Shown: one piece after another, positions 1 through 64,000 of the stretch
Layout of the letters: each line of letters begins with the position of its first letter
Numbering within the stretch: the stretch's first letter is position 1
DNA from: Parascardovia denticolens DSM 10105 = JCM 12538
Lineage (GTDB): Bacteria > Actinomycetota > Actinomycetes > Actinomycetales > Bifidobacteriaceae
Reading direction: 5' to 3'
DNA: 64,000 bases
Assembly: GCF_001042675.1 (NCBI RefSeq)
Contig: NZ_AP012333.1
Location: 186,001-250,000 of the forward strand
Position numbers and translations under genes: made by a program
The notes under the pieces: generated by a model
Seen by the model: only the letters and a program-made list of their open reading frames with translations
What the model was told of the DNA's origin: nothing
Database searches by the model: none

Positions 1-412
1 TGTCCACCCAGGTGGGGGAGGGTTGGGCGTGGTCTTCCTGCTGCTCGCGCCAGCGGGCGGCGGCCTGTTGTTTGATGTGGTGCATGAGGGCTTGTTTCGT
101 CCATTTGTCTTGCCCGTCTGGCGGGCGGAATCTTCGTCTGGGGTCCGCCTGCTGTAGGGCTGCCAGGCGGAGGGCGTTGGCCTCCATCCGGCTGGCCTGC
201 TCGAGGGCGTCGCTCATGGCTTGCTGCTGGGTTTGCTCGTCCACGTCCAGGCTGTCGGGCGGTTCTTCCGTCGGTTGGGCTTGGTTGGGGGTGAGCGTGC
301 GCCGGGGCGGGCGCGGCCAGGCGTCGCCCGCCTGCTCGTCGTCCTCGTCCTTGCTGGTGGAGCGTGTTGGCCAGGCGGGGTTGGCGTGGCTGGGGGTGAT
401 GAGGATGCTCAT
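1..412 (-). CDS. Hypothetical element protein (partial, C-terminus outside window)
   Basis: An open minus-strand frame begins at ATG 412-410 and runs off the left edge with no stop, giving 137 visible residues. The start overlaps the stop of the upstream SSB-like gene as ATGA, so the two are probably translationally coupled. The protein is hydrophilic, rich in Gln, Glu and Asp, with a Pro/Arg-rich N-terminal third and a likely helical middle (about residues 60-90). I see no recognisable domain. Its position suggests a role in element transfer or replication. It could be a helper of the relaxase module; function is unknown. Confidence 0.6.
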   Translation of the reverse strand, partial: MSILITPSHANPAWPTRSTSKDEDDEQAGDAWPRPPRRTLTPNQAQPTEEPPDSLDVDEQTQQQAMSDALEQASRMEANALRLAALQQADPRRRFRPPDGQDKWTKQALMHHIKQQAAARWREQQEDHAQPSPTWVD

Positions 413-756
413 TGATGGCCGTCCTGTCTGCTGGTGTGGGTGGCCATGTTGAGGATGCGGATCTTCATGTTCTCCTCCCGTCCGTCCAGGCTGGTGGTGG
501 CGGGCGTGGTGATGACGCCTTTGATGATCACGTCCTGACCGGGTCTCCAGGATTGGCTGGCGACCCAGGCGGCGGTCTTCCGGGTGGCTTTCGCCTCCAC
601 GTAGATGACCTGGTCCGCCTGGTCTTGCCGGCTGGTGTGGCAGGCGATGGTCAGGTAGTAGACGGCGCCGCCCGCCGTGGGCGTGTATTGGCGTGGCGGG
701 CCGGTGAGGTTGCCGTCCAGCCAGACGGCGTCCCCCGCGTGCGGTGGGTTGTCCAT
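409..756 (-). CDS. Single-stranded DNA-binding (SSB-like) OB-fold protein
   Basis: A 115-residue protein with the layout of a short SSB. An early GNLT-type strand (about 15-18) is followed by a YLTIACH strand, a VEAKATRKTAAWVAS segment where SSBs have the F.V..W...AE motif, and GQDVIIKG matching the G..V.V.G strand. Family SSBs bind single-stranded DNA during replication or transfer. There is no acidic C-terminal tail, so it may not recruit host repair proteins. A GGAAAGGAG site precedes the ATG. It is coupled to the partial gene downstream and lies near a relaxase, which suggests it coats the transferred strand (inference). Confidence 0.6.
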   Translation of the reverse strand: MDNPPHAGDAVWLDGNLTGPPRQYTPTAGGAVYYLTIACHTSRQDQADQVIYVEAKATRKTAAWVASQSWRPGQDVIIKGVITTPATTSLDGREENMKIRILNMATHTSRQDGHQ

Positions 757-831
757 GCTTCTCCTTTCCGGGGCCTGTGTCCGCTTACGTCTTCTATCTT
801 CGCCCCGCGGCGGGCGGGGAGGGGGACATAA

Positions 832-882
832 AAAGGGCTCCGGAAGACGGCCTGGCCGATTGGTCGTCTTCCGGAGCCTTTC
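832..882 (-). terminator. Rho-independent terminator (minus direction)
   Basis: Inverted arms at 832-849 and 865-882 (core CTCCGGAAGACG / CGTCTTCCGGAG) form a near-perfect stem with a 15-nt loop. On the minus strand the stem is followed by a run of five T. It sits just after the end of the 892-2160 reading frame. The plus direction has a shorter T stretch, so weak bidirectional use is possible. Confidence 0.7.
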
Positions 883-891
883 TCCTGGTGT

Positions 892-2160
892 TTACCTGCT
901 GCGGGGCGGTCGAGGCCGACCGGCCGGGTCAGGCTTGTCCTGGGCCGGTTCCCGCTCCTGCCTGTGTGTGAGGCTGGGGTGCAGACGTCGGCGGATTTGG
1001 GGGTCGGCCGCCTGGTAGATGCGGTCGGCCAGGTGGGTGATGATCCTCTCGGAGAGGGCTTGGCGGGCCAGTCCTGTGCGGCTGTCCAGCAGGGTGGCCA
1101 GGGTGGGGTCCTGTGTGAGCAGGCCGCTGGCGGCTTGGTCGGCTTGGCTGCGCGCGTCCAGCAGGTTGTCGGCCTGGCGGGCGATGGGGGTTGCGTAGGC
1201 GGTGATGGCCTGGCCGCTGACGGTGTCCGCCGCCTGGATGGCGGTCTCGTCCAGGCTGGTGCGGGCGGCGGCCTCCTGCTGGTAGTCGGGGTCGTCCCGC
1301 TGCTCGTCGAGGCGGGTGGCGTTGTCTTCCAGCTGGCTGGCCGCGTGGCTGATGGCCGCTTGGGATTAGGTGAGTTCCTGCTGGCTGAGGGGCTGGCTGC
1401 TGATGTGGAGCATGCGGTCGGCCACTTGGCGCCAGGCGGCGTCGGCTCCGATGGCGTTGGTGGTGGCCAGGTCGGTGATGCCGTGGTAGCCGTCGCCGAT
1501 GTCCAGGCGGTCCTTGTATTCGCCGTCCACGCCGTCGATGTGGTAGTGGATGGTCAGGCGGATCTTCTCGTAGCCGATGCTGCTGGCGGGGTGGCGGAAG
1601 CGGGTGGTCTGTTTGGCGTCTTCGATGCCGGAGAGGATGTAGTCCGCCTGGTTGAGGTCGAGGGTCGTGTTGTCGGCGATCAGGCCGAGCTCGGCGGTGT
1701 CGATGGTGACCTGGATGCTGTCGGGGTCGCCGAAGCTGGGCGTGTTCTTCAGCCGGCTGCGCTTGTCCTGCTGCTCCTGGCTGATGGTCTGCGCGTACGC
1801 TTGGCGGGCTCGTTTGACGGCTGCGGCCAATGCCCAGGGATCCATGACGAGGATGTGGCGGCGGGTGGAGCCGCGGCCTTTGAACAGTTCCAGCTGCCGG
1901 TCTTCGCGGATGCTGACGGTGACCGGCTGCCGGTTGGCTTTCTGGGTGAGCATGCGGTCGCTCATGAACACGTCCAGGTTGTAGTAGGCGACGTCCACTC
2001 CGTTCAGGTAGGTGCCTTTGGGCATGGTGACCAGGGCTTTGTCCCACTGGTCGCCGTTGCGGTCGGTGATCTGGTAGGTGTGGACGAATCCGGATGGGAA
2101 ACTCATATGAGCCCAGCGGGGTTCCTTGTCTGGCTGGGGGTGTGGTGTGGTGCCGCTCAT
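892..2160 (-). pseudogene. Element protein interrupted by an in-frame TAA
   Basis: The frame starts at ATG 2160-2158 after an AAAGGAGAAG site and runs 264 codons to TAA at 1368-1366. The same frame then continues as well-formed coding sequence (SQAAISHAASQLEDN...) for 157 codons to TAA 894-892, directly before a terminator. The intact protein would be about 422 residues. The N-terminal half has a mixed alpha/beta look (HTYQITDRNGDQW, HILVMDPWALAAAV). The C-terminal part is helical and Gln/Ala-rich. No family recognised. A single C-to-T change (CAA to TAA) would explain the stop. Either a 264-residue truncated product is made or the gene is dead. Confidence 0.65.
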
Positions 2161-2188
2161 GGTCTTCTCCTTTCGGCTTGTGGGGCGG

Positions 2189-3151
2189 TTACTGTTTGCG
2201 GCTGATGCCGGTTTTCAAATTCTGCTTGTGGGTGGGTGCGGCCGCGGCTGATCCATGGGCGCGTGTGCGTGCGGCTGCGCCTTTCTTGATGGAGTCCATG
2301 ACCTCCTTTTTCGTCAGTTTGGCTCCTTTCCTGGCCTGTTTGGTCTGGTGGATGTTCTTCTCGCCGTATAGGTCGAGGTGGTCCACGGTGGCCGGATGGT
2401 CGTTGAGCCACTGGTTGGCTTGGGCGATGGTGGGGTTGGTCTCCAGGAAGGCGTCGGCTTCCTGCCGGCTGATCAGGCCCTGCTCTACTTGGTCGTGGAT
2501 GAGGTTCTTCTGCCGGCTGGTGGCGGGCGTGGTCTGCCAGTGGTCCGGCCGCTCATCCCGCCCCGTCCGGGCCTGCTCCTGCGTGGGTTGGGCGTGGTCT
2601 TCCTGCTGCTGGCCGGCCGGCTGTTGGGTCTGCTTGGGGGTGGTCTCCTGGCGGATGTGGGCGAGGTTTCCGGCGACGGTCTGCATGGCTGGGTCGGAGA
2701 GGGCTTGGGCGGTTTGTTCGGCGTCCATGACCGCGTCCTGGATGTCCTGGATGCTCATGTCCGGGTTGAGCCGGTGGATGGCGTCCTGGACGAAGGGCGC
2801 GGAGATGGTGGGGTAGCTGATGATGCCCGTGCCGTCCTGCTTGTCGAGGGCGAGGTTGAAGTTGATGCCGGAGCGTTGCAGCTGACGGGCCAGCTGTTTG
2901 GATTGCTTCTCGTCCAGGTCGAACCGTTTGATCTGGCCGCCGGTGATCTGGTTGAGCCGTTTCAGGCTCATTCGCCCGGTGTTCAGTTTCTTCTGGGTGT
3001 GGGCGTCGAGTTTGCCCAGTCCGGCCGCGCCCGCGCCGAGGATGGTCTTGAGGATCCATTGGATGGTGCGGGCGGTGACCCGGATCCCGACGAGGGCCGC
3101 CTTGCGCGATCCTTCTTGGATGAGCTGGGTGGCTTGTTCTTCCATTGGCAT
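2189..3151 (-). CDS. DUF3801/PcfB-like conjugation accessory protein
   Basis: A 320-residue protein. Residues about 55-140 resemble the DUF3801 (PcfB) domain of conjugative elements: a GRMSLKRLNQ segment, a lone basic/acidic helix, then FNLALDKQDGTGIISYPT and a helical end. PcfB-type proteins accompany relaxase and coupling-protein genes; their biochemical role is poorly known. The C-terminal part has a Gln-rich linker and a helical TSRQKNLIHDQVEQGLIS segment similar to short plasmid helical repeats. An AAAGGAGC site precedes the ATG. The gene lies between the relaxase and the interrupted 892-2160 gene, in one minus-strand run. The domain call is moderately secure. Confidence 0.5.
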   Translation of the reverse strand: MPMEEQATQLIQEGSRKAALVGIRVTARTIQWILKTILGAGAAGLGKLDAHTQKKLNTGRMSLKRLNQITGGQIKRFDLDEKQSKQLARQLQRSGINFNLALDKQDGTGIISYPTISAPFVQDAIHRLNPDMSIQDIQDAVMDAEQTAQALSDPAMQTVAGNLAHIRQETTPKQTQQPAGQQQEDHAQPTQEQARTGRDERPDHWQTTPATSRQKNLIHDQVEQGLISRQEADAFLETNPTIAQANQWLNDHPATVDHLDLYGEKNIHQTKQARKGAKLTKKEVMDSIKKGAAARTRAHGSAAAAPTHKQNLKTGISRKQ

Positions 3152-3245
3152 GGTGTGCTCCTTTCATGTTGCTTGATGGCCTTGGTGGTCTCTTCCATCA
3201 TCGCCCCCGGCCGGGGGTGGTGGGGGTCATAAACGGCGTGCGCCC

Positions 3246-4748
3246 TTATCGGCGCGGGCCGGTTGTCTTCCGCTCCTGGCTGGTTTCCCGCCGTTGGTCG
3301 CGGGCGGCCTGGCTGAGCGTGCGCAGCTGCTCGTCGAGGGTGGTGATGGCCTGGCTGAGCGTGTCCAGCTGCTTGTCCAGGCCGTCCAGCTGCGCCTGGC
3401 TTTGGTCATCCTGGTCGTCGCGGGCGGCCAGGCGGCCGATCAGGTCCTGGCGGGCGATCATGAGGCCGGTGAGCGCGTCGTCGGCGCGCATGAGCTGCCG
3501 GGTGATCGTGGCGGCCGCCTTGCCGGCGTCGCCGCCGCCGGCCTGGTTGATGAGGGTGATCGCCTTCGCCTGGCGGGCGATCTGGTCGGTGATCTGCTGC
3601 TGGTGGCGCATCCAGGCGGCCTGGCGGGGCGAGTCCGCCACGATGGGCTTCTCCTCCCGTCCGGGGCGTTCCGCCAGATGGGTGAGGTCCCGCCAGGTTT
3701 CCGCGGGAGCGCCGAAGACGCCAAACAGGTCCATCATGGAGAGCTTGCCCGCGCCTTGGCCGGCCCGGTCGGATACGGGGATCTGGCCGTCCTGGCCGAA
3801 GTAGACGCGGACGGTTTTGCCGGCCCTGGTGGTCATGCTCTTGGGTATGGTGATCCTTTTGTCGCCGTGGGTGTGGGGGATGATGATGCGCATGGTCTCG
3901 GGGTCCTCATAGTCGATGAGCCGCTGGTTGACGCTGATGTGTTTGAGGGCCTGGTGGTTGAGTTTGACCATGACGCTCCTCTCGTCGTAGGCGACGCCGA
4001 GCCTGCCGTCGCGGTATTTGCGGCCGGTGGTCAGGTCCGTGTAGGTCAGGTGCGTGCCACGGATGGAGCATTCCACCTGGTAGTCTCGCAGCGCCTGTTT
4101 GAACTCGATGAAGGTGTGGGCGTCGGTGCAGGCGCGGTCGATCATGTCGCGCACGCGCTGCTTCTGCCCCTCTCCTTTCAGGCTGGCGTAGTAGTCGGCG
4201 CCGCGCAGCCACCGGGTCGGCGCGGCGTGCTTCTCCTCCTGGTTATGGCGGGGGCTGAGGGCGAGTCCGTATTCCTGGCAGAGCTTGTCGCTGATCGGCG
4301 TCCACCTTTTCATGAGCGTCGTTTTGTCGAGCCGCATCTTGTAGTGGGTGCGGCTGTTCGTATTACACAGGATGATGTGGTTGTGCAGGTGGGCGCGGTC
4401 CACGTGCGTGGCGATCACGTACTTGTAGTCGCCCTCCTGGGAGAGTTGGTGGGCGAATTGGATGCCGATGCTGTGCGCCATGCCGGGGGTGAGGGGGTCG
4501 TCGGGGTCGAAGGATTGGATGACGTGCCTGGCCAGGGTGGTGTTGCTTCTGATGCCGGCGATGGACCGCTTGTTGTCCCAGTTCATGGCGTCGGCCATGG
4601 TTTTCGGCTCCTTCAGCTGGTCGGCGAAGGGCATCAGCCAGCTGGCGGATACCAGCCACCCGTCTTGCGTTTTCCCTGGCTTGGTGATGTATTTGATGGC
4701 CTTGTCCAGGCTTTTCTTGATCTGGCCGACTTTGACGATCGCCATCAT
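3246..4748 (-). CDS. Relaxase / mobilization nuclease (MOBP-type, PF03432-like)
   Basis: A 500-residue relaxase that nicks oriT and leads the strand during mobilization. Motif I is visible as KAIKYITKPGK with candidate catalytic Tyr20. Motif III is HVDRAHLHNH, supplying His115, His120 and His122 for metal binding. The N-terminal 300 residues form the nuclease domain. The C-terminal 150 are predicted coiled coil (ITRQLMRADDALTG onward). The ATG at 4748 overlaps the stop of the MobC-like gene as ATGA; an ATG three bases later is also possible. No type IV secretion genes are visible here, so the element is probably mobilizable rather than self-transmissible, although its left part is outside the window. 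Confidence 0.85.
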   Translation of the reverse strand: MMAIVKVGQIKKSLDKAIKYITKPGKTQDGWLVSASWLMPFADQLKEPKTMADAMNWDNKRSIAGIRSNTTLARHVIQSFDPDDPLTPGMAHSIGIQFAHQLSQEGDYKYVIATHVDRAHLHNHIILCNTNSRTHYKMRLDKTTLMKRWTPISDKLCQEYGLALSPRHNQEEKHAAPTRWLRGADYYASLKGEGQKQRVRDMIDRACTDAHTFIEFKQALRDYQVECSIRGTHLTYTDLTTGRKYRDGRLGVAYDERSVMVKLNHQALKHISVNQRLIDYEDPETMRIIIPHTHGDKRITIPKSMTTRAGKTVRVYFGQDGQIPVSDRAGQGAGKLSMMDLFGVFGAPAETWRDLTHLAERPGREEKPIVADSPRQAAWMRHQQQITDQIARQAKAITLINQAGGGDAGKAAATITRQLMRADDALTGLMIARQDLIGRLAARDDQDDQSQAQLDGLDKQLDTLSQAITTLDEQLRTLSQAARDQRRETSQERKTTGPRR

Positions 4749-5140
4749 CGCCTCCCCTGGTAGGCGCCGGTCAGTTGGGCGGCGATCAGGTCCTGGCTGT
4801 CCTGGTGGAGCTGGGATAGGGCCTGGTTCAGGCGGGTGAGGCTGGCGTTGATGTCGGCGAGGAGGGCCGCGTCCGCCTGGTGGAGCGTGTTGGCCAGGCG
4901 GGCGATCTGGTTGACGTTGGCGGCCACCCCGGTGATCTGCCTGTCCACCAGGCTGGTGTCCACGGTTTGCGTCACGGACAGGTTGAAGGGCTCGCTCAAT
5001 ACGCGCCTCGCCCATCGGCTGAAGGTCACGTCCTGGCCGGCGGTCTCGCACTCGTAGCGCATGCGGATGAGTTCCCACTCCTTCTGGCTGAACAGGATCT
5101 CCCTGCGGATTGTGTAGTCTTTCGCCTTGTGTCTGCCCAT
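4745..5140 (-). CDS. MobC-like relaxosome accessory protein
   Basis: A 131-residue basic protein. It has an N-terminal beta strand and helices like a ribbon-helix-helix (YTIRREILFSQKEWELIRMR), then the ANVNQIARLAN motif typical of MobC-family mobilization proteins, and a C-terminal helical region. MobC proteins bind oriT and help the relaxase open the DNA. The chosen ATG at 5140-5138 follows a GGGAGG site; a longer frame extends upstream but crosses the hairpin cluster. It is directly coupled to the relaxase gene. Confidence 0.75.
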   Translation of the reverse strand: MGRHKAKDYTIRREILFSQKEWELIRMRYECETAGQDVTFSRWARRVLSEPFNLSVTQTVDTSLVDRQITGVAANVNQIARLANTLHQADAALLADINASLTRLNQALSQLHQDSQDLIAAQLTGAYQGRR

Positions 5141-5545
5141 GATGGCCTCCCGTCTTCTTAAGGGATCAGTGGCTCCATCATCGGCCGGGATGGCCGCCGG
5201 TGGGGGCCATAAAACCCGCCCCTCAGGCTGGGGTTTTTCTTCCTTCCCTGTCTTCCTTCCCGGCCTCCTAGAGGCCGGGTTGTGCGAGGGGTCCGGGTGT
5301 CCCGACAAGGACCGCCGAAGGCGGTTTCGCCTATTCTCCGGAGAATAGGCTATCCTGGCTATTCCGAAACGGGGCCTGCGGCCCGTTTCGGACGAACGGC
5401 CGGAAACCGTTCGATTAGTTGGGGAAGAAGAGGACAAACAATGACGATGGAGCTTGTAATTTAATGAGCTTTTAGGAGACGTGTTGTACTATGAGCTTGG
5501 TATGTGAGGGATGAAATCCTTTTGCTCGTTTAAAGAAGGTTCGCT
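5141..5545. other. Hairpin-rich intergenic region, candidate oriT
   Basis: This gap upstream of the mobC-like gene has four inverted repeats in about 100 bp: ACCGCC/GGCGGT at 5311-5325, a perfect 22-bp palindrome at 5329-5350 (GCCTATTCTCC / GGAGAATAGGC), CCGAAACGGG/CCGTTTCGG at 5364-5391, and CGAACGG/CCGTTCG at 5393-5413. Such clusters next to MobC/relaxase genes are typical of oriT. No nic site can be assigned by eye. The right part (5414-5545) is AT-richer and should carry the promoter of the ParB-like gene. Confidence 0.45.
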
Positions 5546-7009
5546 ATGATGCACGAGGAGACGGTGGCGGTAGAACAACTGGAGGTGTGGAAGGAAAATC
5601 CTCGGATTGAGCCTGCCGCTAGCGAGTCTGAAGCAATGAGAAGGATTTATGAGGCGAGTGATGATAAGCCGGAGAAATCACGCAGACAATTCATGAATCT
5701 TGTCGAGTCGATTGCAGTGAACGGGTATCAGAATCTTGTCGAGCCTATCCTCGTTCTTAAAAGTGGTGATCACTATATAGTGCAGGATGCGAATCGGAGG
5801 ATCACCGCCCTCAAAATGCTAAACTATCCTAATCGGTTTTCCAATATTCTTACCGTGTCTGATAAAACAAGGTTGGAGACTTTCGTCAAAGAGAGTCAAG
5901 GAACGATTGATCGGGATTTGAACGTCGTGGTCTTTGACGACACAAAGGAGGACAAGGAATCGCTCAAAGCGATTTTACAGCGTTTGCATAATGGTCCTCA
6001 GGATGGAGTGGGAACTGTTTCCTGGACCACTGAAGCCAAGCAACGTTTTACGGGAAAAGAAACTTTTTCAGATAAGCTTGAGGGCCCCTTTTGCGATCAG
6101 TTCAATCAGACCTTATCGGATTATTTCGGTGGCAATAGTTCTATTACCACGGTTCATCGGCTTATTAATGCGAAGCCTGCTCGAGACTATCTGGGTATTG
6201 ATGATCCGGAAAACCCGACAACGGAGCAGCTTGATAAAGTTCGTTCATTAGTGGATACAATTAAGGACTACGCTCAGTCTCGTGGAATTCCGGCTTCCCG
6301 AATTAATGTAGCGACCCTTAATAGTGAAATCATCACCCATCTAAGTGAACAGCCTCCTTCTGCGGAGGAGCCGGATATTCCTGAGAATGGGGCAGGAATT
6401 GATGTCTCTAATTTCAAACTCAGCGTTGATTCCCCTCTTAGACGTGTGGAGAATCATATCGGAGCGAAGTGGAACAATTCGGTTTCAAATATGATTGTTG
6501 AGGACAGGTTTGAACAGATCAACGTGCTTCTTATGGCCTACGAGAAATACGGTAAGCTGACTGGAGACCAGACTGATAGGATTCAGAAACTCTCCTTATG
6601 CTGCCCCTCTATACGTGTTCTATTCGAGCTTGGCATAAGAGTCGTAATGGACAACGCTGGGCTTCTTACTAATATTGATATGAAAGGGTGGACGTCGTCC
6701 TCGACGTCTCATGGTGACCATGTGAGGGTCATATTGCAGGCAATTCGACAGGATAAGACGTTTCTCACCTATTTATCCAGCCATGGGGTTTTTGGATTGG
6801 GGTTCAAAAAACTGCAAACTATCCTCCGGCCGGAAGCGGTTGTCGCATCGGTGGATAAGTCTGAGGATACTGCGCACACTTCCAACATGAACATGTCTCG
6901 TGATGATCTCATGCCGATGTTTAATGATGCTGTGCTTTTTGCTTATCTGTGCGAGCAATATATCGTTTACAAGGAGAAAACGAGCTCGACAACAGCTGGC
7001 CAAATCTAA
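5546..7009 (+). CDS. ParB/Srx-fold N-terminal protein paired with a DNA methylase
   Basis: A 487-residue protein. Residues about 55-92 carry a ParB/sulfiredoxin-type segment (VEPILVLKSGDHYIVQDANRR), where the DANRR stretch matches the G/D-x-x-RR nucleotide-binding box. The rest is helical with no visible HTH, so this is unlikely to be a chromosome-partition ParB. Family ParB/Srx domains act as CTPases, nucleases or DNA-recognition modules. The gene is AT-richer than its flanks and lies 23 nt before a D12-class methylase, suggesting a two-gene modification or defence cassette (inference). An AAGAAGG site precedes the ATG. Confidence 0.6.
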   Translation: MMHEETVAVEQLEVWKENPRIEPAASESEAMRRIYEASDDKPEKSRRQFMNLVESIAVNGYQNLVEPILVLKSGDHYIVQDANRRITALKMLNYPNRFSNILTVSDKTRLETFVKESQGTIDRDLNVVVFDDTKEDKESLKAILQRLHNGPQDGVGTVSWTTEAKQRFTGKETFSDKLEGPFCDQFNQTLSDYFGGNSSITTVHRLINAKPARDYLGIDDPENPTTEQLDKVRSLVDTIKDYAQSRGIPASRINVATLNSEIITHLSEQPPSAEEPDIPENGAGIDVSNFKLSVDSPLRRVENHIGAKWNNSVSNMIVEDRFEQINVLLMAYEKYGKLTGDQTDRIQKLSLCCPSIRVLFELGIRVVMDNAGLLTNIDMKGWTSSSTSHGDHVRVILQAIRQDKTFLTYLSSHGVFGLGFKKLQTILRPEAVVASVDKSEDTAHTSNMNMSRDDLMPMFNDAVLFAYLCEQYIVYKEKTSSTTAGQI

Positions 7010-7032
7010 TAAATGCCCCTACGATAGATGAT

Positions 7033-7974
7033 ATGAAAGCGCAAACTCTTACGAATGGGTCTCGGACTCCTTTGCGGTATCCAGGGGGGAAGGGGAAGGT
7101 GACCCGTTTTGTCGGGCATCTTCTTGAAATCAATCATGTGGATGGTACGTACATTGAACCGTTCGCGGGGGGTGCTGGCGTCGCCATTAATCTTTTGCTC
7201 GCAGGCTATGTGCGAAGAATTATCATTAATGATCTTGATCCTGGGGTATCCGCTTTCTGGCGTACTTTGACGCAGGAGAAGAACAAACTGGTACGTGAGA
7301 TAAAAGAAGTCCCCTTTGATAGCCATACCAGTCTTGATGAGTTCACGGCTTCTGATCGTGAACAGTACTGGGAGAGGATTCATAATCGCTACCTGTATGA
7401 TCGGAATCGTTCTCAAGCGGATATCGCCTTTGACTTCTTCATGCTGAATCGTATGAACGTCAGCGGGATCCTTAAAGGAGGTCCCATCGGAGGCCACTCG
7501 CAAAATGGGGCCTACAATATCGGGGCGCGATTTAGTAAAGAAGCGCTCATTCGGCGTATAGAACTCATCGCAAATCGTTCAAACGCTATTACGGTCCTTA
7601 ATGACGAAGGCAGTCATTTTTGTGACAAACTTTTTGATGGCCGTATACCCGGAGCTCATTGCGATAACACTTTTATGTTTGTAGATCCACCGTATTACAA
7701 ACAAGGCCAGAACCTTTATAACGCTTACGCGACAGATCGAATGCACAAGCTTATCGCAGAAAAGCTCCAGGATAAAGGCGCGGAATGGAAGTGGATTGTC
7801 ACTTATGATGATGCCCAATATATCCGTAATATCTATGATGATCGACTGAATCGTTTTGAATACGACATCACTTATTCGGCGAATAAAAGAGGAAGATTCA
7901 AAGAATTGCTTTTCGCTTCTCCTTCTACGAATGTGGAATCATATGACAATGTCAATCTTGTAAAGATCTGCTAG
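7033..7974 (+). CDS. D12-class DNA adenine methyltransferase (Dam family)
   Basis: A 313-residue N6-adenine DNA methyltransferase. The family hallmarks are clear: TPLRYPGGK (12-20), PFAGGAG (43-49, SAM binding) and the catalytic VDPPYY (from 217). An in-frame GTG at 6949 would lengthen it, but the ATG at 7033 leaves the usual short lead before TPLRYPGGK and does not overlap the previous gene. Length fits the family. It likely forms an operon with the ParB/Srx gene. Its low GC points to acquisition as a unit. No obvious restriction endonuclease is adjacent. Confidence 0.85.
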   Translation: MKAQTLTNGSRTPLRYPGGKGKVTRFVGHLLEINHVDGTYIEPFAGGAGVAINLLLAGYVRRIIINDLDPGVSAFWRTLTQEKNKLVREIKEVPFDSHTSLDEFTASDREQYWERIHNRYLYDRNRSQADIAFDFFMLNRMNVSGILKGGPIGGHSQNGAYNIGARFSKEALIRRIELIANRSNAITVLNDEGSHFCDKLFDGRIPGAHCDNTFMFVDPPYYKQGQNLYNAYATDRMHKLIAEKLQDKGAEWKWIVTYDDAQYIRNIYDDRLNRFEYDITYSANKRGRFKELLFASPSTNVESYDNVNLVKIC

Positions 7975-8087
7975 ACATAGATCCTTCTTAGCGCGGCTTA
8001 GCCATCATCATAATTATGTCCCTCCCTTTTCCCTTTCAGTGTTTGAATTGAAGATGCAGCTATACACGCATTTGAAAGGATGAAAGA

Positions 8088-8444
8088 ATGTTGGATGGTG
8101 ATTTGCGGGCGGCTCAGCGCAGGCTAGTGAAGGATTCCTTCGCGGGGAAGATGGCCGCTTTGAAGAGGCAGGAGCGCGAGTTCTCCGCGCTTGTCGGTGA
8201 CTTGCTGGCCTTGCGGGATTTGCATGATCGGGTGAGGCGGGAGGCGGCCGCGTATCGGGATGAGTATTTGGCGCGTAGTCGTGCTCGTCTGGTGGAGGAG
8301 CTGGGGGTGAGTGGGGTTGAGGCCCGTTACATTTTCTCCGACATCACCACCGAACCCGTTGCGGCCGACGCTACAGGTGGCCAGGATGGGCAGGAGCGTG
8401 ATGGGGGTGTGGGGGATCCTTCCGGGGTCGGCGTTGGGGAGTAG
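8088..8444 (+). CDS. Hypothetical coiled-coil protein
   Basis: A 118-residue protein after an AAAGGATG site. Residues 1-70 are charged and helical (LKRQEREFSALVGDLLALRDLHDRV), predicted coiled coil. The last 35 residues are Gly/Asp-rich and probably disordered. No family recognised. The 3' third overlaps a short gene on the other strand. It may be a regulator or structural partner of the element. Confidence 0.5.
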   Translation: MLDGDLRAAQRRLVKDSFAGKMAALKRQEREFSALVGDLLALRDLHDRVRREAAAYRDEYLARSRARLVEELGVSGVEARYIFSDITTEPVAADATGGQDGQERDGGVGDPSGVGVGE

Positions 8445-8602
8445 GGTGGAGGGCCACGTGCGGAAGGGAGCATGATGATGGTCATGGCGGATGCGGGGGA
8501 GACGATTCTCGCGGTGATATTGACGTCCACGCCGGACATGCGAGCCAGATCACCCTGGGAGTAACCCTCAGCCAGCCTCGCCTCACGCAAACCGGACATC
8601 AC
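8327..8602 (-). CDS. XRE-type HTH fragment (probably degenerate)
   Basis: The first 30 residues look like helices 1-3 of a Cro/CI HTH (LREARLAEGYSQGDLARMSGVD). The expected recognition helix and the ISRIERG-type end are missing. The rest is Pro/Ser-rich and reads like the antisense of the opposite gene. The ATG overlaps the stop of the upstream 70-residue gene (ATGA). The N-terminal part is probably real and the reading frame shifted or truncated after about residue 28. Confidence 0.4.
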   Translation of the reverse strand: MMSGLREARLAEGYSQGDLARMSGVDVNITARIVSPASAMTIIMLPSARGPPPYSPTPTPEGSPTPPSRSCPSWPPVASAATGSVVMSEKM

Positions 8603-8811
8603 CCCTCCTTTTCGCCCATATAATTGAACTCCACCTCGTAGCCCGCCGCCCGGTAGACGTCGGCGACCGCTAGACTATCCGCGTCGGCGACCTGCCAGTC
8701 GCCCCCATCGGCATGGACCCGATCATAAGCAGCCTGACTCCGATACCAGGCGACCCGCATACGCCCCGCCTGGGAGCCTTTGGTGGCATCCTCCTCCGCC
8801 TCACGGACCAT
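8599..8811 (-). CDS. Small hypothetical protein upstream of an HTH fragment
   Basis: A 70-residue protein (motif RSQAAYDRVHADGG, then VYRAAGYEVEFNYMG). It is acidic, with no recognised domain. It is coupled to the HTH fragment by a stop/start overlap, the arrangement of many toxin-antitoxin or small regulatory pairs. An internal ATG (MRVAWYRS) is a possible alternative start. Function unknown. Confidence 0.45.
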   Translation of the reverse strand: MVREAEEDATKGSQAGRMRVAWYRSQAAYDRVHADGGDWQVADADSLAVADVYRAAGYEVEFNYMGEKEG

Positions 8812-8960
8812 CCCCCGCCGCCGGCCGGCGAAACGGCCAGGAGAGCCGGGTAGGGCGGGCCGCTGTCACTGGGGATGGTCGTCCGGTCGTCGATACGACC
8901 GCCGCGGACCTTGAGCAAGGGTACAATGAGTAGTCATAGGATTTTGTTAGGGAGGTTGTG

Positions 8961-9380
8961 ATGACCACTGTGATGATGGATACGCACGTGACGCCGCGGG
9001 TGGATGTGTTCCTGGCCGCTCATCCTTACGCGAGCGAGTTCGTGGTGGATGAGGCGGCCCTGAGGGCGGATGGGGCCAGTGTAGCGGCTTTCAAGGCCTA
9101 TTTGGATGACAAGCTTCTGCATGAGGGCGTGGACCGTCTGGAGGAGGCCGGCCGCCTCTTCTATGGGGTGAAGACGAGCGTGGCGCAGGAGGCCGCCGAG
9201 AGCCTGGGCTTCGCTTCGCATGATCTGGAGCATCAGCCCTGGTTCAATCGTTATTTCAGCCGTGCGGTCGCCTATGAGCCGCATTACGCCCCCCAGGACG
9301 TCCTGCGTTCCCTGGAGGAATGGGATTCTAGGGGATGGAGCCGTATTCATGAGCCTGATGACTTCCACCCGAAGCGTTAA
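8961..9380 (+). CDS. Hypothetical protein, possible antitoxin partner of the VapD-like gene
   Basis: A 139-residue acidic protein. The ATG at 8961 sits six bases after GGGAGG; a GTG one codon earlier is too close. The N-terminal part (VDVFLAAHPYASEFVVDE) is compact. The middle is a hydrophilic helix, then a Phe/Tyr-rich stretch (WFNRYFSRAVAYEPHY). No family recognised. It lies ten bases before the VapD-like gene in the same direction, which fits a cognate antitoxin (inference from order only). Confidence 0.5.
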   Translation: MTTVMMDTHVTPRVDVFLAAHPYASEFVVDEAALRADGASVAAFKAYLDDKLLHEGVDRLEEAGRLFYGVKTSVAQEAAESLGFASHDLEHQPWFNRYFSRAVAYEPHYAPQDVLRSLEEWDSRGWSRIHEPDDFHPKR

Positions 9381-9389
9381 GGGTCGGCG

Positions 9390-9869
9390 GTGAGCGACGA
9401 GGGGAAACGGTGGAGGCGGCTGATCCATTTCGACCTGCTGGACGCCGGATTGGACTACTTCCACCTGGATTCGGCGGCCACTTATCATCATATCCGCGTG
9501 TGGATGGATGAGCATGGATTCGACCACGACCAGCTGTCCGGATACATCTCCCGCAAGCCTCTTACGGATGACCAGGTCATGCAGGTCCATGAGGCTTTCA
9601 TCATGGATAATCCGCAGATCGCCGCCTGCTGCGAGGGGTGGAGGGCCACGGAGATCGGCGGCGACCTGGAACTAGGCGCGCGCACCACACGCTTTGTGAA
9701 AAGGTACGGTCCCGATTATGAGCGGATGAGTCGGATGGCCAGGCAAGTGCGCGACTTGCGCAACCAAGGTAAGAAGATCTCCTGGCGGACTGTCAGGGAC
9801 GTCATCCGCTCCTGGGGCGGCCGCGGCCGGACGGATGGGGAGGGTCCCCGGCGTGGGCGGGGTCGGTAG
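9390..9869 (+). CDS. VapD-like (Cas2-fold) protein
   Basis: A 159-residue protein starting at GTG 9390. Residues about 12-90 follow the VapD pattern: an early strand ending in FD (14-15), a Y..IR.WMDEHGF segment, Q.SGYISRKPL, a helix with MQVHEA, and CCEGWRATEIGGD near the end of the fold. VapD proteins share the Cas2 ferredoxin fold and some are endoribonucleases that act as toxins. The C-terminal 60 residues are basic and may bind nucleic acid. The match is to the overall pattern, not to a confirmed active site. Confidence 0.45.
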   Translation: MSDEGKRWRRLIHFDLLDAGLDYFHLDSAATYHHIRVWMDEHGFDHDQLSGYISRKPLTDDQVMQVHEAFIMDNPQIAACCEGWRATEIGGDLELGARTTRFVKRYGPDYERMSRMARQVRDLRNQGKKISWRTVRDVIRSWGGRGRTDGEGPRRGRGR

Positions 9870-9876
9870 CTTCGCC

Positions 9877-11073
9877 TTATAAGAGCAGGTCGGCGAGTTT
9901 TTCGTTGATGGCTCGGCGGTGTTCTGGGACGATACGCTGGTAGTGGTCAAGGGCCACTTTTTCGCTGACGTGGCCGAGGTCGTCCATTGCTTCTTTCAGG
10001 GTGCCTCCTTCGATCATGAGGAGTGTGGCGTGGCTGGCTCTGAGGGTGTGGAAGGTGATGTCCGGCCGTCCTGCGGCTCGTCGGGCGGCGCGGAAGTGGC
10101 TTTGGAGGGTCGTCGGGGCGAGGATGGCGACCCGTTTCCCTGGGAAGAGTTGGGGGTTGGTGGCTTGGCAGTATCTGGTGATGTGGTCGTGGATGTAGCC
10201 GATGAGTTTGTGGGGCAGGGGGACGATGCGGTGGCTTCCGCGGGTTTTGGCGGGGCATAGTTGCAGGGGTCCGGTGTCGGAGGGTCCGCGGTTGATGGAG
10301 TGGTGGATGTGGAGGGTTTCGGTGGTGAAGTCGATGTCGTCTTTTTGCAGGGCGCATGCTTCTCCTATGCGTAGGCCGCCGGCGAGGGCGGCGAGGTAGA
10401 TGCTGAGCCGGTCGTAGTCGGGCATGGCGTGGTAGAGGGCGTGTAGTTCGGTTTTGGTGATGGGTTGAACTGTGGTCCGTTCTGATTGGGGGTGTGGTGG
10501 TATGGGTAGGTCGAAGGGGTTGGTGGCGATGAGTTTCCCCCATGGCCCGCAGGTGCCGTCCTTGGCGGCGGTGAGGAGTGATTTGAGTCTGAGGCATTGG
10601 CGTCTCCAGGAGTGGGGGCCTTCGGCGTGGGGCTGGTCGTACCAGGCGTGGATCCTGTCGTTGGTCATCTCCTGGATCGTCAGGTCGCCGAACGCGGTGA
10701 TGAGGTGTTGGACGTCGGCTTTGAGGTTCCTTTTGGTCGCTCCTTGGGCCAGTCGTCCGGTGGGCAGGCGGTATTCCTCCGCCCATGTTCGGGCGAAGGT
10801 GGCGAAATCCACTGATGGGTAGGGGGTCGTCGGGTTCCGTTGGGAGGGGTGGACCCATGGTTCCAGTCCGAGTGCGTCGCGGTCTACTCGGAGGCGTTCT
10901 TGGTCGAGCCATTGGTGGGCGAGGGTTTCCTGTCCGGGTTTGAAGTTTCGTTGGACTTTTTTGCTGTGGTCTTTGGGGTTCACGTATCGGGCTTGCCATG
11001 CTGTGAGCCTGCCGTGTTTGTCGTGGCGGGCGATGACGGTTCCGAATTGTGAGTAGCGTGGTCTTCTCGTCAT
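9877..11073 (-). CDS. Tyrosine recombinase (phage/element integrase)
   Basis: A 398-residue integrase with an N-terminal arm-binding region, a SAM-like core-binding domain (about 85-180) and a catalytic domain (about 205-390). Visible catalytic residues are Arg235 in GGLRIGE, Lys276 in CPAKTRGS, His342 and Arg345 in HTLRAS, His368 in LGHVS and Tyr378 in LDHYQR. It would integrate and excise the left element. It lies about 1.1 kb from the tRNA-like remnant at 12.2 kb, the usual place for an integrase near its attachment site. A GGAGG site precedes the ATG. Confidence 0.9.
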   Translation of the reverse strand: MTRRPRYSQFGTVIARHDKHGRLTAWQARYVNPKDHSKKVQRNFKPGQETLAHQWLDQERLRVDRDALGLEPWVHPSQRNPTTPYPSVDFATFARTWAEEYRLPTGRLAQGATKRNLKADVQHLITAFGDLTIQEMTNDRIHAWYDQPHAEGPHSWRRQCLRLKSLLTAAKDGTCGPWGKLIATNPFDLPIPPHPQSERTTVQPITKTELHALYHAMPDYDRLSIYLAALAGGLRIGEACALQKDDIDFTTETLHIHHSINRGPSDTGPLQLCPAKTRGSHRIVPLPHKLIGYIHDHITRYCQATNPQLFPGKRVAILAPTTLQSHFRAARRAAGRPDITFHTLRASHATLLMIEGGTLKEAMDDLGHVSEKVALDHYQRIVPEHRRAINEKLADLLL

Positions 11074-11140
11074 GGTGCCTCCTTCCGCACGTGGCCTTCA
11101 GGTTAGTGGCACTCATTGACGCACCTATAAGCGTGATGCG

Positions 11141-11356
11141 CTAATGTTTGTCGGCCAGGTAGTGGCGGAGGGCTTGGTCGACGAGGTTTTGCAGTTTCAT
11201 GTCGTGGTCGGCGGCGTATCGTTTCGCTCTTTTCCATGTGTCCGGGTTGACTTTCAGCCCGGTGGGCTTCCATGTCTCGCCGCCGGTTGGGGTGGCGTGG
11301 GCGAGTTCCTGGATGGTGTGGCGTCTGGCGTGGGGGGTGAGGTTCAGGTTCTTCAT
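11141..11356 (-). CDS. Small RHH-like DNA-binding protein (ParA partner)
   Basis: A 71-residue protein. The C-terminal half (TGLKVNPDTWKRAKRYAAD, then LVDQALRHYL) has the strand-helix-helix form of ribbon-helix-helix partition proteins. It follows the ParA gene by two bases, so the pair is co-translated. A close paralogue lies at 38335-38553 next to the second ParA. Such proteins usually bind centromere repeats and repress their own operon; candidate repeats lie at 11963-12003. Confidence 0.7.
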   Translation of the reverse strand: MKNLNLTPHARRHTIQELAHATPTGGETWKPTGLKVNPDTWKRAKRYAADHDMKLQNLVDQALRHYLADKH

Positions 11357-11358
11357 CT

Positions 11359-11946
11359 TCAGACTTCCTTCCTCGGGTCGATGGTTTGTTCCATTTCCTG
11401 CCATGCTTGGGCGTACTCCCAGAGTTTGGTGGGTTTGTGTCCCATGCTGGTTTTGATGTCCTGCCGTTTGCGGATCCGGCTGTCGAAGATGGGGGTCTTC
11501 CACTGGGTGAAGGCGTCTAGGACGGCTTTCATGGCGCGGGTGGCCGGCTCGACGCGCACGAGGAGGATGGCCGCCGGCGCTTTGAGGGTTTCCAGGGTGG
11601 CCCAGGCCTGCTGCACGTCCAGGGGGCTGTCCGAGCAGGGGATGATGGTGAAGTCGGCGGTCTCCAGCGCGGCTTGGAGGCCTGGGCCGGTGGGGGCCGA
11701 GTCCACGATCTCGATCGCCCGCGTCGTCCTGGGCCGTTTCAGGGTGGCCGGATTGGCGGGCAGCACATTGAAATCGAGAGGCTGGTTTTCCTGGGCGGCC
11801 AGGTCGGCCCATTGGCTGGCTGACCCTTGGGGGTCGGCGTCCAGGACGACGGCCCGGTGGCCGCGCAGGCTGGCCGCCTGGGCGAGGTAGATGGCGGAGG
11901 TGGTCTTGCCCACTCCCCCTTTGGCGTTGGCGATGGTGATTCTCAT
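11359..11946 (-). CDS. parA: ParA-family partition ATPase
   Basis: A 195-residue Walker-type ATPase with the deviant P-loop KGGVGKTT (9-16), a VLDADPQGSASQW switch (34-46) and a late DSAPTG box. It is short, like plasmid ParA proteins that lack the N-terminal HTH. The ATG at 11946 gives MRITIANAKGG, the usual start of this group. Its first ~220 bp are nearly identical to the ParA gene at 37512, after which the two diverge. It probably stabilises the excised element (inference). Confidence 0.85.
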   Translation of the reverse strand: MRITIANAKGGVGKTTSAIYLAQAASLRGHRAVVLDADPQGSASQWADLAAQENQPLDFNVLPANPATLKRPRTTRAIEIVDSAPTGPGLQAALETADFTIIPCSDSPLDVQQAWATLETLKAPAAILLVRVEPATRAMKAVLDAFTQWKTPIFDSRIRKRQDIKTSMGHKPTKLWEYAQAWQEMEQTIDPRKEV

Positions 11947-11956
11947 GGTTGCTGAT

Positions 11957-12040
11957 TCCTTTCCTGTGTTTTCGTGTGATTTCACACGTGTGTGATTGTG
12001 TGACGGAGTGAAAGGGTTTTCGTGTGAAAGTGTTATGGGT
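11957..12040 (-). promoter_or_regulatory. Direct/inverted GTGTGA repeats upstream of parA
   Basis: The stretch holds CCTGTGTTTTCGTGTGATTTCAC at intervals (11963-11985), TGTGTGATTGTGTGA at 11989-12003 and CGTGTGAAAG at 12021-12030. The same words occur upstream of three genes in the second element. They are probable binding sites of the small RHH protein, acting as operator or centromere. Confidence 0.55.
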
Positions 12041-12159
12041 TCGGAAAATAAAAAGGCTAGGAAAAGCCTGGGGGAGAAAGGCCTCTGATCGCCGCCACTA
12101 TCATGGTCCACGGCGCGAGCGGATGGGCGGAGGGGATAAGCAGAACGAGGAGGACATCG

Positions 12160-12204
12160 AATCGTAGGATCAGGCGTCGAGGGTTCGAGTCCCTCAGGGG
12201 GCAC
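12160..12204 (+). repeat. tRNA 3'-end remnant, probable attachment site of the left element
   Basis: The sequence has a T-arm (GAGGG TTCGAGT CCCTC at 12179-12195) followed by a seven-base acceptor-like strand AGGGGGC and A, but no 5' half of a tRNA upstream. This is the form of a displaced tRNA 3' end left by an integrating element. The intact tRNA would lie beyond the left edge. The rest of the gap 12041-12437 shows no gene. Confidence 0.5.
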
Positions 12205-12437
12205 GGTTATCGGATGCCGTGTCATCCGGAAACATTGTTGACTTTGACCGTTGGCCTTCTCAGACAGAAGCCATCGGCTTTTTCTTTTTTCGAGCTCCTT
12301 TATCTGCTTTACCGCTGGGGAGCCGGTCTGATTGCTGAGAATCCGATTTGACCTGGGACCTTGCCTCCTGCTAGCCTTTTACCTATTAGGAGGGTGCTCA
12401 GTCTCCCTCGCCGAAAACGTCCGAAAGAGAAAAGAGC

Positions 12438-12863
12438 ATGCCAGAATATCAGGATTATCAGAACGCTCCTCAAAACTCCGCCCCCCGGTGGTCTTACTGG
12501 GCCTGTGGGATCCACGCCCAGCATGGGTTGACCCAGATTGCTTCCAATGGTTATCTGGGGGTGGATGAGAACGGGGTTTGCGTCCTTTTCGACAACGAGT
12601 GCAACGAAATCGACCGCGCTCATCTGACCCAGGCCAAGGTCCGTCTTTCTCGCATGAAAGGGGACAAGCTCACTTTGGATAAGAGTTCCTACGCTTTGGA
12701 ATTCGCCTCTTTGGGGCGGGCGACCGCCGGACGGGCCTTCGGTCTGATCGGGGCCCTCGCCGCCCAGGTCGCCGCCTCCCGCAGCTCGAATCCGGATCGC
12801 CGCAGCCCGGAGGAGAAGCGCCGGGATTTCCAGGCCGTCGTCGAGCAGCTGCCCGCAGCTTAG
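12438..12863 (+). CDS. Hypothetical protein
   Basis: A 141-residue protein, first backbone gene after the left element. The N-terminal 60 residues look like a beta-rich PH-like domain (ASNGYLGVDENGVCVLFDNE). Residues 85-105 are a hydrophobic Gly/Ala helix (AGRAFGLIGALAAQVAA). The rest is charged. It may sense or bind a membrane surface; no firm family. AGAGAAAAGAGC precedes the ATG, similar to the leader of the next gene. Confidence 0.55.
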   Translation: MPEYQDYQNAPQNSAPRWSYWACGIHAQHGLTQIASNGYLGVDENGVCVLFDNECNEIDRAHLTQAKVRLSRMKGDKLTLDKSSYALEFASLGRATAGRAFGLIGALAAQVAASRSSNPDRRSPEEKRRDFQAVVEQLPAA

Positions 12864-12999
12864 GGCGAGGCCGCCGAAGACCGGAATCCCCGCGATAACC
12901 GGGATTCCCGCGACAACGACAGGTAGAAGAGCACTACTGAATACCGCAAGAACGCCAATCGATAGACCAGAACATCCAGAACCCGCATTGGAGAAGAGC

Positions 13000-13869
13000 A
13001 TGTCAATCCCAGAGCAGAACCCACCAGAGCAGAACCCCTCTTATGGCAATGGCTATCAGCCGGCGCCAGGTCAGGGCCAAGCCCAGCCCCAGCCTCAGGG
13101 CCAGGCGGCTTGGGACCAGCAGCCCCAAGAGTTCCAGCAATTCCAGGAATCCCCGGAATTCCAGCAGCAGACGGTCCAGCAGCCGCCTCAGACCACCGCC
13201 CAGCAGCCTCAACGTCCTCGGGCGGCGGACAACCAGCCTTGGTACGGGATTCCTTTTGTCGAAGCGATCAAGCGCTTCTGGCTGAAGTACGTGGTCCTCT
13301 CCGGCCGGGCTTCTCGCAGCGAATACTGGTGGCCTTTCCTGGTCAACTTCGCCGTCCTCTTCCTCCTCGCCTTGATTCCCGGCAAGGTTGGGAACTGGCT
13401 TTTCTTCCTCGCCGCGGTCTGCGTCTTCCTGCCGGCCCTGACGGTCGCCGTGAGGCGTCTGCATGACCAGAACCTGCGTGGCTGGTGGCTTCTCGTCCCT
13501 GTCGCCGTCGCCTGCCTTGGCCTTCTCCTCAACCAGGACAATCGTCCTGCGGAAGGGCCGTCCTCCACCAACCGGATCGGCGCGATCATCTTCATCTTGT
13601 CCACCATCGGCTACCTGGTCCTGATGGCCCTGCCTTCCCGTTCCGCCGGGGTCCGTTTTGACAGCAATCCCCAGGGCCAGGCCCAGAACGCCTCGAGCTG
13701 GCGGATGGCTCAGGCGAATGGCTATCAGCACCCCAGCATGATGGCCCGTCCTGGTTATGGTGTCACCCCCGCCCCCTTGGGCGACGCTGTCCTGACAAAC
13801 CCGGCTCCGATCAATCGTCAGGCGGCCCAGGAAGGGGCTCATTTGGATAATCCTCAGATACAGTACTGA
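13000..13869 (+). CDS. DUF805 family membrane protein
   Basis: A 289-residue protein. Residues 1-75 are Gln/Pro-rich and disordered. The middle has the DUF805 pattern: a YVVLSGRASRSEYW lead, then four transmembrane segments (about 105-200) with VRRLHDQNLRGWW between the second and third. The C-terminal 90 residues are Gln/Asn-rich. DUF805 proteins are inner-membrane proteins of unknown function. The ATG at 13000 is preferred; a TTG four codons upstream is possible but overlaps the GGAGAAG site. Confidence 0.75.
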   Translation: MSIPEQNPPEQNPSYGNGYQPAPGQGQAQPQPQGQAAWDQQPQEFQQFQESPEFQQQTVQQPPQTTAQQPQRPRAADNQPWYGIPFVEAIKRFWLKYVVLSGRASRSEYWWPFLVNFAVLFLLALIPGKVGNWLFFLAAVCVFLPALTVAVRRLHDQNLRGWWLLVPVAVACLGLLLNQDNRPAEGPSSTNRIGAIIFILSTIGYLVLMALPSRSAGVRFDSNPQGQAQNASSWRMAQANGYQHPSMMARPGYGVTPAPLGDAVLTNPAPINRQAAQEGAHLDNPQIQY

Positions 13870-14140
13870 CGGATTGGCTTAATCCCTACATTCAGTACTC
13901 ATAATCATGTCTGAATGCTGAACTTTTATTGAGCTTTTCATGAAATCGTCTCAGAATGAGGATGAAAAGCATCAATTTGTCGCTGACTATTGTCAAACGT
14001 CGTACTAAAATATCAAGCACGCGTGTTTTCCGTCCGAGAACCCATCAACGATGTTAGTGAGAGTCGAGAGGCTGGAATGAACACGTGACAAGGTTAATAA
14101 CAGAATCAAAATATAAATCAATGAGAGAAAGGCGATTTGG
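13870..14140 (+). promoter_or_regulatory. AT-rich promoter region of the first adhesin
   Basis: A 271-bp stretch clearly richer in A and T than its flanks, with no open frame. It should carry the promoter and a long leader of the adhesin gene. No firm -35/-10 pair or operator was identified. Confidence 0.35.
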
Positions 14141-16462
14141 ATGTCTTCCCAGATTTCAGGGACTACAGGCCAGGGATTCCCTCGTTTGTATCAGTCTAAA
14201 ATCGTACGGCTGATGGTGGCATTGGTGTCCGCCATCGCCATGCTTGTGGCAGTTTTCTTCGCTGCCCCTCGTGTCACCTATGCGGTTGAGCTTTCGGACA
14301 ACATCATCACCGATGCGTCTTTGACCAAGAAGGAAGTGAATTCCAATGGGTCCACCACCGATCTGGTGATGAATTTCAAGCTTCCCAACAATAAGATCAA
14401 GGCGGGCGATACTTCCACGATCTCCCTTCCTGAAGGTTTCGTCTTCAACCGTTCCATCGACTTCGACGTCAAATCGAGTGATGGCAATGTTGTCGCCCAC
14501 GCCCACATGGATGAGAAGACCGGCAAGCTGACCATGACCTATACCGATTATGTGGAGAAGAACTCCGACATCACCGGTAGGATCGTCGCTTCGGTGAAGG
14601 CGGACAAGCAGCACAACACCAACTACACGACCACTCCTTTCAACATCGACGTGAACGGCCACACCGTGAACGCCGGTGAGATCACTTATGGCAAGTGGAC
14701 CGGCGACAACCCTGAGGAAGTCCTCAGCAAGTGGGCCTCCATCAACGTTACGGACAACACTTTGCAATACTGGGTCCGTATCAACGGCAAGGGGATTGAC
14801 CTGCATGGGGTGACCATTTCCGATCAGCTCAAGAGCACTGGCATGACCTATGACAAGGACAGTTTCACTTTCATCGAAGGCAAGTTCTTCATCAACAAGG
14901 CCGGTGGCCTGGAAATGAATGGTGGCCGTGACGTCACCAGCCGTTACAAGAACGCCATCAAATTCAACGATACGAACACCGCCTTCAGCGTTCCTCTTGG
15001 CGACATCGGCACCAACGGTTACTACATCAAGTACACCGTCAAGCTGAACCACACCCCGGTCAATCATGAGGCCTTCGACAACAAGATCAGAATGACTTAC
15101 CCCGGGCAGACCGAGAAGCATGAGTATACGAACCGCACCACCTGGGAGACCGCTTCCGGCGAGGCCAACGGTTACAACTACTCCATTAAGATCAACAAGA
15201 AGGGTGAGGATGGAAAGGCCCTGGCCGGGGCCAAATTCACCGTCACCCGTGATCGTTCCGGCGAGACCGTCGGCACCATGACGACTGACGCCAACGGCGC
15301 GGCTTCCCTCGAGAACCTGCTCCGCGACGATTACACCCTCACCGAGACCGAGGCTCCTGCCGGCTACCAGAAGGCCGACCCTGTCAAGGTGACCGCTGAC
15401 GAGCTGAACAACGAAGCTAAATCCTATTCCGTCTGCATCACCGACCGTGTCACTGACACCTCCGTCAAGGTGGTCAAGAAGTGGGATGACGCCGATAACC
15501 AGGACGGTAAGCGTCCTTCCTCCGTCAAGGTGCAGCTTTATGCCGATGGCCAGACTTCCGGCGAACCGGTGGTTTTGAACACCGCCAACGGCTGGAGTCA
15601 TGAATTCACCGGCCTGAAGGAATACAACCAGGGTCAGAGGATCGTCTACACGGTCAAGGAGGTGGACGCTCCGGAAGGTTATACCGCCACGGTGTCCGGT
15701 TCCGCCGCCGACGGCTTCACCATCACCAACAAGCACACGCCCGCGGTGACGAGCCTGTCCGGGTCGAAGACCTGGAACGACAAGGATGATCAGGATGGGA
15801 AGCGTCCCGGCTCGATCACGGTGAACCTGCTGGCCGACGGGCGGAAGGTGAAGTCGGTGAAGGCGACCGCCGCCGGCGGGTGGAAGTACTCGTTCGCCGA
15901 CGTGCCCGTGTACGCCAACGGCCGGAAGATCGTTTACACGGTGAGCGAGGACCTCGTCAAGGGGTACACTCCTTCCGTCAAGGGCTTGGACATCGAGAAC
16001 TCCTATACTCCCGGCCAGACGAGCGTGTCCGTGGTCAAGAAGTGGGACGACCATGACGACCAGGACGGGTCCCGTCCCGCTTCCGTCCAGGTGCAGCTTT
16101 ATGCCGATGGTCAGGCCTCCGGCTCTCCGGTGGTGTTGAACGCCGCGAACGAGTGGACCTACCGGTTCACGGGCTTGGCGGTGAACAAGGCAGGCAGGAA
16201 GATCGCCTACACGGTCAAGGAGGTGGACGCTGCGCAAGGCTATACCGCCACGGTGTCCGGCTCCGCCGCCGACGGCTTCACCATCACCAACAAGCACACG
16301 CCCGTGGTTCCTCCCACCCCGCGCAAGCCGTCCAAGCCGGTGACCCCGCGTCACCCGGTGTTGGCCAAGACGGGCGTGAACGCCATGGTGTTCGCCATCG
16401 CCTCCCTGGCCCTCCTGCTGACCGCCGGAGTGGCCCTGAGCCTGCGCCGCCGCCTCCAATAA
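14141..16462 (+). CDS. LAKTG-anchored Cna-B repeat adhesin
   Basis: A 773-residue surface protein. Residues 1-48 form a signal peptide with a basic start and a hydrophobic stretch (VALVSAIAMLVAVFF). The N-terminal 300 residues resemble bacterial Ig-like collagen/fibrinogen-binding modules. A SpaA-type domain follows (about 355-430, ETEAPAGYQKADP). Then come three Cna-B repeats, each starting with K.W(D/N)D..DQDGKRP. The sortase signal LAKTG lies 33 residues from the end, then a membrane helix and Arg tail. It is probably wall-anchored and binds host matrix or glycans (inference). A strong terminator follows. Confidence 0.85.
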   Translation: MSSQISGTTGQGFPRLYQSKIVRLMVALVSAIAMLVAVFFAAPRVTYAVELSDNIITDASLTKKEVNSNGSTTDLVMNFKLPNNKIKAGDTSTISLPEGFVFNRSIDFDVKSSDGNVVAHAHMDEKTGKLTMTYTDYVEKNSDITGRIVASVKADKQHNTNYTTTPFNIDVNGHTVNAGEITYGKWTGDNPEEVLSKWASINVTDNTLQYWVRINGKGIDLHGVTISDQLKSTGMTYDKDSFTFIEGKFFINKAGGLEMNGGRDVTSRYKNAIKFNDTNTAFSVPLGDIGTNGYYIKYTVKLNHTPVNHEAFDNKIRMTYPGQTEKHEYTNRTTWETASGEANGYNYSIKINKKGEDGKALAGAKFTVTRDRSGETVGTMTTDANGAASLENLLRDDYTLTETEAPAGYQKADPVKVTADELNNEAKSYSVCITDRVTDTSVKVVKKWDDADNQDGKRPSSVKVQLYADGQTSGEPVVLNTANGWSHEFTGLKEYNQGQRIVYTVKEVDAPEGYTATVSGSAADGFTITNKHTPAVTSLSGSKTWNDKDDQDGKRPGSITVNLLADGRKVKSVKATAAGGWKYSFADVPVYANGRKIVYTVSEDLVKGYTPSVKGLDIENSYTPGQTSVSVVKKWDDHDDQDGSRPASVQVQLYADGQASGSPVVLNAANEWTYRFTGLAVNKAGRKIAYTVKEVDAAQGYTATVSGSAADGFTITNKHTPVVPPTPRKPSKPVTPRHPVLAKTGVNAMVFAIASLALLLTAGVALSLRRRLQ
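15746..16448 (+). repeat. Near-identical adhesin 3' repeat, copy 1
   Basis: About 703 bp coding for two Cna-B repeats, the stalk and the LAKTG anchor match 29898-30600 on the other strand with only a few differences seen by eye. One changes Leu to Pro in the SED(L/P)VKGYT stretch. Identity stops abruptly at both ends, so this is a recent duplication or gene conversion. Confidence 0.85.
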
Positions 16463-16543
16463 ACACAACCCACTCCCGGCTTCTTCTTCCCCGTCTGCTG
16501 ATGGGGGAGGGAAGATAAGGGGATGGATGAGTTGACATGGCTG

Positions 16544-16579
16544 GGGCCCTGTCGGATTCGATTCCGGCAGGGCCCTTTT
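16544..16579 (+). terminator. Rho-independent terminator after adhesin 1
   Basis: A 12-bp stem (GGGCCCTGTCGG at 16544-16555 and CCGGCAGGGCCC at 16564-16575, one G-U pair) with an 8-nt loop is followed by TTTTC. It lies 80 bp after the adhesin stop. Confidence 0.85.
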
Positions 16580-16676
16580 CTTATGCTTCAGTGTGTCTTG
16601 TATCTTCTCGGCATCTTCTTGAATCCTTGGTGGTCGCTGCCTCAACCGTGGTCGTAAGCGCAAAAGGTCGCAGATA

Positions 16677-17300
16677 TCAGTGGGCGCGAAAGCGAGAGCG
16701 GCCAAGAGGAGCAGGTAGAGGTTCGCGCTGTACAGGTAGGTCCTTTCCATCAGGCCGAAAAAGCGTTTCAGGAAAGGCAGGATCATGGCAGCCACCAATC
16801 CATACAAGCCGATCCGGATAATCACCATCAACACGCCCACCAGGCCCATGCAGGAGGGGATGAGGGAAGAAAGCCGAAATTCGCTGTCGAAGATGAAGAT
16901 GGCCACCGCCGTGAATTGCAGGACAGCGAAGAAAAGGTGGGTCAGCCCCTTCACTGTGCGCTTGGAGCCTTCCAAGTCGGTGGGGAAGATGGCCACCCCC
17001 CAGGTAGCCGACGATGGAGAGGGCCAGAAGGATCAAGGACCGCAACCGTATGGGTTCCATGGCCGGCCAGGTGGCCATGACGAGCAGGAGGGAGAGGTTC
17101 CTGAGAAGGGTCATGGCTCCGGCTCCGAGGAACCAAGGTCGGCTGGGACCGACCCCGTAATCGCTGACCGCATGGGAGACGGGGGCATAGGCTCCCCGGT
17201 CCCTGACATGCAGGACGATCATGATCACGAAATAGGCCAGGGAGCAGGCTATGCCGACGGCGCTGGAAAAATAGCGGAAAACGCTGAAATCAATCATCAA
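16677..17300 (-). pseudogene. DUF998-like membrane protein, frameshifted at a C/G tract
   Basis: The first 100 residues (three transmembrane segments, starting MMIDFSVFRYF) read in one frame to VGYLGG. The coding potential then moves to another frame (VAIFPTDLEGSKRTVKG, then three more transmembrane segments). The switch falls on a run of six C (plus strand, 16996-17001). Five would restore one continuous frame of about 200 residues, the size of DUF998 six-helix proteins. After the break the restored frame has no early stop, so the original end is unclear. It could be a mutation, a slippage switch or a base-call error. Confidence 0.65.
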
Positions 17301-17449
17301 GGTACTCGTCTCTCTCGTTTATCATCGGTCACTCTTCATCGTAAGGGACCCCGGGGAGAAGATGAATAAATCCCAAAGCATCAAGATTCCGTATACGCCT
17401 GAAAGTGTAAAAAATTGATACTGGTTTTCCCCTCACCGGGCAAAGCTCC

Positions 17450-17580
17450 TTCGGTGCGGATAGCATGGGAACTTGGTCAGGTGGTGAATCCGTCTGTACC
17501 CGACGGCCATGTATCGCGGACGCAACGGGCTGGTCGGGTGGAAAATCAAGGAGCGACCGCCGGCACAGAGCGGTCGCCGC
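17450..17580 (+). promoter_or_regulatory. Structured leader, candidate short cobalamin riboswitch
   Basis: The leader of the aquaporin gene shows elements in the order expected for cobalamin riboswitches: GGTGC (17453), GGGAA (17467), GGTGGTGAATCC (to 17491), TGTACCCGACGG (17495-17506), GGGTGGAAAATC, and a B12-box-like AAGGAGCGACCGCCGGC (17548-17564). A strong hairpin (GCGACCGC 17553-17560 / GCGGTCGC 17570-17577) overlaps the box and ends about 45 nt before the ATG. The match is by eye and the element is shorter than the classic form. Another structured leader is possible. Confidence 0.4.
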
Positions 17581-17621
17581 TCATGAACAAGCAAGATGAA
17601 TGTTCTCGTGGGAGGGAAATT

Positions 17622-18350
17622 ATGGAATACAGTTTGTGGATGCGCGTGCTCGCCGAATGCATCGGCACCGCCATGCTCGTTCTTTTCGGATGCGGCTCCA
17701 TCGCCGCGGCTAATCTCAAGGGCTCCAAGGCCAAAGGGGCCGGCTGGCTCAACGTGTCCCTAGGCTTCGGCGTGGCCATCGGCCTGCCTGTGATGATCTT
17801 CGGCGGCGTCTCCGGGGCTCACCTGAACCCCGCCATCACCCTGGCCCTGGCCGTGTATGGCCAGTTCAAGTGGGCCGAAGTCCTGCCTTACATCCTGGGT
17901 CAACTGGTCGGGGCCTTCATCGGCGCCGCCGTGGTTTACTTCATGTACTACCCCTATTTCCGGAAGGAAGAGGACCCGGCGACCATCTTCGGCGTTTTCG
18001 CCACCAATGACGCCAATGAATCCAAGCTCAACTATTTCGTGAGCGAGTTCTTCGCCACCATGATGCTGGTCCTGGGCATCTTCGGCTCCCTCAACATGGC
18101 CGGCAAGACATCCAAGGCCGCCGGTTTCATCATGATCGTGGCCCTGGTCGCGGCTTTGATCGCCGCCATGGGCGGTCCGACCGGCGCCGCCATGAATCCG
18201 GCCCGCGACCTGATGCCCCGTCTTTTCCACCAGATGGTCCCCATCGCCCACAAGGGCGGTTCCCGCTGGGGTGAGGCTTGGATTCCGGTCATCGCCCCGA
18301 TTTGCGGCGCCATCTGCGGCTATGGCATCTACTTCCTCTTCGCCCGGTAA
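17622..18350 (+). CDS. Aquaglyceroporin (MIP family)
   Basis: A 242-residue channel with six transmembrane segments and both NPA boxes: HLNPAIT in the first half and MNPARD in the second. The Asp after the second NPAR is typical of glycerol facilitators rather than water-only channels. It should let glycerol or small polyols cross the cell membrane. The ATG at 17622 follows GGGAGG; an open frame extends upstream but overlaps the structured leader. No glycerol kinase gene is adjacent. Confidence 0.85.
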   Translation: MEYSLWMRVLAECIGTAMLVLFGCGSIAAANLKGSKAKGAGWLNVSLGFGVAIGLPVMIFGGVSGAHLNPAITLALAVYGQFKWAEVLPYILGQLVGAFIGAAVVYFMYYPYFRKEEDPATIFGVFATNDANESKLNYFVSEFFATMMLVLGIFGSLNMAGKTSKAAGFIMIVALVAALIAAMGGPTGAAMNPARDLMPRLFHQMVPIAHKGGSRWGEAWIPVIAPICGAICGYGIYFLFAR

Positions 18351-18474
18351 AAACGACGCGATATGACGATGGAAAGCGATGATAGGGAACGAGGCCGCCA
18401 AAGGGCGACGGAAGTCGCCGATGTAAAGCGGCAGGTGTAAAACTGCATAACCGACCATCGTTTAAGGAGGCACC

Positions 18475-19776
18475 ATGGGCATTCGATTCAGGAAGACATC
18501 CAATCGACCTAGGGTGCCTTTCTTTATGCCTTTTTCGCGATTTCGCGCCGCTGCCGTCATGAAGGACGGCCAGTCTTTCCTGATCAAAGGCTTGGCCTTC
18601 CTTCTTGCGGTCTGCCTCCTGCCGGTCTTCGCTTCCTGCGGTCCTGAAGAGGCCGGTTCCCCGGAAGCGGGTCAATCCGGGCCCACTTGGCAAAGTGGCC
18701 AAGAGGGGCCCGACGACCAAGAGGGGCCAGGCGGCAAAAGCGGCGAAGACCAGGCCCGCAAGAAAGCCGAAGCCGAGGCGGAGGCCAAGGCCCGCGCGGC
18801 CCAAGCGGGTCGTGAGCTCAAAGATTATCAGGATCTGGTCCGCGCCTTGCAGGCCAAGACGAAAAAACGGCTGACTGGTATCCAAACCTACCGGCCAACC
18901 CCGGACTCCTACTCCCACCTCCTGCCGGTGGACCAGCGGGGGAAGGTGGAGAAAGTCACCTACACCACCACCTACCAAGGGAAGGAATACCGGAAGGCGG
19001 CCGAAGTCTATCTGCCCGCCGGCTACGAAGGCAGGCCTTGGATGAAGTACAACGTCATGTACATCATGCACGGCTACAGCGGCGGATTCACAGCCTACCT
19101 GGGCAAGACGGGGACCGGGTCCACCGCCGGCATCAAACTCCTGCTGGACCACATGATCGCCGACAAATCCTTGGCCCCGGCCATCTTCGTCTTCCCCGAA
19201 TATTATCCGGACCGATCCTTCTACGGGGAGAGCTACCTGCCTGACGGGCCTTTGGTCAAGCGGTTCGCCCAGCATGAGCTCTTCCACGACCTGGTCCCGG
19301 CCGTCGAAGGCCATTACCGCACGTATACCACCCGCTTCGACAAGGCCGGGTATCGGGCCAGCCGCCTGCACCGGGCTTTCGGCGGGTTCTCCATGGGGTC
19401 GGCCGCCACCTGGTACAGCTTCCAATACGATTTGGATAAAATGGCCTACTTCCTACCGGTCGCCCAAAGCTCCTGGGCCTTGCATCCCCACGGCGGCCTC
19501 ACGGATCCGGCGGGAACGGCCAGCGTGCTCTCCTCGGCCGTGAGCGGGCAGGGGCTGACAGCCAAGGATTTCCTCATCGCCGGCGGGGCGGGGACCCAGG
19601 ACGTCACTTACCTCTATATGCGGTATCAGGTGACCGAAATGCGCAAGCATCCGGCCGTTTTCACTCCGGCCAACCTGGAGTTCGGACCGGCCATGGGCAT
19701 GGGACATACGCGGGCTGCCCTGATCAACATCCTTCACCAGAACCTGCCTTTCATGTTCCTCAACACCCAGGTTTGA
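18475..19776 (+). CDS. Lipoprotein esterase (putative esterase, alpha/beta hydrolase)
   Basis: A 433-residue exported hydrolase. A long N-region leads to a hydrophobic stretch and the lipobox VFASC (Cys near residue 57), then a Gly/Glu/Ala-rich linker. The catalytic domain (about 155-430) resembles the D-type esterase/feruloyl esterase family: MYIMHGYSGG, the nucleophile elbow GGFSMGS and a late GMGHTR for the His. It probably removes acyl groups from plant or host polysaccharides outside the cell (inference). An AGGAGG site precedes the ATG. It may be co-transcribed with the YggS gene 30 bp downstream. Confidence 0.75.
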   Translation: MGIRFRKTSNRPRVPFFMPFSRFRAAAVMKDGQSFLIKGLAFLLAVCLLPVFASCGPEEAGSPEAGQSGPTWQSGQEGPDDQEGPGGKSGEDQARKKAEAEAEAKARAAQAGRELKDYQDLVRALQAKTKKRLTGIQTYRPTPDSYSHLLPVDQRGKVEKVTYTTTYQGKEYRKAAEVYLPAGYEGRPWMKYNVMYIMHGYSGGFTAYLGKTGTGSTAGIKLLLDHMIADKSLAPAIFVFPEYYPDRSFYGESYLPDGPLVKRFAQHELFHDLVPAVEGHYRTYTTRFDKAGYRASRLHRAFGGFSMGSAATWYSFQYDLDKMAYFLPVAQSSWALHPHGGLTDPAGTASVLSSAVSGQGLTAKDFLIAGGAGTQDVTYLYMRYQVTEMRKHPAVFTPANLEFGPAMGMGHTRAALINILHQNLPFMFLNTQV

Positions 19777-19805
19777 GAAGGGCCAGGCGAAGGATAGGAT
19801 AAAGC

Positions 19806-20594
19806 ATGACCTCCTACATGAACCGGAAAGACCTGACTGAGACCATCATTCCTCCGCAAAGACGGGAGGAGATTTCCGATGCGGTCCGCCGGGCTTTCGA
19901 CTCCATCGCCCAAGCGGCCGAACAGGCCGGGCGGCGGCCTTCGGACGTACGGCTACTGGCTGCGGTCAAGACCAGAAATGTGGGAGAAATCATGGCCGCC
20001 GTAAAGACCGGGGTCCGTCTGCTGGGGGAGAACCGTCCCCAGGAGGTGATGGCCGTCGCTTCCGGCCTGGCCCAGGCTTGCCGGGAGGAAGGCTTGGACT
20101 TGGGCGAGCAGGTGGGCTTCCACTTGATTGGCCAGCTGCAATCCAATAAGATCAACAAGATTCTCGGCTTGGTCAGCACGGTGGAGTCGGTTGATTCCTT
20201 GGAACTGGGAGTGAAACTGTCCTCCCGGGCCGTCCGCGCGGGCCTAAGTCTGGATGTCTTCCTGGAAGTGAATGTCTCCGGGGAGGAAGCCAAATCCGGC
20301 TGCCGGCCACAGGAGGCGGAAGACCTCGCTTTCGCCCTTGCCCAGCTTCCGAACCTGGTCGTGCGTGGGCTGATGACGGTCGGGGCCCACGTGGACGACG
20401 AGGCGCAGGTTCGTTCCGGCTTCGCCCACCTGCGCCGCATCCGGGAGGGAATCCTCAGCCAAGGGGAAGCCGGCCTGGATTCCTGCCGGGACCTGTCCAT
20501 GGGCATGAGCGGGGATTATCCCCTGGCCATCGCCGAAGGGGCCACCATCGTCCGTCTGGGGACGGCCCTCTTCGGTCAGCGGGCCTATCGGTGA
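19806..20594 (+). CDS. yggS: YggS-family PLP-binding protein
   Basis: A 262-residue protein of the alanine-racemase-N fold without racemase C-domain. The PLP lysine lies in LLAAVKTRN, followed by GENRPQE, FHLIGQLQSNK, a VNVSGEEAKSG segment and LSMGMSGDYPLAI. YggS proteins regulate free pyridoxal phosphate. Family length is about 230, so the N-terminal 25 residues are an extension; an internal start cannot be excluded. Confidence 0.9.
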   Translation: MTSYMNRKDLTETIIPPQRREEISDAVRRAFDSIAQAAEQAGRRPSDVRLLAAVKTRNVGEIMAAVKTGVRLLGENRPQEVMAVASGLAQACREEGLDLGEQVGFHLIGQLQSNKINKILGLVSTVESVDSLELGVKLSSRAVRAGLSLDVFLEVNVSGEEAKSGCRPQEAEDLAFALAQLPNLVVRGLMTVGAHVDDEAQVRSGFAHLRRIREGILSQGEAGLDSCRDLSMGMSGDYPLAIAEGATIVRLGTALFGQRAYR

Positions 20595-20676
20595 TCAAGG
20601 CCGCGATGAAAGGCCGCGGCGACCGTAGACTAAGCTCAGAGAGGTTCTCTCCCCAAGGTCAGCTAGACTGGAAGCT

Positions 20677-21483
20677 ATGAGAATCGCACGCTTCAGTCAT
20701 GATGACTCCGTCTCCTATGCCTTCGTCCAGAAAGACGCGAACGACCGGAAGGATTATCTGGTCGAGTTGACCGGCTACCCCTTCGGTCCGAATCCTGTGG
20801 AGCCGACCGGGCGGCGCTTCGAGGTGGAAGGGGAGGGGATCCGCCTCCTGGCCCCCATCATCCCATCCAAGGTCTACGGTCTGGCGAAGAACTATCAGAA
20901 GGCTGGGGCCAGTCAGGCTGAGCGGGAAGAGGCTGCCCGGCAGCCAGCCGTGATCTTCACCAAGCCTTCCACTTCCGTCATCGGCCCTGATGACCCCATC
21001 GTCCTGCCTTCTTTCGCCCATGCCATGAATTTTGAGCCGGAAGTGGCCGTGATTATGGGCCGGATCACCAAGAAGGTGACCCCGGCCGAGGCCATGGATT
21101 ACGTCTTGGGTTACACCTGCGTCAACGACGTCACCTTGACCGACATCGCCGCTGAAGACCCCACCTGGACCCGGGCCAAAGGGTTCGACACCTCCTGCCC
21201 TCTCGGCCCCTGGATCGAGACCGACTTGGATTACGCCGACGCCCAGATCTTCTTCAATCTCAACGGGGTCGGCGTGCCTGAGGCTTCGGGGTCGACGGCC
21301 GGGCTCATCCATTCCATCCCCGAACAGATCGCGGAGATCTCCCGCTTCTCCACCTTGCTGCCCGGCGATGTGATCATGACCGGCACCCCTTACGCCGCCG
21401 GCTCCCTCAAGCCGGGCGATGAGACCCTGGTGACCGTGCGAGGACTGGGGTCTTTGCGCAACGTCGTGGTGCAAGGCGACTGA
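20677..21483 (+). CDS. Fumarylacetoacetate hydrolase (FAH) family protein
   Basis: A 268-residue FAH-fold enzyme. PSKVYGLAKNY begins the catalytic domain. The metal-binding acids are in FEPEVAVIMG, and NDVTLTDI and GFDTSCPLGPW follow as in 2-hydroxyhepta-2,4-diene-1,7-dioate isomerase-like and oxaloacetate decarboxylase-like proteins. LLPGDVIMTGTP is the C-terminal hallmark. The substrate cannot be told from sequence. Its TGA overlaps the next gene's ATG, so it is coupled to the Maf-NUDIX gene. Confidence 0.9.
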   Translation: MRIARFSHDDSVSYAFVQKDANDRKDYLVELTGYPFGPNPVEPTGRRFEVEGEGIRLLAPIIPSKVYGLAKNYQKAGASQAEREEAARQPAVIFTKPSTSVIGPDDPIVLPSFAHAMNFEPEVAVIMGRITKKVTPAEAMDYVLGYTCVNDVTLTDIAAEDPTWTRAKGFDTSCPLGPWIETDLDYADAQIFFNLNGVGVPEASGSTAGLIHSIPEQIAEISRFSTLLPGDVIMTGTPYAAGSLKPGDETLVTVRGLGSLRNVVVQGD

Positions 21484-23033
21484 TGGACGACCTTTTCCGC
21501 ATCCTGGACCGGCCCCCGCTTTCCCTCATCCTGGCCTCCCAGTCCCCCTCCCGCCGCCGGCTCCTGCTCAACGCGGGCATCCGGCCTACCATCAGCCTTT
21601 CCCATGTGGATGAAGGCGAGGCTCTGGCCCGGGCGGCCGCATCCGCCGGCATCGGTTTGGCGGATATGCCCGCGGCCATGCGGGTGGAGATCCTTTCCCA
21701 AGCCAAGGCGAGGGCGGTGGCCCGGACTTACTCCGACATCGCCCAGGCCCTGCGGGAGGCGGAAGACGGAGCCGATGGCCTGATGGAATTCTACCGGCCC
21801 CAATTCGGTGGATCCGGTTCCGCGTCTTCTGCGGTTTCTAAGACTTCCGGAATTTCTGGGACTTCCGAGGCCCCCGCGATTTCCGCAGTTTCGCAGCCGA
21901 AAGCCCAATCCCTGCATGATTTTCTCCAGGCCGACCCCGGTTACGCCGGCCTCCACCGGCTTTATGGGGCCGGGCCTTTGGTCTTGGGGGCCGATTCGCT
22001 TTTCGCCCTGAATGGGCACGTCTTCGGCAAGCCACACAGCCCTGAGGTGGCCCGGGATCGGCTTCGTCTCATGCGCGGCCAGACCGGCGTCCTGTGGACC
22101 GGGCATTGCCTGATCGACCCTTTCAGCGGAAGGGAGGAAAGGGCCGTCAGCCAGGCCCGGGTGCATTTCGCCGATTACACCGACGCCGACATCGAGGTCT
22201 ACATCGCCTCCGGGGAGCCTTTGGAAGTGGCCGGATGCTTCACTTTGGAAGGTCTGGGGTCCGCCTTCATCGACTCCGTTTCCGGTGACCCCAGCGGGGT
22301 GATGGGCCTGAGCCTGCCTTTGCTGAGGAAGATGCTCGGCCGTTTCGACCTGCCCTGGCCCGCCTTGTGGAACATGGCGAAGTCGCGGGGGAGGCTTGAG
22401 CTGGCCACTGATTCGCTTTCCGACTCCAACTCCGATTCCGCCAGCTCCTCCGCCGCAGCTACCAGCCAAGCGCCCGCCTTCCGCGATTATCTGTCCGGGA
22501 AAGACCGCCGAGCCGCCGTGAACGTGCCGGATGGGAACATCAACCAACCCGGCGATGGATGGATCGACTGCCCGTGCGGCCACCGGCACTGGGGTCTGAA
22601 CGGGGCCGCCGGCCTTCTTCTGGTCCGCCGGGACCCTGCCACCGGCTCGCCCACCCATGTGGTCCTGCAACATCGGGCCGCCTGGTCGGCCGAAGGGGGA
22701 ACCTGGGGAGTGCCGGGCGGGGCCTTGTCCGATGGGGAGAACCCCCTGGAAGGGGCCTTGCGGGAAAGCGGGGAGGAAGCAGGCATCTCCGCCGGCGACC
22801 TGGCCATCCGCGCGGCCTATCGCGAAGACCACGGACCCTGGGCCTACACCACCGTCATCGCCTTCGAAAAACCCGGCCGGCAGGTCCATCCTTACGCCAG
22901 CGACGATGAAAGCACGGAGGTCGCCTGGATCCCCCTTGAAAGGATACCCGACCTGCGGCTTCTGTCCGCCTTCGCCCAGGATTGGCCGCATTTCCTGGCC
23001 ACCATCAATCGTCTGGCCCCGGCAGAATCCTGA
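21483..23033 (+). CDS. maf: Maf nucleotide pyrophosphatase fused to a NUDIX hydrolase
   Basis: A 516-residue two-domain protein. The N-terminal half is Maf-like: LILASQSPSRRRLLL at the start, then a late ADSLFALNG and SGEPLEVAGCFTLEGLG. Maf enzymes hydrolyse non-canonical or modified NTPs. The C-terminal part has a full Nudix box (G x5 E x7 REx-EExG) in GALSDGENPLEGALRESGEE. Two Ser-rich low-complexity inserts (about 118-138 and 305-325) separate the parts. Together they suggest nucleotide-pool sanitation. Confidence 0.85.
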   Translation: MDDLFRILDRPPLSLILASQSPSRRRLLLNAGIRPTISLSHVDEGEALARAAASAGIGLADMPAAMRVEILSQAKARAVARTYSDIAQALREAEDGADGLMEFYRPQFGGSGSASSAVSKTSGISGTSEAPAISAVSQPKAQSLHDFLQADPGYAGLHRLYGAGPLVLGADSLFALNGHVFGKPHSPEVARDRLRLMRGQTGVLWTGHCLIDPFSGREERAVSQARVHFADYTDADIEVYIASGEPLEVAGCFTLEGLGSAFIDSVSGDPSGVMGLSLPLLRKMLGRFDLPWPALWNMAKSRGRLELATDSLSDSNSDSASSSAAATSQAPAFRDYLSGKDRRAAVNVPDGNINQPGDGWIDCPCGHRHWGLNGAAGLLLVRRDPATGSPTHVVLQHRAAWSAEGGTWGVPGGALSDGENPLEGALRESGEEAGISAGDLAIRAAYREDHGPWAYTTVIAFEKPGRQVHPYASDDESTEVAWIPLERIPDLRLLSAFAQDWPHFLATINRLAPAES

Positions 23034-23125
23034 ACCGCCGGAAACCAAGAAATAAAGAAACTGGGAAACCAAGAAATCGGGAATTTCGGAAGCCCAGGAA
23101 TCATAATCATGCGGGAGGCGAATCA

Positions 23126-24070
23126 GTGACGGCTTTCATCAGCTCGTTGCAAGGGTTTTTCATCATCGGGGCGGTCATTCTCACGGGATACATCGCCGCC
23201 CGTTTTCGCGTTGGCGGGCCAAACGCCCAGATGGTGCTGAACAGATACAGCTTTTTCGTAGCTAATCCCTGTCTTATGTTCACGATTCTATCCAGGGAGA
23301 AGTTGGGGACCCTTTTCGATAGAACCATTATCGTCGCTTTTTTCTCCGCTATGGCCGTCGGAGCGCTTTTTCTTATCATCAATGCGCTCTTTTTCCACCT
23401 CGACGCCGCCAATGCGACCGTAGGAGCTTTGAATTCCCTCTATTTGAATTCCAACAATATCGGTCTGCCTGTGGCGACCTATATTCTAGGCAGGCCGACT
23501 CTCGTGGCCCCTATCCTGGTCATGCAACAGGCCCTCTTCACCCCCATCGCCCTGACAGTATTGGATGGGACCACAGGGGCTAAGATCTCCGCCAAGCGCA
23601 TAGCCACGGAGCCCTTGCGGCAACCCTTGTTGATCGGTTCCCTGGGGGGCATCGCGGTCTCCGCCATCTCCGGAGCGGTCGGACACTACATCATCCCGAA
23701 TATACTCTTCCAACCTCTTCACATGATCGGACAATGCGCCGTTCCCATGATTCTTATGGCATTCGGCATGTCATTGCATGGCAGCCAACCCTTGAGCGAC
23801 AGACGAACGAACAAGGCCGCCGTCTTCACCGTTTGCGTGTTGAAAAACATCGTCATGCCGATTGTGGCTTTCCTCCTTGCCTATGCCATGGGTTTTAGGG
23901 GCCGTGTCCTTTACGGCTGCGTTGTCCTTGCCGCCTTGCCCGCCGGGCAGAACGTCTATAATTACGCCGTTCAATACGATACAGGGACTGCCTTCGCTCG
24001 GGATGGGGTCCTGATATCCACAATGACCGCTCCTGCCAGCATCGCTTTGGTAGCTTTGCTGTTAGGATAG
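23126..24070 (+). CDS. AEC family transporter (auxin efflux carrier-like)
   Basis: A 314-residue integral membrane protein with about ten hydrophobic segments. NSLYLNSNNIGLPVA and ALPAGQNVYNYAVQY are typical of AEC transporters, which export or import small organic acids. The GTG at 23126 follows GGGAGG; a longer open frame reaches back into the previous gene but is basic and repetitive. The 90 bp between genes holds degenerate GAAACCAAGAAAT repeats. Confidence 0.8.
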   Translation: MTAFISSLQGFFIIGAVILTGYIAARFRVGGPNAQMVLNRYSFFVANPCLMFTILSREKLGTLFDRTIIVAFFSAMAVGALFLIINALFFHLDAANATVGALNSLYLNSNNIGLPVATYILGRPTLVAPILVMQQALFTPIALTVLDGTTGAKISAKRIATEPLRQPLLIGSLGGIAVSAISGAVGHYIIPNILFQPLHMIGQCAVPMILMAFGMSLHGSQPLSDRRTNKAAVFTVCVLKNIVMPIVAFLLAYAMGFRGRVLYGCVVLAALPAGQNVYNYAVQYDTGTAFARDGVLISTMTAPASIALVALLLG

Positions 24071-24098
24071 GTATGTCGAATTTTGGGAGGTGTTTTTC

Positions 24099-26291
24099 AT
24101 GACTGATAAAGGGCAGACCTTTTCCCTGTCGAATGATGGCGAGGCGGCTTCTGTCCAAGCTTCGCCGGATAAGGCCAGAGGGGACTTCGCAGGCCACAGG
24201 CCAAGGTCCCGTGTTTACGGGAACGGCAAAGAGGCTTTCACCGCCCGCCGGATTCGTGAAGTGGCCGAAAACCGTTATCAGGCCCAACTGCTGACCGAAG
24301 CCGTACACCGGCGTTTCTCCCTGGCCTTCGACAAGACTTTCGCCTATTACGGCCGCTTGGGCTATGATTACGGCCCGGCCTCCACCTCCTTCGCCCTCTG
24401 GGCTCCCACCGCTTACAAAGTCACCCTTTGCCTCTACGACTCGGATGAGGCTTACGCCGTGGAGACGGACTCCTTCCTCATGGAACGTACGTACCGCGGA
24501 GTTTGGCGGACCTGCGTCCGCGGAGACCTTAACGGCAAGGCTTACGACTTCCGCATCGAATTCATGGACGGCAGCCTGACGACGGCTTCCGACCCCTATG
24601 CGAGGGCCACCGTCGCCAACGGAGGTAGGGCCGTCATTCTCAGCGATCCGGCCATGCGGCCGGAGGATCCGGACTGGCAGGCGGACAAGCCGCGGGCCGT
24701 CTCCTTGGAAGCCACCCGGACCATTCTGGGAGCAGGCCGCCTTCAGGATACAATCATGGAGCTGCACATCCGCGACTTCACCATCGCGGAGAACTCCGGG
24801 GTCCCTGAGCCTAAACGTGGCCGCTTCCGGGGAGTCATCGAGCCGAATACCCATACCCTGGATGGGGCCCCTACCGGTTTGTCCTACCTGCTCAGCCAGG
24901 GCATCCATTACGTGCAGATCATGCCCATGTACGATTACGGGTCCGTGGACGAGCTCAAGCCTCATCACGTTTTCAACAGTCAGTACAACTGGGGGTATGA
25001 CCCGGTCAACTACAACGTGCCGGAAGGCTCCTATTCCTCCGACCCCTCCGACCCCCGCGCCCGCGTCGTGGAGATGAAGGCCATGATCAACGGCCTGCAG
25101 AAGACCGGGATTCGGGTGATCATGGACGTGGTTTACAACCATGTTTATGATGTGGCTTCCCACCCCTTCGAGCGGACCGTCCCCGGCTACTTCTTCCGGA
25201 CCAATCCTGATGGCACTGCGTCCAATGGGACCGGTTGCGGCAACGACGTGGCCTCCGAACGTCTCATGGCCCGCAAATACATCGTGGATTCCGTCCTCTA
25301 CTGGGCCCGCGAATACCATCTGGACGGCTTCCGCTTCGACCTCATGGGGAATCTGGATATAGAGACCATGAACATCATCCGTCGCCAGCTGAACAAGATA
25401 GACCCCACCATCGTCGTCCTGGGCGAAGGGTGGAATTTGGAGACCAGCCTTCCTGCCGGGGAGCACGCCAGCCAGCGCAATGCCCGTAAGATGCCGGGGA
25501 TCGGCTTCTTCAATGATGTTTTGCGTGACGCCCTCAAAGGCGATACCTTCAACCAGCGCTCCCTGGGCTTCGTTGCCGGCAGGAGGGGGGAAGAGGGGGT
25601 CATCGCCTCCGAGATGCTGGGCGGCTACTATCGGCCCCATTACTTCACCGATGCTTCCCAGCGGGTGCAATACGTGGAAGTGCATGACAACTACACCCTT
25701 TTCGATAAGCTCAAGGCCTCCCTGCCCGGGGATACTTTGGCCGATCTGCGCCGCCGCTGCGACCTGGCCACTTCCATGGTCTTGCTGTCACTGGGGATTC
25801 CGGAGGTCCAAGTGGGGCAGTGCTTCCTGAGGACCAAAGGTGGGGATGGGAATTCCTACCGTTCGCCGGACAAGGTCAACGCCGTGGACTGGGAGCGGTC
25901 CGAAGAGTTCCAAAGTAGTGTGGATTACGCCCGCGGGCTTATCGCCTTCCGGCGCGATTGCCCCTATTTCCGGATGAGTGATTACGGGCAGATCACCGCT
26001 CATTCCCGGATCATCAAGCAGGAGGACGGCGTGGTGGCCTTGGAATTCTTCGACACCCGAAAACGGTATGAATCCTATGTGCTGATTTTCAACTCCAACC
26101 TGAACCCCCGGGTTGTGCCGGGGGTGGAGTCCGGCGTCTGGGAGACCGTGGTCAGCGACCGGCATGTGTGGGATTATTCGACTATGCCCCAGCGCGATCG
26201 TTTGCCTTTGAAGAACCGGTTGATCGTCAACGATGAATGCCGGGTCGCTCCTTTGGAGACCCTGGTTCTGCGGTCTACCTACCGGAAGTAG
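24099..26291 (+). CDS. pulA: Type I pullulanase / debranching enzyme (GH13)
   Basis: A 730-residue cytoplasmic enzyme that cleaves alpha-1,6 branches. An N-terminal CBM48-like beta domain (about 85-190, FALWAPTAYKVTL) precedes the GH13 barrel. Type I pullulanase marker YNWGYDP lies near residue 295. Catalytic segments are DVVYNHV, GFRFDLMG (nucleophile Asp about 413), LGEGW (acid Glu) and EVHDNY. There is no signal peptide. The ATG at 24099 is placed eight bases after GGGAGG; a GTG three codons earlier is unlikely. It supports glycogen or starch use. Confidence 0.92.
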   Translation: MTDKGQTFSLSNDGEAASVQASPDKARGDFAGHRPRSRVYGNGKEAFTARRIREVAENRYQAQLLTEAVHRRFSLAFDKTFAYYGRLGYDYGPASTSFALWAPTAYKVTLCLYDSDEAYAVETDSFLMERTYRGVWRTCVRGDLNGKAYDFRIEFMDGSLTTASDPYARATVANGGRAVILSDPAMRPEDPDWQADKPRAVSLEATRTILGAGRLQDTIMELHIRDFTIAENSGVPEPKRGRFRGVIEPNTHTLDGAPTGLSYLLSQGIHYVQIMPMYDYGSVDELKPHHVFNSQYNWGYDPVNYNVPEGSYSSDPSDPRARVVEMKAMINGLQKTGIRVIMDVVYNHVYDVASHPFERTVPGYFFRTNPDGTASNGTGCGNDVASERLMARKYIVDSVLYWAREYHLDGFRFDLMGNLDIETMNIIRRQLNKIDPTIVVLGEGWNLETSLPAGEHASQRNARKMPGIGFFNDVLRDALKGDTFNQRSLGFVAGRRGEEGVIASEMLGGYYRPHYFTDASQRVQYVEVHDNYTLFDKLKASLPGDTLADLRRRCDLATSMVLLSLGIPEVQVGQCFLRTKGGDGNSYRSPDKVNAVDWERSEEFQSSVDYARGLIAFRRDCPYFRMSDYGQITAHSRIIKQEDGVVALEFFDTRKRYESYVLIFNSNLNPRVVPGVESGVWETVVSDRHVWDYSTMPQRDRLPLKNRLIVNDECRVAPLETLVLRSTYRK

Positions 26292-26405
26292 CTGGAGATA
26301 CGGGAGTAGCGCGCAGCGGTAGTCGAGGGCAGCGGGAAGTAGCTGAGCGATCGTTGGGCGGTCTGTTTTTTGCTAGCTGCGCTTACCGCGTGTGTTCCGC
26401 GTGCT

Positions 26406-26795
26406 TCAGGAGATAAGGCCGAGCTTGTCAAGCGTGGTTCCCTTGATGTGATGGAGGCGGAACCAGGGGCACCAATCGCTCGTGTCGTCCAGACTGAACC
26501 GGGTCCCGTCCGGGGCGATGTAAAAGCCTTCCGTCCCCATGCGGTCCGTCTCCTTATATCCGAGTTTGAGGAGCCTGTCGTTGGTCCACGCGTGGTCCGT
26601 GAGGAAATACTCGCCTTTTCCGTCTTTCCCGACCGAGACGAGATCATGGCGCAGGTTGACCTCTACGACTTGCGGAAAGGTGACTCTTCCCGCCCCGTAT
26701 CGGTGGATGTCGATCATGATGATTGCGCCACCGATAAGGGCGATGGCTACGATGATTCCTAAAATCCCGCATATCCAGCGAAAAAGCTTTTTCAT
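26406..26795 (-). CDS. Small membrane-anchored hypothetical protein
   Basis: A 129-residue protein with one N-terminal transmembrane anchor (about 5-27, ICGILGIIVAIALIGGAI) and a soluble domain with DHAWTNDRLLKLGYKETDR and GFYIAPDGTRFSLDDT. AGGAGG precedes the ATG. Similar short anchored proteins occur in Firmicutes and bifidobacteria, but I know no function. The 276 bp upstream (26796-27071) hold no gene and should carry divergent promoters. Confidence 0.65.
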   Translation of the reverse strand: MKKLFRWICGILGIIVAIALIGGAIIMIDIHRYGAGRVTFPQVVEVNLRHDLVSVGKDGKGEYFLTDHAWTNDRLLKLGYKETDRMGTEGFYIAPDGTRFSLDDTSDWCPWFRLHHIKGTTLDKLGLIS

Positions 26796-27071
26796 AAGAA
26801 TCCTCCTGTCGGACTACCCCTATCATGAGTATATTCGCGTCTGGCGAAATAAGGCTTCTGTCCACGGCACGGTGCGTATGAACGCTTCCTGTCGTCCTGG
26901 TTGGCTGACTGCGGTCAATAATCGTCGCGAAAGGCCTTTCGGCGCAAAATGATATCCGATGGCGTGAATTGATATGATTATGGCGTGGATTGATGTCATG
27001 TGTTTCGGGGTTTCTGCGTATACTGGAAACGTTCACTCGTAATCTCGTGATTCATTCCAGGAGGGATTCCT

Positions 27072-27874
27072 ATGACTGATAAAGGGACAGCGCTTATCAC
27101 CGGCTCTTACGGTGGTCTTGGCACGTGCTTCACTGATATCCACGCCGCAAGTGGCGGCGGTCTCATTCTTGTCGGGCGCAGCCAGCGGAAGCTGGAGGAG
27201 CAGGCGGAGAAGGTGGGGAGGGAATACGGCGTGCAGGTTCATACCATCGCCGCTGACCTGTCTGACCCGTCGGCAGCGGCCATGATCTATGACACTTGCA
27301 AAAGTCATGGTTGGACCGTGAATTATCTCATCAATAACGTCGGTTTCGGCGGGCAGGGGATTTCGCCCGGGAAAGGACCATGGAGCAGGACATGTCCATG
27401 ATCGCGGTGAACATCGAGACCCCCACACGACTGTGCAAACTCTTCCTTCCCGATTTCATCGACAGGGCAAGCGGGAGGATCCTGAATGTGTCTTCCACAG
27501 CCGCCATCATGCCCGGGCCGCTGCAGGCGGTGTATTACGCGACCAAAGCTTATGTCACCAGCTGGTCGAACGCCTTATGGAGGGAGCTGAAGGGGACGGG
27601 CGTGACGGTCACCGTCCTGATGCCTGGGGCGATGCAAACGGGCTTCGCGAACGCGGGAGGCCTCTCCGACACGAAGCTGTTCGCGAACGCCGTCGACCCC
27701 ATGGCGATCGCCCGGGCGGGGTACGACGGCATGACTGCCGGCAGGCTCAGCGTGACGGCGGGTCTTCCCGGCTGGCAGAAGCCGATGATGGCCCTGGCCC
27801 CGATGTCCCCCAGGAAGGCGATGCTGGACTTCGTGTACGACCAGCAAACCGCCGGGTCGGCGAAGAGGGAGTAA
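27072..27874 (+). pseudogene. Short-chain dehydrogenase/reductase, single-base frameshift
   Basis: The N-terminal part (109 residues) has the cofactor motif TGSYGGLG and ends soon after NNVGFGGQG. The C-terminal part resumes in another frame (MEQDMSMIAVN) with LNVSSTAA and the catalytic YYATKAY. One more G in the run at 27356-27359 would join both into a normal SDR of about 267 residues. As given, no complete enzyme is made. A base-call error is possible. GGAGGG precedes the start. Confidence 0.8.
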
Positions 27875-27882
27875 ACGGCGGC

Positions 27883-28938
27883 GTGGGGAAATACGTTCTG
27901 GACGGGCGATACGGCAGCCACCTCGAAATGTTCGGTATCAACGTCGGCGAAGCCCTCAGGGAAGCCGGAGCGCCGGAAGACTTGTTCAGCCGCCACCGGC
28001 CGACCCTTGAGGAGGCGGCTTACTACAGGTTCATGGACGCAGTCGGCTCCCAAGCCAAGGATCCGCAGCTGCCGATCCGAATCGCGTCCGCCGACGGCGT
28101 CGAATCCTTCTCCCCGCCCCTCTTCGCCGCCTATTGCAGTGAAAACGCGAAAACCTGTTGCGAGAGGCTCAGCGAATACAAACGGATCATCGCCCCCATG
28201 AGATACCGGACGATATCGACCGAACGCACCGTCGAGGTGGAAATGGCGGCAAGCGGCGTTGGACTCTCCCTCCCGCAATTCCTGGTGGAATCGGAAATGG
28301 TATTCCTCCTCCACATCATCCGCGCCGCCACCCGGACGGTCATCCACCCCATCCAAATCCACATGACAGACCCGCCGACGACCGGAGACCTGTCCCGATA
28401 CGCGCGATGCCCCATACGGAAAAGCGGAAGGAACCGCATCATCTTCCAACGCACCGATATGGACAAACCCTTCATCAGCTACAACGAAGGAATGTGGGAC
28501 TACCTTGCGCCCGAACTGCAAAGACGGCTTTATGAAATGAAGGAAGGCGATCCAGCCGCCATGAAAGTGCGCAGCGCCCTGACCGGCCTCCTGCCCAGCG
28601 GGAGGACGACCATCAAAGACGTCGCCTCCACCCTCGGGATCAGCCCACGCACATTGGAACGAAGACTCGCCAAGGAAAACACCACATTCCAACAACAACT
28701 CAACAGCACACGCGAGCTCCTGGCGAAACATTACATACGAAACACGGATATGAGCAGTGGCGACATCGCCTTCCTCCTGGGATACCAGGAACCAAACTCC
28801 TTCCTCAGAGCCTTCACCCAATGGACCGGACTAAGCGTCAGCGAATACAAAAACACCACAACCACCCAACAACCCAAGAATAAAACCCCAACAACCCTAA
28901 GCATCCTCAAAAACCCGATAGAAGAAAGGTCTGAATGA
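27883..28938 (+). CDS. AraC-family transcriptional regulator (OruR/Arabinose_bd type)
   Basis: A 351-residue regulator starting at GTG 27883, nine bases after the SDR stop. Residues 1-200 match the ligand-binding domain of OruR-type AraC proteins (a helical domain with LPQFLVESEMVF). The C-terminal domain has two HTHs: KDVASTLGISPRTLERRLA and GDIAFLLGYQEPNSFLRAF. A Thr/Gln/Lys-rich tail follows. It probably controls the SDR gene or itself. The tail is unusual for the family. Confidence 0.8.
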   Translation: MGKYVLDGRYGSHLEMFGINVGEALREAGAPEDLFSRHRPTLEEAAYYRFMDAVGSQAKDPQLPIRIASADGVESFSPPLFAAYCSENAKTCCERLSEYKRIIAPMRYRTISTERTVEVEMAASGVGLSLPQFLVESEMVFLLHIIRAATRTVIHPIQIHMTDPPTTGDLSRYARCPIRKSGRNRIIFQRTDMDKPFISYNEGMWDYLAPELQRRLYEMKEGDPAAMKVRSALTGLLPSGRTTIKDVASTLGISPRTLERRLAKENTTFQQQLNSTRELLAKHYIRNTDMSSGDIAFLLGYQEPNSFLRAFTQWTGLSVSEYKNTTTTQQPKNKTPTTLSILKNPIEERSE

Positions 28939-28992
28939 CTCCATCCGCGCCTGATGCATGCCGCATGGTAAACGCCTTCTCTTCAAAAACCT

Positions 28993-29481
28993 ATGATCAA
29001 AAAACCTATGGTTTTATTGCTCTTTTGTGCGGGGATGCCAGTTGAGCTTATCCATCACACAAGCGAGAAAAAGAGTAGGAAGGATTCGTGCTTTCATACG
29101 ATTCTTTTTGGCGTCATAAGCGACTTTTTATCAGGAATCGCAGTGACAAGCGGAACCGCTTCAATTATTACAGGGCTGACTATTCTAGAACGCAGCACGC
29201 TTCAAACAGTAGGAACTTCGGTTTTCGTTTTATCTGGCCTGTCACTAATTGGATTTCTTATTCATGCATATTTCGGAATGGTCAACTGAGTTCTCGCTTT
29301 GACTCTTACTGTCAGCGCGGCTATTGGAGCGGTAAGCGGAGCCTTTTTCTTCCGTAAGAGCATCCTTCAAATAAAGGATGGAGAAAAGAACAATTCGATT
29401 GTGACTGTTGGAATTATCCTGGTCAATCCAGGTATGGGGGTCGCATTACTTGTCAAAGAAAAATACGAAACCCATCCATGA
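28993..29481 (+). pseudogene. Small membrane protein split by an in-frame TGA
   Basis: A 98-residue frame with three hydrophobic segments (VLLLFCAGMPV, FGVISDFLSGIAV, VFVLSGLSLIGFLI) ends at TGA 29287-29289. The same frame continues for 63 codons with two more hydrophobic segments (LTLTVSAAIGAVSGAFF, VGIILVNPGMGVALL) to a second stop. A single base change would give one protein of about 162 residues. It is AT-richer than its neighbours and no ribosome binding site is evident. Function unknown. Confidence 0.45.
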
Positions 29482-29640
29482 TGTGCCATGCCTTAGGACA
29501 GTCACGGTTCTTTCATATGAATCCTTATGGTTCTTATTGGGAACAGTCGCTTGTCTAAAACTTTGACTCAGTGGTAGCCGGATTTTTAAACACTATAACC
29601 TCAACATAGTGAAGAGATTGATTTATACAAATATATAAAA

Positions 29641-29679
29641 GAGGGGGTGCCAGGTATTCGTTATGCTTGGCACCCCCTC
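29641..29679 (-). terminator. Terminator downstream of adhesin 2
   Basis: Perfect 12-bp arms GAGGGGGTGCCA (29641-29652) and TGGCACCCCCTC (29668-29679). Read on the minus strand, the stem is followed by TTTTATATATTT. It lies about 200 bp after the adhesin stop. The gap 29482-29883 has no gene. Confidence 0.75.
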
Positions 29680-29819
29680 GCTCCTCTCTGAGCCCGCCTG
29701 TTCTAGTGGGAATCATAGGTGAGAGAAAGTAAGTCCTATGAATTTCTCATCAATGTGAACAGATTAGCCCAGTTTGCGTTACAAGGTACATGAAAACGCC
29801 GCCATGAGGAGGATGGCGA

Positions 29820-29860
29820 CCGTTACGCCGGACAAGGTTTTTGGAACGCCGGCGTAACGG
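29820..29860 (-). repeat. 12-bp inverted repeat just after the adhesin 2 stop
   Basis: Perfect arms CCGTTACGCCGG (29820-29831) and CCGGCGTAACGG (29849-29860) with a 17-nt loop, 24 bp past the stop. There is no T run on the minus side, so it may protect the mRNA 3' end rather than terminate. Confidence 0.6.
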
Positions 29861-29883
29861 AGTATTTGAAATGGCGGGCGAAT

Positions 29884-32382
29884 CTACTCCATTCGCTTGC
29901 GCAGGCTCAGGGCCACCCCGGCGGTCAGCAGGAGGGCCAGGGAGGCGATGGCGAACACCATGGCGTTCACGCCCGTCTTGGCCAACACCGGGTGACGCGG
30001 GGTCACCGGCTTGGACGGCTTGCGCGGGGTGGGAGGAACCACGGGCGTGTGCTTGTTGGTGATGGTGAAGCCGTCGGCGGCGGAACCGGACACCGTGGCG
30101 GTATAGCCTTGCGCAGCGTCCACCTCCTTGACCGTGTAGGCGATCTTCCTGCCTGCCTTGTTCACCGCCAAGCCCGTGAACCGGTAGGTCCACTCGTTCG
30201 CGGCGTTCAACACCACCGGAGAGCCGGAGGCCTGACCATCGGCATAAAGCTGCACCTGGACGGAAGCGGGACGGGACCCGTCCTGGTCGTCATGGTCGTC
30301 CCACTTCTTGACCACGGACACGCTCGTCTGGCCGGGAGTATAGGAGTTCTCGATGTCCAAGCCCTTGACGGAAGGAGTGTACCCCTTGACGGGGTCCTCG
30401 CTCACCGTGTAAACGATCTTCCGGCCGTTGGCGTACACGGGCACGTCGGCGAACGAGTACTTCCACCCGCCGGCGGCGGTCGCCTTCACCGACTTCACCT
30501 TCCGCCCGTCGGCCAGCAGGTTCACCGTGATCGAGCCGGGACGCTTCCCATCCTGATCATCCTTGTCGTTCCAGGTCTTCGACCCGGACAGGCTCGTCAC
30601 CTCAGGCGTGTGCTTATTCGTCACCGTAGAACCGGAAACGGTGGAGGTGTATCCAGCGACCGCATCCTCGGTAACGGTATAGGAAATCTTCTGACCTTTG
30701 GCGAACTCAGGAAGATCCTTGAAAATGTATCCCCACTGAGTCGCCGCGGTCGCAGTCGCGCTCTTCACCTTCACGCCATTGGCCAGCAGGTTGATGGTCA
30801 CGGACTGAGGCCTCTTGCCATCCTGGTTATTGGCGTCATCCCAGACCTTTTTCCCACAAATGTTGATGGTCTTCGTCTTGTGGGTATTGGTGATGGTGTA
30901 GCCGTCAACGGTGGAAGTGTAACCATCAACAGGGGTCTCCTTGACTGAATAGGAGTAGGCCTTCCCCTTGTCATCGGTCTTGGGGACACCCTTGAAGGAG
31001 TACTTCCAGCCATTAGCGGCATTGGTCTGAGTGGTCAGGTAATCCTTGCCGTTTTGCAGCAGGGTGATGGTCACGCTGCTGGGACGGATTCCGTCCTGGT
31101 TGTCGGAATCCTTCCAGACCTTTTCGCCGGAAAAGTCGATCTTTTCGACTTGCTTGTAGGTGTTCGTGAGAGTGAAGGCATTGACGCCAGTGGGATCCAG
31201 GGCGAAATGGTCTTGGTATCCAGAAGGAACGGAGACCTCTTCAAGGGTGTACTTGATCGGTGCTCCCTTGGCGTTCTTGACGAGCTTCTCCCACGTGTGG
31301 GACCAGCTGTTCGAAGCGTCCAAGGTGACTGGAGAACCGGTCTTATACCCGTTGGCGAGCAGCTGCACTTGAACCTTTGCGGGACGCTTGTGCCGGCTGT
31401 CGTTATTGTCGTTCCAGACTTTCTTGACGGATACGCTTGTCTGGTTCGTGCCATCGATCCCGCCATTCGCGTTCACGTTCTGAACGGTATAATCGAACTC
31501 TTTCCCGTTCACGGCATCCTTGTTGTGCTCGTGGTACCAGGCTTGGCTGTTGTTCTTGAATTCCTTCGCGTTATAGTCATCGACACTTGTCAGATACATG
31601 ACGCTGAAGCTGTTCAGGTTCGCCTGATCCTGCGGAATCGAAACGGTGATCTTACCGGTGCTGGCATCCGCTGAGATGGAAGCGCCAGGATAGGCCTGTT
31701 CGAATTTCGCGATGGCGTCGGCACCGTCAAAATGGCCGGGGTTATACCCTTCCACCGTGATGTCGAAGCTCTTGGGGTCGAGGGTCTGCCCTGGCTGAAT
31801 CTGATCGGTCACGTAGATGCGGTCATCCACATAGGCCTTCTCGTTATTCATGTTCAGGAACCAGCGCACGTGATCCGTGTCGTCTGGTTGCATGTCGCCG
31901 GTCTTATAGTAGAAGACCCCGACGGTACCGGACTTCGACTTGGTCACGGAGACGCTGGTTGAATATCCGCCACTGGTGATGGTGAAAGATCCGGTGTTCT
32001 CGTCACTGGTGTTGGCCAAGTTGCGGCCTTCGATGTCGAATTCCGCCCATCCGTGGACGTTCTCCACATCGTTGATATTGCTGTTGAAAGTGATGACGGC
32101 ATTTTGCGGCGTCACCTTGAGGACGCCGACGTTGACTCCGTCGATGTAAAGATCGATTGTTTTCGAATAGCCTTCGCCATAAACGGTTCCGCTACTCGGC
32201 CAGCTTACGGTGATGGTATCTCCGTCCTTGATTTTCTGGGCGTGATCATCGTAAGACATTTTGAAAGTCGTCTTCTCCCCATCGTTGATATGGTCGGGAG
32301 AAACAGACACGGAAGTTACATTGCTGCTGACGTCATTCCCTGCCGCATGAGCGACGCTGGAAGGGAACAAAGAAATCAACAT
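29884..32382 (-). CDS. LAKTG-anchored adhesin with five Cna-B repeats, start controlled by a C12 tract
   Basis: The visible frame gives 832 residues from an internal ATG. The hydrophobic signal sequence really begins further upstream (ARITWAILVAVAMLIS), in the same frame but with no usual start codon. A GTG at 32468 with an AAGGAG site is out of frame by one base across a run of 12 C; 13 or 10 C would join them into a full signal peptide ending in AHA. The body has an Ig-like adhesin region (about 15-310), five Cna-B repeats and LAKTG with a membrane helix and basic tail. The last 700 bp match adhesin 1. As sequenced the gene is probably off or poorly translated. Confidence 0.8.
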   Translation of the reverse strand: MLISLFPSSVAHAAGNDVSSNVTSVSVSPDHINDGEKTTFKMSYDDHAQKIKDGDTITVSWPSSGTVYGEGYSKTIDLYIDGVNVGVLKVTPQNAVITFNSNINDVENVHGWAEFDIEGRNLANTSDENTGSFTITSGGYSTSVSVTKSKSGTVGVFYYKTGDMQPDDTDHVRWFLNMNNEKAYVDDRIYVTDQIQPGQTLDPKSFDITVEGYNPGHFDGADAIAKFEQAYPGASISADASTGKITVSIPQDQANLNSFSVMYLTSVDDYNAKEFKNNSQAWYHEHNKDAVNGKEFDYTVQNVNANGGIDGTNQTSVSVKKVWNDNNDSRHKRPAKVQVQLLANGYKTGSPVTLDASNSWSHTWEKLVKNAKGAPIKYTLEEVSVPSGYQDHFALDPTGVNAFTLTNTYKQVEKIDFSGEKVWKDSDNQDGIRPSSVTITLLQNGKDYLTTQTNAANGWKYSFKGVPKTDDKGKAYSYSVKETPVDGYTSTVDGYTITNTHKTKTINICGKKVWDDANNQDGKRPQSVTINLLANGVKVKSATATAATQWGYIFKDLPEFAKGQKISYTVTEDAVAGYTSTVSGSTVTNKHTPEVTSLSGSKTWNDKDDQDGKRPGSITVNLLADGRKVKSVKATAAGGWKYSFADVPVYANGRKIVYTVSEDPVKGYTPSVKGLDIENSYTPGQTSVSVVKKWDDHDDQDGSRPASVQVQLYADGQASGSPVVLNAANEWTYRFTGLAVNKAGRKIAYTVKEVDAAQGYTATVSGSAADGFTITNKHTPVVPPTPRKPSKPVTPRHPVLAKTGVNAMVFAIASLALLLTAGVALSLRKRME
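29898..30600 (-). repeat. Near-identical adhesin 3' repeat, copy 2 (inverted)
   Basis: Counterpart of 15746-16448 on the opposite strand, about 13.4 kb away. The final codons differ (RKRME against RRRLQ), so identity ends just before the stop codon. Confidence 0.85.
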
Positions 32383-32426
32383 GGCGACAGCAACGAGAAT
32401 CGCCCATGTTATCCTCGCGAAGTAGC

Positions 32427-32438
32427 GGGGGGGGGGGG
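32427..32438 (-). repeat. C12 homopolymer in the adhesin 2 leader
   Basis: Twelve G on the plus strand (twelve C in the mRNA) lie between the best ribosome binding site/GTG (32468) and the signal-peptide codons. With 12 C, translation from the GTG hits TAA about ten codons later. Such tracts change length by slipped-strand mispairing. The remaining gap 32469-32811 holds AT-rich promoter-like sequence and no gene. Confidence 0.75.
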
Positions 32439-32811
32439 TGCGATTCTTAGATGGTTATTGTTACCCACCTTATTGCTCCTTATCTTTGTTTTATCATTCA
32501 ATTTTGAGCATGATTCTGGGACCATGCCGACCGGAATCGGGCTCTGCTCATGCAGATTGCGACGCCGTAAGCGGATATAAAAGGAGATCCGAAACCCTCC
32601 AGATACTGAGACTTCACGACGGTGTCATGAGATGATTAAGGAGGGGAGAGGTTGTCTCTCTTCATATATCAGCTATACGGCCAATAGTACTCTGACAGAC
32701 AGAAATCTTCCATTGATCTTCCATACGCTGGACAGGCGGAGTTCTTCAATCCAGTGGCACTTGTGGCATCCCTCGGGCTCCAGACATCAAATGATCGTTC
32801 TGTGGGGTGTG

Positions 32812-33324
32812 TCAGTTTTGTTTGTTTGTTTTTTGGGCGAGGGTATGTATGAGGATCAGGTTGCCGGTTACGAGGATGGCTGCCGGGGGCAGGCAGGCGG
32901 CGACATGGGTGAGGTGGGTCTCGTGCCAGGAGGTGTGGAGGAGCCAGCTGACCAGGAGCATGGAGAGGATTCCCAGCCATAAGCCGGGGACGTATGATTT
33001 CAGGGTGATCGCCTGGATGATGTGGATGATGATGTGGAGGTTGTAGACGATCATGATCGCCTGGTAGAAGGCGAGCCAGTGGGCTGTCAAGCATATGCCG
33101 GTGATGCCGAGCAGCAGGATGTACTCCTCCAGGACCATGAGGGTGAAGTCCCTCGCGGAGACGGGCGGTATCCGTTTCCTTTTCTTTCCGGGTTTCGCTT
33201 GCATCCGTTGCCGGATCGCCCAGTGGGGCATGAAGGCGGTCTCTTCCAGCTCGTGGAGCATGAAGAACAGGGGGAACAGGAGATAAACGGTTGATGAGGG
33301 CATTCTAGGTCTTTTACCTTTCAT
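32812..33324 (-). CDS. HXXEE domain membrane protein
   Basis: A 170-residue membrane protein. The HELEE motif (HxxEE) near residue 24 follows the first hydrophobic segment, EEYILLL and NLHIIIHI follow in later helices, and four to five transmembrane segments are visible. HXXEE proteins are of unknown function; the conserved His/Glu may bind metal. The start is uncertain: ATG 33324 is used here, but ATG 33303 (MPSSTVYLL) is also possible. The longer upstream frame is Pro-rich and antisense to the next gene. Confidence 0.65.
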   Translation of the reverse strand: MKGKRPRMPSSTVYLLFPLFFMLHELEETAFMPHWAIRQRMQAKPGKKRKRIPPVSARDFTLMVLEEYILLLGITGICLTAHWLAFYQAIMIVYNLHIIIHIIQAITLKSYVPGLWLGILSMLLVSWLLHTSWHETHLTHVAACLPPAAILVTGNLILIHTLAQKTNKQN

Positions 33325-33489
33325 GGTAAGGGTGATGGGCTGGTATGACTCATGATACCCGTGGTCCCCGTAGGGAGGGTTCCCTCGTGGTGGATTCATC
33401 CAAGGGGCTGGTGCGGCTGGCCAGCTGGCCGGTGGGGTGTATTGTTGCTGGTGTCCAGTGCTGCCGGTGTCGAAGGGATGGGGTTCATC

Positions 33490-33939
33490 ATGGTTTATCT
33501 GGTTTCTTATATTCTCAGCTGGCTGGTTGGCGGTGTTTTGTGTCTGCTGTGGCCTGATAGGGGTTTTGCCATGAATTGTCTGCAGGCTCATCTGGCATGC
33601 GGGGTCGGTTTCTTCGGTTTGTTTAATTTCGTCGGCCATTGCTTTTTCAGTGAGCGGGTGGCGAAGAGTATCGGCTGGGTCTCCAATGGGTTTCAGAAGG
33701 AGATCGGGGTGATATCGTTGGGGATCGGCGTCAGCGGCGTCTACAGCGGTCTTGTTGACGGTGGCAGGGGTTGCCTTCCCCTGGTCATTGTTCTCGTCTT
33801 CTTTCTCGTAGGCGCCGGGGTGAATCATATCCGGGAGGATCTCAAAGAGGGGAACCATAAGGTGGGGAACGTGCTGATCATCCTGCCTGATTTCCTCATT
33901 CCCCTCACTCTGCTTGCCCTCTTGTTCCTGGTACGCTGA
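33490..33939 (+). CDS. DUF6790-like membrane protein
   Basis: A 149-residue protein with four transmembrane segments. FNFVGHCFFSERVAKSIGW, FQKEIGVISLGIGV and GAGVNHI follow the DUF6790 pattern of small membrane proteins. Function unknown. Start at ATG 33490 with GGGG upstream; an ATG four codons earlier is also possible. It is divergent from the HXXEE gene; both may be membrane partners (inference from proximity). Confidence 0.6.
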   Translation: MVYLVSYILSWLVGGVLCLLWPDRGFAMNCLQAHLACGVGFFGLFNFVGHCFFSERVAKSIGWVSNGFQKEIGVISLGIGVSGVYSGLVDGGRGCLPLVIVLVFFLVGAGVNHIREDLKEGNHKVGNVLIILPDFLIPLTLLALLFLVR

Positions 33940-34019
33940 TTGACGATCCGGATTGTTGCGCGGCGCCCCCGTCGGCCAATCGGATACTCGGTAATTGTAC
34001 CTTTTTATAGTATTTGCGT

Positions 34020-34583
34020 ATGCTTGGTGGTATGCGGCTGCCTGGGTGTTTGAAGGTTCTTGCCGAGTGGGATGGTCGGTTCGACCGGTATGTGTATGCG
34101 AAGCGGGATGTGGCGAAGCTGCTGGGCGAGTCGGGTGACGTCTTGTCCGCTACCTTGTCTCGGCTGGTGAAGGCCGGGGTTTTGGTGCGGGCCGCGCATG
34201 GCGTGTATGTGTATGCGTATTCGCGGCATGTGGCTGAGGCGAACACGGTCCATTTGATTGCCAGGAGTCTGCGTCGGGGGTGTGTGACGTATGAGAGTCT
34301 GGAGTCGGCTTTGTTTTCGTATGGGGTGATCAGTCAGGTTCCTGTTGGTCATACCATGTATATGACGACGGGCAGGAGCGGCGCGTATGATACCCCGTAT
34401 GGCAGTATCGAGTTCACGCATACCAAGCGGGGTGTGGGGGATATCCTTCCTGGTTTGAAATATCCGCAGGGGTGTGCTTTGCCTTTGGCCAGCCGGCGGA
34501 TGGCTGTGGATGATTTGAGGCATGTGGGCCGTAACCTGGATTTGGTGAGGGAAATGGAGGATGCGGATGAGCCGGAATCATGA
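34020..34583 (+). CDS. AbiEi-type antitoxin/transcriptional regulator (type IV TA)
   Basis: A 187-residue protein. Residues about 20-60 are a winged HTH (YAKRDVAKLLGE, then LSRLVKAGVLVRAAHGVYVYA), as in AbiEi proteins. The C-terminal domain begins TVHLIARSLRRGCVTYESLESAL and includes VGHTMYMTTGRSG, FTHTKR and YPQGCALPLASR, a layout common in AbiEi antitoxins. The normal partner is the AbiEii nucleotidyltransferase, which is not intact downstream. No ribosome binding site is clear before ATG 34020, so it may be leaderless. Confidence 0.7.
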   Translation: MLGGMRLPGCLKVLAEWDGRFDRYVYAKRDVAKLLGESGDVLSATLSRLVKAGVLVRAAHGVYVYAYSRHVAEANTVHLIARSLRRGCVTYESLESALFSYGVISQVPVGHTMYMTTGRSGAYDTPYGSIEFTHTKRGVGDILPGLKYPQGCALPLASRRMAVDDLRHVGRNLDLVREMEDADEPES

Positions 34584-34934
34584 TCTGCGCTTCCGCTGGA
34601 TTGGTGTCCTCATTCGTGGGATCTGAACTGGCTGTCCCGCATAAGCCAGGTGGACGTCTCCCATGCGGTGGGATTACGGAGTTTGAAAGAAGAGGATCAC
34701 CGGGAGCGATCGGTTTACCGGGATCAGTATCCGCTTGTTTTCGACCGCATCCATCACGCCTTATCCGACAGTACCGCCTTCACCACGGAGATGAGCCGCT
34801 TCCTGCCCTCCGCCGTTCGGGAAAGAACCATGGCCGCGGAGTATGGGTCCAAGCCATGGAATCCACCCGCACCAACATTTTCAGCGCATTCCCACCAGAC
34901 AATACGCTTGTGGATTAAGTATCCAATACGATAA
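34584..34934 (+). pseudogene. Degenerate frame after the AbiEi gene
   Basis: Directly after the AbiEi stop, the same frame stays open for 116 codons (DVSHAVGLRSLKEEDHRER, ERTMAAEYGSKPW) to TGA. A short overlapping frame from ATG 34567 (MSRNHDLRFRW) soon stops. Neither shows a nucleotidyltransferase active site. This may be a wreck of the toxin gene or of an unrelated insertion. Evidence is weak. Confidence 0.3.
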
Positions 34935-35097
34935 CCTAGCGGTTCATAAGGGGTACGGTTTGTCTCTTAAACCAGGATCAAGCCGGGCTACGGTATGAAC
35001 ATTGAGGCGGCAGTATTTAGTTATGGCATAGGCGTGGCTTTGTTCCTACTGTCGCATATGGTGTGCCTTAGAGTTTAAGCAAGAGTTTGAGAAAAAT

Positions 35098-36084
35098 ATG
35101 TTTGACCAGATCCTGCGGGATGATGTGGGCGGCTGCGAGCCTTTGGCCCTGAGTCTCATCAGTGCGGCCATGTACGCGGAGACGGGGCTTTCCACGGAGA
35201 AAATCGCCTCCGGTCTCAGTCTCCTCGCCCGTAATCTCCCTAGTTTCTCCGGCAGCCCTCCCGATCTCGCCTGCAATCTTTCTGTCCTCTCCAGCGATTT
35301 TCCTGTCTTTGAAGATGACAGGCCTGCCGAAGACGTCATCCTTTCCCTGAACCAGAACGACGACTATCCGAAAATCTCCCATACACGCCTTTCCGGCAGG
35401 CAGTACTCCACCCGGGTGCTTCCCTCCTCCGCCTTCCAGGCAATGGCCACATCCATCCTCGCCTCCTGCCTCCAACTCATCTACCCTCTATGGGCGGCAG
35501 AGGAAGCCTCCCGCGCGGACTCGTCTGGCGGGCGGTCATCCTCCCCGGGCGGCCTGCCATCGATCCGAGTCACGTTGACTCCAAAGAAGTGCAAGATATA
35601 CAGTCTTATGCGGCTCACCCTCGCTCCTAGTTCCGCCCGGCATTGCGAGATCTTCGAAGGCAGCAGCGCGCTGATCGCCATCGTCTCCCCGCCACAGGAT
35701 CTGTGGCCGAACACGCCCCTCACCGATGCGCAGGCATCGTCCGCGCTCCCTCCCACCCGTCTTATCCAGGAGGTGCAGCCGCCAAGCGTCTGCGAGTGGC
35801 GGGCCCGGCTCAACCTTCCAAACATCCCCGTAGACCTGTCGGTGTCCCAGCCGCTCTCCTGCTACTTCGACTCGCGGACCAGGTGGCGGATGCAAACCGG
35901 CGCCATCACCCAAACCGTCACTCTTGAACGGCGGCTCCTGCCTGACCTCCTGCACCGCTGCGACCGCTGCGCGATGACGGGGCAGGCCATCATCCTGGCC
36001 TTGGAGACGACCGTGGCCGTCGATTATTCCGGGAAAATCCTCAGCTCGACCCTCATCACGGCGCTGCACTCGCAAGCGCAATAA
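35098..36084 (+). CDS. Hypothetical protein (328 aa)
   Basis: An open plus-strand frame with GC-rich third positions. The first 100 residues look well formed (LALSLISAAMYAETGLSTEKIA). Later parts are Ser/Cys-rich and less protein-like, so part of the frame could be degenerate. No domain recognised. It is seven bases before the next membrane protein, suggesting an operon. Confidence 0.45.
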   Translation: MFDQILRDDVGGCEPLALSLISAAMYAETGLSTEKIASGLSLLARNLPSFSGSPPDLACNLSVLSSDFPVFEDDRPAEDVILSLNQNDDYPKISHTRLSGRQYSTRVLPSSAFQAMATSILASCLQLIYPLWAAEEASRADSSGGRSSSPGGLPSIRVTLTPKKCKIYSLMRLTLAPSSARHCEIFEGSSALIAIVSPPQDLWPNTPLTDAQASSALPPTRLIQEVQPPSVCEWRARLNLPNIPVDLSVSQPLSCYFDSRTRWRMQTGAITQTVTLERRLLPDLLHRCDRCAMTGQAIILALETTVAVDYSGKILSSTLITALHSQAQ

Positions 36085-36090
36085 GTTAAG

Positions 36091-36462
36091 GTGAGAAAGG
36101 ACCGGGGAATACTCTTGGTGGGTATATGCCTGATCGTTGTCTTCGGGATAGTACTCCTCGCTTCCAAGGATTACAACGACCAAACCGAGAAAACCTTCGC
36201 CAAGATCGGCCGGTGGAACCTCATGACCATGAAGGACTGGGCTCTGCTGATCCTTTTCGCTGTCTCCCTTGGAGTGATTCTAGTAGCACTTAGTTGCAGT
36301 AACTTCGAAAACTATAGAATTCGGGAAGATACCCCCATTCGGGATTACTTGAACGAGATGGCCCGCCAGCAACACCTGCAGGGATGGGATCAGACCAAGC
36401 AAGAAGCCCACGAAAGGGCCACCCGCAAGCGTCATCACGGCGACGCTCCCAAGCCCCTCTGA
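36091..36462 (+). CDS. Two-helix membrane protein, hypothetical
   Basis: A 123-residue protein starting at GTG 36091. Transmembrane segments lie at about 7-25 (GILLVGICLIVVFGIVLL) and 50-70 (ALLILFAVSLGVILVAL). The C-terminal 45 residues are charged and cytosolic or external. No family known. The following 200 bp hold no convincing gene and lead to the tRNA-like remnant. Confidence 0.5.
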   Translation: MRKDRGILLVGICLIVVFGIVLLASKDYNDQTEKTFAKIGRWNLMTMKDWALLILFAVSLGVILVALSCSNFENYRIREDTPIRDYLNEMARQQHLQGWDQTKQEAHERATRKRHHGDAPKPL

Positions 36463-36666
36463 GAATTGGGCAGAGAGCGCTGGCGGCGTGCGGCGAGCAG
36501 GCCAACCAGCTTTACGATTCCCACGGCATCATTTGGGAGCCCGACAAGAAATAGGCTCAGCTAATTTCCCATGATGCCAAAAAGATGATGCTAAAGCGCG
36601 ATAGTCCTTGCAAAAGTACAAGGATAGAATCGAGGACAAGAGGTAAGCGTGAAGTATAAAAAAGCG

Positions 36667-36715
36667 TGCCCCCCGTGGGACTCGAACCCACAACCCACGA
36701 CTTTACGATCCGAAG
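36667..36715 (-). repeat. Displaced tRNA 3' end, left attachment site of the second element
   Basis: On the minus strand this reads AAGTCGTGGGT, a T-arm GTGGG TTCGAGT CCCAC, and GGGGGGC plus A, with no tRNA 5' half upstream. The 11-bp AAGTCGTGGGT and the AGCGTGCCCCC flank (plus strand) recur in the complete tRNA-Lys gene at 52842-52915. It is therefore the probable left end of the element. Confidence 0.65.
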
Positions 36716-36855
36716 CCATTATCGCTCTGCTCTTTTCTTTCGCGAATTTTCATTTTAGTGTGCCTTTGACAGTGATGTCAATAGTTAGAGGCGTTTTCTA
36801 AGCCTTTTTATTTTCCGAACTCATAACACATTCACACTATAACTATTTCACTCTG

Positions 36856-36870
36856 TCACACAATCACACG
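36856..36870 (+). promoter_or_regulatory. TCACACAATCACACG operator-like site 1
   Basis: The 15-bp word TCACACAATCACACG lies 46 bp before the methyltransferase gene start, surrounded by further CACA-rich words (ATTCACACT, AAGTGTGAAAG). Same word at 37471 and 38298. Confidence 0.6.
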
Positions 36871-36916
36871 TCAACACAAGTGTGAAAGAGCATAGAAGCG
36901 ACAATAGGGAGGAATC

Positions 36917-37468
36917 ATGGACGATAAGCAAGAGATCCGCATCCTGGACGCCTGCTACGGATCCCGCATGTTCTGGTGGGACAAGACCGAACCTCACACC
37001 ACTTTCATGGACATCCGCCAGGAGAACAGGGACATCACCAACGGCAGCGTCACCAAGCACGTGACAGTCAATCCGGACGTGATAGCCGACTTCCGGCGCA
37101 TGCCCTTCCCTGACAATCACTTCGACCTGGTGGTCTTCGACCCTCCCCATCTGATCTGGGCAGGACCCAAGTCCTTCATGAAAGCACAATACGGGCAACT
37201 ACCCGCCGACTGGCGCTCCTACATGAAAGACGGATTCGACGAATGCCTCCGAGTCCTGAAAAACACCGGCATCCTCCTGTTCAAATGGTCGCAGGCACAA
37301 ATCCACCTGGCCGACGTCCTGGCCGTCCTCGGCCGCACCCCCATCCTCGGAGACAAGCACGCCTCAACCCGCTGGGAAGTCTTCCTCAAACAACCCAACC
37401 CCCTACCCCTAGAAGACACGGGATTCCTGCAAGGAACCCTCCTCGAAGAAACCTCAACACAAGCGTGA
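36917..37468 (+). CDS. SAM-dependent methyltransferase (DNA methyltransferase-like)
   Basis: A 183-residue class I methyltransferase. ILDACYGSRMFWW (8-20) replaces the usual SAM-binding loop, a strand ending FMDIR follows, and FDPPH (about 75) is the motif IV found in amino-DNA methylases. Phage and plasmid orphan methylases look like this. GGGAGG precedes the ATG. It is first in an apparent regulon with ParA and RHH genes that share the same upstream word. Confidence 0.7.
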   Translation: MDDKQEIRILDACYGSRMFWWDKTEPHTTFMDIRQENRDITNGSVTKHVTVNPDVIADFRRMPFPDNHFDLVVFDPPHLIWAGPKSFMKAQYGQLPADWRSYMKDGFDECLRVLKNTGILLFKWSQAQIHLADVLAVLGRTPILGDKHASTRWEVFLKQPNPLPLEDTGFLQGTLLEETSTQA

Positions 37469-37470
37469 AA

Positions 37471-37485
37471 TCACACAATCACACG
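37471..37485 (+). promoter_or_regulatory. TCACACAATCACACG operator-like site 2
   Basis: Same 15-bp word, within a longer repeat (37465-37495) that is also found at 38292-38322. It lies 26 bp before the parA start. Confidence 0.6.
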
Positions 37486-37511
37486 AAAACACAGGAAAGG
37501 AATCAGCAATC

Positions 37512-38096
37512 ATGAGAATCACCATCGCCAACGCCAAAGGGGGAGTGGGCAAGACCACCTCCGCCATCTACCTCGCCCAGGCGGCCAGCCTGCGCGGCCA
37601 CCGGGCCGTCGTCCTGGACGCCGATCCCCAAGGGTCAGCCAGCCAATGGGCCGACCTGGCCGCCCAGGAAAACCAGCCTCTCGATTTCAATGTGCTGCCC
37701 GCCAATCCGGCCACCCTGAAAAGACCCAGGAAGACCGACCGCATCGAGATCGTGGACGCCGCCCCCACCGGCACAGCCTTGGCCGTAGCCATGGAAACCG
37801 CCGACTTCACCATCATCCCCTGCTCGGACAGCCCCCTGGACGTGCAGCAAGCCTGGGCGACCCTGGAGACAGCGAAAACACCAGCGGCCATCCTCCTCAT
37901 CCGCGTCGAGCAAGGCACCAAAGCCCTCAAAGCCGTCACCGACGCCTTCCAGCAGTGGACCACACCCATCTTCGACGCCCAAATCCGCAAACGCCAGGAC
38001 ATCAAAACAAGCATGGGACACAAACCGGTGAAGCTCTGGGAATACGCACAAGCATGGCAGGAGATCAGCCAAACCATCACAGGAGAACAATCATGA
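37512..38096 (+). CDS. parA: ParA-family partition ATPase (second copy)
   Basis: A 194-residue ParA with KGGVGKTT at 9-16 and VLDADPQGSASQW at 34-46. The first ~72 codons are nearly identical at DNA level to the ParA at 11359-11946, after which the proteins diverge (TDRIEIVDAAPTGTAL here). Its stop overlaps the next gene's ATG. It probably keeps the excised element stably inherited. Confidence 0.85.
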   Translation: MRITIANAKGGVGKTTSAIYLAQAASLRGHRAVVLDADPQGSASQWADLAAQENQPLDFNVLPANPATLKRPRKTDRIEIVDAAPTGTALAVAMETADFTIIPCSDSPLDVQQAWATLETAKTPAAILLIRVEQGTKALKAVTDAFQQWTTPIFDAQIRKRQDIKTSMGHKPVKLWEYAQAWQEISQTITGEQS

Positions 38097-38284
38097 AAAC
38101 CTACCTCATCCAGCAGAAAAGAACCATCTGCCAATACCAGAGCGCCACCATCAGCGCCGACAGCAGCCAGGAAGCCATCGAGATCTTCAACCAGCTGAGC
38201 GATGAAGACAAACAATGGCAGGAAACCGACCACACCAGAGTCAGCAAACCACACGCCTGGCTCATCAGAAACTACCAGCAATAA
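38093..38284 (+). CDS. Small hypothetical protein between parA and the RHH gene
   Basis: A 63-residue protein from ATG 38093, overlapping the ParA stop as ATGA. It contains QYQSATISADSSQEAIEIFNQ, like short beta-beta-alpha plasmid proteins. No known function; an accessory partition or regulatory role is possible. The left element lacks it. Confidence 0.55.
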   Translation: MKTYLIQQKRTICQYQSATISADSSQEAIEIFNQLSDEDKQWQETDHTRVSKPHAWLIRNYQQ

Positions 38285-38297
38285 CACCAGCGTGAAA

Positions 38298-38312
38298 TCA
38301 CACAATCACACG
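38298..38312 (+). promoter_or_regulatory. TCACACAATCACACG operator-like site 3
   Basis: Third exact copy of the word, 23 bp before the RHH gene. Three consecutive genes thus have the same site, as expected for a regulator acting on its own cluster. Confidence 0.6.
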
Positions 38313-38334
38313 AAAACACAGGGAAAGAACAACC

Positions 38335-38553
38335 ATGAAAAACATAAACCTCATCCCACAATCCACACACCACACCATCCAGGAACTCGCCCACACCACC
38401 CCACAAGCCACGAGCGACGAATGGAAAGCCACCGGGCTGAAAGTCCGTCCAGATACGTGGAAAAGAGCGAAACGATACGCCGCCGACCACGAGATGAAAC
38501 TGCAAAACCTCGTCGACGAAGCACTCCGCCACTACCTGAACCAGATGAACTAG
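38335..38553 (+). CDS. RHH-like DNA-binding protein (paralogue of 11141-11356)
   Basis: A 72-residue protein with TGLKVRPDTWKRAKRYAAD and LVDEALRHYL, the strand-helix-helix pattern of small partition or antitoxin-like repressors. It shares most residues with the left element's copy. Likely binds the TCACACAATCACACG sites (inference from proximity and repetition). Confidence 0.7.
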   Translation: MKNINLIPQSTHHTIQELAHTTPQATSDEWKATGLKVRPDTWKRAKRYAADHEMKLQNLVDEALRHYLNQMN

Positions 38554-38622
38554 CCGCTAGAAACGCTAGTATCGCGGGTATTGTAAGGGGAAATCTATGC
38601 ATGTGAGAGGAAGGATACGGTT

Positions 38623-39465
38623 ATGGAATATCCAACGCACAGACAACCACCCCAGGAATGGGTTCCCCTGCTCGACCAATGGGTCAAATACCTCAGAATC
38701 CGCGGCTGCACACCAGCCACTATCGAAAACTGGTGGTACAACGTCAGCCGTCTCGCTCTCATCCTGAACAAGCCCGTCTACCAAATCAGTGACGAGGACA
38801 TCATCGACTACATGGACAGGGGATTAAGCGCCAATGGAATCAGAAACAACAGGAACGCTTTCAACAGCTTCTTCGACTACCTGATCACCGCTGGCCTACG
38901 GGAAGACAACCCCCTGGCCGCACTGCCGAAAGTCAAAAGAGACAAGCACAAAATGAGGCCCGCCAGCCGTCAACAAGTCGAGAAAGGCCTGCACGACCCG
39001 GACCCCACCGCGCGCCTCATGGTCATGATGCTCGCCGACCTAGGAGTCCGTAGAAGTGAGCTCGCCCAAATTCGCAAAGAGGACCTCATCCAAGAAGACA
39101 AATACACGACCATCATCATCCATGGCAAAGGCGATAAGGACAGGATCCTACCGCTATCCCAACGCCTGCAACAAATCCTCACCGCCATGCCAGACGGCTA
39201 CCTCTTCCCAGGACGCTTCCACGGGCACGTCCACCCTGATACCGTCTACCGGTACGTCAAACGAGCCACAGGAGCCACACCGCACGCCATCCGCCGCCGC
39301 TTCGCCACCGACCTCTGGCATGCGACCGGAGACGCAGTCAAAGTCCAAGGAATGCTAGGCCACGAGAGCCTGGCCACCACGCAAGCCTACATTTACAGCA
39401 CGCAAGACGATCTGAAACAAGCGGTAGACCAGCTGGTCATCTACCGGCAACATCGCCAAGCCTAA
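38623..39465 (+). CDS. Tyrosine recombinase (XerC/D-like integrase)
   Basis: A 280-residue integrase with an N-terminal SAM-like domain (12-95) and catalytic domain (115-275). Catalytic residues visible are Arg143 (GVRRSEL), Lys169 (HGKGDKD), His221 and Arg224 (HAIRRR), His247 (LGHES) and Tyr256 (TQAYIY). It is short and Xer-like, different from the 398-residue integrase of the left element. It lies 2 kb from the left attachment remnant and probably drives integration at tRNA-Lys. Confidence 0.88.
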   Translation: MEYPTHRQPPQEWVPLLDQWVKYLRIRGCTPATIENWWYNVSRLALILNKPVYQISDEDIIDYMDRGLSANGIRNNRNAFNSFFDYLITAGLREDNPLAALPKVKRDKHKMRPASRQQVEKGLHDPDPTARLMVMMLADLGVRRSELAQIRKEDLIQEDKYTTIIIHGKGDKDRILPLSQRLQQILTAMPDGYLFPGRFHGHVHPDTVYRYVKRATGATPHAIRRRFATDLWHATGDAVKVQGMLGHESLATTQAYIYSTQDDLKQAVDQLVIYRQHRQA

Positions 39466-39495
39466 CTACAATCAACAGTGAAGGGAGCACACATC

Positions 39496-39708
39496 ATGGA
39501 AACAATGGAAAAACTCATAGGGTTCATCGCCGGCATCGTCATCCTCATCTGGATATGCGGGAAACTCTTCACAGCGTTCCTGCCCTGGCTCTTCGGCATC
39601 ACCATCGCCCTGATCATCATCAAGACAGGCGTCTGGATGTACAAGAACTCCCGAGAGGACGAGGACCAACCCTACATCGACACCACCGCAGAACCCTACA
39701 ACGAGTAA
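39496..39708 (+). CDS. Small two-helix membrane protein
   Basis: A 70-residue protein with two hydrophobic segments (IGFIAGIVILIWICGKLF and LFGITIALIIIKTGVWMY) and an acidic tail. AAGGGAG precedes ATG 39496. No family recognised. Confidence 0.55.
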   Translation: METMEKLIGFIAGIVILIWICGKLFTAFLPWLFGITIALIIIKTGVWMYKNSREDEDQPYIDTTAEPYNE

Positions 39709-39811
39709 GCGGTTTTACTGTGGAATGATTGCGTTGCATCTACACAAATACATGGCGGTATCCTCTAAAGACATAAGTATTATGGCTTCCCAGTGAGATA
39801 GGATAAAGCTT

Positions 39812-40582
39812 ATGCAGATGTTATTTCTTGACGAGAGCGGAACAGCTCCGAATAAAAATGACGTGAGCAAAAGCCCCTATTTTGTGCTTGGTGGTATCAT
39901 CGTCCCCGAAGCACAATGGAAGTCGCTTCAAAGAAATCTTCGCCAAACAAAAAAGGAATATAACGTTGACGGCGAGATTAAGTGGAGATACTTTATTTAT
40001 CATCCACTGGCAAAAAGAACGACACCTACATCGCATCTAGACCAAAATCAGCTTGATAATCTACGCGATGATTTGTATCAGATCATCGCACGGACTAAGA
40101 GCTTTCGCCTCCTTGCCGCCGTTGTAGATACGAAAGCGTACTACCAACGGCATCCATCAAATGATGCTGAGGATTTATATCATGACGCATTCGAGGTCAT
40201 TTGTGAGAGGTTCCAGTATTACTTACAAGATATGGGTAGGGCAACAACGGGGACCAATATTTATGGCATGATTGTGATTGATGAGAGAAATCAATGGCAG
40301 AATAAGCAACTTGATGAGTTCCATTATCAACTACTGAATAATCATGATGCACATCGTTCAAATTACAATAATCTTGTTGAAGGTCTTTTCATAGCAGCAT
40401 CCCATCATAGTGTTGGAGTCCAATTTGCTGATTTAGTCGCAGGCGCCGTCTACCGGATGGTATCCAAGAATGATGATCGTTTCTATAACAAGATTAAAGA
40501 TAACTTTAGAAAGAGTCCCGAAGGAGATGTAAACGGATATGGAATCGTATCTGTACCTCATAGAGCAATAAGAATCAGATAA
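39812..40582 (+). CDS. DUF3800 domain protein
   Basis: A 256-residue protein with the DUF3800 signature: LFLDESGT at the start, YFVLGGIIVPE, EIKWRYF, a middle VIDERN and a late GVQFADLVAGAVYR. The fold resembles RNase H-like nucleases, with acids at DESG and AD. Such genes are common in mobile elements and defence islands; the activity is unproven. AT-rich relative to neighbours. A structured RNA-like sequence begins seven bases after the stop. Confidence 0.75.
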   Translation: MQMLFLDESGTAPNKNDVSKSPYFVLGGIIVPEAQWKSLQRNLRQTKKEYNVDGEIKWRYFIYHPLAKRTTPTSHLDQNQLDNLRDDLYQIIARTKSFRLLAAVVDTKAYYQRHPSNDAEDLYHDAFEVICERFQYYLQDMGRATTGTNIYGMIVIDERNQWQNKQLDEFHYQLLNNHDAHRSNYNNLVEGLFIAASHHSVGVQFADLVAGAVYRMVSKNDDRFYNKIKDNFRKSPEGDVNGYGIVSVPHRAIRIR

Positions 40583-40588
40583 AAATAG

Positions 40589-40642
40589 ACGCCGTGTCGA
40601 GGGGTGTACCCTCAAACCTGCAATGTGGCGCAGTCACGGCGT
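40589..40642 (+). ncRNA. Candidate three-way-junction RNA after the DUF3800 gene
   Basis: The sequence folds as an 8-bp outer stem (ACGCCGTG 40589-40596 / CACGGCGT 40635-40642) enclosing two hairpins: GAGGG-GTGTA-CCCTC and CTGC-AATGTGGC-GCAG. All nested pairs are canonical. No U tract follows, so it is not a simple terminator. It could be a small RNA, a processing element or a protein-bound structure. Confidence 0.35.
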
Positions 40643-40702
40643 AAGACCTATTGTAATGGTGAGCGATAAAGTTGTCAACTCATCTTTGTACCTAAAGATG
40701 GG

Positions 40703-41851
40703 CTAGTACCAGTGGTGTGTTTGCCAGAATGCCTGCGCGCCGAAGGGATCATGGTAGCGGCTCTTGATGTACTGCAAACCCCACTTGATCTGGGTTAACG
40801 CGTTATCATGCCAATCATCACCGGCGGAAGCCATCTTCGCCCCGGAATGACCAGGGCCTAAAGCCTGGGGAATACCATAAGCGCCACTGGAAGGATTGGT
40901 CGCATCCCACCTCCAACCGGACTCATGCTCCCATACCCATACCAGGGCGTTCCACTGCTTGTCATCATCCCAATCCTTATACGCCTGGCTGATATACCGT
41001 TTGGCCAAGGCTTTCGCCTGCATGGGAGTCGCATGCCTCCCATCGCCGTGATAATCCTTGTCAATATCCATGCTGGCGGCGGAAACCGTGGCGGTACCAG
41101 CCGCCGGACACGCCGGAGAAGAGGCCGTGGATACGGTGCTTTGGGCAGTGGAAACAGCAGGCTTGAGCGCGCCGGTATACCGGTAAGCGGCATTCAGATA
41201 CGCTTTACCCGCTCCGGATGATGGCTCACTGCTGATCTCATGATGCGTCTGGTCCCCAGGAGCACCGTCAATGCCGCCATTCTCCGCGGAATGGGCCGCG
41301 ATGAAACGTCCCTGACCCTCATAAATCTCCGTATGCGTGGCAGCGTTCACCAGGATATCCCCACGCTGCAGCCTGCTGAGGTTGCCACCCCAGGAGAATT
41401 CTTGGAATCCCATCCGTTTCAAAGCCGCATCCATCCCCGTGGTCGCGAAAGGATACGAAGGAACCATCGTGAAGCCCGCGGCTTTCAGCGCGTACCAGAC
41501 CAGGGAGGAGCAATCATAATCAGGATTCCCGTTCCGGCGTGACTGGGAATACCCGTGAGAATCATCGTCGGCGATATCCTCGGCATACTTCACGTACTTC
41601 TCCACCGTCGCATTATCCGCTACCGGCAACGAAGCCGTGCTGGCACCCTGCCCCGGTGCGGGGGCGGAGGAGGAGCCGGAAGAAAAGAGGATAGACAGTA
41701 CGGTCGGCATATCATAACAGCCATTCAGCATGGCCGTCATATCCTGCGGCCCGCACGCGGACAGCAAGCCAACCATCACCGCCAGGCAACCGGCCAGGAA
41801 CATCCGACCCTTCCGGGTGGCAGAATGTTGTGGACGGGGATGCTTAATCAT
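40703..41851 (-). CDS. Lipoprotein peptidoglycan hydrolase (NlpC/P60-like + SLT-like)
   Basis: A 382-residue exported enzyme. Lipobox LLSAC (Cys33) follows a basic start. A CHAP/NlpC-type cysteine peptidase domain begins near residue 83, with nucleophile Cys114 in DYDCSSLVWYAL and a later THTEIYEG for the His. After a Ser/Thr/Ala linker, the C-terminal domain has ALVWVWEHESGW, SSGAYGIPQAL, as in soluble lytic transglycosylases. Such double enzymes open the wall for conjugation machines. The ATG at 41851 overlaps the previous gene. No secretion ATPase is seen nearby. Confidence 0.8.
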   Translation of the reverse strand: MIKHPRPQHSATRKGRMFLAGCLAVMVGLLSACGPQDMTAMLNGCYDMPTVLSILFSSGSSSAPAPGQGASTASLPVADNATVEKYVKYAEDIADDDSHGYSQSRRNGNPDYDCSSLVWYALKAAGFTMVPSYPFATTGMDAALKRMGFQEFSWGGNLSRLQRGDILVNAATHTEIYEGQGRFIAAHSAENGGIDGAPGDQTHHEISSEPSSGAGKAYLNAAYRYTGALKPAVSTAQSTVSTASSPACPAAGTATVSAASMDIDKDYHGDGRHATPMQAKALAKRYISQAYKDWDDDKQWNALVWVWEHESGWRWDATNPSSGAYGIPQALGPGHSGAKMASAGDDWHDNALTQIKWGLQYIKSRYHDPFGAQAFWQTHHWY

Positions 41852-42995
41852 CACTGGTATCCATCAGCCAGGAAGGAGTCTGCCCGCCAACAGCCACTTC
41901 CGTCACCACGCACGGAGCGGACGGCAGCCCATAACCGGTATAGTTCGAACCATGAAAAGACATGACGGACGGGCCCTGCAAGCCTAGCGACCCCTCCGGC
42001 AGATACGATTTCTCCAACCCACCGGACTCCCATAATCTCTTGGTCAGAACCTTGTCATACGGTTTGCCATTCTTATCCGTGAACATTTCCGGATACCCAT
42101 CCTTGGCGTACACGTTATTCGCCTGCATGGCGGCAGGGCAGTACGTCGTCACATGCCACAAGCCGTCATCCATAGGGATGGTCACCACGTTAAAATAACT
42201 CTGCAGGATCAGCTGCGGATCCACGGTGGACGGCAAAGACAACCCCTGCGGGGTGGGGAAATTGAACTTCTGCTTCGCCCCATAGTAGAAATATCGGGGC
42301 TGCACACTGATCAGACTGGTATCGTTCTCCGTCTCAGTAGTATTCCGGTTAAGCCCATCAGCGGAACACAGATCGGAATCAGGATAGGGCAAGCCGGTGA
42401 CCACTCCCTCCAGAGCCGCGTCATGATCCGTACACAGCGTGTTCGGAGCGAACTTGCGCTGCGCCCACCAGTAGCGCGGCGCGTTCGGCATGTAATACGA
42501 ATCCTCATGACCGGGCACGGCATGGAAATTCTCGCGCATACGAGCCGCCCACACCGCGTCCGAGGTCTTACTGTCGATAAGGTCATTGACCGTCTTCAAC
42601 GCCACATAGCCGGAAGAAAACGTGTCATGCGGCAGCGTGATATACCAGCTGCTCGGAACGCCACCGCGATCAGCCTTCTTGATATACTCCTCCCCTTTCG
42701 ATCCCAACACGAACCGTTGGGACGACCATGCGCCTGGCAAAGGCAGTCCTGCCTGCCGTAACCCATTCCACTGCGATGCTTCCTCCGCCTGTTTCCTGCC
42801 CTTGTGGGTCGGGGTGGAAGAAGCGGTCAGACCAGCGGGCAAAGACTCCTGCCTATCCCGCCAGGAATCCCAGGCACCATAAGCGCCACCCACGATAACC
42901 GCGATGACGAGCAAAGCGATCATCGCCAAACGCGACTTGACCGGATGCTTCTTCCGGTTCTCAACAGCTTCATCACTATAATCAAATAACGCCAT
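41844..42995 (-). CDS. Membrane-anchored extracellular hypothetical protein
   Basis: A 383-residue protein with one transmembrane helix (about 25-43, IALLVIAVIVGGAYGAW) and a large external domain containing several Cys and aromatic residues (YYMPNAPRYWWAQRKF). No domain recognised. It is coupled to the hydrolase gene and the coiled-coil gene upstream, suggesting a cell-surface complex of the element. ATG 42995 is preferred over the GTG before it. Confidence 0.6.
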   Translation of the reverse strand: MALFDYSDEAVENRKKHPVKSRLAMIALLVIAVIVGGAYGAWDSWRDRQESLPAGLTASSTPTHKGRKQAEEASQWNGLRQAGLPLPGAWSSQRFVLGSKGEEYIKKADRGGVPSSWYITLPHDTFSSGYVALKTVNDLIDSKTSDAVWAARMRENFHAVPGHEDSYYMPNAPRYWWAQRKFAPNTLCTDHDAALEGVVTGLPYPDSDLCSADGLNRNTTETENDTSLISVQPRYFYYGAKQKFNFPTPQGLSLPSTVDPQLILQSYFNVVTIPMDDGLWHVTTYCPAAMQANNVYAKDGYPEMFTDKNGKPYDKVLTKRLWESGGLEKSYLPEGSLGLQGPSVMSFHGSNYTGYGLPSAPCVVTEVAVGGQTPSWLMDTSDD

Positions 42996-43016
42996 CACAC
43001 GCCCCCCTCTTCCAGG

Positions 43017-43358
43017 TCACTCATCCACTCCGGAGGACGCATCCCCCTCATCTTCCGGCGCTTGGGACAGCGTATTATCATCTTCAACACTATCAGCGTG
43101 CAAAACATTTCGAGCAGCCTGTTGGACAGATTCATCCAACAGACTCAACTCAGAGCGATCCACGCCCACCTGCTTCGCCCGCCGTTTCAAATCAGATACC
43201 TGCTGCCTCTTATCAGCCAACTGATCAGACAGCAAAATAACCTGGCTGACAGCCTCCATATACTCAGTCTCGAAATCCAGCCGAGCCTGCTGGCGAGCTA
43301 TCTTCAACCGGGCCGCCTGCCTGCCGATCTGCCGCACCATACGATCCGTATCACCCAT
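43017..43358 (-). CDS. Coiled-coil hypothetical protein
   Basis: A 113-residue protein, helical and coiled-coil from about 5 to 80 (AARLKIARQQARLDFETEYM, LADKRQQVSDLKRRAKQV), with an acidic tail. GGAAGG stands nine bases before ATG 43358. First gene of the three-gene minus-strand operon. Confidence 0.6.
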   Translation of the reverse strand: MGDTDRMVRQIGRQAARLKIARQQARLDFETEYMEAVSQVILLSDQLADKRQQVSDLKRRAKQVGVDRSELSLLDESVQQAARNVLHADSVEDDNTLSQAPEDEGDASSGVDE

Positions 43359-43430
43359 GACTTGCATCCTTCCATGAGAAAACTGTTTTCCAGTGACTCT
43401 CCCATCCTCGCAGAAAACAAGCAGGCCGCC

Positions 43431-43496
43431 GGGTGGAAATGGATCCTCACTTCGCTCTTTTCCACCCGACGGTCATGGGGAAACCTGACATCATGG
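43431..43496. repeat. GGGTGGAA/TTCCACCC hairpin, oriT-like copy
   Basis: Arms GGGTGGAA (43431-43438) and TTCCACCC (43460-43467) with a 21-nt spacer, followed by GACGGTCATGGGGAAACCTGA. The same arms form the hairpin in front of the relaxase at 50538-50559. A related block lies at 45554-45595. Confidence 0.5.
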
Positions 43497-43529
43497 GAAG
43501 CGTAAACCATTCAAGCTAAGGAGTGCATT

Positions 43530-43862
43530 ATGCCCAGCATGTTCACATGGATTATCGCCAACCAAAACCTCGCCTACGCAGGAGTCTTCATCTTCCTCGC
43601 CATCAGCCTCGCCCTGACCCTCCTCGGCCACCAGCTGTGGGTGACCGCCGACCAGGATGACGACGAGACCCATAGCGCGCAAGCGCGCAAGCCCGCCAGC
43701 ATCATCTGCTACATTATCGCCGCGGTGTCCGCCGTCCTCGCCCTCTACTGCCTCGATGGTGTACTCGCCACCAGTTTTCACGCCACTTTCATCGCCTGCA
43801 TCATCATTGATGTCATCCTCATCCTTCTCATCCCCATCATCACCCGATTCACTCACAACTAA
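43530..43862 (+). CDS. Three-helix membrane protein
   Basis: A 110-residue protein with hydrophobic segments at about 14-33, 55-72 and 84-104 (IACIIIDVILILLIPII). The loop between the first two is acidic (TADQDDDETHS). CTAAGGAG precedes the ATG. No family recognised; an element surface protein is likely. Confidence 0.55.
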   Translation: MPSMFTWIIANQNLAYAGVFIFLAISLALTLLGHQLWVTADQDDDETHSAQARKPASIICYIIAAVSAVLALYCLDGVLATSFHATFIACIIIDVILILLIPIITRFTHN

Positions 43863-43887
43863 TCAGAACTAAGAAAACAAGCAGATT

Positions 43888-43918
43888 AGGGGCTCCTCAT
43901 CGGAGCCCCTATTTTATT
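43888..43918 (+). terminator. Rho-independent terminator
   Basis: AGGGGCTCC (43888-43896), loop TCATC, GGAGCCCCT (43902-43910), then ATTTTATT. Terminates the small membrane-protein gene. Confidence 0.85.
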
Positions 43919-44051
43919 GTCCAGGAAAATGCAGAGAACAGTCGATTAAGTCAAAGCCCCGCACTGATAAGACACTTCCAGGGGTTACAAGCCTATGATC
44001 GGTACATCAGATCATAGTGGACGAATCATCCCAACCATATGCTCATCACCC

Positions 44052-44609
44052 TCAGCCTTTCCTGCTTAGAAGCCTATAGATGGTGGTGCGGCTTACACCA
44101 TAGAGTTTCCCGATCTGACCAACTGAAAGATCGCCTTGACCATACAGTTCACGGATCTTCTTGATCTTCCCCGGCGTGAGCTTGCGAGGCCGGCCGCCCT
44201 TGCGCCCCCGCGCTCGTGCGGCAACTAATCCCGCATTCGTGCGTTCCACGATCAAGTCACGCTCAAACTGAGCGAGACTAGCAAAAATGTTGAAGACGAG
44301 AATCCCGCCGGTCGTGGTCGTATCAATGCTTTCGGTCAAGGAGATGAATTGCACCTGCTTCCTGCGGAAACCATCGACGAGCGTAACCAGGTCCTGCACG
44401 CTACGGCCCAGCCGATCCAACTTCCAGACAACAACGGCGTCGCCTTCCCTCAACGCGGCGATCATACGGTCAAGCTCCGGTCTGCTTGACTTCGTCCCCG
44501 ATACACCCCGATCAGCATAGATCCTCTCACAGCCAGCCTTCTCTAGTGCGTCTGTTTGAAGAACGATATTCTGATCAGAGGTACTGACCCTGGCATACCC
44601 GATTCTCAT
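44052..44609 (-). CDS. Serine recombinase (resolvase/invertase)
   Basis: A 185-residue small serine recombinase. The nucleophile Ser9 is in GYARVSTSDQN; later come RPELDRMIAALREGD, WKLDRLGRS, and the E-helix LAQFERDLIVERT. The C-terminal HTH is VGQIGKLYGVSRTTIYRLL. It could resolve dimers or invert DNA between res-like sites. ATG 44609 is chosen over a TTG three codons earlier. Palindromes lie upstream at 44713-44746 and 44963-44988. Confidence 0.9.
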   Translation of the reverse strand: MRIGYARVSTSDQNIVLQTDALEKAGCERIYADRGVSGTKSSRPELDRMIAALREGDAVVVWKLDRLGRSVQDLVTLVDGFRRKQVQFISLTESIDTTTTGGILVFNIFASLAQFERDLIVERTNAGLVAARARGRKGGRPRKLTPGKIKKIRELYGQGDLSVGQIGKLYGVSRTTIYRLLSRKG

Positions 44610-44712
44610 AACCCTCAAGTGTACTAAAAGACAGAGTCGATAGGCTTATGAGACATAGAAAAAGAGACGGGTTATGGAACAGGATTTTCACGCACCATTG
44701 AAGAGGAAAAAG

Positions 44713-44746
44713 GGTTGTGTCATAAACGGACGATTATGACACAACC
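44713..44746. repeat. 12-bp inverted repeat upstream of the resolvase gene
   Basis: Perfect arms GGTTGTGTCATA (44713-44724) and TATGACACAACC (44735-44746), 10-nt spacer. It may be a recombinase binding site, an element end remnant or an operator. Confidence 0.55.
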
Positions 44747-44962
44747 GCACCATTGACATCCGAGCGCAAAGGAAGGAGGGGGATCCCCGAACGGCGATCC
44801 CCCTCCCGCTGTCTGCATCTCCATCACAGCATCCTCCCCAGCAGCCAAATCAGAAACCGTTCTCCATCAGGGCAGTCCGTTCATGGAAGAGTGGTGATCC
44901 CATCGTCGCAGGCTAGCCCGCCGCCGCCATACCACGAGACTCGGGCGCTATCTCTTAACAGA

Positions 44963-44988
44963 TCTGCCACTGACATGTCAGTGGCAGA
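44963..44988. repeat. Perfect 26-bp palindrome
   Basis: The half-site is TCTGCCACTGACA, with its exact reverse complement directly following (no spacer). It lies 91 bp before a small gene and 350 bp before the resolvase start. The gap 44610-45078 has no gene. A dimeric regulator or recombinase site is likely. Confidence 0.6.
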
Positions 44989-45078
44989 CCGGCCATGATA
45001 GAAGCGCCCTCGCCTCGGAATGTCGACGCACAAGCATCCTGCGCTTCAGGCCTCACCACTTCAAGAAAGGAAGAAAAC

Positions 45079-45432
45079 ATGTACACTCCACAACAACTCA
45101 CGACCATGAGGAACGACATCAACGAGAGGATGCTCCATGCCGCCGAACAGACGGCAGACGACTACCAGGGCGGAGGATACCATGACATCGAATGGGGACG
45201 CATACAGGAAAACCTGGCCGAGGAAATCTTCACCCGCTACACCATCCCCAGCGTTCATACCGTCTACTACATCCTCATGAACTGGGCGGAAACCCATCCC
45301 AGCCTGTATAAGCACGTCTGCGAAATCCTCAACCACTCCACCCGCCCCGAACAGAGACTCGACCACCTGGCCAGCAGGCTGGAAGACGAGTCGGACGCCG
45401 ACATCTGGTACTACACCGAATGGGACGAATAA
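45079..45432 (+). CDS. Hypothetical acidic protein
   Basis: A 117-residue protein after an AAAGGAAG site. Helical and acidic (QQLTTMRNDINERMLHAAEQ, later IWYYTEWDE). No domain known. It may be an element regulator or DNA-mimic type inhibitor; the acidity alone is weak support. Confidence 0.5.
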   Translation: MYTPQQLTTMRNDINERMLHAAEQTADDYQGGGYHDIEWGRIQENLAEEIFTRYTIPSVHTVYYILMNWAETHPSLYKHVCEILNHSTRPEQRLDHLASRLEDESDADIWYYTEWDE

Positions 45433-45553
45433 CCCACCCAAACAGAGCAGGGATACTCACCAGTCTCTCCCCAAACCACACCAACAAAATAGGAGCCGAG
45501 GAGAGACCGGTGAAGACAATAGGACAACCACCCATCGCAATCGGATTACGATA

Positions 45554-45595
45554 TGGAAAGTTCCACCCGACGGTCACGGGAAATCCTGTCATGAT
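45554..45595 (+). repeat. TTCCACCCGACGG block, second copy
   Basis: TTCCACCCGACGGTCACGGGAAA-type sequence starting at 45561, matching the 43460 block over about 30 bp with few differences. Here the left arm is only TGGAA. It is located before the double-RHH gene pair. Confidence 0.5.
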
Positions 45596-45645
45596 GAAAA
45601 CGAAGCTATCTAAATACTGGCCATGCGCTAAAGAAAGGAATCATC

Positions 45646-46011
45646 ATGGATGATCACAAAGAAGTCGTCGTTATTACGACCCGATTGACTCGTCAGGATA
45701 AGAAAGAGCTTGACCGTAAGGCTCGAGTGGAAGGAATCAATAACAGCCACTACATGCGAGAAGCTATCAGCCGATATGTCCAAGAATACGGGCTCTGCCA
45801 ATTGATCGAAGCCAGCAAGCAGGAACGTGCTGAGTATCCGCGTAAGGAAAGCGATTATTTCAAAGGGCAGAAGGACATTCCACAGATTTCCGTCAAGCTT
45901 GATGCCGAATGTTTCGGCCAGCTCTGCCAAGTCTGCACTCATCTGCAAGCGTCCGCTGCCCACGCCTTACGCGTATGCATCCTTGAAGCACTTCACCCAG
46001 CCGAAGATTAA
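45646..46011 (+). CDS. Double ribbon-helix-helix-like DNA-binding protein A
   Basis: A 121-residue protein with two RHH-like units: VVVITTRLTRQDKKELDRK followed by NSHYMREAISRYV, and PQISVKLDAECFGQL followed by AAHALRVCILEAL. Two units in one chain would form an intramolecular dimer. AAAGGAA precedes the ATG. It is paralogous to the next gene. Likely an element transcription regulator or relaxosome accessory. Confidence 0.55.
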   Translation: MDDHKEVVVITTRLTRQDKKELDRKARVEGINNSHYMREAISRYVQEYGLCQLIEASKQERAEYPRKESDYFKGQKDIPQISVKLDAECFGQLCQVCTHLQASAAHALRVCILEALHPAED

Positions 46012-46040
46012 ACGAACAGACGATTAAGGAAGGAATCATC

Positions 46041-46457
46041 ATGCCACGTCCCCATACAGTTATCACTATCACCACTCGTCTTTCCGACCCCGCCTACATC
46101 ATGCTTCTTCATTTGTCCTTGAAACGACATGAGAGCATCGCATACTACCTACGGGGCGCCATCGACCTGTATGTAAGGGAAACGATAGGGGAATGGGTCA
46201 TCCCCGCCACTGAAGAACAGCGATACAGCTACGCCATCAAACACGATTCCGAGCTCATCTCGAATTCACCGTTGAGGAATGTGTCCGTGCGTCTGACCCA
46301 AGAGACCCTGACCAATCTCGATAGGGTCTGCGCCTATCATTACCGAGGACGTTCCTGGGCCTTGCGCGCCTGTATCATGTACCGTCTGCGCTCCGAATAC
46401 CCCTTCTATGACACCTGGATCCAAGGCGGCGCGCACGAAGCGGCCATCATGGACTGA
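46041..46457 (+). CDS. Double ribbon-helix-helix-like DNA-binding protein B
   Basis: A 138-residue paralogue of the preceding gene: VITITTRLSDPAYIMLLHL with IAYYLRGAIDLYV, then NVSVRLTQETLTNLDRV with SWALRACIMYRL. GGAAGG precedes the ATG. The pair probably arose by tandem duplication and is co-transcribed. Confidence 0.55.
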   Translation: MPRPHTVITITTRLSDPAYIMLLHLSLKRHESIAYYLRGAIDLYVRETIGEWVIPATEEQRYSYAIKHDSELISNSPLRNVSVRLTQETLTNLDRVCAYHYRGRSWALRACIMYRLRSEYPFYDTWIQGGAHEAAIMD

Positions 46458-46825
46458 AAACCGCGACCCTCCCAGTGAATCATCGAAATACATGTGTTTG
46501 AATCACTGAAATCATCTCAACGCAATCAAAACGGAACGAACAAAACAAACGAAAGAGAACAACCGCAATCATTCAAATCCCGCTAATGCATGTCGACAGC
46601 TGAACAGCCCCTGAAAAGAGCCATGTGTCTCAGGAAAACAATAATTCCATTCAGGGGTAGCAAGCTAGACGTTTTGTATCCACAAAACACGCCGCCAACC
46701 CACACCCCTCCAACGCTTCTTTACGCCGGAAACCGGCGGAAAAGAGGAGGGGAGTGGAAGAACCCGAGTGCCAAAGGCGTGTGTAATATTGACATTTAAG
46801 TATTAGCATTATAGGAAAAGACAAA
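46458..46825 (+). promoter_or_regulatory. Intergenic region and promoter of the restriction-modification gene
   Basis: No gene is visible. A small CGCCGG/CCGGCG repeat lies near 46725-46739. TTGACA near 46790 and TATAGG 15 bases later form a plausible promoter 10-15 bases before ATG 46826. Confidence 0.4.
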
Positions 46826-48694
46826 ATGAAAAGAAGCAAAATTCAGCAGACTATAGGAGTGGAGTATCTGACCTCAAATATAGAAAACGATGAGTTCAGC
46901 TATAACAAAGCTCTGGCGAACGTCGGCAAGAACATTAACGATTACCGTACTATGCGGGGGGGGGGCAGGCTCAGTGAGTTCTTAGACCTTCGCTTCGAAA
47001 GCGATAGGCTTGCCATATTGATTGAGACTAAAAACAGCTTTAATAAATGGGACAAAGAGGAAATTGAAGAACAGCTACAGAACTACGTAAAGTGGGAAAA
47101 AATCTATAGCGACAAAAAAATTGTTGCTATCTTAGCTGAGACGGAAGGCGATGAAGTCTGGACATGGTACGGCCAGTCAGTAATCATCGATGAAAAGCAT
47201 AAAGTACATGGTCAGAATAAGATACTTAGCTTCAAAGAGTATGAAGATTTATGTTTTGGGAAAGTCAACGACCGTATTAAAGTCGTAGACTCAATCAAAC
47301 AGCTTAACGTCATGCTCCATTCAGATGGGATTAATGAACACCTGCGAAGCCAGTTCGTTGGTACCTGCTTACTCGCTCTGCAAAACGGATTAGTGTACGA
47401 GGATATCAAGGAAAGGCCTAATCCTTCAACAGGCAAAAGCATGCCTAAAACAGAAGTTGTGATTAAGGGTATCCAGCAAATCTTAGAGGGGCTACTCGCA
47501 AAAAGTGGAAGCATTAATAGAGCAAGCAAACTGGCCATTCTAAATAATAAAGTCCTTGGCGACCAAGATGTAACAAGTTTGTCTTATATAGAGTTGAGAA
47601 CACTTCTCGAATACATCGACTCAAACGTCGTTCCCTACATCAACAACAAGAACACCGCAGGACAAGATCTCCTCAATCTATTCTTCACAACATTCAACAA
47701 ATATGTAGGAAAATCAGATAAAAACCAGGCATTCACCCCAGATCATATTTGCGATTTCATGTGTAAAGCAATTGGCGTGAGCAAGAATTCCAGAGTCCTT
47801 GATCCTTGCTGCGGCAGCGGGGCATTCCTGGTTCGCGCGATGGTAGATGCAATGGATGATTGCGATACGGAAGAGGAACGGGAAAAAGTAAAACGTGAAC
47901 AGATCTACGGAATCGAATATGAAGATGGAGCGTACGGATTATCCTCAACGAACATGCTCATTCATAGCGATGGAAACTCTAACATCATCCAAGACTCCAT
48001 GTTTAACAAAGCGAAATGGATTGAAAGCAACGATATTAACACAGTACTCATGAATCCTCCATACAATGCAACGAAGAAGTTTTGTGACCCAGCATATGTC
48101 AAACAATGGGGAAAGACTAAAAAAGAAGACCCCTCAAAAGGGATCCACTTTGTTGAATACATTGCAAAACATGTTAACCCTACGGCAAAAATGGCTGTCC
48201 TATTGCCGATGCAAGCCGCTATTGGGACAAGCAATGAAATTAAAGACTTCAAAAAGAAAATGTTAGCAAATTATACCTTGGATGCGGTATTTAGCCTCCC
48301 CAACGAGATGTTCTACCCAGGAGCATCAGCGGTGGCCTGCTGCATGATTTTCGATTTAAGCCAAAAACATGAAAAAGCAAATCGAGAAACATTCTTTGGC
48401 TACTTCAAAGATGATAAATTCATCAAACGAAAAGGGCTGGGCAGAGTGGAACAGACAGATTCCCAAGGGAACAGTCTTTGGGCACAGACTGAAGAGCAAT
48501 GGCTGAATCTATATAGGAATCGGAAAACAGTAGCCGGACTTTCTGTCACACATAAAGTCACTTACAACGATGAATGGTTGGCAGAAGCATATATGGAAAC
48601 AGACTATTCAAAACTTAACGAAAAGAATTTCGAGCAAACTATACGCGATTATTATGCTTATCTCATCCGGAATGGAGTTGATACCAATGCTTGA
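46826..48694 (+). CDS. BcgI-like restriction-modification subunit (PD-(D/E)XK nuclease + N6-adenine methylase)
   Basis: A 622-residue protein. The N-terminal part has FESDRLAILIETK (Glu67-x-Lys69), a PD-(D/E)XK-like nuclease core. The rest is an N6-adenine methylase: FTPDHICDFM, SAM motif VLDPCCGSGAF (about 324-334) and catalytic NPPY (about 409). Cleavage and methylation in one chain plus a separate specificity protein is the BcgI (type IIB) arrangement; BcgI A is about 640 residues. A G10 run (46956-46965) lies at codons 44-47. One base more or less meets a stop within about ten codons. The AT-rich codon use points to transfer. Confidence 0.75.
   Translation: MKRSKIQQTIGVEYLTSNIENDEFSYNKALANVGKNINDYRTMRGGGRLSEFLDLRFESDRLAILIETKNSFNKWDKEEIEEQLQNYVKWEKIYSDKKIVAILAETEGDEVWTWYGQSVIIDEKHKVHGQNKILSFKEYEDLCFGKVNDRIKVVDSIKQLNVMLHSDGINEHLRSQFVGTCLLALQNGLVYEDIKERPNPSTGKSMPKTEVVIKGIQQILEGLLAKSGSINRASKLAILNNKVLGDQDVTSLSYIELRTLLEYIDSNVVPYINNKNTAGQDLLNLFFTTFNKYVGKSDKNQAFTPDHICDFMCKAIGVSKNSRVLDPCCGSGAFLVRAMVDAMDDCDTEEEREKVKREQIYGIEYEDGAYGLSSTNMLIHSDGNSNIIQDSMFNKAKWIESNDINTVLMNPPYNATKKFCDPAYVKQWGKTKKEDPSKGIHFVEYIAKHVNPTAKMAVLLPMQAAIGTSNEIKDFKKKMLANYTLDAVFSLPNEMFYPGASAVACCMIFDLSQKHEKANRETFFGYFKDDKFIKRKGLGRVEQTDSQGNSLWAQTEEQWLNLYRNRKTVAGLSVTHKVTYNDEWLAEAYMETDYSKLNEKNFEQTIRDYYAYLIRNGVDTNA
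46956..46965 (+). repeat. G10 homopolymer inside the restriction-modification gene
   Basis: Ten G encode the Arg-Gly-Gly-Gly stretch after Met43. With 11 G the frame reaches TGA after CAGGCTCAG; with 9 G it stops at TAG after GTGAGTTCT. The tract is in frame in this sequence, so the gene is on. Confidence 0.85.
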
Positions 48695-49727
48695 TACATC
48701 TCAATGGAAGCGGGTGCTTCTAAAAGATATTTGCACAATATCCATGGGAAATAAACTGGACTTTTCCAAAATGTCAACTGACTCGCCCACAGTATTATTC
48801 GTCGGCAGAACAGGGTCAAACAATGGAGTCATGGGACGTGTAGACTTACTCGACGATCTCGAACCATATCCAGGTGGAGATATGACTATTGCTTTAGGCG
48901 GGACTTTAGGCCACACCTGTGTGCAAACAGAGCCCTTCTACACATCGCAAAATGTCGCAGTGCTACATCTCTCTGACAAAATATCTACTCAAGCTAAACT
49001 ATTTCTCTCGACAATAATTATGGAAGAATGTAAGTATCGGTTCGTGGCTTTTGGAAGAGAATTAAACACACACATTAGAAGAGACTTTTCAATCAAACTT
49101 CCCACCACAAACTCAGGAAAACCTGATTGGCAATGGATGGACACCTACATGCAAACTATCGCAGATCAAGAGAGAGAGGGCAAAAGCCCTCTTGACGAAT
49201 CATTAATGACGCAAAATTTAAGTGCCAATTCAGAGCTGCCGAATATCAGTAAGTGGAAATGGTTCAAGCTTGGCGGTGAAAAAGGATTGTTCGAAATTAA
49301 AAAAGGGAAACGATTGACTTCAGAAGATCAAACTAAAGGAGATACGCCATATATCGGAGCAATAGACTCTAATAATGGTATTGCCAATCGAATTGGACAA
49401 AGACCTATGCATGAAGGTAATACGATATCGTTAAGCTACAATGGGTCTATCGGAGAAGCTTTTTATCAACCGCGACCCTTCTGGGCGACCGATGATGTAA
49501 ATGTCCTATATCTGAGAAAGAAGACCGAGCACTTCAACAAATATTCGGCTTTGTTTCTTTGCACAATTCTTAAACAGGAAAAATATCGATACTCCTACGG
49601 TCGAAAATGGACAGTAGATAATATGGAAAATACTTTAGTGAAATTGCCTGCATTGCCCTCGGGAATTCCAAATTGGGAATATATGGCGACATATATAGAA
49701 TCTTTACCATATGGAGATAGGATTTAA
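48687..49727 (+). CDS. Specificity (S) subunit, BcgI B/HsdS-like
   Basis: A 346-residue protein with two half-repeats, each starting with a W(K).. strand and a loop of the TRD type: QWKRVLLKDICTISMGNKL and KWKWFKLGGEKGLFEIKKGKR. Two target-recognition domains read a bipartite site. ATG 48687 overlaps the stop of the R-M gene by eight bases. The size is close to BcgI B (about 340). The target sequence cannot be predicted by eye. Confidence 0.8.
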   Translation: MLDTSQWKRVLLKDICTISMGNKLDFSKMSTDSPTVLFVGRTGSNNGVMGRVDLLDDLEPYPGGDMTIALGGTLGHTCVQTEPFYTSQNVAVLHLSDKISTQAKLFLSTIIMEECKYRFVAFGRELNTHIRRDFSIKLPTTNSGKPDWQWMDTYMQTIADQEREGKSPLDESLMTQNLSANSELPNISKWKWFKLGGEKGLFEIKKGKRLTSEDQTKGDTPYIGAIDSNNGIANRIGQRPMHEGNTISLSYNGSIGEAFYQPRPFWATDDVNVLYLRKKTEHFNKYSALFLCTILKQEKYRYSYGRKWTVDNMENTLVKLPALPSGIPNWEYMATYIESLPYGDRI

Positions 49728-49754
49728 AAAAAATATTTCAATACGACAAATTGT

Positions 49755-49958
49755 TCATAAAATGTCAATCATGATATTGAAGTCAATCTGCTCAAGTTGA
49801 TTGACGAACTTTTCCAGATACGTTGTCAGCTTCCCATCATTAACGAACAGTGAACGATCCTGGGTGAAGCGCCCCTGCTTATCTTTCAAGTATCTCAAAC
49901 TAAAACCTGTCGAGTCAAGCTGTGCGACCGCGTGTACGAAGCACCAACTCTCAGACAT
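49755..49958 (-). CDS. Small hypothetical protein
   Basis: A 67-residue protein (SLRYLKDKQGRF, YLEKFVNQLEQIDFN). It overlaps the end of the next-upstream small gene by eight bases. No domain known; possibly an element accessory or regulatory protein. Confidence 0.4.
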   Translation of the reverse strand: MSESWCFVHAVAQLDSTGFSLRYLKDKQGRFTQDRSLFVNDGKLTTYLEKFVNQLEQIDFNIMIDIL

Positions 49959-50076
49959 ACAGTAGGAACTCTTTCAAAGTCGGATCGTCTATACCCTCCA
50001 TATGCGACCTCATCACCTCGTCCGGCTTATACTTCGGGAAGATATGTTCGGTAAAGATAGTGATAGTGTCTGTCAT
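49951..50076 (-). CDS. Very small hypothetical protein (41 aa)
   Basis: ATG 50076 follows an AAGGA site; the frame ends at TGA 49953-49951 (MTDTITIFTEHIFPKYKPDE..., 41 residues). The overlap with the next gene (ATG TCT GA) and the ribosome binding site support translation. Function unknown. Confidence 0.4.
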   Translation of the reverse strand: MTDTITIFTEHIFPKYKPDEVMRSHMEGIDDPTLKEFLLYV

Positions 50077-50152
50077 CTGAAGGCATCCTTCATAACCAAG
50101 CGAACAAAACGAGGCAGACTTTAATCAAGCCTAACCTAAAATCAAATGATAG

Positions 50153-50503
50153 CTATTTTCCCGGAATAAGAGAATCAGCTTTCTCCAGAAGTCTCTCGAT
50201 GGTAGGAATATCGACTTTCCCGCCCATGTTCACCCGATGCGCTATCTGATTAATATTGACTCCGATGCGGTGGATCTCCGCCCGGATCGCTTGGAGCGTG
50301 GCGTTCTTCGCATCCTCCTGCTCGGTGTGGATGGTCTGCTCAATGAGAGCACGGGCTATCAGATACTTGCTCACACTGACGCCGGCTTCACGAGCTTTCC
50401 GTCGTATGTTTGAAAGCTGGTGTTCGGTCACGCGGATATGGATCTCTTTATTCCGCGGAGTATTGTGAGAGTGTTTTTGGTTGTGTGTTCCTCTGATTTC
50501 CAT
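50153..50503 (-). CDS. MobC-like relaxosome accessory protein
   Basis: A 116-residue protein. RNKEIHIRVTEHQLSNIRRKA is the RHH strand and first helix. IGVNINQIAHRVN is the MobC hallmark. The C-terminal helix (IPTIERLLEKADSL) completes the family pattern. It is divergent from the relaxase gene, with the hairpin between them. ATG 50503 is preferred; an ATG four codons upstream is possible. Confidence 0.8.
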   Translation of the reverse strand: MEIRGTHNQKHSHNTPRNKEIHIRVTEHQLSNIRRKAREAGVSVSKYLIARALIEQTIHTEQEDAKNATLQAIRAEIHRIGVNINQIAHRVNMGGKVDIPTIERLLEKADSLIPGK

Positions 50504-50529
50504 ACCTATCAGCATCGCAGAAAATGGCT

Positions 50530-50580
50530 TTCCTCCTGGGTGGAAGGAGGTTTCCACCCGGTTGCTGTGTCTCTTGCTCG
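50530..50580. other. Candidate oriT between mobC and the relaxase gene
   Basis: GGGTGGAA (50538-50545) and TTCCACCC (50552-50559) form an 8-bp stem with a 6-nt loop, followed by GGTTGCTGTGTCTC. A hairpin with a nick site on its 3' side between divergent mobC and relaxase genes is the usual oriT form. The nick position is not determined. Confidence 0.55.
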
Positions 50581-50584
50581 CATG

Positions 50585-51904
50585 ATGGTTAGTATGATTC
50601 CGAACATCACCAGAGGCAGCAGCCCCGCAGGACTCTTGAGGTATCTTTTCGGCCCGGGACGCGCCAACGAGCATCATCACCAGCATGTGATCGCCGCCAG
50701 CAGCGACCTTACCGGCCAGTTCGACCTGGACGGGAAGCCGGCGGACAGCTTCCGGAAGATCGAGAGACGATTCGACAGAAACTACCTGAGACTGAAACGG
50801 GAGGGGGAGGATAATCCTCCCGACCGGCGAGGCAAACGCAACCCGGAGAAACAGAGCGGCAAGGACAGGATCTGGCACTGCAGCCTGGCCATTAAAGCCG
50901 GCCATGACATCCTCACCGACCAACAGTGGGTTAGCCTAGCGGAAGACTACCTGAAACGCATGGGCCTGGACGAGGCGACATGGATAGCCGTCCGGCACGG
51001 TTTATCCAAGAACGGCAACGACCATATCCACCTCATGGTCAACCTCGCCGGGAAAGAAGGCTGGTACAACCCCTACCACGACCGGATCCAAGCACAAGAA
51101 GCCTGCCGAAGCATGGAAGAAGCCTACCCCTATCTGGAAGCCCTGGACTACACCGCCAACCGGCAGGTCATCCGCTTCCAACAAGCAGAATACTGGGAAT
51201 GGGCCCAATGGAAAGCCCGCCACGACTGGGATGAGACCCACCCTGGATGCGACTGGAGCACGCTCACCACCAGGCAGCGGCAAAACCTGGCCAAACAGGT
51301 CAAAGCGGATACCATGCCCAAGCAGAAACTCGGCCTCCTCATAGCCGCCCTGGCCAAAGACTCACACAGCGAGGACGAGTTCATCCGCAGAATACGCAGG
51401 GAAGGACTCATGATCGACCCCCGACTGAAGAAAGGCGTCACGAAAGGAGACTTCACTAATGCCAGCCAGGTCGTCGGCTACACCATCACATGGAAAAGCG
51501 CAGACGGATGGCGACAACGATTCAACGCCTACGACCTCGGCAAAGAACTCACCCTCAAACAGCTGCGCCGCCACTGGGCCACCGATCCGCGCAGCACACG
51601 CCTGGCCGCGTTGGAATGGCAAGCCAGCATGAACCACCACAGACCCGTCATGAGACAAGGCGCGGAAAAACAAGCCGACAACCTTACCGTACATGACATG
51701 TGCCGCATCATCGACCAAGCCTTCACCATCCTCCAAGACACCCGCTTCAATCTCGACGACCCACACGCAGTCAACCAGGCTGTCCGCCGGTTCGACCAGC
51801 TCTACAACTCCTACGGAATCACCTGGAACAGTATCCAAGACAAGGGAGATGAAAAGAGGTTCGTCCTATCACAGCAAGAAAAGACGGGTTCTCGTCTCCG
51901 CTAA
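50585..51904 (+). CDS. Relaxase / mobilization protein
   Basis: A 439-residue relaxase. Motif I region MIPNITRGSSPAGLLRYLFG starts the protein with a candidate Tyr in LLRYLFG. The metal-binding motif is NDHIHLMVNL (HxHxxxN). This is the short actinobacterial type, different from the HVDRAHLHNH relaxase of the left element. The C-terminal 180 residues are helical. Several ATGs lie close together (50582, 50585, 50594); the longer upstream frame runs through the oriT. It probably mobilises this element with help from another conjugative plasmid. Confidence 0.8.
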   Translation: MVSMIPNITRGSSPAGLLRYLFGPGRANEHHHQHVIAASSDLTGQFDLDGKPADSFRKIERRFDRNYLRLKREGEDNPPDRRGKRNPEKQSGKDRIWHCSLAIKAGHDILTDQQWVSLAEDYLKRMGLDEATWIAVRHGLSKNGNDHIHLMVNLAGKEGWYNPYHDRIQAQEACRSMEEAYPYLEALDYTANRQVIRFQQAEYWEWAQWKARHDWDETHPGCDWSTLTTRQRQNLAKQVKADTMPKQKLGLLIAALAKDSHSEDEFIRRIRREGLMIDPRLKKGVTKGDFTNASQVVGYTITWKSADGWRQRFNAYDLGKELTLKQLRRHWATDPRSTRLAALEWQASMNHHRPVMRQGAEKQADNLTVHDMCRIIDQAFTILQDTRFNLDDPHAVNQAVRRFDQLYNSYGITWNSIQDKGDEKRFVLSQQEKTGSRLR

Positions 51905-51969
51905 ATCAAAGAGAGTAGATAAAATAAACGGTGAGAGGGGATGAAAATATTGGTATCAAAGAAAGGAAA

Positions 51970-52761
51970 ATGGTGAACGGTCTGAGCTTAGAGCAAGAAG
52001 CCGTGCTGACTATCTGCCGAGATAACCACGATAGAGTCTTCAATGAGCCAAACTCGTTTGAATATTCTGCGCTAGATGACTTAAAAACAGCTAATATGGT
52101 TGACGTCAAAGATTCATCCTTGGGTAGTTTTTTGCGCTTTCATGGAATGCTTCCAGCTGGTTTGGAACACTATAATAAAGCCAGGAAGGAACGGAAGCAG
52201 TTCAAGAGTGTCAGTGATGCTGCTGATGAACTCATGATGAAACTTGCCGTTGAAGATAGACATAAGCAAGAGTCTCAAGAGAATGGAGAAACTCCCTTTG
52301 TAAGAACTAACGAAGCGGATCCGCGATATTACCGGGAACTTTCTAACGCAGGCTTAATCGATGTGCGGTGGGCAGACAACAGACCTTACCTTGTACAAGT
52401 TACGGATGACGGTCGGCACTATGCGGAAGGAGACTTTATGAATCAGCACCCAAACACTTCCTTGCCAAATATAATTATCAACAACAACAATCAAGCAAAC
52501 TCTAATGCTAATGCAGCCATTGAGGGAACCACAATTAATGCGGCAATCTCCGCTCTTATGCAGCTCAGCAATGTGAGCGAGAAAGACAAGAGTGCAGCAG
52601 AATCAGCGGCTAAAGAACTCGACACAGCAGCAAAGAATAAAGATAAAAAATCATTTGCTGAGAAACTTGAGACCCTTGCTGGCATTTTAAAGAACTCAAC
52701 AGAAACTGCTACGACACTGCTACCTTTTGTGGCAAATGCAATCCATCTACTATTCAGCTAA
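51970..52761 (+). CDS. Hypothetical protein, possible defence effector
   Basis: A 263-residue protein starting after AAAGGAAA. The N-terminal part is helical. A winged-helix-like segment (NAGLIDVRWADNRPYLVQVTDDG) follows near 130-155. An Asn-rich linker leads to a charged helix (KDKKSFAEKLETLAGIL) and a hydrophobic C-terminus (LLPFVANAIHLLF). A sensor followed by a membrane-active tail would fit an abortive-infection protein, but I cannot name a family. AT-rich. Confidence 0.45.
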   Translation: MVNGLSLEQEAVLTICRDNHDRVFNEPNSFEYSALDDLKTANMVDVKDSSLGSFLRFHGMLPAGLEHYNKARKERKQFKSVSDAADELMMKLAVEDRHKQESQENGETPFVRTNEADPRYYRELSNAGLIDVRWADNRPYLVQVTDDGRHYAEGDFMNQHPNTSLPNIIINNNNQANSNANAAIEGTTINAAISALMQLSNVSEKDKSAAESAAKELDTAAKNKDKKSFAEKLETLAGILKNSTETATTLLPFVANAIHLLFS

Positions 52762-52841
52762 CCTATTTTTCGCTAAACTCTCTGGTGTCATGCACCCGAC
52801 AAAGGCCGCATGGCACCGGAAACAAAAGTAAAAAAGAAGCG

Positions 52842-52915
52842 TGCCCCCACAGAGACTCGAACTCTGGACCCACGACTTAAAAGGACGCTGCTCTAACCAA
52901 CTGAGCTACGGGGGC
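52842..52915 (-). tRNA. tRNA-Lys (TTT)
   Basis: A complete 74-base cloverleaf on the minus strand. Acceptor GCCCCCG / TGGGGGC with discriminator A, D-arm GCTC..GAGC, anticodon loop CTTTTAA (anticodon TTT), T-arm CAGAG TTCGAGT CTCTG. The anticodon stem has one U-U mismatch (positions 30-40). No CCA is encoded. Its 3' end faces the second element, and its AAGTCGTGGGT segment is repeated in the displaced remnant at 36667-36715. Confidence 0.85.
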
Positions 52916-53105
52916 AACACCACCACATTATACAAGACCCCCATCGAAAAACGTAATCAGCGAGTCGAACTAAACACAAGCAAAAGAGGCGCACACGTTA
53001 AATTCCCCTGGAACGATTCCCTCGAATCCTGGAGCACAGCCAAGGTCGCTGAGCAGCGCAGGACTGGGAGAATCGTTCCAGGAAAACCATGAAGATTGGC
53101 AATAC

Positions 53106-53513
53106 TCATCGTGAGAAGCCGGAGGAGAAGGAATCGGCAGAGGACAATCCACTAAGCGGATCCGATACAAGAGGGGCATCATCCTTCTCATTATCCTCGC
53201 TATCATCTTCTTCAAGAAGATAGGATTCCCAATCCGCGTTTCTTAGATCCTCGTCAATGAAATCCGAGATACCCGTCAGCTGCATGTCATTCAACCCAAG
53301 ATGGGTGACAGCCTCATGAAGATCAATATTGTCATAATCCAAGGCGACGAAATCACCTCGGGTAAGAAACTCGTTGCCATTCGCGCCCCACATCGCCTCA
53401 TACAGTTGCCAGACATGCCCGCCCAGTTCCTTCAATTGGCTGCGTGTGAGCCTGTCGGATGAGGATTCGCCAGAGGGAGCGGTATATTCGTTGATTTTCG
53501 TCTTATCAATCAT
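53106..53513 (-). CDS. Hypothetical acidic protein
   Basis: A 135-residue protein after GGAAAGGAA. The middle is folded-looking (LKELGGHVWQLYEAMWGANGNEF), the end acidic and Ser-rich. No domain recognised. It forms an operon with the next-upstream gene. The type resembles element cargo, though it lies outside the tRNA-Lys boundary. Confidence 0.5.
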   Translation of the reverse strand: MIDKTKINEYTAPSGESSSDRLTRSQLKELGGHVWQLYEAMWGANGNEFLTRGDFVALDYDNIDLHEAVTHLGLNDMQLTGISDFIDEDLRNADWESYLLEEDDSEDNEKDDAPLVSDPLSGLSSADSFSSGFSR

Positions 53514-53528
53514 GATGGTTCCTTTCCG

Positions 53529-53828
53529 TTAGTTTTTTGTCCTTGTGGGACGCTCCTGTGCTTCCGGTATCTGCATCAGGCCCGGCTGTACGAGTGGCGC
53601 AGCTGCTTGTGGAGTGGAGGATACGAGGTTGACCGCTTCCAGGACACTGTATGCGCTGATAGGATCATTGCCCCCGTATTCCGGTGTAGACATGTCAAAC
53701 AGGTCCTCCTCCCGGTCCGACTCCACTACTTGAGCTGATTGAGGGGAGGCGGGTTTGTCCTCTTTGGAGGAGGGGGAAGCAGGGTCCGCGGTCGGATTGT
53801 CGTGCATCTCAGACGGGTTTTCAGGCAT
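53529..53828 (-). CDS. Hypothetical disordered protein
   Basis: A 99-residue protein rich in Pro, Ser, Asp and Glu (ENPSEMHDNPTADPAS), with a short hydrophobic middle (AYSVLEAVNLV). GAAAGGAAG precedes the ATG. Function unknown. Confidence 0.5.
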   Translation of the reverse strand: MPENPSEMHDNPTADPASPSSKEDKPASPQSAQVVESDREEDLFDMSTPEYGGNDPISAYSVLEAVNLVSSTPQAAAPLVQPGLMQIPEAQERPTRTKN

Positions 53829-54229
53829 GATAGATGTCTTCCTTTCGTTGATGTGCGCCGGGCCTTCCGACCCACACCCTTATCATCCGCTTTTAAAACC
53901 AAGGTGCCGGGTGGAAAACAACACCGGATACCGCTGCCACCACCGGAAACCATGAGACGCCTTTGCGAGGCGGGAATTTTCAGCAGAATCTTCATGGGAA
54001 GACAGGGGAGCAGAAGGGAAGGCGAGGGGGCCGAAGGGGAGTTGAACAGGAATTGAGGGGGAGCGAATGGGAGTTGAAGGGAATCTGCCCATGAGCAAGG
54101 ATTATGCGTGTGACGATCGAGGGATGTTTGCAACCACATCGGATATTCGGATATGATGACAATATGTTGTCATTAAACGAATGATCCTTTAATCCTCTAC
54201 ACTTATCATCAAAAACGGGGGCATCAGCA
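53829..54229. other. Intergenic region with oriT-like word and antitoxin operator
   Basis: No gene is visible. GGGTGGAA occurs at 53909-53916 without its partner arm. GGGAGTTGAA-type words repeat at about 54038-54080. ATGACAATATGTTGTCAT (54156-54173, 7-bp arms) is a likely operator for the RelB gene that starts 57 bp later. Confidence 0.45.
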
Positions 54230-54508
54230 ATGACCACCACGAACCTGAACATCAGAACGGACAAGGATGTCAAAAAACGGGCAGAGCGGATTTTCTCCGA
54301 ACTAGGACTGAACATGACCAGCGCCATCAACATGTTCCTCAGGGCGGTCATTCGCGAAAACGGCATCCCCTTCTCCCCGAAACTGGGCACACCCAACAGG
54401 ACGACAGCGGCGGCCATCAAGGATGGCCGGCGTATCGCCTCCGACAGCAACGTCAAAGGCTATACCGGTATGGATGATCTCAAGGATGCGTTGGACGTGG
54501 ACGTATGA
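54230..54508 (+). CDS. RelB/DinJ-family antitoxin
   Basis: A 92-residue antitoxin. The N-terminal RHH is NLNIRTDKDVKKRAERIFSE followed by LGLNMTSAINMFLRAV, as in RelB/DinJ. The C-terminal part would wrap the toxin. The toxin gene expected just after is only a 13-codon remnant. The upstream palindrome suggests autorepression. Confidence 0.85.
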   Translation: MTTTNLNIRTDKDVKKRAERIFSELGLNMTSAINMFLRAVIRENGIPFSPKLGTPNRTTAAAIKDGRRIASDSNVKGYTGMDDLKDALDVDV

Positions 54509-54509
54509 A

Positions 54510-54551
54510 ATGAAATACGAGGTCAAATTCACCGATCAATCCAAAGGCTGA
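54510..54551 (+). pseudogene. Remnant of a RelE/YafQ-type toxin gene
   Basis: Thirteen codons MKYEVKFTDQSKG then TGA, one base after the antitoxin stop. RelE/YafQ toxins begin in this way (MKYEVKFT..). The rest of the toxin is not found in any frame downstream. Confidence 0.6.
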
Positions 54552-55144
54552 AAACGGCAAATAAACAGAGCGCGGGAGATCAAGCAAAGTAGGGGATATC
54601 AAACAAGGCAAAAGAAATCGTCTGCGGATTATTATCCTCTTGTATCCGCTTGCTTCGCGGCTCTCCCTAGACGCCACCGCCAAACCATCTTCGGTCAGCG
54701 TTCAGCCAGCATGTGGACAGCGGCAGAGGATTCCGCAAAGGATTCCTTCCCTCATCTTCCCGGCCTTTTGGTACGGTAAAGGGTAGTTGCGTCCCCAGCC
54801 CGAAGAATCGAAAACCGGAATCTGATGTTCGAAACGATAAGACAGAGGCCTAAGGCTTCGGTTCTGACGGCTTGGGTGTGCGCAATGCAAGGATTTTCGC
54901 GACGACATGTTTCGAATACCGGCAAACATTTGAATGATAATCAAATGATAACGAATGACGACAAATGAGAAGATAAATCTATATCATTTGAATGATTTCC
55001 AATGTCGTGTCCGGACGGTCGGCTCTGAACTCCGGGACTTTACCTCGTGGTCACAACGGGATACGGGATATGGATAACGTGGCGCGACGGGATGATGAAC
55101 GGAGTTCTTGCAGACAAGAAGTCGGTTCAAACAAAGGAGGAAAA
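54552..55144 (+). promoter_or_regulatory. Long leader region of the LARTG surface protein
   Basis: No gene is convincing in this 593-bp gap. An AT-rich block with repeated AATGATAA/CAAATGA words (about 54928-54970, core ATTTGAATGATAATCAAAT) is nearly palindromic and may bind a regulator; metal- or Fur-type boxes look similar, but this is not specific. The gene's AAAGGAGG site lies at 55133-55140. Confidence 0.35.
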
Positions 55145-56731
55145 TTGAAGTATAAGGACGGATTCCTCTCTTCGGCCCAGCCATCGGCTCAGGATGAAAA
55201 CCTGGCCTCGGCCCATCTCAAGAAGCGCTCGCAGAAGCGGAATATGAGCAAGAAGCTCGTCGCTGTCATCGCCGCAGCCGCGGCGGCCTCCTTCGCTTTC
55301 GCGACCATGCCCGCGCAGTTCGCCTCGGCCGCCCCGGCGAATTCCCAGTCCGCTCAGGCGTCTCAGTCCGCACAGCCTTCCCAGCAGGCCGCCGGCAACC
55401 AGACCACTGAGGATCAGCTCCTTCAGGCGGTCGCCCGCGCCAAGAAGGCCGGCGTCACTGTGACCGAGGACCCGCAGCAGCAGAAGCAGTCCCAGGCCGA
55501 GGTCTCCGACGATTACGCCCAGCAGATCAAGCAGCTCAACGACGTCACCGCCAAGCAGGAAGCCAACATGAAGGCTTACAACGACAGCAAGAGCTCCCGT
55601 CAGGCGCAGATCGACCAGATCAAGAAATCCGCCATGGCCTCCGATGACGCCAACAGTCTTTACGTGACCGGTTCCTTCAACAACGCCGCCAAGGGCAAGG
55701 ACTTCTACAAGAACATGAGCGTGGTCTACGCCGGTACCGACCCCTCGGTCAAGGTGCTGTCCAGCGTCGGCTACACCAAGGACACCCAGGTCACCTCCAA
55801 CGCCCAGCTTGAACCGTCCACCGAGGATTGGCGCGACATCAAGCCCCTCTACAAGGTCAAGTCCTTGAAGGAAGGCGACCAGTTCACTTTCAGCAACGCC
55901 GCACAGACTTCCGACGGGCAGAAGCTGCAGGTTCGTTACACGGTCACCAACATCAACCGAATTTCGCCCAATGGGGACGTGACCTTCTACGTCGGTTACG
56001 GTCATGATTCCGCTCCGTCCTCCATCGCTTTCGATTACTCTGGCGCCAACAGCGTGTCGCTGAAGATCGAGTTCCTGGACGCCCAGTCCAACCCGGTCAA
56101 GGTGGTTTTGGGCACCGTCGTTTCCGACATCGACCATCGTCAGGGCGAGAAGATGACTTTCCCCGGCAACAAGATCAACATGATTCAGCCGCCGAACAGC
56201 GGCTTGGCTTTGGACGCCGCCGGCGGTTATTACTATGACACGACCGGCCTGGAAAGCTACGCCTTGGACGGCGCTCCCACCGGCACCGTCTTCGTCGCCG
56301 GCATCGGTTCCCAGATGGATCTGACCTTCTACATGGAGCCTCATCCATCCGCTGCCGCTGGAGCCACCAGTGACGTTCTCTTCTCCACCTTCGGCGCAGC
56401 CGCTGGCGTGCGGACCGTGGCCTTCAACCAGGCTCCCTCGCCCCTGGCCGCCCGTTACCATCTGGATACTGCTCCGAAGCCAGCTCCAACCCCGGTGACC
56501 CCCGCTCCGAAGCCTTCCCAGCCTTCTCAGCCGGCCAAGCCCGCCTCTCCGAAGCCGGCCCCCAAGCCCGCTCCCCGCGTGAAGCCTGCGGCCGTCAAGC
56601 CCGCTCCCAAGAAGGAACTGGCCCGGACCGGCGTCAGTATCCTGCCTCTGGCCGGCGTCGCTTTGGCCGTGCTGGTTCTGGCCGGTGTCGCCCTGGCTTT
56701 CCGCCGCAAGCAGAGGCCAGAGAACAAGTAA
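55145..56731 (+). CDS. LARTG-anchored surface protein with GbpC/Spa-like domain
   Basis: A 528-residue wall protein. TTG 55145 follows AAAGGAGG; an ATG 33 codons later (MSKKLVAVIAAAAAA) is an alternative. The signal peptide has a long basic start and ends near FASAAPA. A Gln/Ser-rich helical stalk (about 60-170) precedes a beta-rich domain (about 175-450) resembling GbpC/antigen I-II heads (YVTGSFNNAAKGKDFYKN, GIGSQMDLTFYME). A Pro/Lys/Ala stalk leads to LARTG, a membrane helix and Arg/Lys tail. It probably binds glucans or salivary/plant ligands (inference). Confidence 0.75.
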   Translation: MKYKDGFLSSAQPSAQDENLASAHLKKRSQKRNMSKKLVAVIAAAAAASFAFATMPAQFASAAPANSQSAQASQSAQPSQQAAGNQTTEDQLLQAVARAKKAGVTVTEDPQQQKQSQAEVSDDYAQQIKQLNDVTAKQEANMKAYNDSKSSRQAQIDQIKKSAMASDDANSLYVTGSFNNAAKGKDFYKNMSVVYAGTDPSVKVLSSVGYTKDTQVTSNAQLEPSTEDWRDIKPLYKVKSLKEGDQFTFSNAAQTSDGQKLQVRYTVTNINRISPNGDVTFYVGYGHDSAPSSIAFDYSGANSVSLKIEFLDAQSNPVKVVLGTVVSDIDHRQGEKMTFPGNKINMIQPPNSGLALDAAGGYYYDTTGLESYALDGAPTGTVFVAGIGSQMDLTFYMEPHPSAAAGATSDVLFSTFGAAAGVRTVAFNQAPSPLAARYHLDTAPKPAPTPVTPAPKPSQPSQPAKPASPKPAPKPAPRVKPAAVKPAPKKELARTGVSILPLAGVALAVLVLAGVALAFRRKQRPENK

Positions 56732-56822
56732 GTGACACCTGGTCGCCACCCAGTGACAACCGGCGGGTGATCAACCGCATGACAGGTGATTGACCACCCG
56801 CTTGCACGGATGGCGAATGATA

Positions 56823-56867
56823 GAAGCCAACTGATCGTAATGGTCGGTTGGCTTCAATTCGTTTCGG
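56823..56867 (+). terminator. Terminator after the surface protein
   Basis: GAAGCCAAC (56823-56831) pairs with GTTGGCTTC (56847-56855), followed by a T-rich stretch. A second, imperfect GCGGGTG/CACCCGC repeat lies before it near 56762-56801. Confidence 0.6.
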
Positions 56868-56967
56868 TTTCTTTTTCCTTATGCATAACAATGCATACGC
56901 ACGCCTTAGCTTGTGTCCGTTCCCTCTAGTCCTTCTTTCAGTCCCTCAGCTCTTCAGCCTCAGCTTT

Positions 56968-58451
56968 TCAGCGCCGTAGCCTCCGCCGCAGGAAGAGAAG
57001 GATCTCTTTGCGGTAGTAGATCGCGTAGCAGGCGGCTATAAAGGGGATCATTGCAAGCAGGGCCGGCCTTTGCGAAGGGTCAAGGGCGACCAGGACCAAG
57101 GCTCCCAGGCACATGAGGATGGCCAGTAGGGGAGTGAAGGGGTATCCGGCCGTGCGGTAGGCGAGGGCGGAGGAATCGGAGGGGTCTTTCCCGCTTGCGA
57201 TCAGACGCCGGCGGAAGAGGATTTGGCACACGGCGATGGAGATCCACACGAGGATGGTGGCCAGGCCGGAGATGGAGACGAGGGCCAGATAGACGGTGGA
57301 GGCGGCGTAAACGCTGGACAGGAGGGCCAGCAGGCTGCCGGCGATGCTGATGAGCACGGCCCAGACCGGCACTCCGTGGAAGTTGGTCTTGGCCAGCGGG
57401 GGAGGGTGCCTTCGCGCGCCAGGGACCAGACCATCCGCGAGCAGACGTAGAGCCCGGAATTGGCGGGGGAGATGAGGGCGGTGAGGACGACGAAATTCAT
57501 GACGTCCCCGGCGAAAGGCAGGCCGATGCTTTCGAAGACCAGGACGAAGGGGCTGGTGCCCACTCCGACCCTCTTCCAAGGGATGAGGGCGGCCATGACG
57601 GCGATGGATCCGATGAAGAAGACGGTCAGGCGGAAAACGGTGCTATGGATGGCGCGGGGGATGGCTTTCCCTGGGTCTTTGGTCTCGCCGGCGGCCACAC
57701 CCACCACTTCGGTTCCGGAAAAGGCGAAGATGACGGTCAGCAAGGTGGAGAAAACGGGGGCGATTCCGGTGAGGAAGAGCCCGTCTTTGGTGAAATTGAT
57801 CAGGCCGGTAGCGTGGCCGACGCCGGTACTGCCCCCAGCCTCTCCGGCTCCAACGCCACCCGCGTGAAGGGGGAGGACCCCCACAATCGCCGCCAGACCG
57901 ACCAGGATGAAGATCACGATGGTGACCACTTTGACGCTGGCGAACCAGAACTCCGCCTCGCCATAAATCCTTACGGACAGGATGTTCAGGCCGAGGACCA
58001 GACCGATGAAGAGCGCGCTCCACAAGGCCGTCGGGCTTCGGGGAAACCAGTGCCGCATGATGATCCCGGCGGCGGTGAACTCGGAGGCTAGGGCCATGAT
58101 CCAATTCAGCCAGTAGAGGACCGCCACGGTGAAGGCGGTCCCAGGGCCGATGAATTTCTTCGCGTACAAGTGGAAGGACCCGGCGTAGGGCATGGCCACG
58201 GACAGTTGGCCCAGGCAGAGCATGATGCAGTAAATCAGGATGGATCCCACAGCATAGGCGAGCACGGCCCCGAAAGGTCCCGCTTCTTTGATGGTGTAGC
58301 CGGAGCTGAGGAAAAGCCCGGTCCCGATGACCCCACCGATGGAGATCATGGTCAGGTGCCGGACGGTCATGTGCCTTTGCAGGGAGTCCGTCTGTATTGA
58401 CCGCTCGTCGGCAGGGTCCTCTGTGGAATCATCCTCGTTCATACCGTCCAC
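56968..58451 (-). pseudogene. Amino-acid permease (APC family), frameshifted at a C tract
   Basis: The first 350 residues read as an APC permease: MTVRHLTMISIGGVIGTGLFLSSG near the start, then eight or more transmembrane segments and NSGLYVCSRM. After EGTLP the frame is lost; coding continues in another frame (LAKTNFHGVPVWAV) with four more helices to a basic end (LLFLRRRLRR). Six C instead of five at the tract 57398-57402 (G on plus) would restore a protein of about 490 residues. Without it the last helices are missing. Confidence 0.8.
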
Positions 58452-58636
58452 CCATCTCGCTCATACCTCACCCATTCCGGGTCGGTTCCGTAGCCGCAAC
58501 CAGTCCATGTTCGTCTTGATGCCTGGTCGTATTGTTTGTATCCAACCATAAGCTATGGAAATATACCAAAACTTCGCTATAAAAATGATTTCTGGCTTGA
58601 TGGGGAGTGGGGGGGAAAGATGATTTATCACGGCTG

Positions 58637-58704
58637 CTGATTATTCGCAAGTACTGATTATTCACAGAGGCTGATTCTCCGCAAAGACCGATCATCCGCA
58701 GGAA
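58637..58704. repeat. Four 17-bp tandem repeats upstream of the polysaccharide operon
   Basis: Four units with consensus CTGATTATTCGCAAAGA follow each other exactly every 17 bp. Units 1 and 2 are most alike; unit 4 has CCGATCATCCGC. They lie between the divergent permease and synthase genes. Confidence 0.75.
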
Positions 58705-58760
58705 GTGGTTGTCCGCCATGGTCGATGGCTCCCTCTGATCGCTGGCCATGCTCAGAGGGT

Positions 58761-60317
58761 ATGATTGATGTGTCAAAGAGATATGTCAAATTGGTATATC
58801 CGCAGATGGGTTCAGCGCGGTCCGAATTTTCCCGAGGGAAAAGTCCGGGGGAACAGGACCAAGAAGGTCAGGCTCTGAGGTTAATCTGTTTAAGGAGTCA
58901 AGGCCGAGGATGGAGGTTCATTCTGTTAGGGAACTTCGAAGTTTACTATCCTATCGTCATGTCGGTTATTTGGTTTATCGGCACGATTTTCTACAACTGG
59001 GCCGCCCGTGGAGCGCGGACCGGGTATGAGGGCTCAGCCTACAAAAAAACGGATCAGTCTGCCGGGGGGCGGCAGGTGGAGGCCCAATCCGCCTCCACTC
59101 AGGCCACTGAGCTGCCCCAATCCGTAGCAGCACAGTCTTTAGCGGACCAGCCCACAGCGGCCCAACTTGCAGTCCCGGCGATCAGCGGGCAGGTGCTCGC
59201 GCCCACGCCGTCCTGCCGGTCCGCCACGGACATGCCCACGGTGGACGTGGTCATGAGCTGCTACAACGAAGAGCTGGTCCTGCGGTCGGCCGTGGATTCG
59301 CTCGAACGCTCGGTTTACCCCAATTACCGCATCGTCCTCATCGACGACAAATCCACGGACGACACCCTGTCCGTCATGCGGGAGCTGGAAGCCACCTACC
59401 CCAACATCACCGCCATCGCCTCCCCCAAGAACCTGGGCAAGGCCAAAGAGCTGAACACGGCGGTCGAAGAGAGCCGGGCCAAGTACGTGCTCTGCGTGGA
59501 CGCGGACGGCGACTTCCACCCGCAAGCCATCGGCTACCTGGTCGACTTCATGGAGCGCCACCCCGAGTCCGGAGCCGTCACCGGCCGCCCCAGCGTGCTC
59601 AACACCCAGAAGATCATCGCCAAACTGCAGTGGCTGGAATACGCCATGAGCATCGATTTCATCAAGCGCGCCCAATACTTCTTCTTCGACCACGTCCTCA
59701 CCGTCTCCGGCGTGTTGACCATGTTCCGCCGCTCCGCCTTGCGCAAGGTGGGAGGCTGGGACCCGTCCGCCCTCACTGAAGACATCGACATCACCTGGCG
59801 CCTTTACCGCGAAGGCTACACCTGCGGGTACGAGCCGCGGGCCTTGTGCAACATCTATGTTCCCGAGACGGTCTCCGGCTTTGTCAAGCAGCGCGTCCGC
59901 TGGTCCCGGGGCGGGGTGGAGGTCTCCCGCAAGCGCTTCGGCTATTTCAACCGCCTCACTCTGGGGGCGCATATGGTCGCTCTGGACGCCATGCTTTCCT
60001 ACGTCTGGATCGTCCTCATGGCCTACTCCCTCCTGCGCATGGTGGCGGACCTCTTCTTCTCCCATAATCTGGAACTGCGTATGAGCGTGCTCATGCTCTA
60101 CTTCATCTCCACCGTGGTCTGTTACCTGATGGCCCGCATAGTCAACATAAAGACTAAAGAGATCGTTTTCCCGCGGGGGTCCATCCTGCTCCTGCCCATA
60201 TATTTCTACCTTTACTGGCTCTATACCATCGTCGTCACCATGGTCGCCATGTATCACATGTTCGATTATGTGAAGTTTGCGGCTTGGGGGGACTCGGACC
60301 GGGGGGCCATCGAATGA
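58761..60317 (+). CDS. Processive GT2 glycosyltransferase (PgaC/IcaA-like PNAG synthase)
   Basis: A 518-residue membrane glycosyltransferase. CYNEE, IDDKSTDDT, the DADGD nucleotide-metal site, TEDIDITW and the QRVRWSRGG (QxxRW type) are all present, as in PNAG and cellulose synthases. One helix (about 68-85) lies before and four after the catalytic domain. The order synthase - small membrane protein - deacetylase fits a PNAG-type operon. The N-terminus is uncertain: ATG 58761 follows AGAGGG, but the first 50 residues look poorly conserved. A Gln/Ala linker precedes the catalytic domain. Confidence 0.8.
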   Translation: MIDVSKRYVKLVYPQMGSARSEFSRGKSPGEQDQEGQALRLICLRSQGRGWRFILLGNFEVYYPIVMSVIWFIGTIFYNWAARGARTGYEGSAYKKTDQSAGGRQVEAQSASTQATELPQSVAAQSLADQPTAAQLAVPAISGQVLAPTPSCRSATDMPTVDVVMSCYNEELVLRSAVDSLERSVYPNYRIVLIDDKSTDDTLSVMRELEATYPNITAIASPKNLGKAKELNTAVEESRAKYVLCVDADGDFHPQAIGYLVDFMERHPESGAVTGRPSVLNTQKIIAKLQWLEYAMSIDFIKRAQYFFFDHVLTVSGVLTMFRRSALRKVGGWDPSALTEDIDITWRLYREGYTCGYEPRALCNIYVPETVSGFVKQRVRWSRGGVEVSRKRFGYFNRLTLGAHMVALDAMLSYVWIVLMAYSLLRMVADLFFSHNLELRMSVLMLYFISTVVCYLMARIVNIKTKEIVFPRGSILLLPIYFYLYWLYTIVVTMVAMYHMFDYVKFAAWGDSDRGAIE

Positions 60318-60399
60318 GGGGGTTGAGTACGGTTAAGACACGTAAGGCCATGGAAGTGGTATTTTTCGAAAGTCTCGGAGCGGATTTCGAAGAGGGGCG

Positions 60400-60993
60400 A
60401 TGACCGACATGATGAATGACACGATGCCTAGCACGGCGCCGGATGTGATGCCTACCGATATTCCTAGCGAGATTTCTGCTGATACTCCGGTTGATTCCTC
60501 GGTTGACACTTCTGCTGGTACTTCTCCTGACACTTCCGTAGACGCTTCTCCCGACGCTTCCGTAGACGCCCCTATGGATGCTTCCGCGGATTCCTCCATG
60601 AGTGCTCCCCTAGACGCTCCACTCGGTGCCCGCGTTGACGAATCGGCGGCGGCTCAGGCGAAAGAGAGACGGGAGAAGTGGGAGCGGATCGGGAACCGGG
60701 CCGGGGCCATCCTCTTCGTGGTGACCATCAACGTCATCCAGCTCATCCTCATCGCCATCTTCGTCTTCTTCCTCGCGGGCGGCGGCGACGAGCGCCTGGT
60801 CAGTCTCTATACCCTTTTCAACTGCGATCCGGACCTGTTCTCTTCCACTTTCGAGACGGTCCTGTGGATCATCCTGGTTGTTTGCGTGATCGGTTTTGTG
60901 CGGATGATGTTCGTTCAGATCAAGCAGATTATCAAGGCGAGCCAGGCGAAGTCGGCCGCCCGCGATGCGCAAGAAGGAGGCCGGAATGCCTGA
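60400..60993 (+). CDS. Small membrane partner of the synthase (PgaD/IcaD-like position)
   Basis: A 197-residue protein. Residues 1-85 are an acidic Ser/Asp/Ala-rich repeat (DASPDASVDAPMDAS). Two transmembrane helices follow (about 103-125 and 150-168). Similar two-helix proteins assist PNAG synthases. No sequence signature proves the family. It overlaps the deacetylase gene by eight bases. Confidence 0.55.
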   Translation: MTDMMNDTMPSTAPDVMPTDIPSEISADTPVDSSVDTSAGTSPDTSVDASPDASVDAPMDASADSSMSAPLDAPLGARVDESAAAQAKERREKWERIGNRAGAILFVVTINVIQLILIAIFVFFLAGGGDERLVSLYTLFNCDPDLFSSTFETVLWIILVVCVIGFVRMMFVQIKQIIKASQAKSAARDAQEGGRNA

Positions 60994-61978
60994 GTCCCCA
61001 AGTGAGTCCTTAAGCGGTTCCCCGCAAGAGTCCCCACGGAACGCCAAGATCGAAGACCGCCGCACCCGCCGCATGAAGGCCCGGGAGAGGTCCTGGCACA
61101 TTTTCACGGCGGTCGTTCTGGTCCTGGCCTTGGTCCTCGCTCTCGTCACCGCCTACGCGCGCGCCAGAGGGGAGGAGAAGGTTCGCCAGGAACTCACGTC
61201 GGGGTCCCTGCCGCGAAGCGAGCGCGGGACGAACGGGATCATGATCCTCTGTTATCACCGGATCCTGCGCGACACCGCTGCCACCACTGTCTCCAAGGCC
61301 CTGTCCAACAACAGGCAGCTGCATGATTACGCCCTGAGCTACTCGGATTTCGAGAGCCAGATGAATTACCTACGCGAGCACAAGATCCAGGTGATCACCC
61401 TGGAGCGGATGACCGCCATGCTGCGTAAAGGCAAGAAGGTGAACAGGCAGTATGCGGTCATCACCTTCGACGACTTCGATCAGACGGTCTACGACAACGC
61501 TTACCCCCTGCTCAAGAAGCTCAAGATGCCGTTCAGCGTCTTCATCGTGTCCGCCATCACCGGCGAGTACGACAAAGGCAGCAAGATGGCCACCTGGAGC
61601 GAGATCAAGCAGTTGAGCCGCGACCCCTTGGTCAGCGTCGGCGCCCATACCCACGACATGCATTACCAGATCAACAACCGGTCGGCGCTCACCTGGCCGG
61701 ACATGTATGAGCCGTTCACTCAGGATTACCGTTCCTTCCAGAAATCCTTGCGCGCAGAGCTGGGCAAGGAGACCATCTATTTCGCCTATCCTTACGGTCA
61801 GAGCACCACGCGCACGCAGCACTTTCTCACCCAGCGGGGCATGATTACTTTCGGCCTTGATGGGGGCGTGCTGACCAATGCGCAGATTACCGACCGGAAC
61901 GTCCTGAAGACCCCGCTTTCCCGCGTGCTTGTTGGGGAATCCTCCTGGAACAAGACCGTCAAGCCGTGGATCAGGTAG
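60986..61978 (+). CDS. Membrane-anchored polysaccharide deacetylase (NodB/PgaB/IcaB-like)
   Basis: A 330-residue protein with one N-terminal transmembrane helix (about 36-56) and an external NodB domain. Motifs: ILCYHRI before the domain, ITFDDFDQT (first metal Asp pair, Phe where most have Gly), GAHTHDMH (metal His) and FAYPYGQ. It probably removes acetyl groups from PNAG outside the cell. AGGAGG precedes ATG 60986. Confidence 0.85.
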   Translation: MPESPSESLSGSPQESPRNAKIEDRRTRRMKARERSWHIFTAVVLVLALVLALVTAYARARGEEKVRQELTSGSLPRSERGTNGIMILCYHRILRDTAATTVSKALSNNRQLHDYALSYSDFESQMNYLREHKIQVITLERMTAMLRKGKKVNRQYAVITFDDFDQTVYDNAYPLLKKLKMPFSVFIVSAITGEYDKGSKMATWSEIKQLSRDPLVSVGAHTHDMHYQINNRSALTWPDMYEPFTQDYRSFQKSLRAELGKETIYFAYPYGQSTTRTQHFLTQRGMITFGLDGGVLTNAQITDRNVLKTPLSRVLVGESSWNKTVKPWIR

Positions 61979-62108
61979 GGGTTTGTTGGCGCCTTCTTGG
62001 GCGAGTCCCTGCGCTGAATTTTGGGTTATACTGATAGTGGGATGCCTACGCGATCTTGTAATAACCGTGTTCAAGCCATATGATAGCAATCGTCTGATGG
62101 GAGATATC

Positions 62109-62558
62109 ATGAATCTGGACAGGACTGAACGAAGGAGTTCGATTATTGCCCTCACTGATGGCAGCTCTCCTAGCAGGTATTTGCTTTATAAAGATACGGG
62201 TTGGGATTGCGATTTCTTCCCTAACGTTAGAACGCAAGAACATTCTGATGCCGATCAAAAGCATGTGCGGGAATGGTTCAGCAAGGAGTATGGTGTTCCC
62301 CTGAACTCGATACGCCTTGTGTTCAAGACCAGTCATGAAAGTCGTAAACCGTCAACTGAGCATAATGGCCAAGAACGCTATTACGTTTATAACATTTACC
62401 AAGCCACCTTGGCAAAGCTTCCGGATACATGGAAAAAGGACACGTTTTCCATTGGCTCCCGCGAGTGCGTGTGGATGACCTTGGACCAGATGAACGCAGA
62501 CCCCCGTATTCGTGAAGTGAATAGCGACGTGGTCTCAGCCGTGAAATCCGTCCAGTAG
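62109..62558 (+). CDS. Hypothetical protein (149 aa)
   Basis: ATG 62109 follows GGGAG. The protein has a strand-rich start (RSSIIALTDGSSPSRYLLYK) and middle (RYYVYNIYQATL), later CVWMTLDQMNADPRI. The shape resembles a NUDIX-fold domain, but no Nudix box is present. It could bind a nucleotide or be a regulator. Function unknown. Confidence 0.55.
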   Translation: MNLDRTERRSSIIALTDGSSPSRYLLYKDTGWDCDFFPNVRTQEHSDADQKHVREWFSKEYGVPLNSIRLVFKTSHESRKPSTEHNGQERYYVYNIYQATLAKLPDTWKKDTFSIGSRECVWMTLDQMNADPRIREVNSDVVSAVKSVQ

Positions 62559-62596
62559 GAGATGAGAGCACGGGATTTTAGCGCCTCTTTTCTCAG

Positions 62597-62626
62597 GCGA
62601 CTTTCGATAAAGAGTCGCTTGCTTTT
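62597..62626 (+). terminator. Probable terminator
   Basis: GCGACT (62597-62602) pairs with AGTCGC (62613-62618) around a small loop, then TTGCTTTTTTG. It lies between convergent genes. Confidence 0.6.
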
Positions 62627-62711
62627 TTGTGGGTCAAGATGTGCGTTGTGTTTTGTGTGAGCCCCTGAGCTGCGCGGGCCTGGCCTTTGCATTTATTTGT
62701 TGTGCATTTAC

Positions 62712-64000
62712 TCATGCATGTTTGCCGTGCTGCTTCCTGCTTATAGCCTTTCCGCGAGAAAGCCTCCCGACGGCCCTGCGTACCAGTCCACGTTCATACG
62801 AGTTTGCGCTGACGAGGTAGGCAACGATCAGGAAGGCCAAGGTATAGAGGATGATGCCTAGAAGCAGGGTCCCCCATCGCGCTGGGAAACTCAAAGCGTT
62901 CCATCCCCAAGTCGCTGCCGCGCAGAGGATGATGAAGGGGAAGGTTTGCCGGGCGATACTTGCCCAGTAGGCTTTCATATCGAGTCGAATCCTAGCCGCG
63001 TAATACCAGTTGAGGATCAGACCGCTGCTGATGAACATAGCGATTCCGGAGGAGATCGCCGCCCCCACGCTGCCGAAACGGGCCGCCAGGATGATGGTCA
63101 GGAAAATGTTCAAGACGGCGGAGACGATGTACATTTCGGCTCGGAATCCGTATTTGTTCAATACCTGGAGAATTGTCAGTCCGATGTTTTGTGCGAGATC
63201 GATGGTGAAGGGCACGAGCTCGATCACCGCGACCCAATATGCATCCTGGTAGCCGGGGCCAGCCCATAAACGGATAAAGGTCTGCCCAAAAACTATGAAG
63301 CCGGTAAGAACGATCAGCAGGGGGTAAAGGGCGACCCGGCTCACTCGCGTGAACAGCTCCGAAATGGCGTGAATGTCATGATCCTTATGCCAGAGCTGGG
63401 ACACTTTGGGCAGGAAAACGGAGGAGACGGCCGTCCCCAAAGGAAGGTAGGCGTTGACGACCTGGGAGCCGACCGAATATACGGCGACCACGCCCGTCCC
63501 ATACATGAAACCGAGGATGAGCTGGTCGGTCTTCCAAAAGATCTGGTCGGCGACGGCGGCGAGGATGATGGCCCCCGAAAAGGCGAGGAGGCCTTTCTCC
63601 AAGTCTTTATCGAGCCAACGGAGCTTGGAATCCATGCCAAGCTTGCGTTCCGCATATACATGTTGGATTGTGCGGCAGATGGTATTGGCGATGAGCTGGG
63701 TGATGCTGACGGTAAGGGCGTAAGGGAAGAATTTGATGGCTACCAAGACCAACAAAGGCTGCAGGACCGTCGTCGCCAGCATGGTCGCGCGCAGGAAGAC
63801 GAACTCCTCATGGGAAGTGATGACCGCGATGCTGATCGTGTTGTTCATGGTCACAATCAGATTGACCGCCAGGACGGCGATCAGGAGGCAGCTTTCGGTA
63901 AGCTCCCAAGGAGTGAAAGACTTTGCGTAGACCAGGCGGACGGTCACCGTGAGAATCACCGCGGCCGCGGAGAGAATGAAATTGGCCCAGCGGTAAATCC
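62712..64000 (-). CDS. Polysaccharide flippase (Wzx/MATE-like), N-terminus outside window
   Basis: The frame is open to the right edge (429 residues visible) with no ATG needed inside. About eleven hydrophobic segments, the spacing and phrases such as SAVSSVFLPKVSQLWH-like loops and FIRLWAGPGYQDAYW match oligosaccharide flippases, which move lipid-linked sugars across the membrane. The end is basic (SRGKAISRKQHGKHA). It probably belongs to a cell-wall or capsule cluster beyond the right edge. Confidence 0.8.
   Translation of the reverse strand, partial: IYRWANFILSAAAVILTVTVRLVYAKSFTPWELTESCLLIAVLAVNLIVTMNNTISIAVITSHEEFVFLRATMLATTVLQPLLVLVAIKFFPYALTVSITQLIANTICRTIQHVYAERKLGMDSKLRWLDKDLEKGLLAFSGAIILAAVADQIFWKTDQLILGFMYGTGVVAVYSVGSQVVNAYLPLGTAVSSVFLPKVSQLWHKDHDIHAISELFTRVSRVALYPLLIVLTGFIVFGQTFIRLWAGPGYQDAYWVAVIELVPFTIDLAQNIGLTILQVLNKYGFRAEMYIVSAVLNIFLTIILAARFGSVGAAISSGIAMFISSGLILNWYYAARIRLDMKAYWASIARQTFPFIILCAAATWGWNALSFPARWGTLLLGIILYTLAFLIVAYLVSANSYERGLVRRAVGRLSRGKAISRKQHGKHA

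What the first reader, a model, noticed from the sequence alone, without database searches (positions are those of the whole stretch)
46941..46980. G10 tract makes the BcgI-like restriction-modification gene a switch
Ten G within codons 44-47 of a combined nuclease/methylase gene; both +1 and -1 lengths meet stops within about ten codons. Loss switches off cutting and methylation together. In phasevarions, methylase switching changes global expression.
Basis: partly seen in the sequence, partly recalled or inferred. Interest (0 to 1): 0.8.

Follow-up and report, generated by a model that had tools for sequence, protein, structure and literature searches.

The report
On/off switch in a restriction enzyme
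A run of ten Gs near the start of a DNA-cutting-and-marking enzyme gene in the dental-caries bacterium Parascardovia denticolens very probably lets cells randomly switch this defence on and off, because a distantly related copy of the gene in another genus of the family has gained a G-run at the same spot and is caught in the off position.

Summary
The G10 tract is real (46956-46965, codons 44-47 of a 622-aa gene) and not expected by chance: 0.00006-0.0005 in this 41%-GC gene under its own composition, about 0.01 at most under the window's. G10 keeps the frame; G9 and G11 stop at 52 and 50 residues, before the nuclease and methylase motifs. The gene and its S-subunit neighbour form a BcgI-like (Type IIB) system: N-terminal PD-(D/E)XK nuclease resembling BsaXI and BpuSI, N6-adenine methylase, two-TRD S subunit. 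It is cargo of a probable 16-kb mobile element. About 85 homologues from other families lack the tract. One of only three other full-length homologues in the family (another genus, about 50% identity) has G11 at the equivalent codon, its frame broken only there (OFF). The two genes are not sisters (AU p = 3e-5), so the tract very probably arose twice at one site. This is strong comparative evidence for a slipped-strand ON/OFF switch of the whole enzyme. Not shown: length variation within a population, enzyme activity, methylation, any phasevarion. Precedents: C. jejuni Cj0031, H. pylori BcgI-like S-subunit tract, B. breve pilus G-tracts. The switch claim is well supported; the phasevarion claim remains speculation.

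The parts
46956..46965 (+). G10 tract, codons 44-47 of the A (RM) subunit; G10 is the in-frame (ON) length
46826..48694 (+). A (RM) subunit, 622 aa: N-terminal nuclease plus N6-adenine methyltransferase
   Evidence: Pfam N6_Mtase 2e-32; PADLOC Type IIG 5e-59; homologues start at the same Met
46826..47245 (+). PD-(D/E)XK-type nuclease domain, residues 1-140; invariant E20, E23, D54, E67, K69, Q83
47696..48544 (+). methyltransferase domain, residues 291-573, with DPCCGSG (326-332) and NPPY (410-413)
46975..46977 (+). TGA that ends the frame when the tract is G11
46983..46985 (+). TAG that ends the frame when the tract is G9
48687..49727 (+). S subunit (two Methylase_S/TRD stretches); start overlaps the A gene by 8 nt (an upstream in-frame ATG at 48672 is possible)
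36658..52915 (.). probable integrated mobile element carrying the R-M genes: tRNA-Lys at 52841-52915 and an 80% copy of its 3' end at 36658-36703; tyrosine integrase 38623-39465, resolvase 44052-44618, mobilisation-type RHH protein 45646-46011, relaxase 50420-51904
   Evidence: the boundaries are inferred

Best explanation
A slipped-strand (contingency) switch of a whole Type IIB restriction-modification enzyme. Replication slippage adds or removes Gs. With G10 (as sequenced) the A subunit is full length and, with S, cuts unmodified and methylates self DNA. With G9 or G11 translation stops at residue 50-52, before the nuclease residues D54/E67/K69 and the methylase, so cutting and marking vanish together; the overlapping S gene is probably translated less too. 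OFF cells should survive because the nuclease is lost with the methylase; they become open to foreign DNA and phage while old methyl marks dilute. Shown: the tract, the reading frames, the domain anatomy, absence in relatives outside the family, and an out-of-frame tract at the same codon in another genus. Inferred: slippage rate, enzyme activity, ON/OFF subpopulations, fitness effect.
For: Frame arithmetic and rarity of the tract. No G run longer than 4 at this site in about 85 homologues from other families. G003, another genus of the family, has G11 at the same codon, out of frame, with the rest of the A frame open and an intact S gene. The two tract genes are not one clade and their flanks are only 52-57% identical in DNA, so the tract was very probably gained twice. 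It encodes the least confident loop of an otherwise well modelled nuclease domain, between the conserved N-terminal Glu residues and the catalytic Asp. No restart with a Shine-Dalgarno-like motif. G-tract slippage is measured in this family in B. breve (PMC9187656). The published genome of matching length is a Sanger assembly, so the length call is fairly good (PMC4432353).
Against: Only one tract length is seen for this species; no reads or other strains could be examined. The OFF homologue comes from a draft assembly (83% complete), so its length could be an assembly error or the gene could be decaying. G10 slipped much less than G11 in B. breve. Two of the four full-length family homologues have no tract. 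Enzyme activity is untested.
Confidence: 0.8

Rival explanations
1. A phasevarion: the selected role of the switch is to change expression of many genes through gain and loss of N6-adenine methylation.
For: ON/OFF switching of the Type IIG enzyme Cj0031 alters methylation and gene expression in C. jejuni (PMC4889913). A bipartite-site methylase would mark many chromosomal sites (general knowledge).
Against: No methylome or expression data here. The nuclease residues are invariant among the relatives, so the family keeps cutting, which fits defence; the enzyme is mobile-element cargo.
Confidence: 0.2
2. A fortuitous homopolymer: the tract slips like any other and simply breaks the gene now and then; there is no selected switch.
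For: One length only in the data; G runs of 9 or more elsewhere in this genome and its relatives are mostly intergenic, so G runs also arise without a coding role.
Against: Two independent gains at the same codon of distant homologues, against none in about 85 homologues of other families; position upstream of every catalytic motif.
Confidence: 0.13
3. Slippage acts at transcription or translation rather than in DNA, so the tract tunes the amount of enzyme in every cell instead of making ON and OFF cells.
For: G10-14 runs sit early in transposase genes of the sister species G002, a place where some IS elements use frameshifting to limit expression (general knowledge).
Against: In B. breve, DNA-level length mixtures were measured and DNA-locked in-frame variants produced pili (PMC9187656). 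Transcript slippage is mainly known for A/T runs (general knowledge).
Confidence: 0.05

Closest known systems
Cj0031 (Type IIG R-M), Campylobacter jejuni NCTC11168 (PMC4889913)
   Same: Nuclease and methylase in one reading frame with a poly-G tract (G9 ON, G10 OFF); both activities predicted to be lost together; most other alleles lack the tract.
   Different: Single 1243-aa chain with its own recognition domain; tract mid-gene (nt 2573 of 3732). Here there is a separate S subunit, and the tract lies at nt 131, before the nuclease active site.
[quoted passage not shown]
   Same: Type IIB RM + S gene pair with a G tract (13 or 14 G) causing frameshift.
   Different: There the tract is in the S gene, so the RM polypeptide is still made; here it is near the start of the RM gene.
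Sortase-dependent pilus G-tracts of Bifidobacterium breve (PMC9187656)
   Same: Same bacterial family, same poly-G slippage mechanism, measured at G10-G12.
   Different: Controls surface pili, not a restriction-modification enzyme.
BcgI and BsaXI (Type IIB R-M; PMC3874165, PMC11997821)
   Same: RM and S subunits; N-terminal PD-(D/E)XK nuclease; N6-adenine methylase; S subunit with two TRDs.
   Different: No tract-based switch reported in the passages read; recognition site and cleavage geometry are unknown for this enzyme.

Membership tests
BcgI-like (Type IIB) R-M system | RM subunit with nuclease and N6-adenine (gamma) methylase in one chain | tested here: met
   Methylase: Pfam 2e-32 and motifs DPCCGSG/NPPY. 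Nuclease: invariant D54, E67, K69 and best structural matches BpuSI Z 7.8 and BsaXI Z 7.6; the Z scores are modest.
BcgI-like (Type IIB) R-M system | Separate S subunit with two recognition domains | tested here: met
   Overlapping gene 48687-49727 with two Methylase_S stretches and Type II specificity hits.
BcgI-like (Type IIB) R-M system | Cuts on both sides of a bipartite site; (RM)2S assembly | not testable with these tools
   Needs protein biochemistry.
Slipped-strand phase-variable gene | Long homopolymer in the coding sequence whose unit changes break the frame early | tested here: met
   G10; G9 and G11 give 52 and 50 aa.
Slipped-strand phase-variable gene | Out-of-frame but otherwise intact allele or homologue observed | tested here: met
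   G003 homologue with G11, about 50% identity. This is a homologue in another genus, not an allele of the same species.
Slipped-strand phase-variable gene | Length variation within one species or population | not testable with these tools
   One genome per species held; no reads.
Phasevarion | Methylation-dependent change in expression of several genes between ON and OFF cells | not testable with these tools
   No methylome or transcriptome data.

The most novel reading that the evidence does not exclude
In Bifidobacteriaceae, acquired BcgI-like systems come under poly-G control: the tract has arisen independently at one loop codon just upstream of the nuclease active site. In P. denticolens a second probable defence gene (an AAA_13, PDC-S06/PrrC-like ATPase at C1:96354-99028, G9, currently out of frame) and a Cna_B-domain surface protein carry similar G tracts, so single cells would differ at random in two defences and one adhesin-like protein.
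Probability: 0.4. Interest if true: 0.65.

Novelty: new variant of a known kind. Interest (0 to 1): 0.52.

Why it matters
Phase-variable restriction has been studied mostly in Gram-negative pathogens (general knowledge). A convergent G tract at one codon of a Type IIB enzyme in actinobacteria of this family suggests bet-hedging of phage and foreign-DNA defence there too. It also poses a clean question: BcgI itself barely methylates unmarked DNA, so how does a cell survive switching such an enzyme from OFF to ON? In practice, methylomes and transformation efficiencies of these bacteria may differ from colony to colony.

Tried and rejected
(1) Internal restart making a nuclease-free methylase when OFF: no Shine-Dalgarno-like motif before any in-frame start downstream of the tract up to codon 300. 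(2) Tract inherited from one tract-bearing ancestor of just these two genes, or copied recently between them: joint clade rejected, flanking DNA only 52-57% identical. (3) Nuclease domain by Pfam: no useful match; by sequence profile against PDB: none; by Foldseek alone: no hit with E <= 0.001; VIA-align put BpuSI and BsaXI first. (4) Phage-borne or other copies: no hit for the tract's upstream flank in viral contigs; plasmid and phage homologues are all below 60% identity. (5) Wider search of the order: no further close full-length homologue. (6) Relatives of the AAA_13 gene, to see whether its tract is conserved: none close in the family or order, none in viral contigs, only partial 26%-identity plasmid hits. 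(7) A 5'-end swap with its junction near the tract: residues 1-40 match L056 (78%) better than the gene's own clade (60% or less), but clade members L034 and L035 also match outside rows best there, so retained ancestry is not excluded.

Full report
Observation. The window contains ten consecutive Gs at 46956-46965, inside codons 44-47 of an open frame at 46826-48694. Changing only the tract length in a script gives 622 aa at G10, 52 aa at G9 and 50 aa at G11; G7 and G13 are also open. The expected number of G10 runs in the gene is 0.00006-0.0005 (models of the gene) or 0.002-0.012 (models of the window).

What the gene is. The C-terminal part matches N-6 DNA methylases (Pfam E 2e-32, residues 291-573) with DPCCGSG and NPPY motifs. 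The PADLOC best hit is a Type IIG restriction enzyme-methyltransferase (5e-59). The first 150 residues match no Pfam family, but residues 1-140 model confidently (pLDDT 90.8). Their best structural matches are the nuclease domains of BpuSI (Z 7.8) and of the Type IIB enzyme BsaXI (Z 7.6, 118 residues, 19% identity). These Z scores are modest, but E20, E23, D54, E67, K69 and Q83 are invariant in 45 homologues, which fits the D...ExK pattern of PD-(D/E)XK nucleases; BsaXI needs E73, D90, E105 and K107 (PMC11997821). The next gene overlaps by 8 nt and encodes an S subunit with two recognition domains. Together this is a BcgI-like, Type IIB pair (definitions: PMC3874165, PMC4081073). Two-sided cleavage and the recognition site cannot be tested here.

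Where it is. The genome is 1,890,857 bp in one contig, exactly the length published for Parascardovia denticolens JCM 12538T, which was sequenced by Sanger reads with an error rate under 1 in 10,000 (PMC4432353); the organism is inferred from that match. The R-M genes are about 41% GC in a 56% GC window. They lie in a probable 16-kb element between tRNA-Lys and a partial copy of its 3' end, with a tyrosine integrase, a resolvase, a mobilisation-type protein and a relaxase.

Relatives. About 80 homologues (45-73% identical) from genome and viral contigs of many phyla have no G run longer than 4 in the aligned stretch. The 189 genomes held for the family were searched. Four have a full-length homologue: this one, G177 (57%, no tract), G047 (48%, no tract) and G003 (about 50%). 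The G003 gene has G11 directly after Lys-Lys-Arg(C), 7-8 residues before the Asp that matches D54, and there the frame breaks: 64 aa as assembled, about 608 aa at G9 or G12. The rest of its A frame is open and its S gene is intact. It lies between what look like ordinary chromosomal genes in the 20 kb read.

Convergence. On a tree of the part downstream of the tract, the window gene lies in a 19-row clade with Bacillota, Bacteroidota and Fibrobacterota rows that have no tract (SH-aLRT 100), and G003's gene lies far away. Forcing the two tract genes together costs 130 log-likelihood units (p-AU 2.6e-5). DNA next to the tract is only 52-57% identical between them. So the tract very probably arose twice, in one family, at one loop. 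In the model this loop (residues 41-50) is the least confident stretch of the nuclease domain (block mean pLDDT 64 against 82-97 elsewhere), a place that should accept a few glycines more or less when the frame is kept.

Mechanism. Best explanation: slipped-strand switching. One state gives the full enzyme; the other two give 50-52-residue stubs, removing nuclease and methylase together. No restart site with a Shine-Dalgarno-like motif is seen downstream up to codon 300. Losing both at once avoids self-cutting in OFF cells, as argued for C. jejuni Cj0031 (PMC4889913). The reverse switch is the interesting step: BcgI methylates unmarked sites 100-fold less efficiently than half-marked ones (PMC4081073), so a cell turning ON may face self-restriction. 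That point rests on analogy with BcgI.

Comparison with known cases. Poly-G slippage has been measured in this family, in B. breve pili, with G11 and G12 together in cultures (PMC9187656). H. pylori BcgI-like systems carry a G13/G14 tract, in the S gene (PMC3936762). C. jejuni Cj0031 is a single-chain enzyme with a mid-gene G9/G10 tract (PMC4889913). Two literature searches combining Bifidobacterium with phase variation and restriction-modification did not show this case. The mechanism is known; the placement (RM subunit of a Type IIB pair, before the active site, gained twice) is a new variant.

Limits. No read data, no second strain, no methylome. The OFF homologue comes from a draft assembly. 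The phasevarion claim is untested and I give it 0.2.

Noticed in passing
window 32427-32438, minus-strand gene about 29884-32525: G12 (C12 on the coding strand) between an upstream start and the signal peptide of a collagen-binding/Cna_B-domain surface protein; out of frame at the present length. Resembles the B. breve pilus G-tracts.
   Followed up: partly
L085:3355-6029 (G000:C1:96354-99028), outside the window: AAA_13 ATPase gene (Pfam 1e-48; PADLOC PDC-S06, weak PrrC) with a G9 tract 37 codons after its first ATG, out of frame at the present length: possibly a second phase-variable defence gene.
   Followed up: partly
L141 and L143 (G002, same genus): Two copies of one IS in the same genome, identical for 328 nt upstream, carry G11A7 and G14A5 at the same place, so homopolymers do vary between copies in this genus.
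   Followed up: partly
G002 genome: Many more G runs of 9 or more, up to G14, than in G000 or G001; of those examined most are intergenic or in IS copies.
   Followed up: partly
window 46826-46955: Residues 1-40 of the A subunit resemble another branch of the family (L056, 78%) more than the gene's own clade (60% or less), with the change near the tract; 5'-end replacement or retained ancestry.
   Followed up: partly
L064:5563, L070:5511, L071:5558: C8-C9 runs about 440-490 nt upstream of the R-M gene in three Bacteroidales, near the start of a small membrane-protein-like frame.
   Followed up: no
window 36658-36703 and 52833-52878: 46-nt direct repeat (80% identical) of a tRNA-Lys 3' end, probably the attachment sites of the mobile element.
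   Followed up: partly
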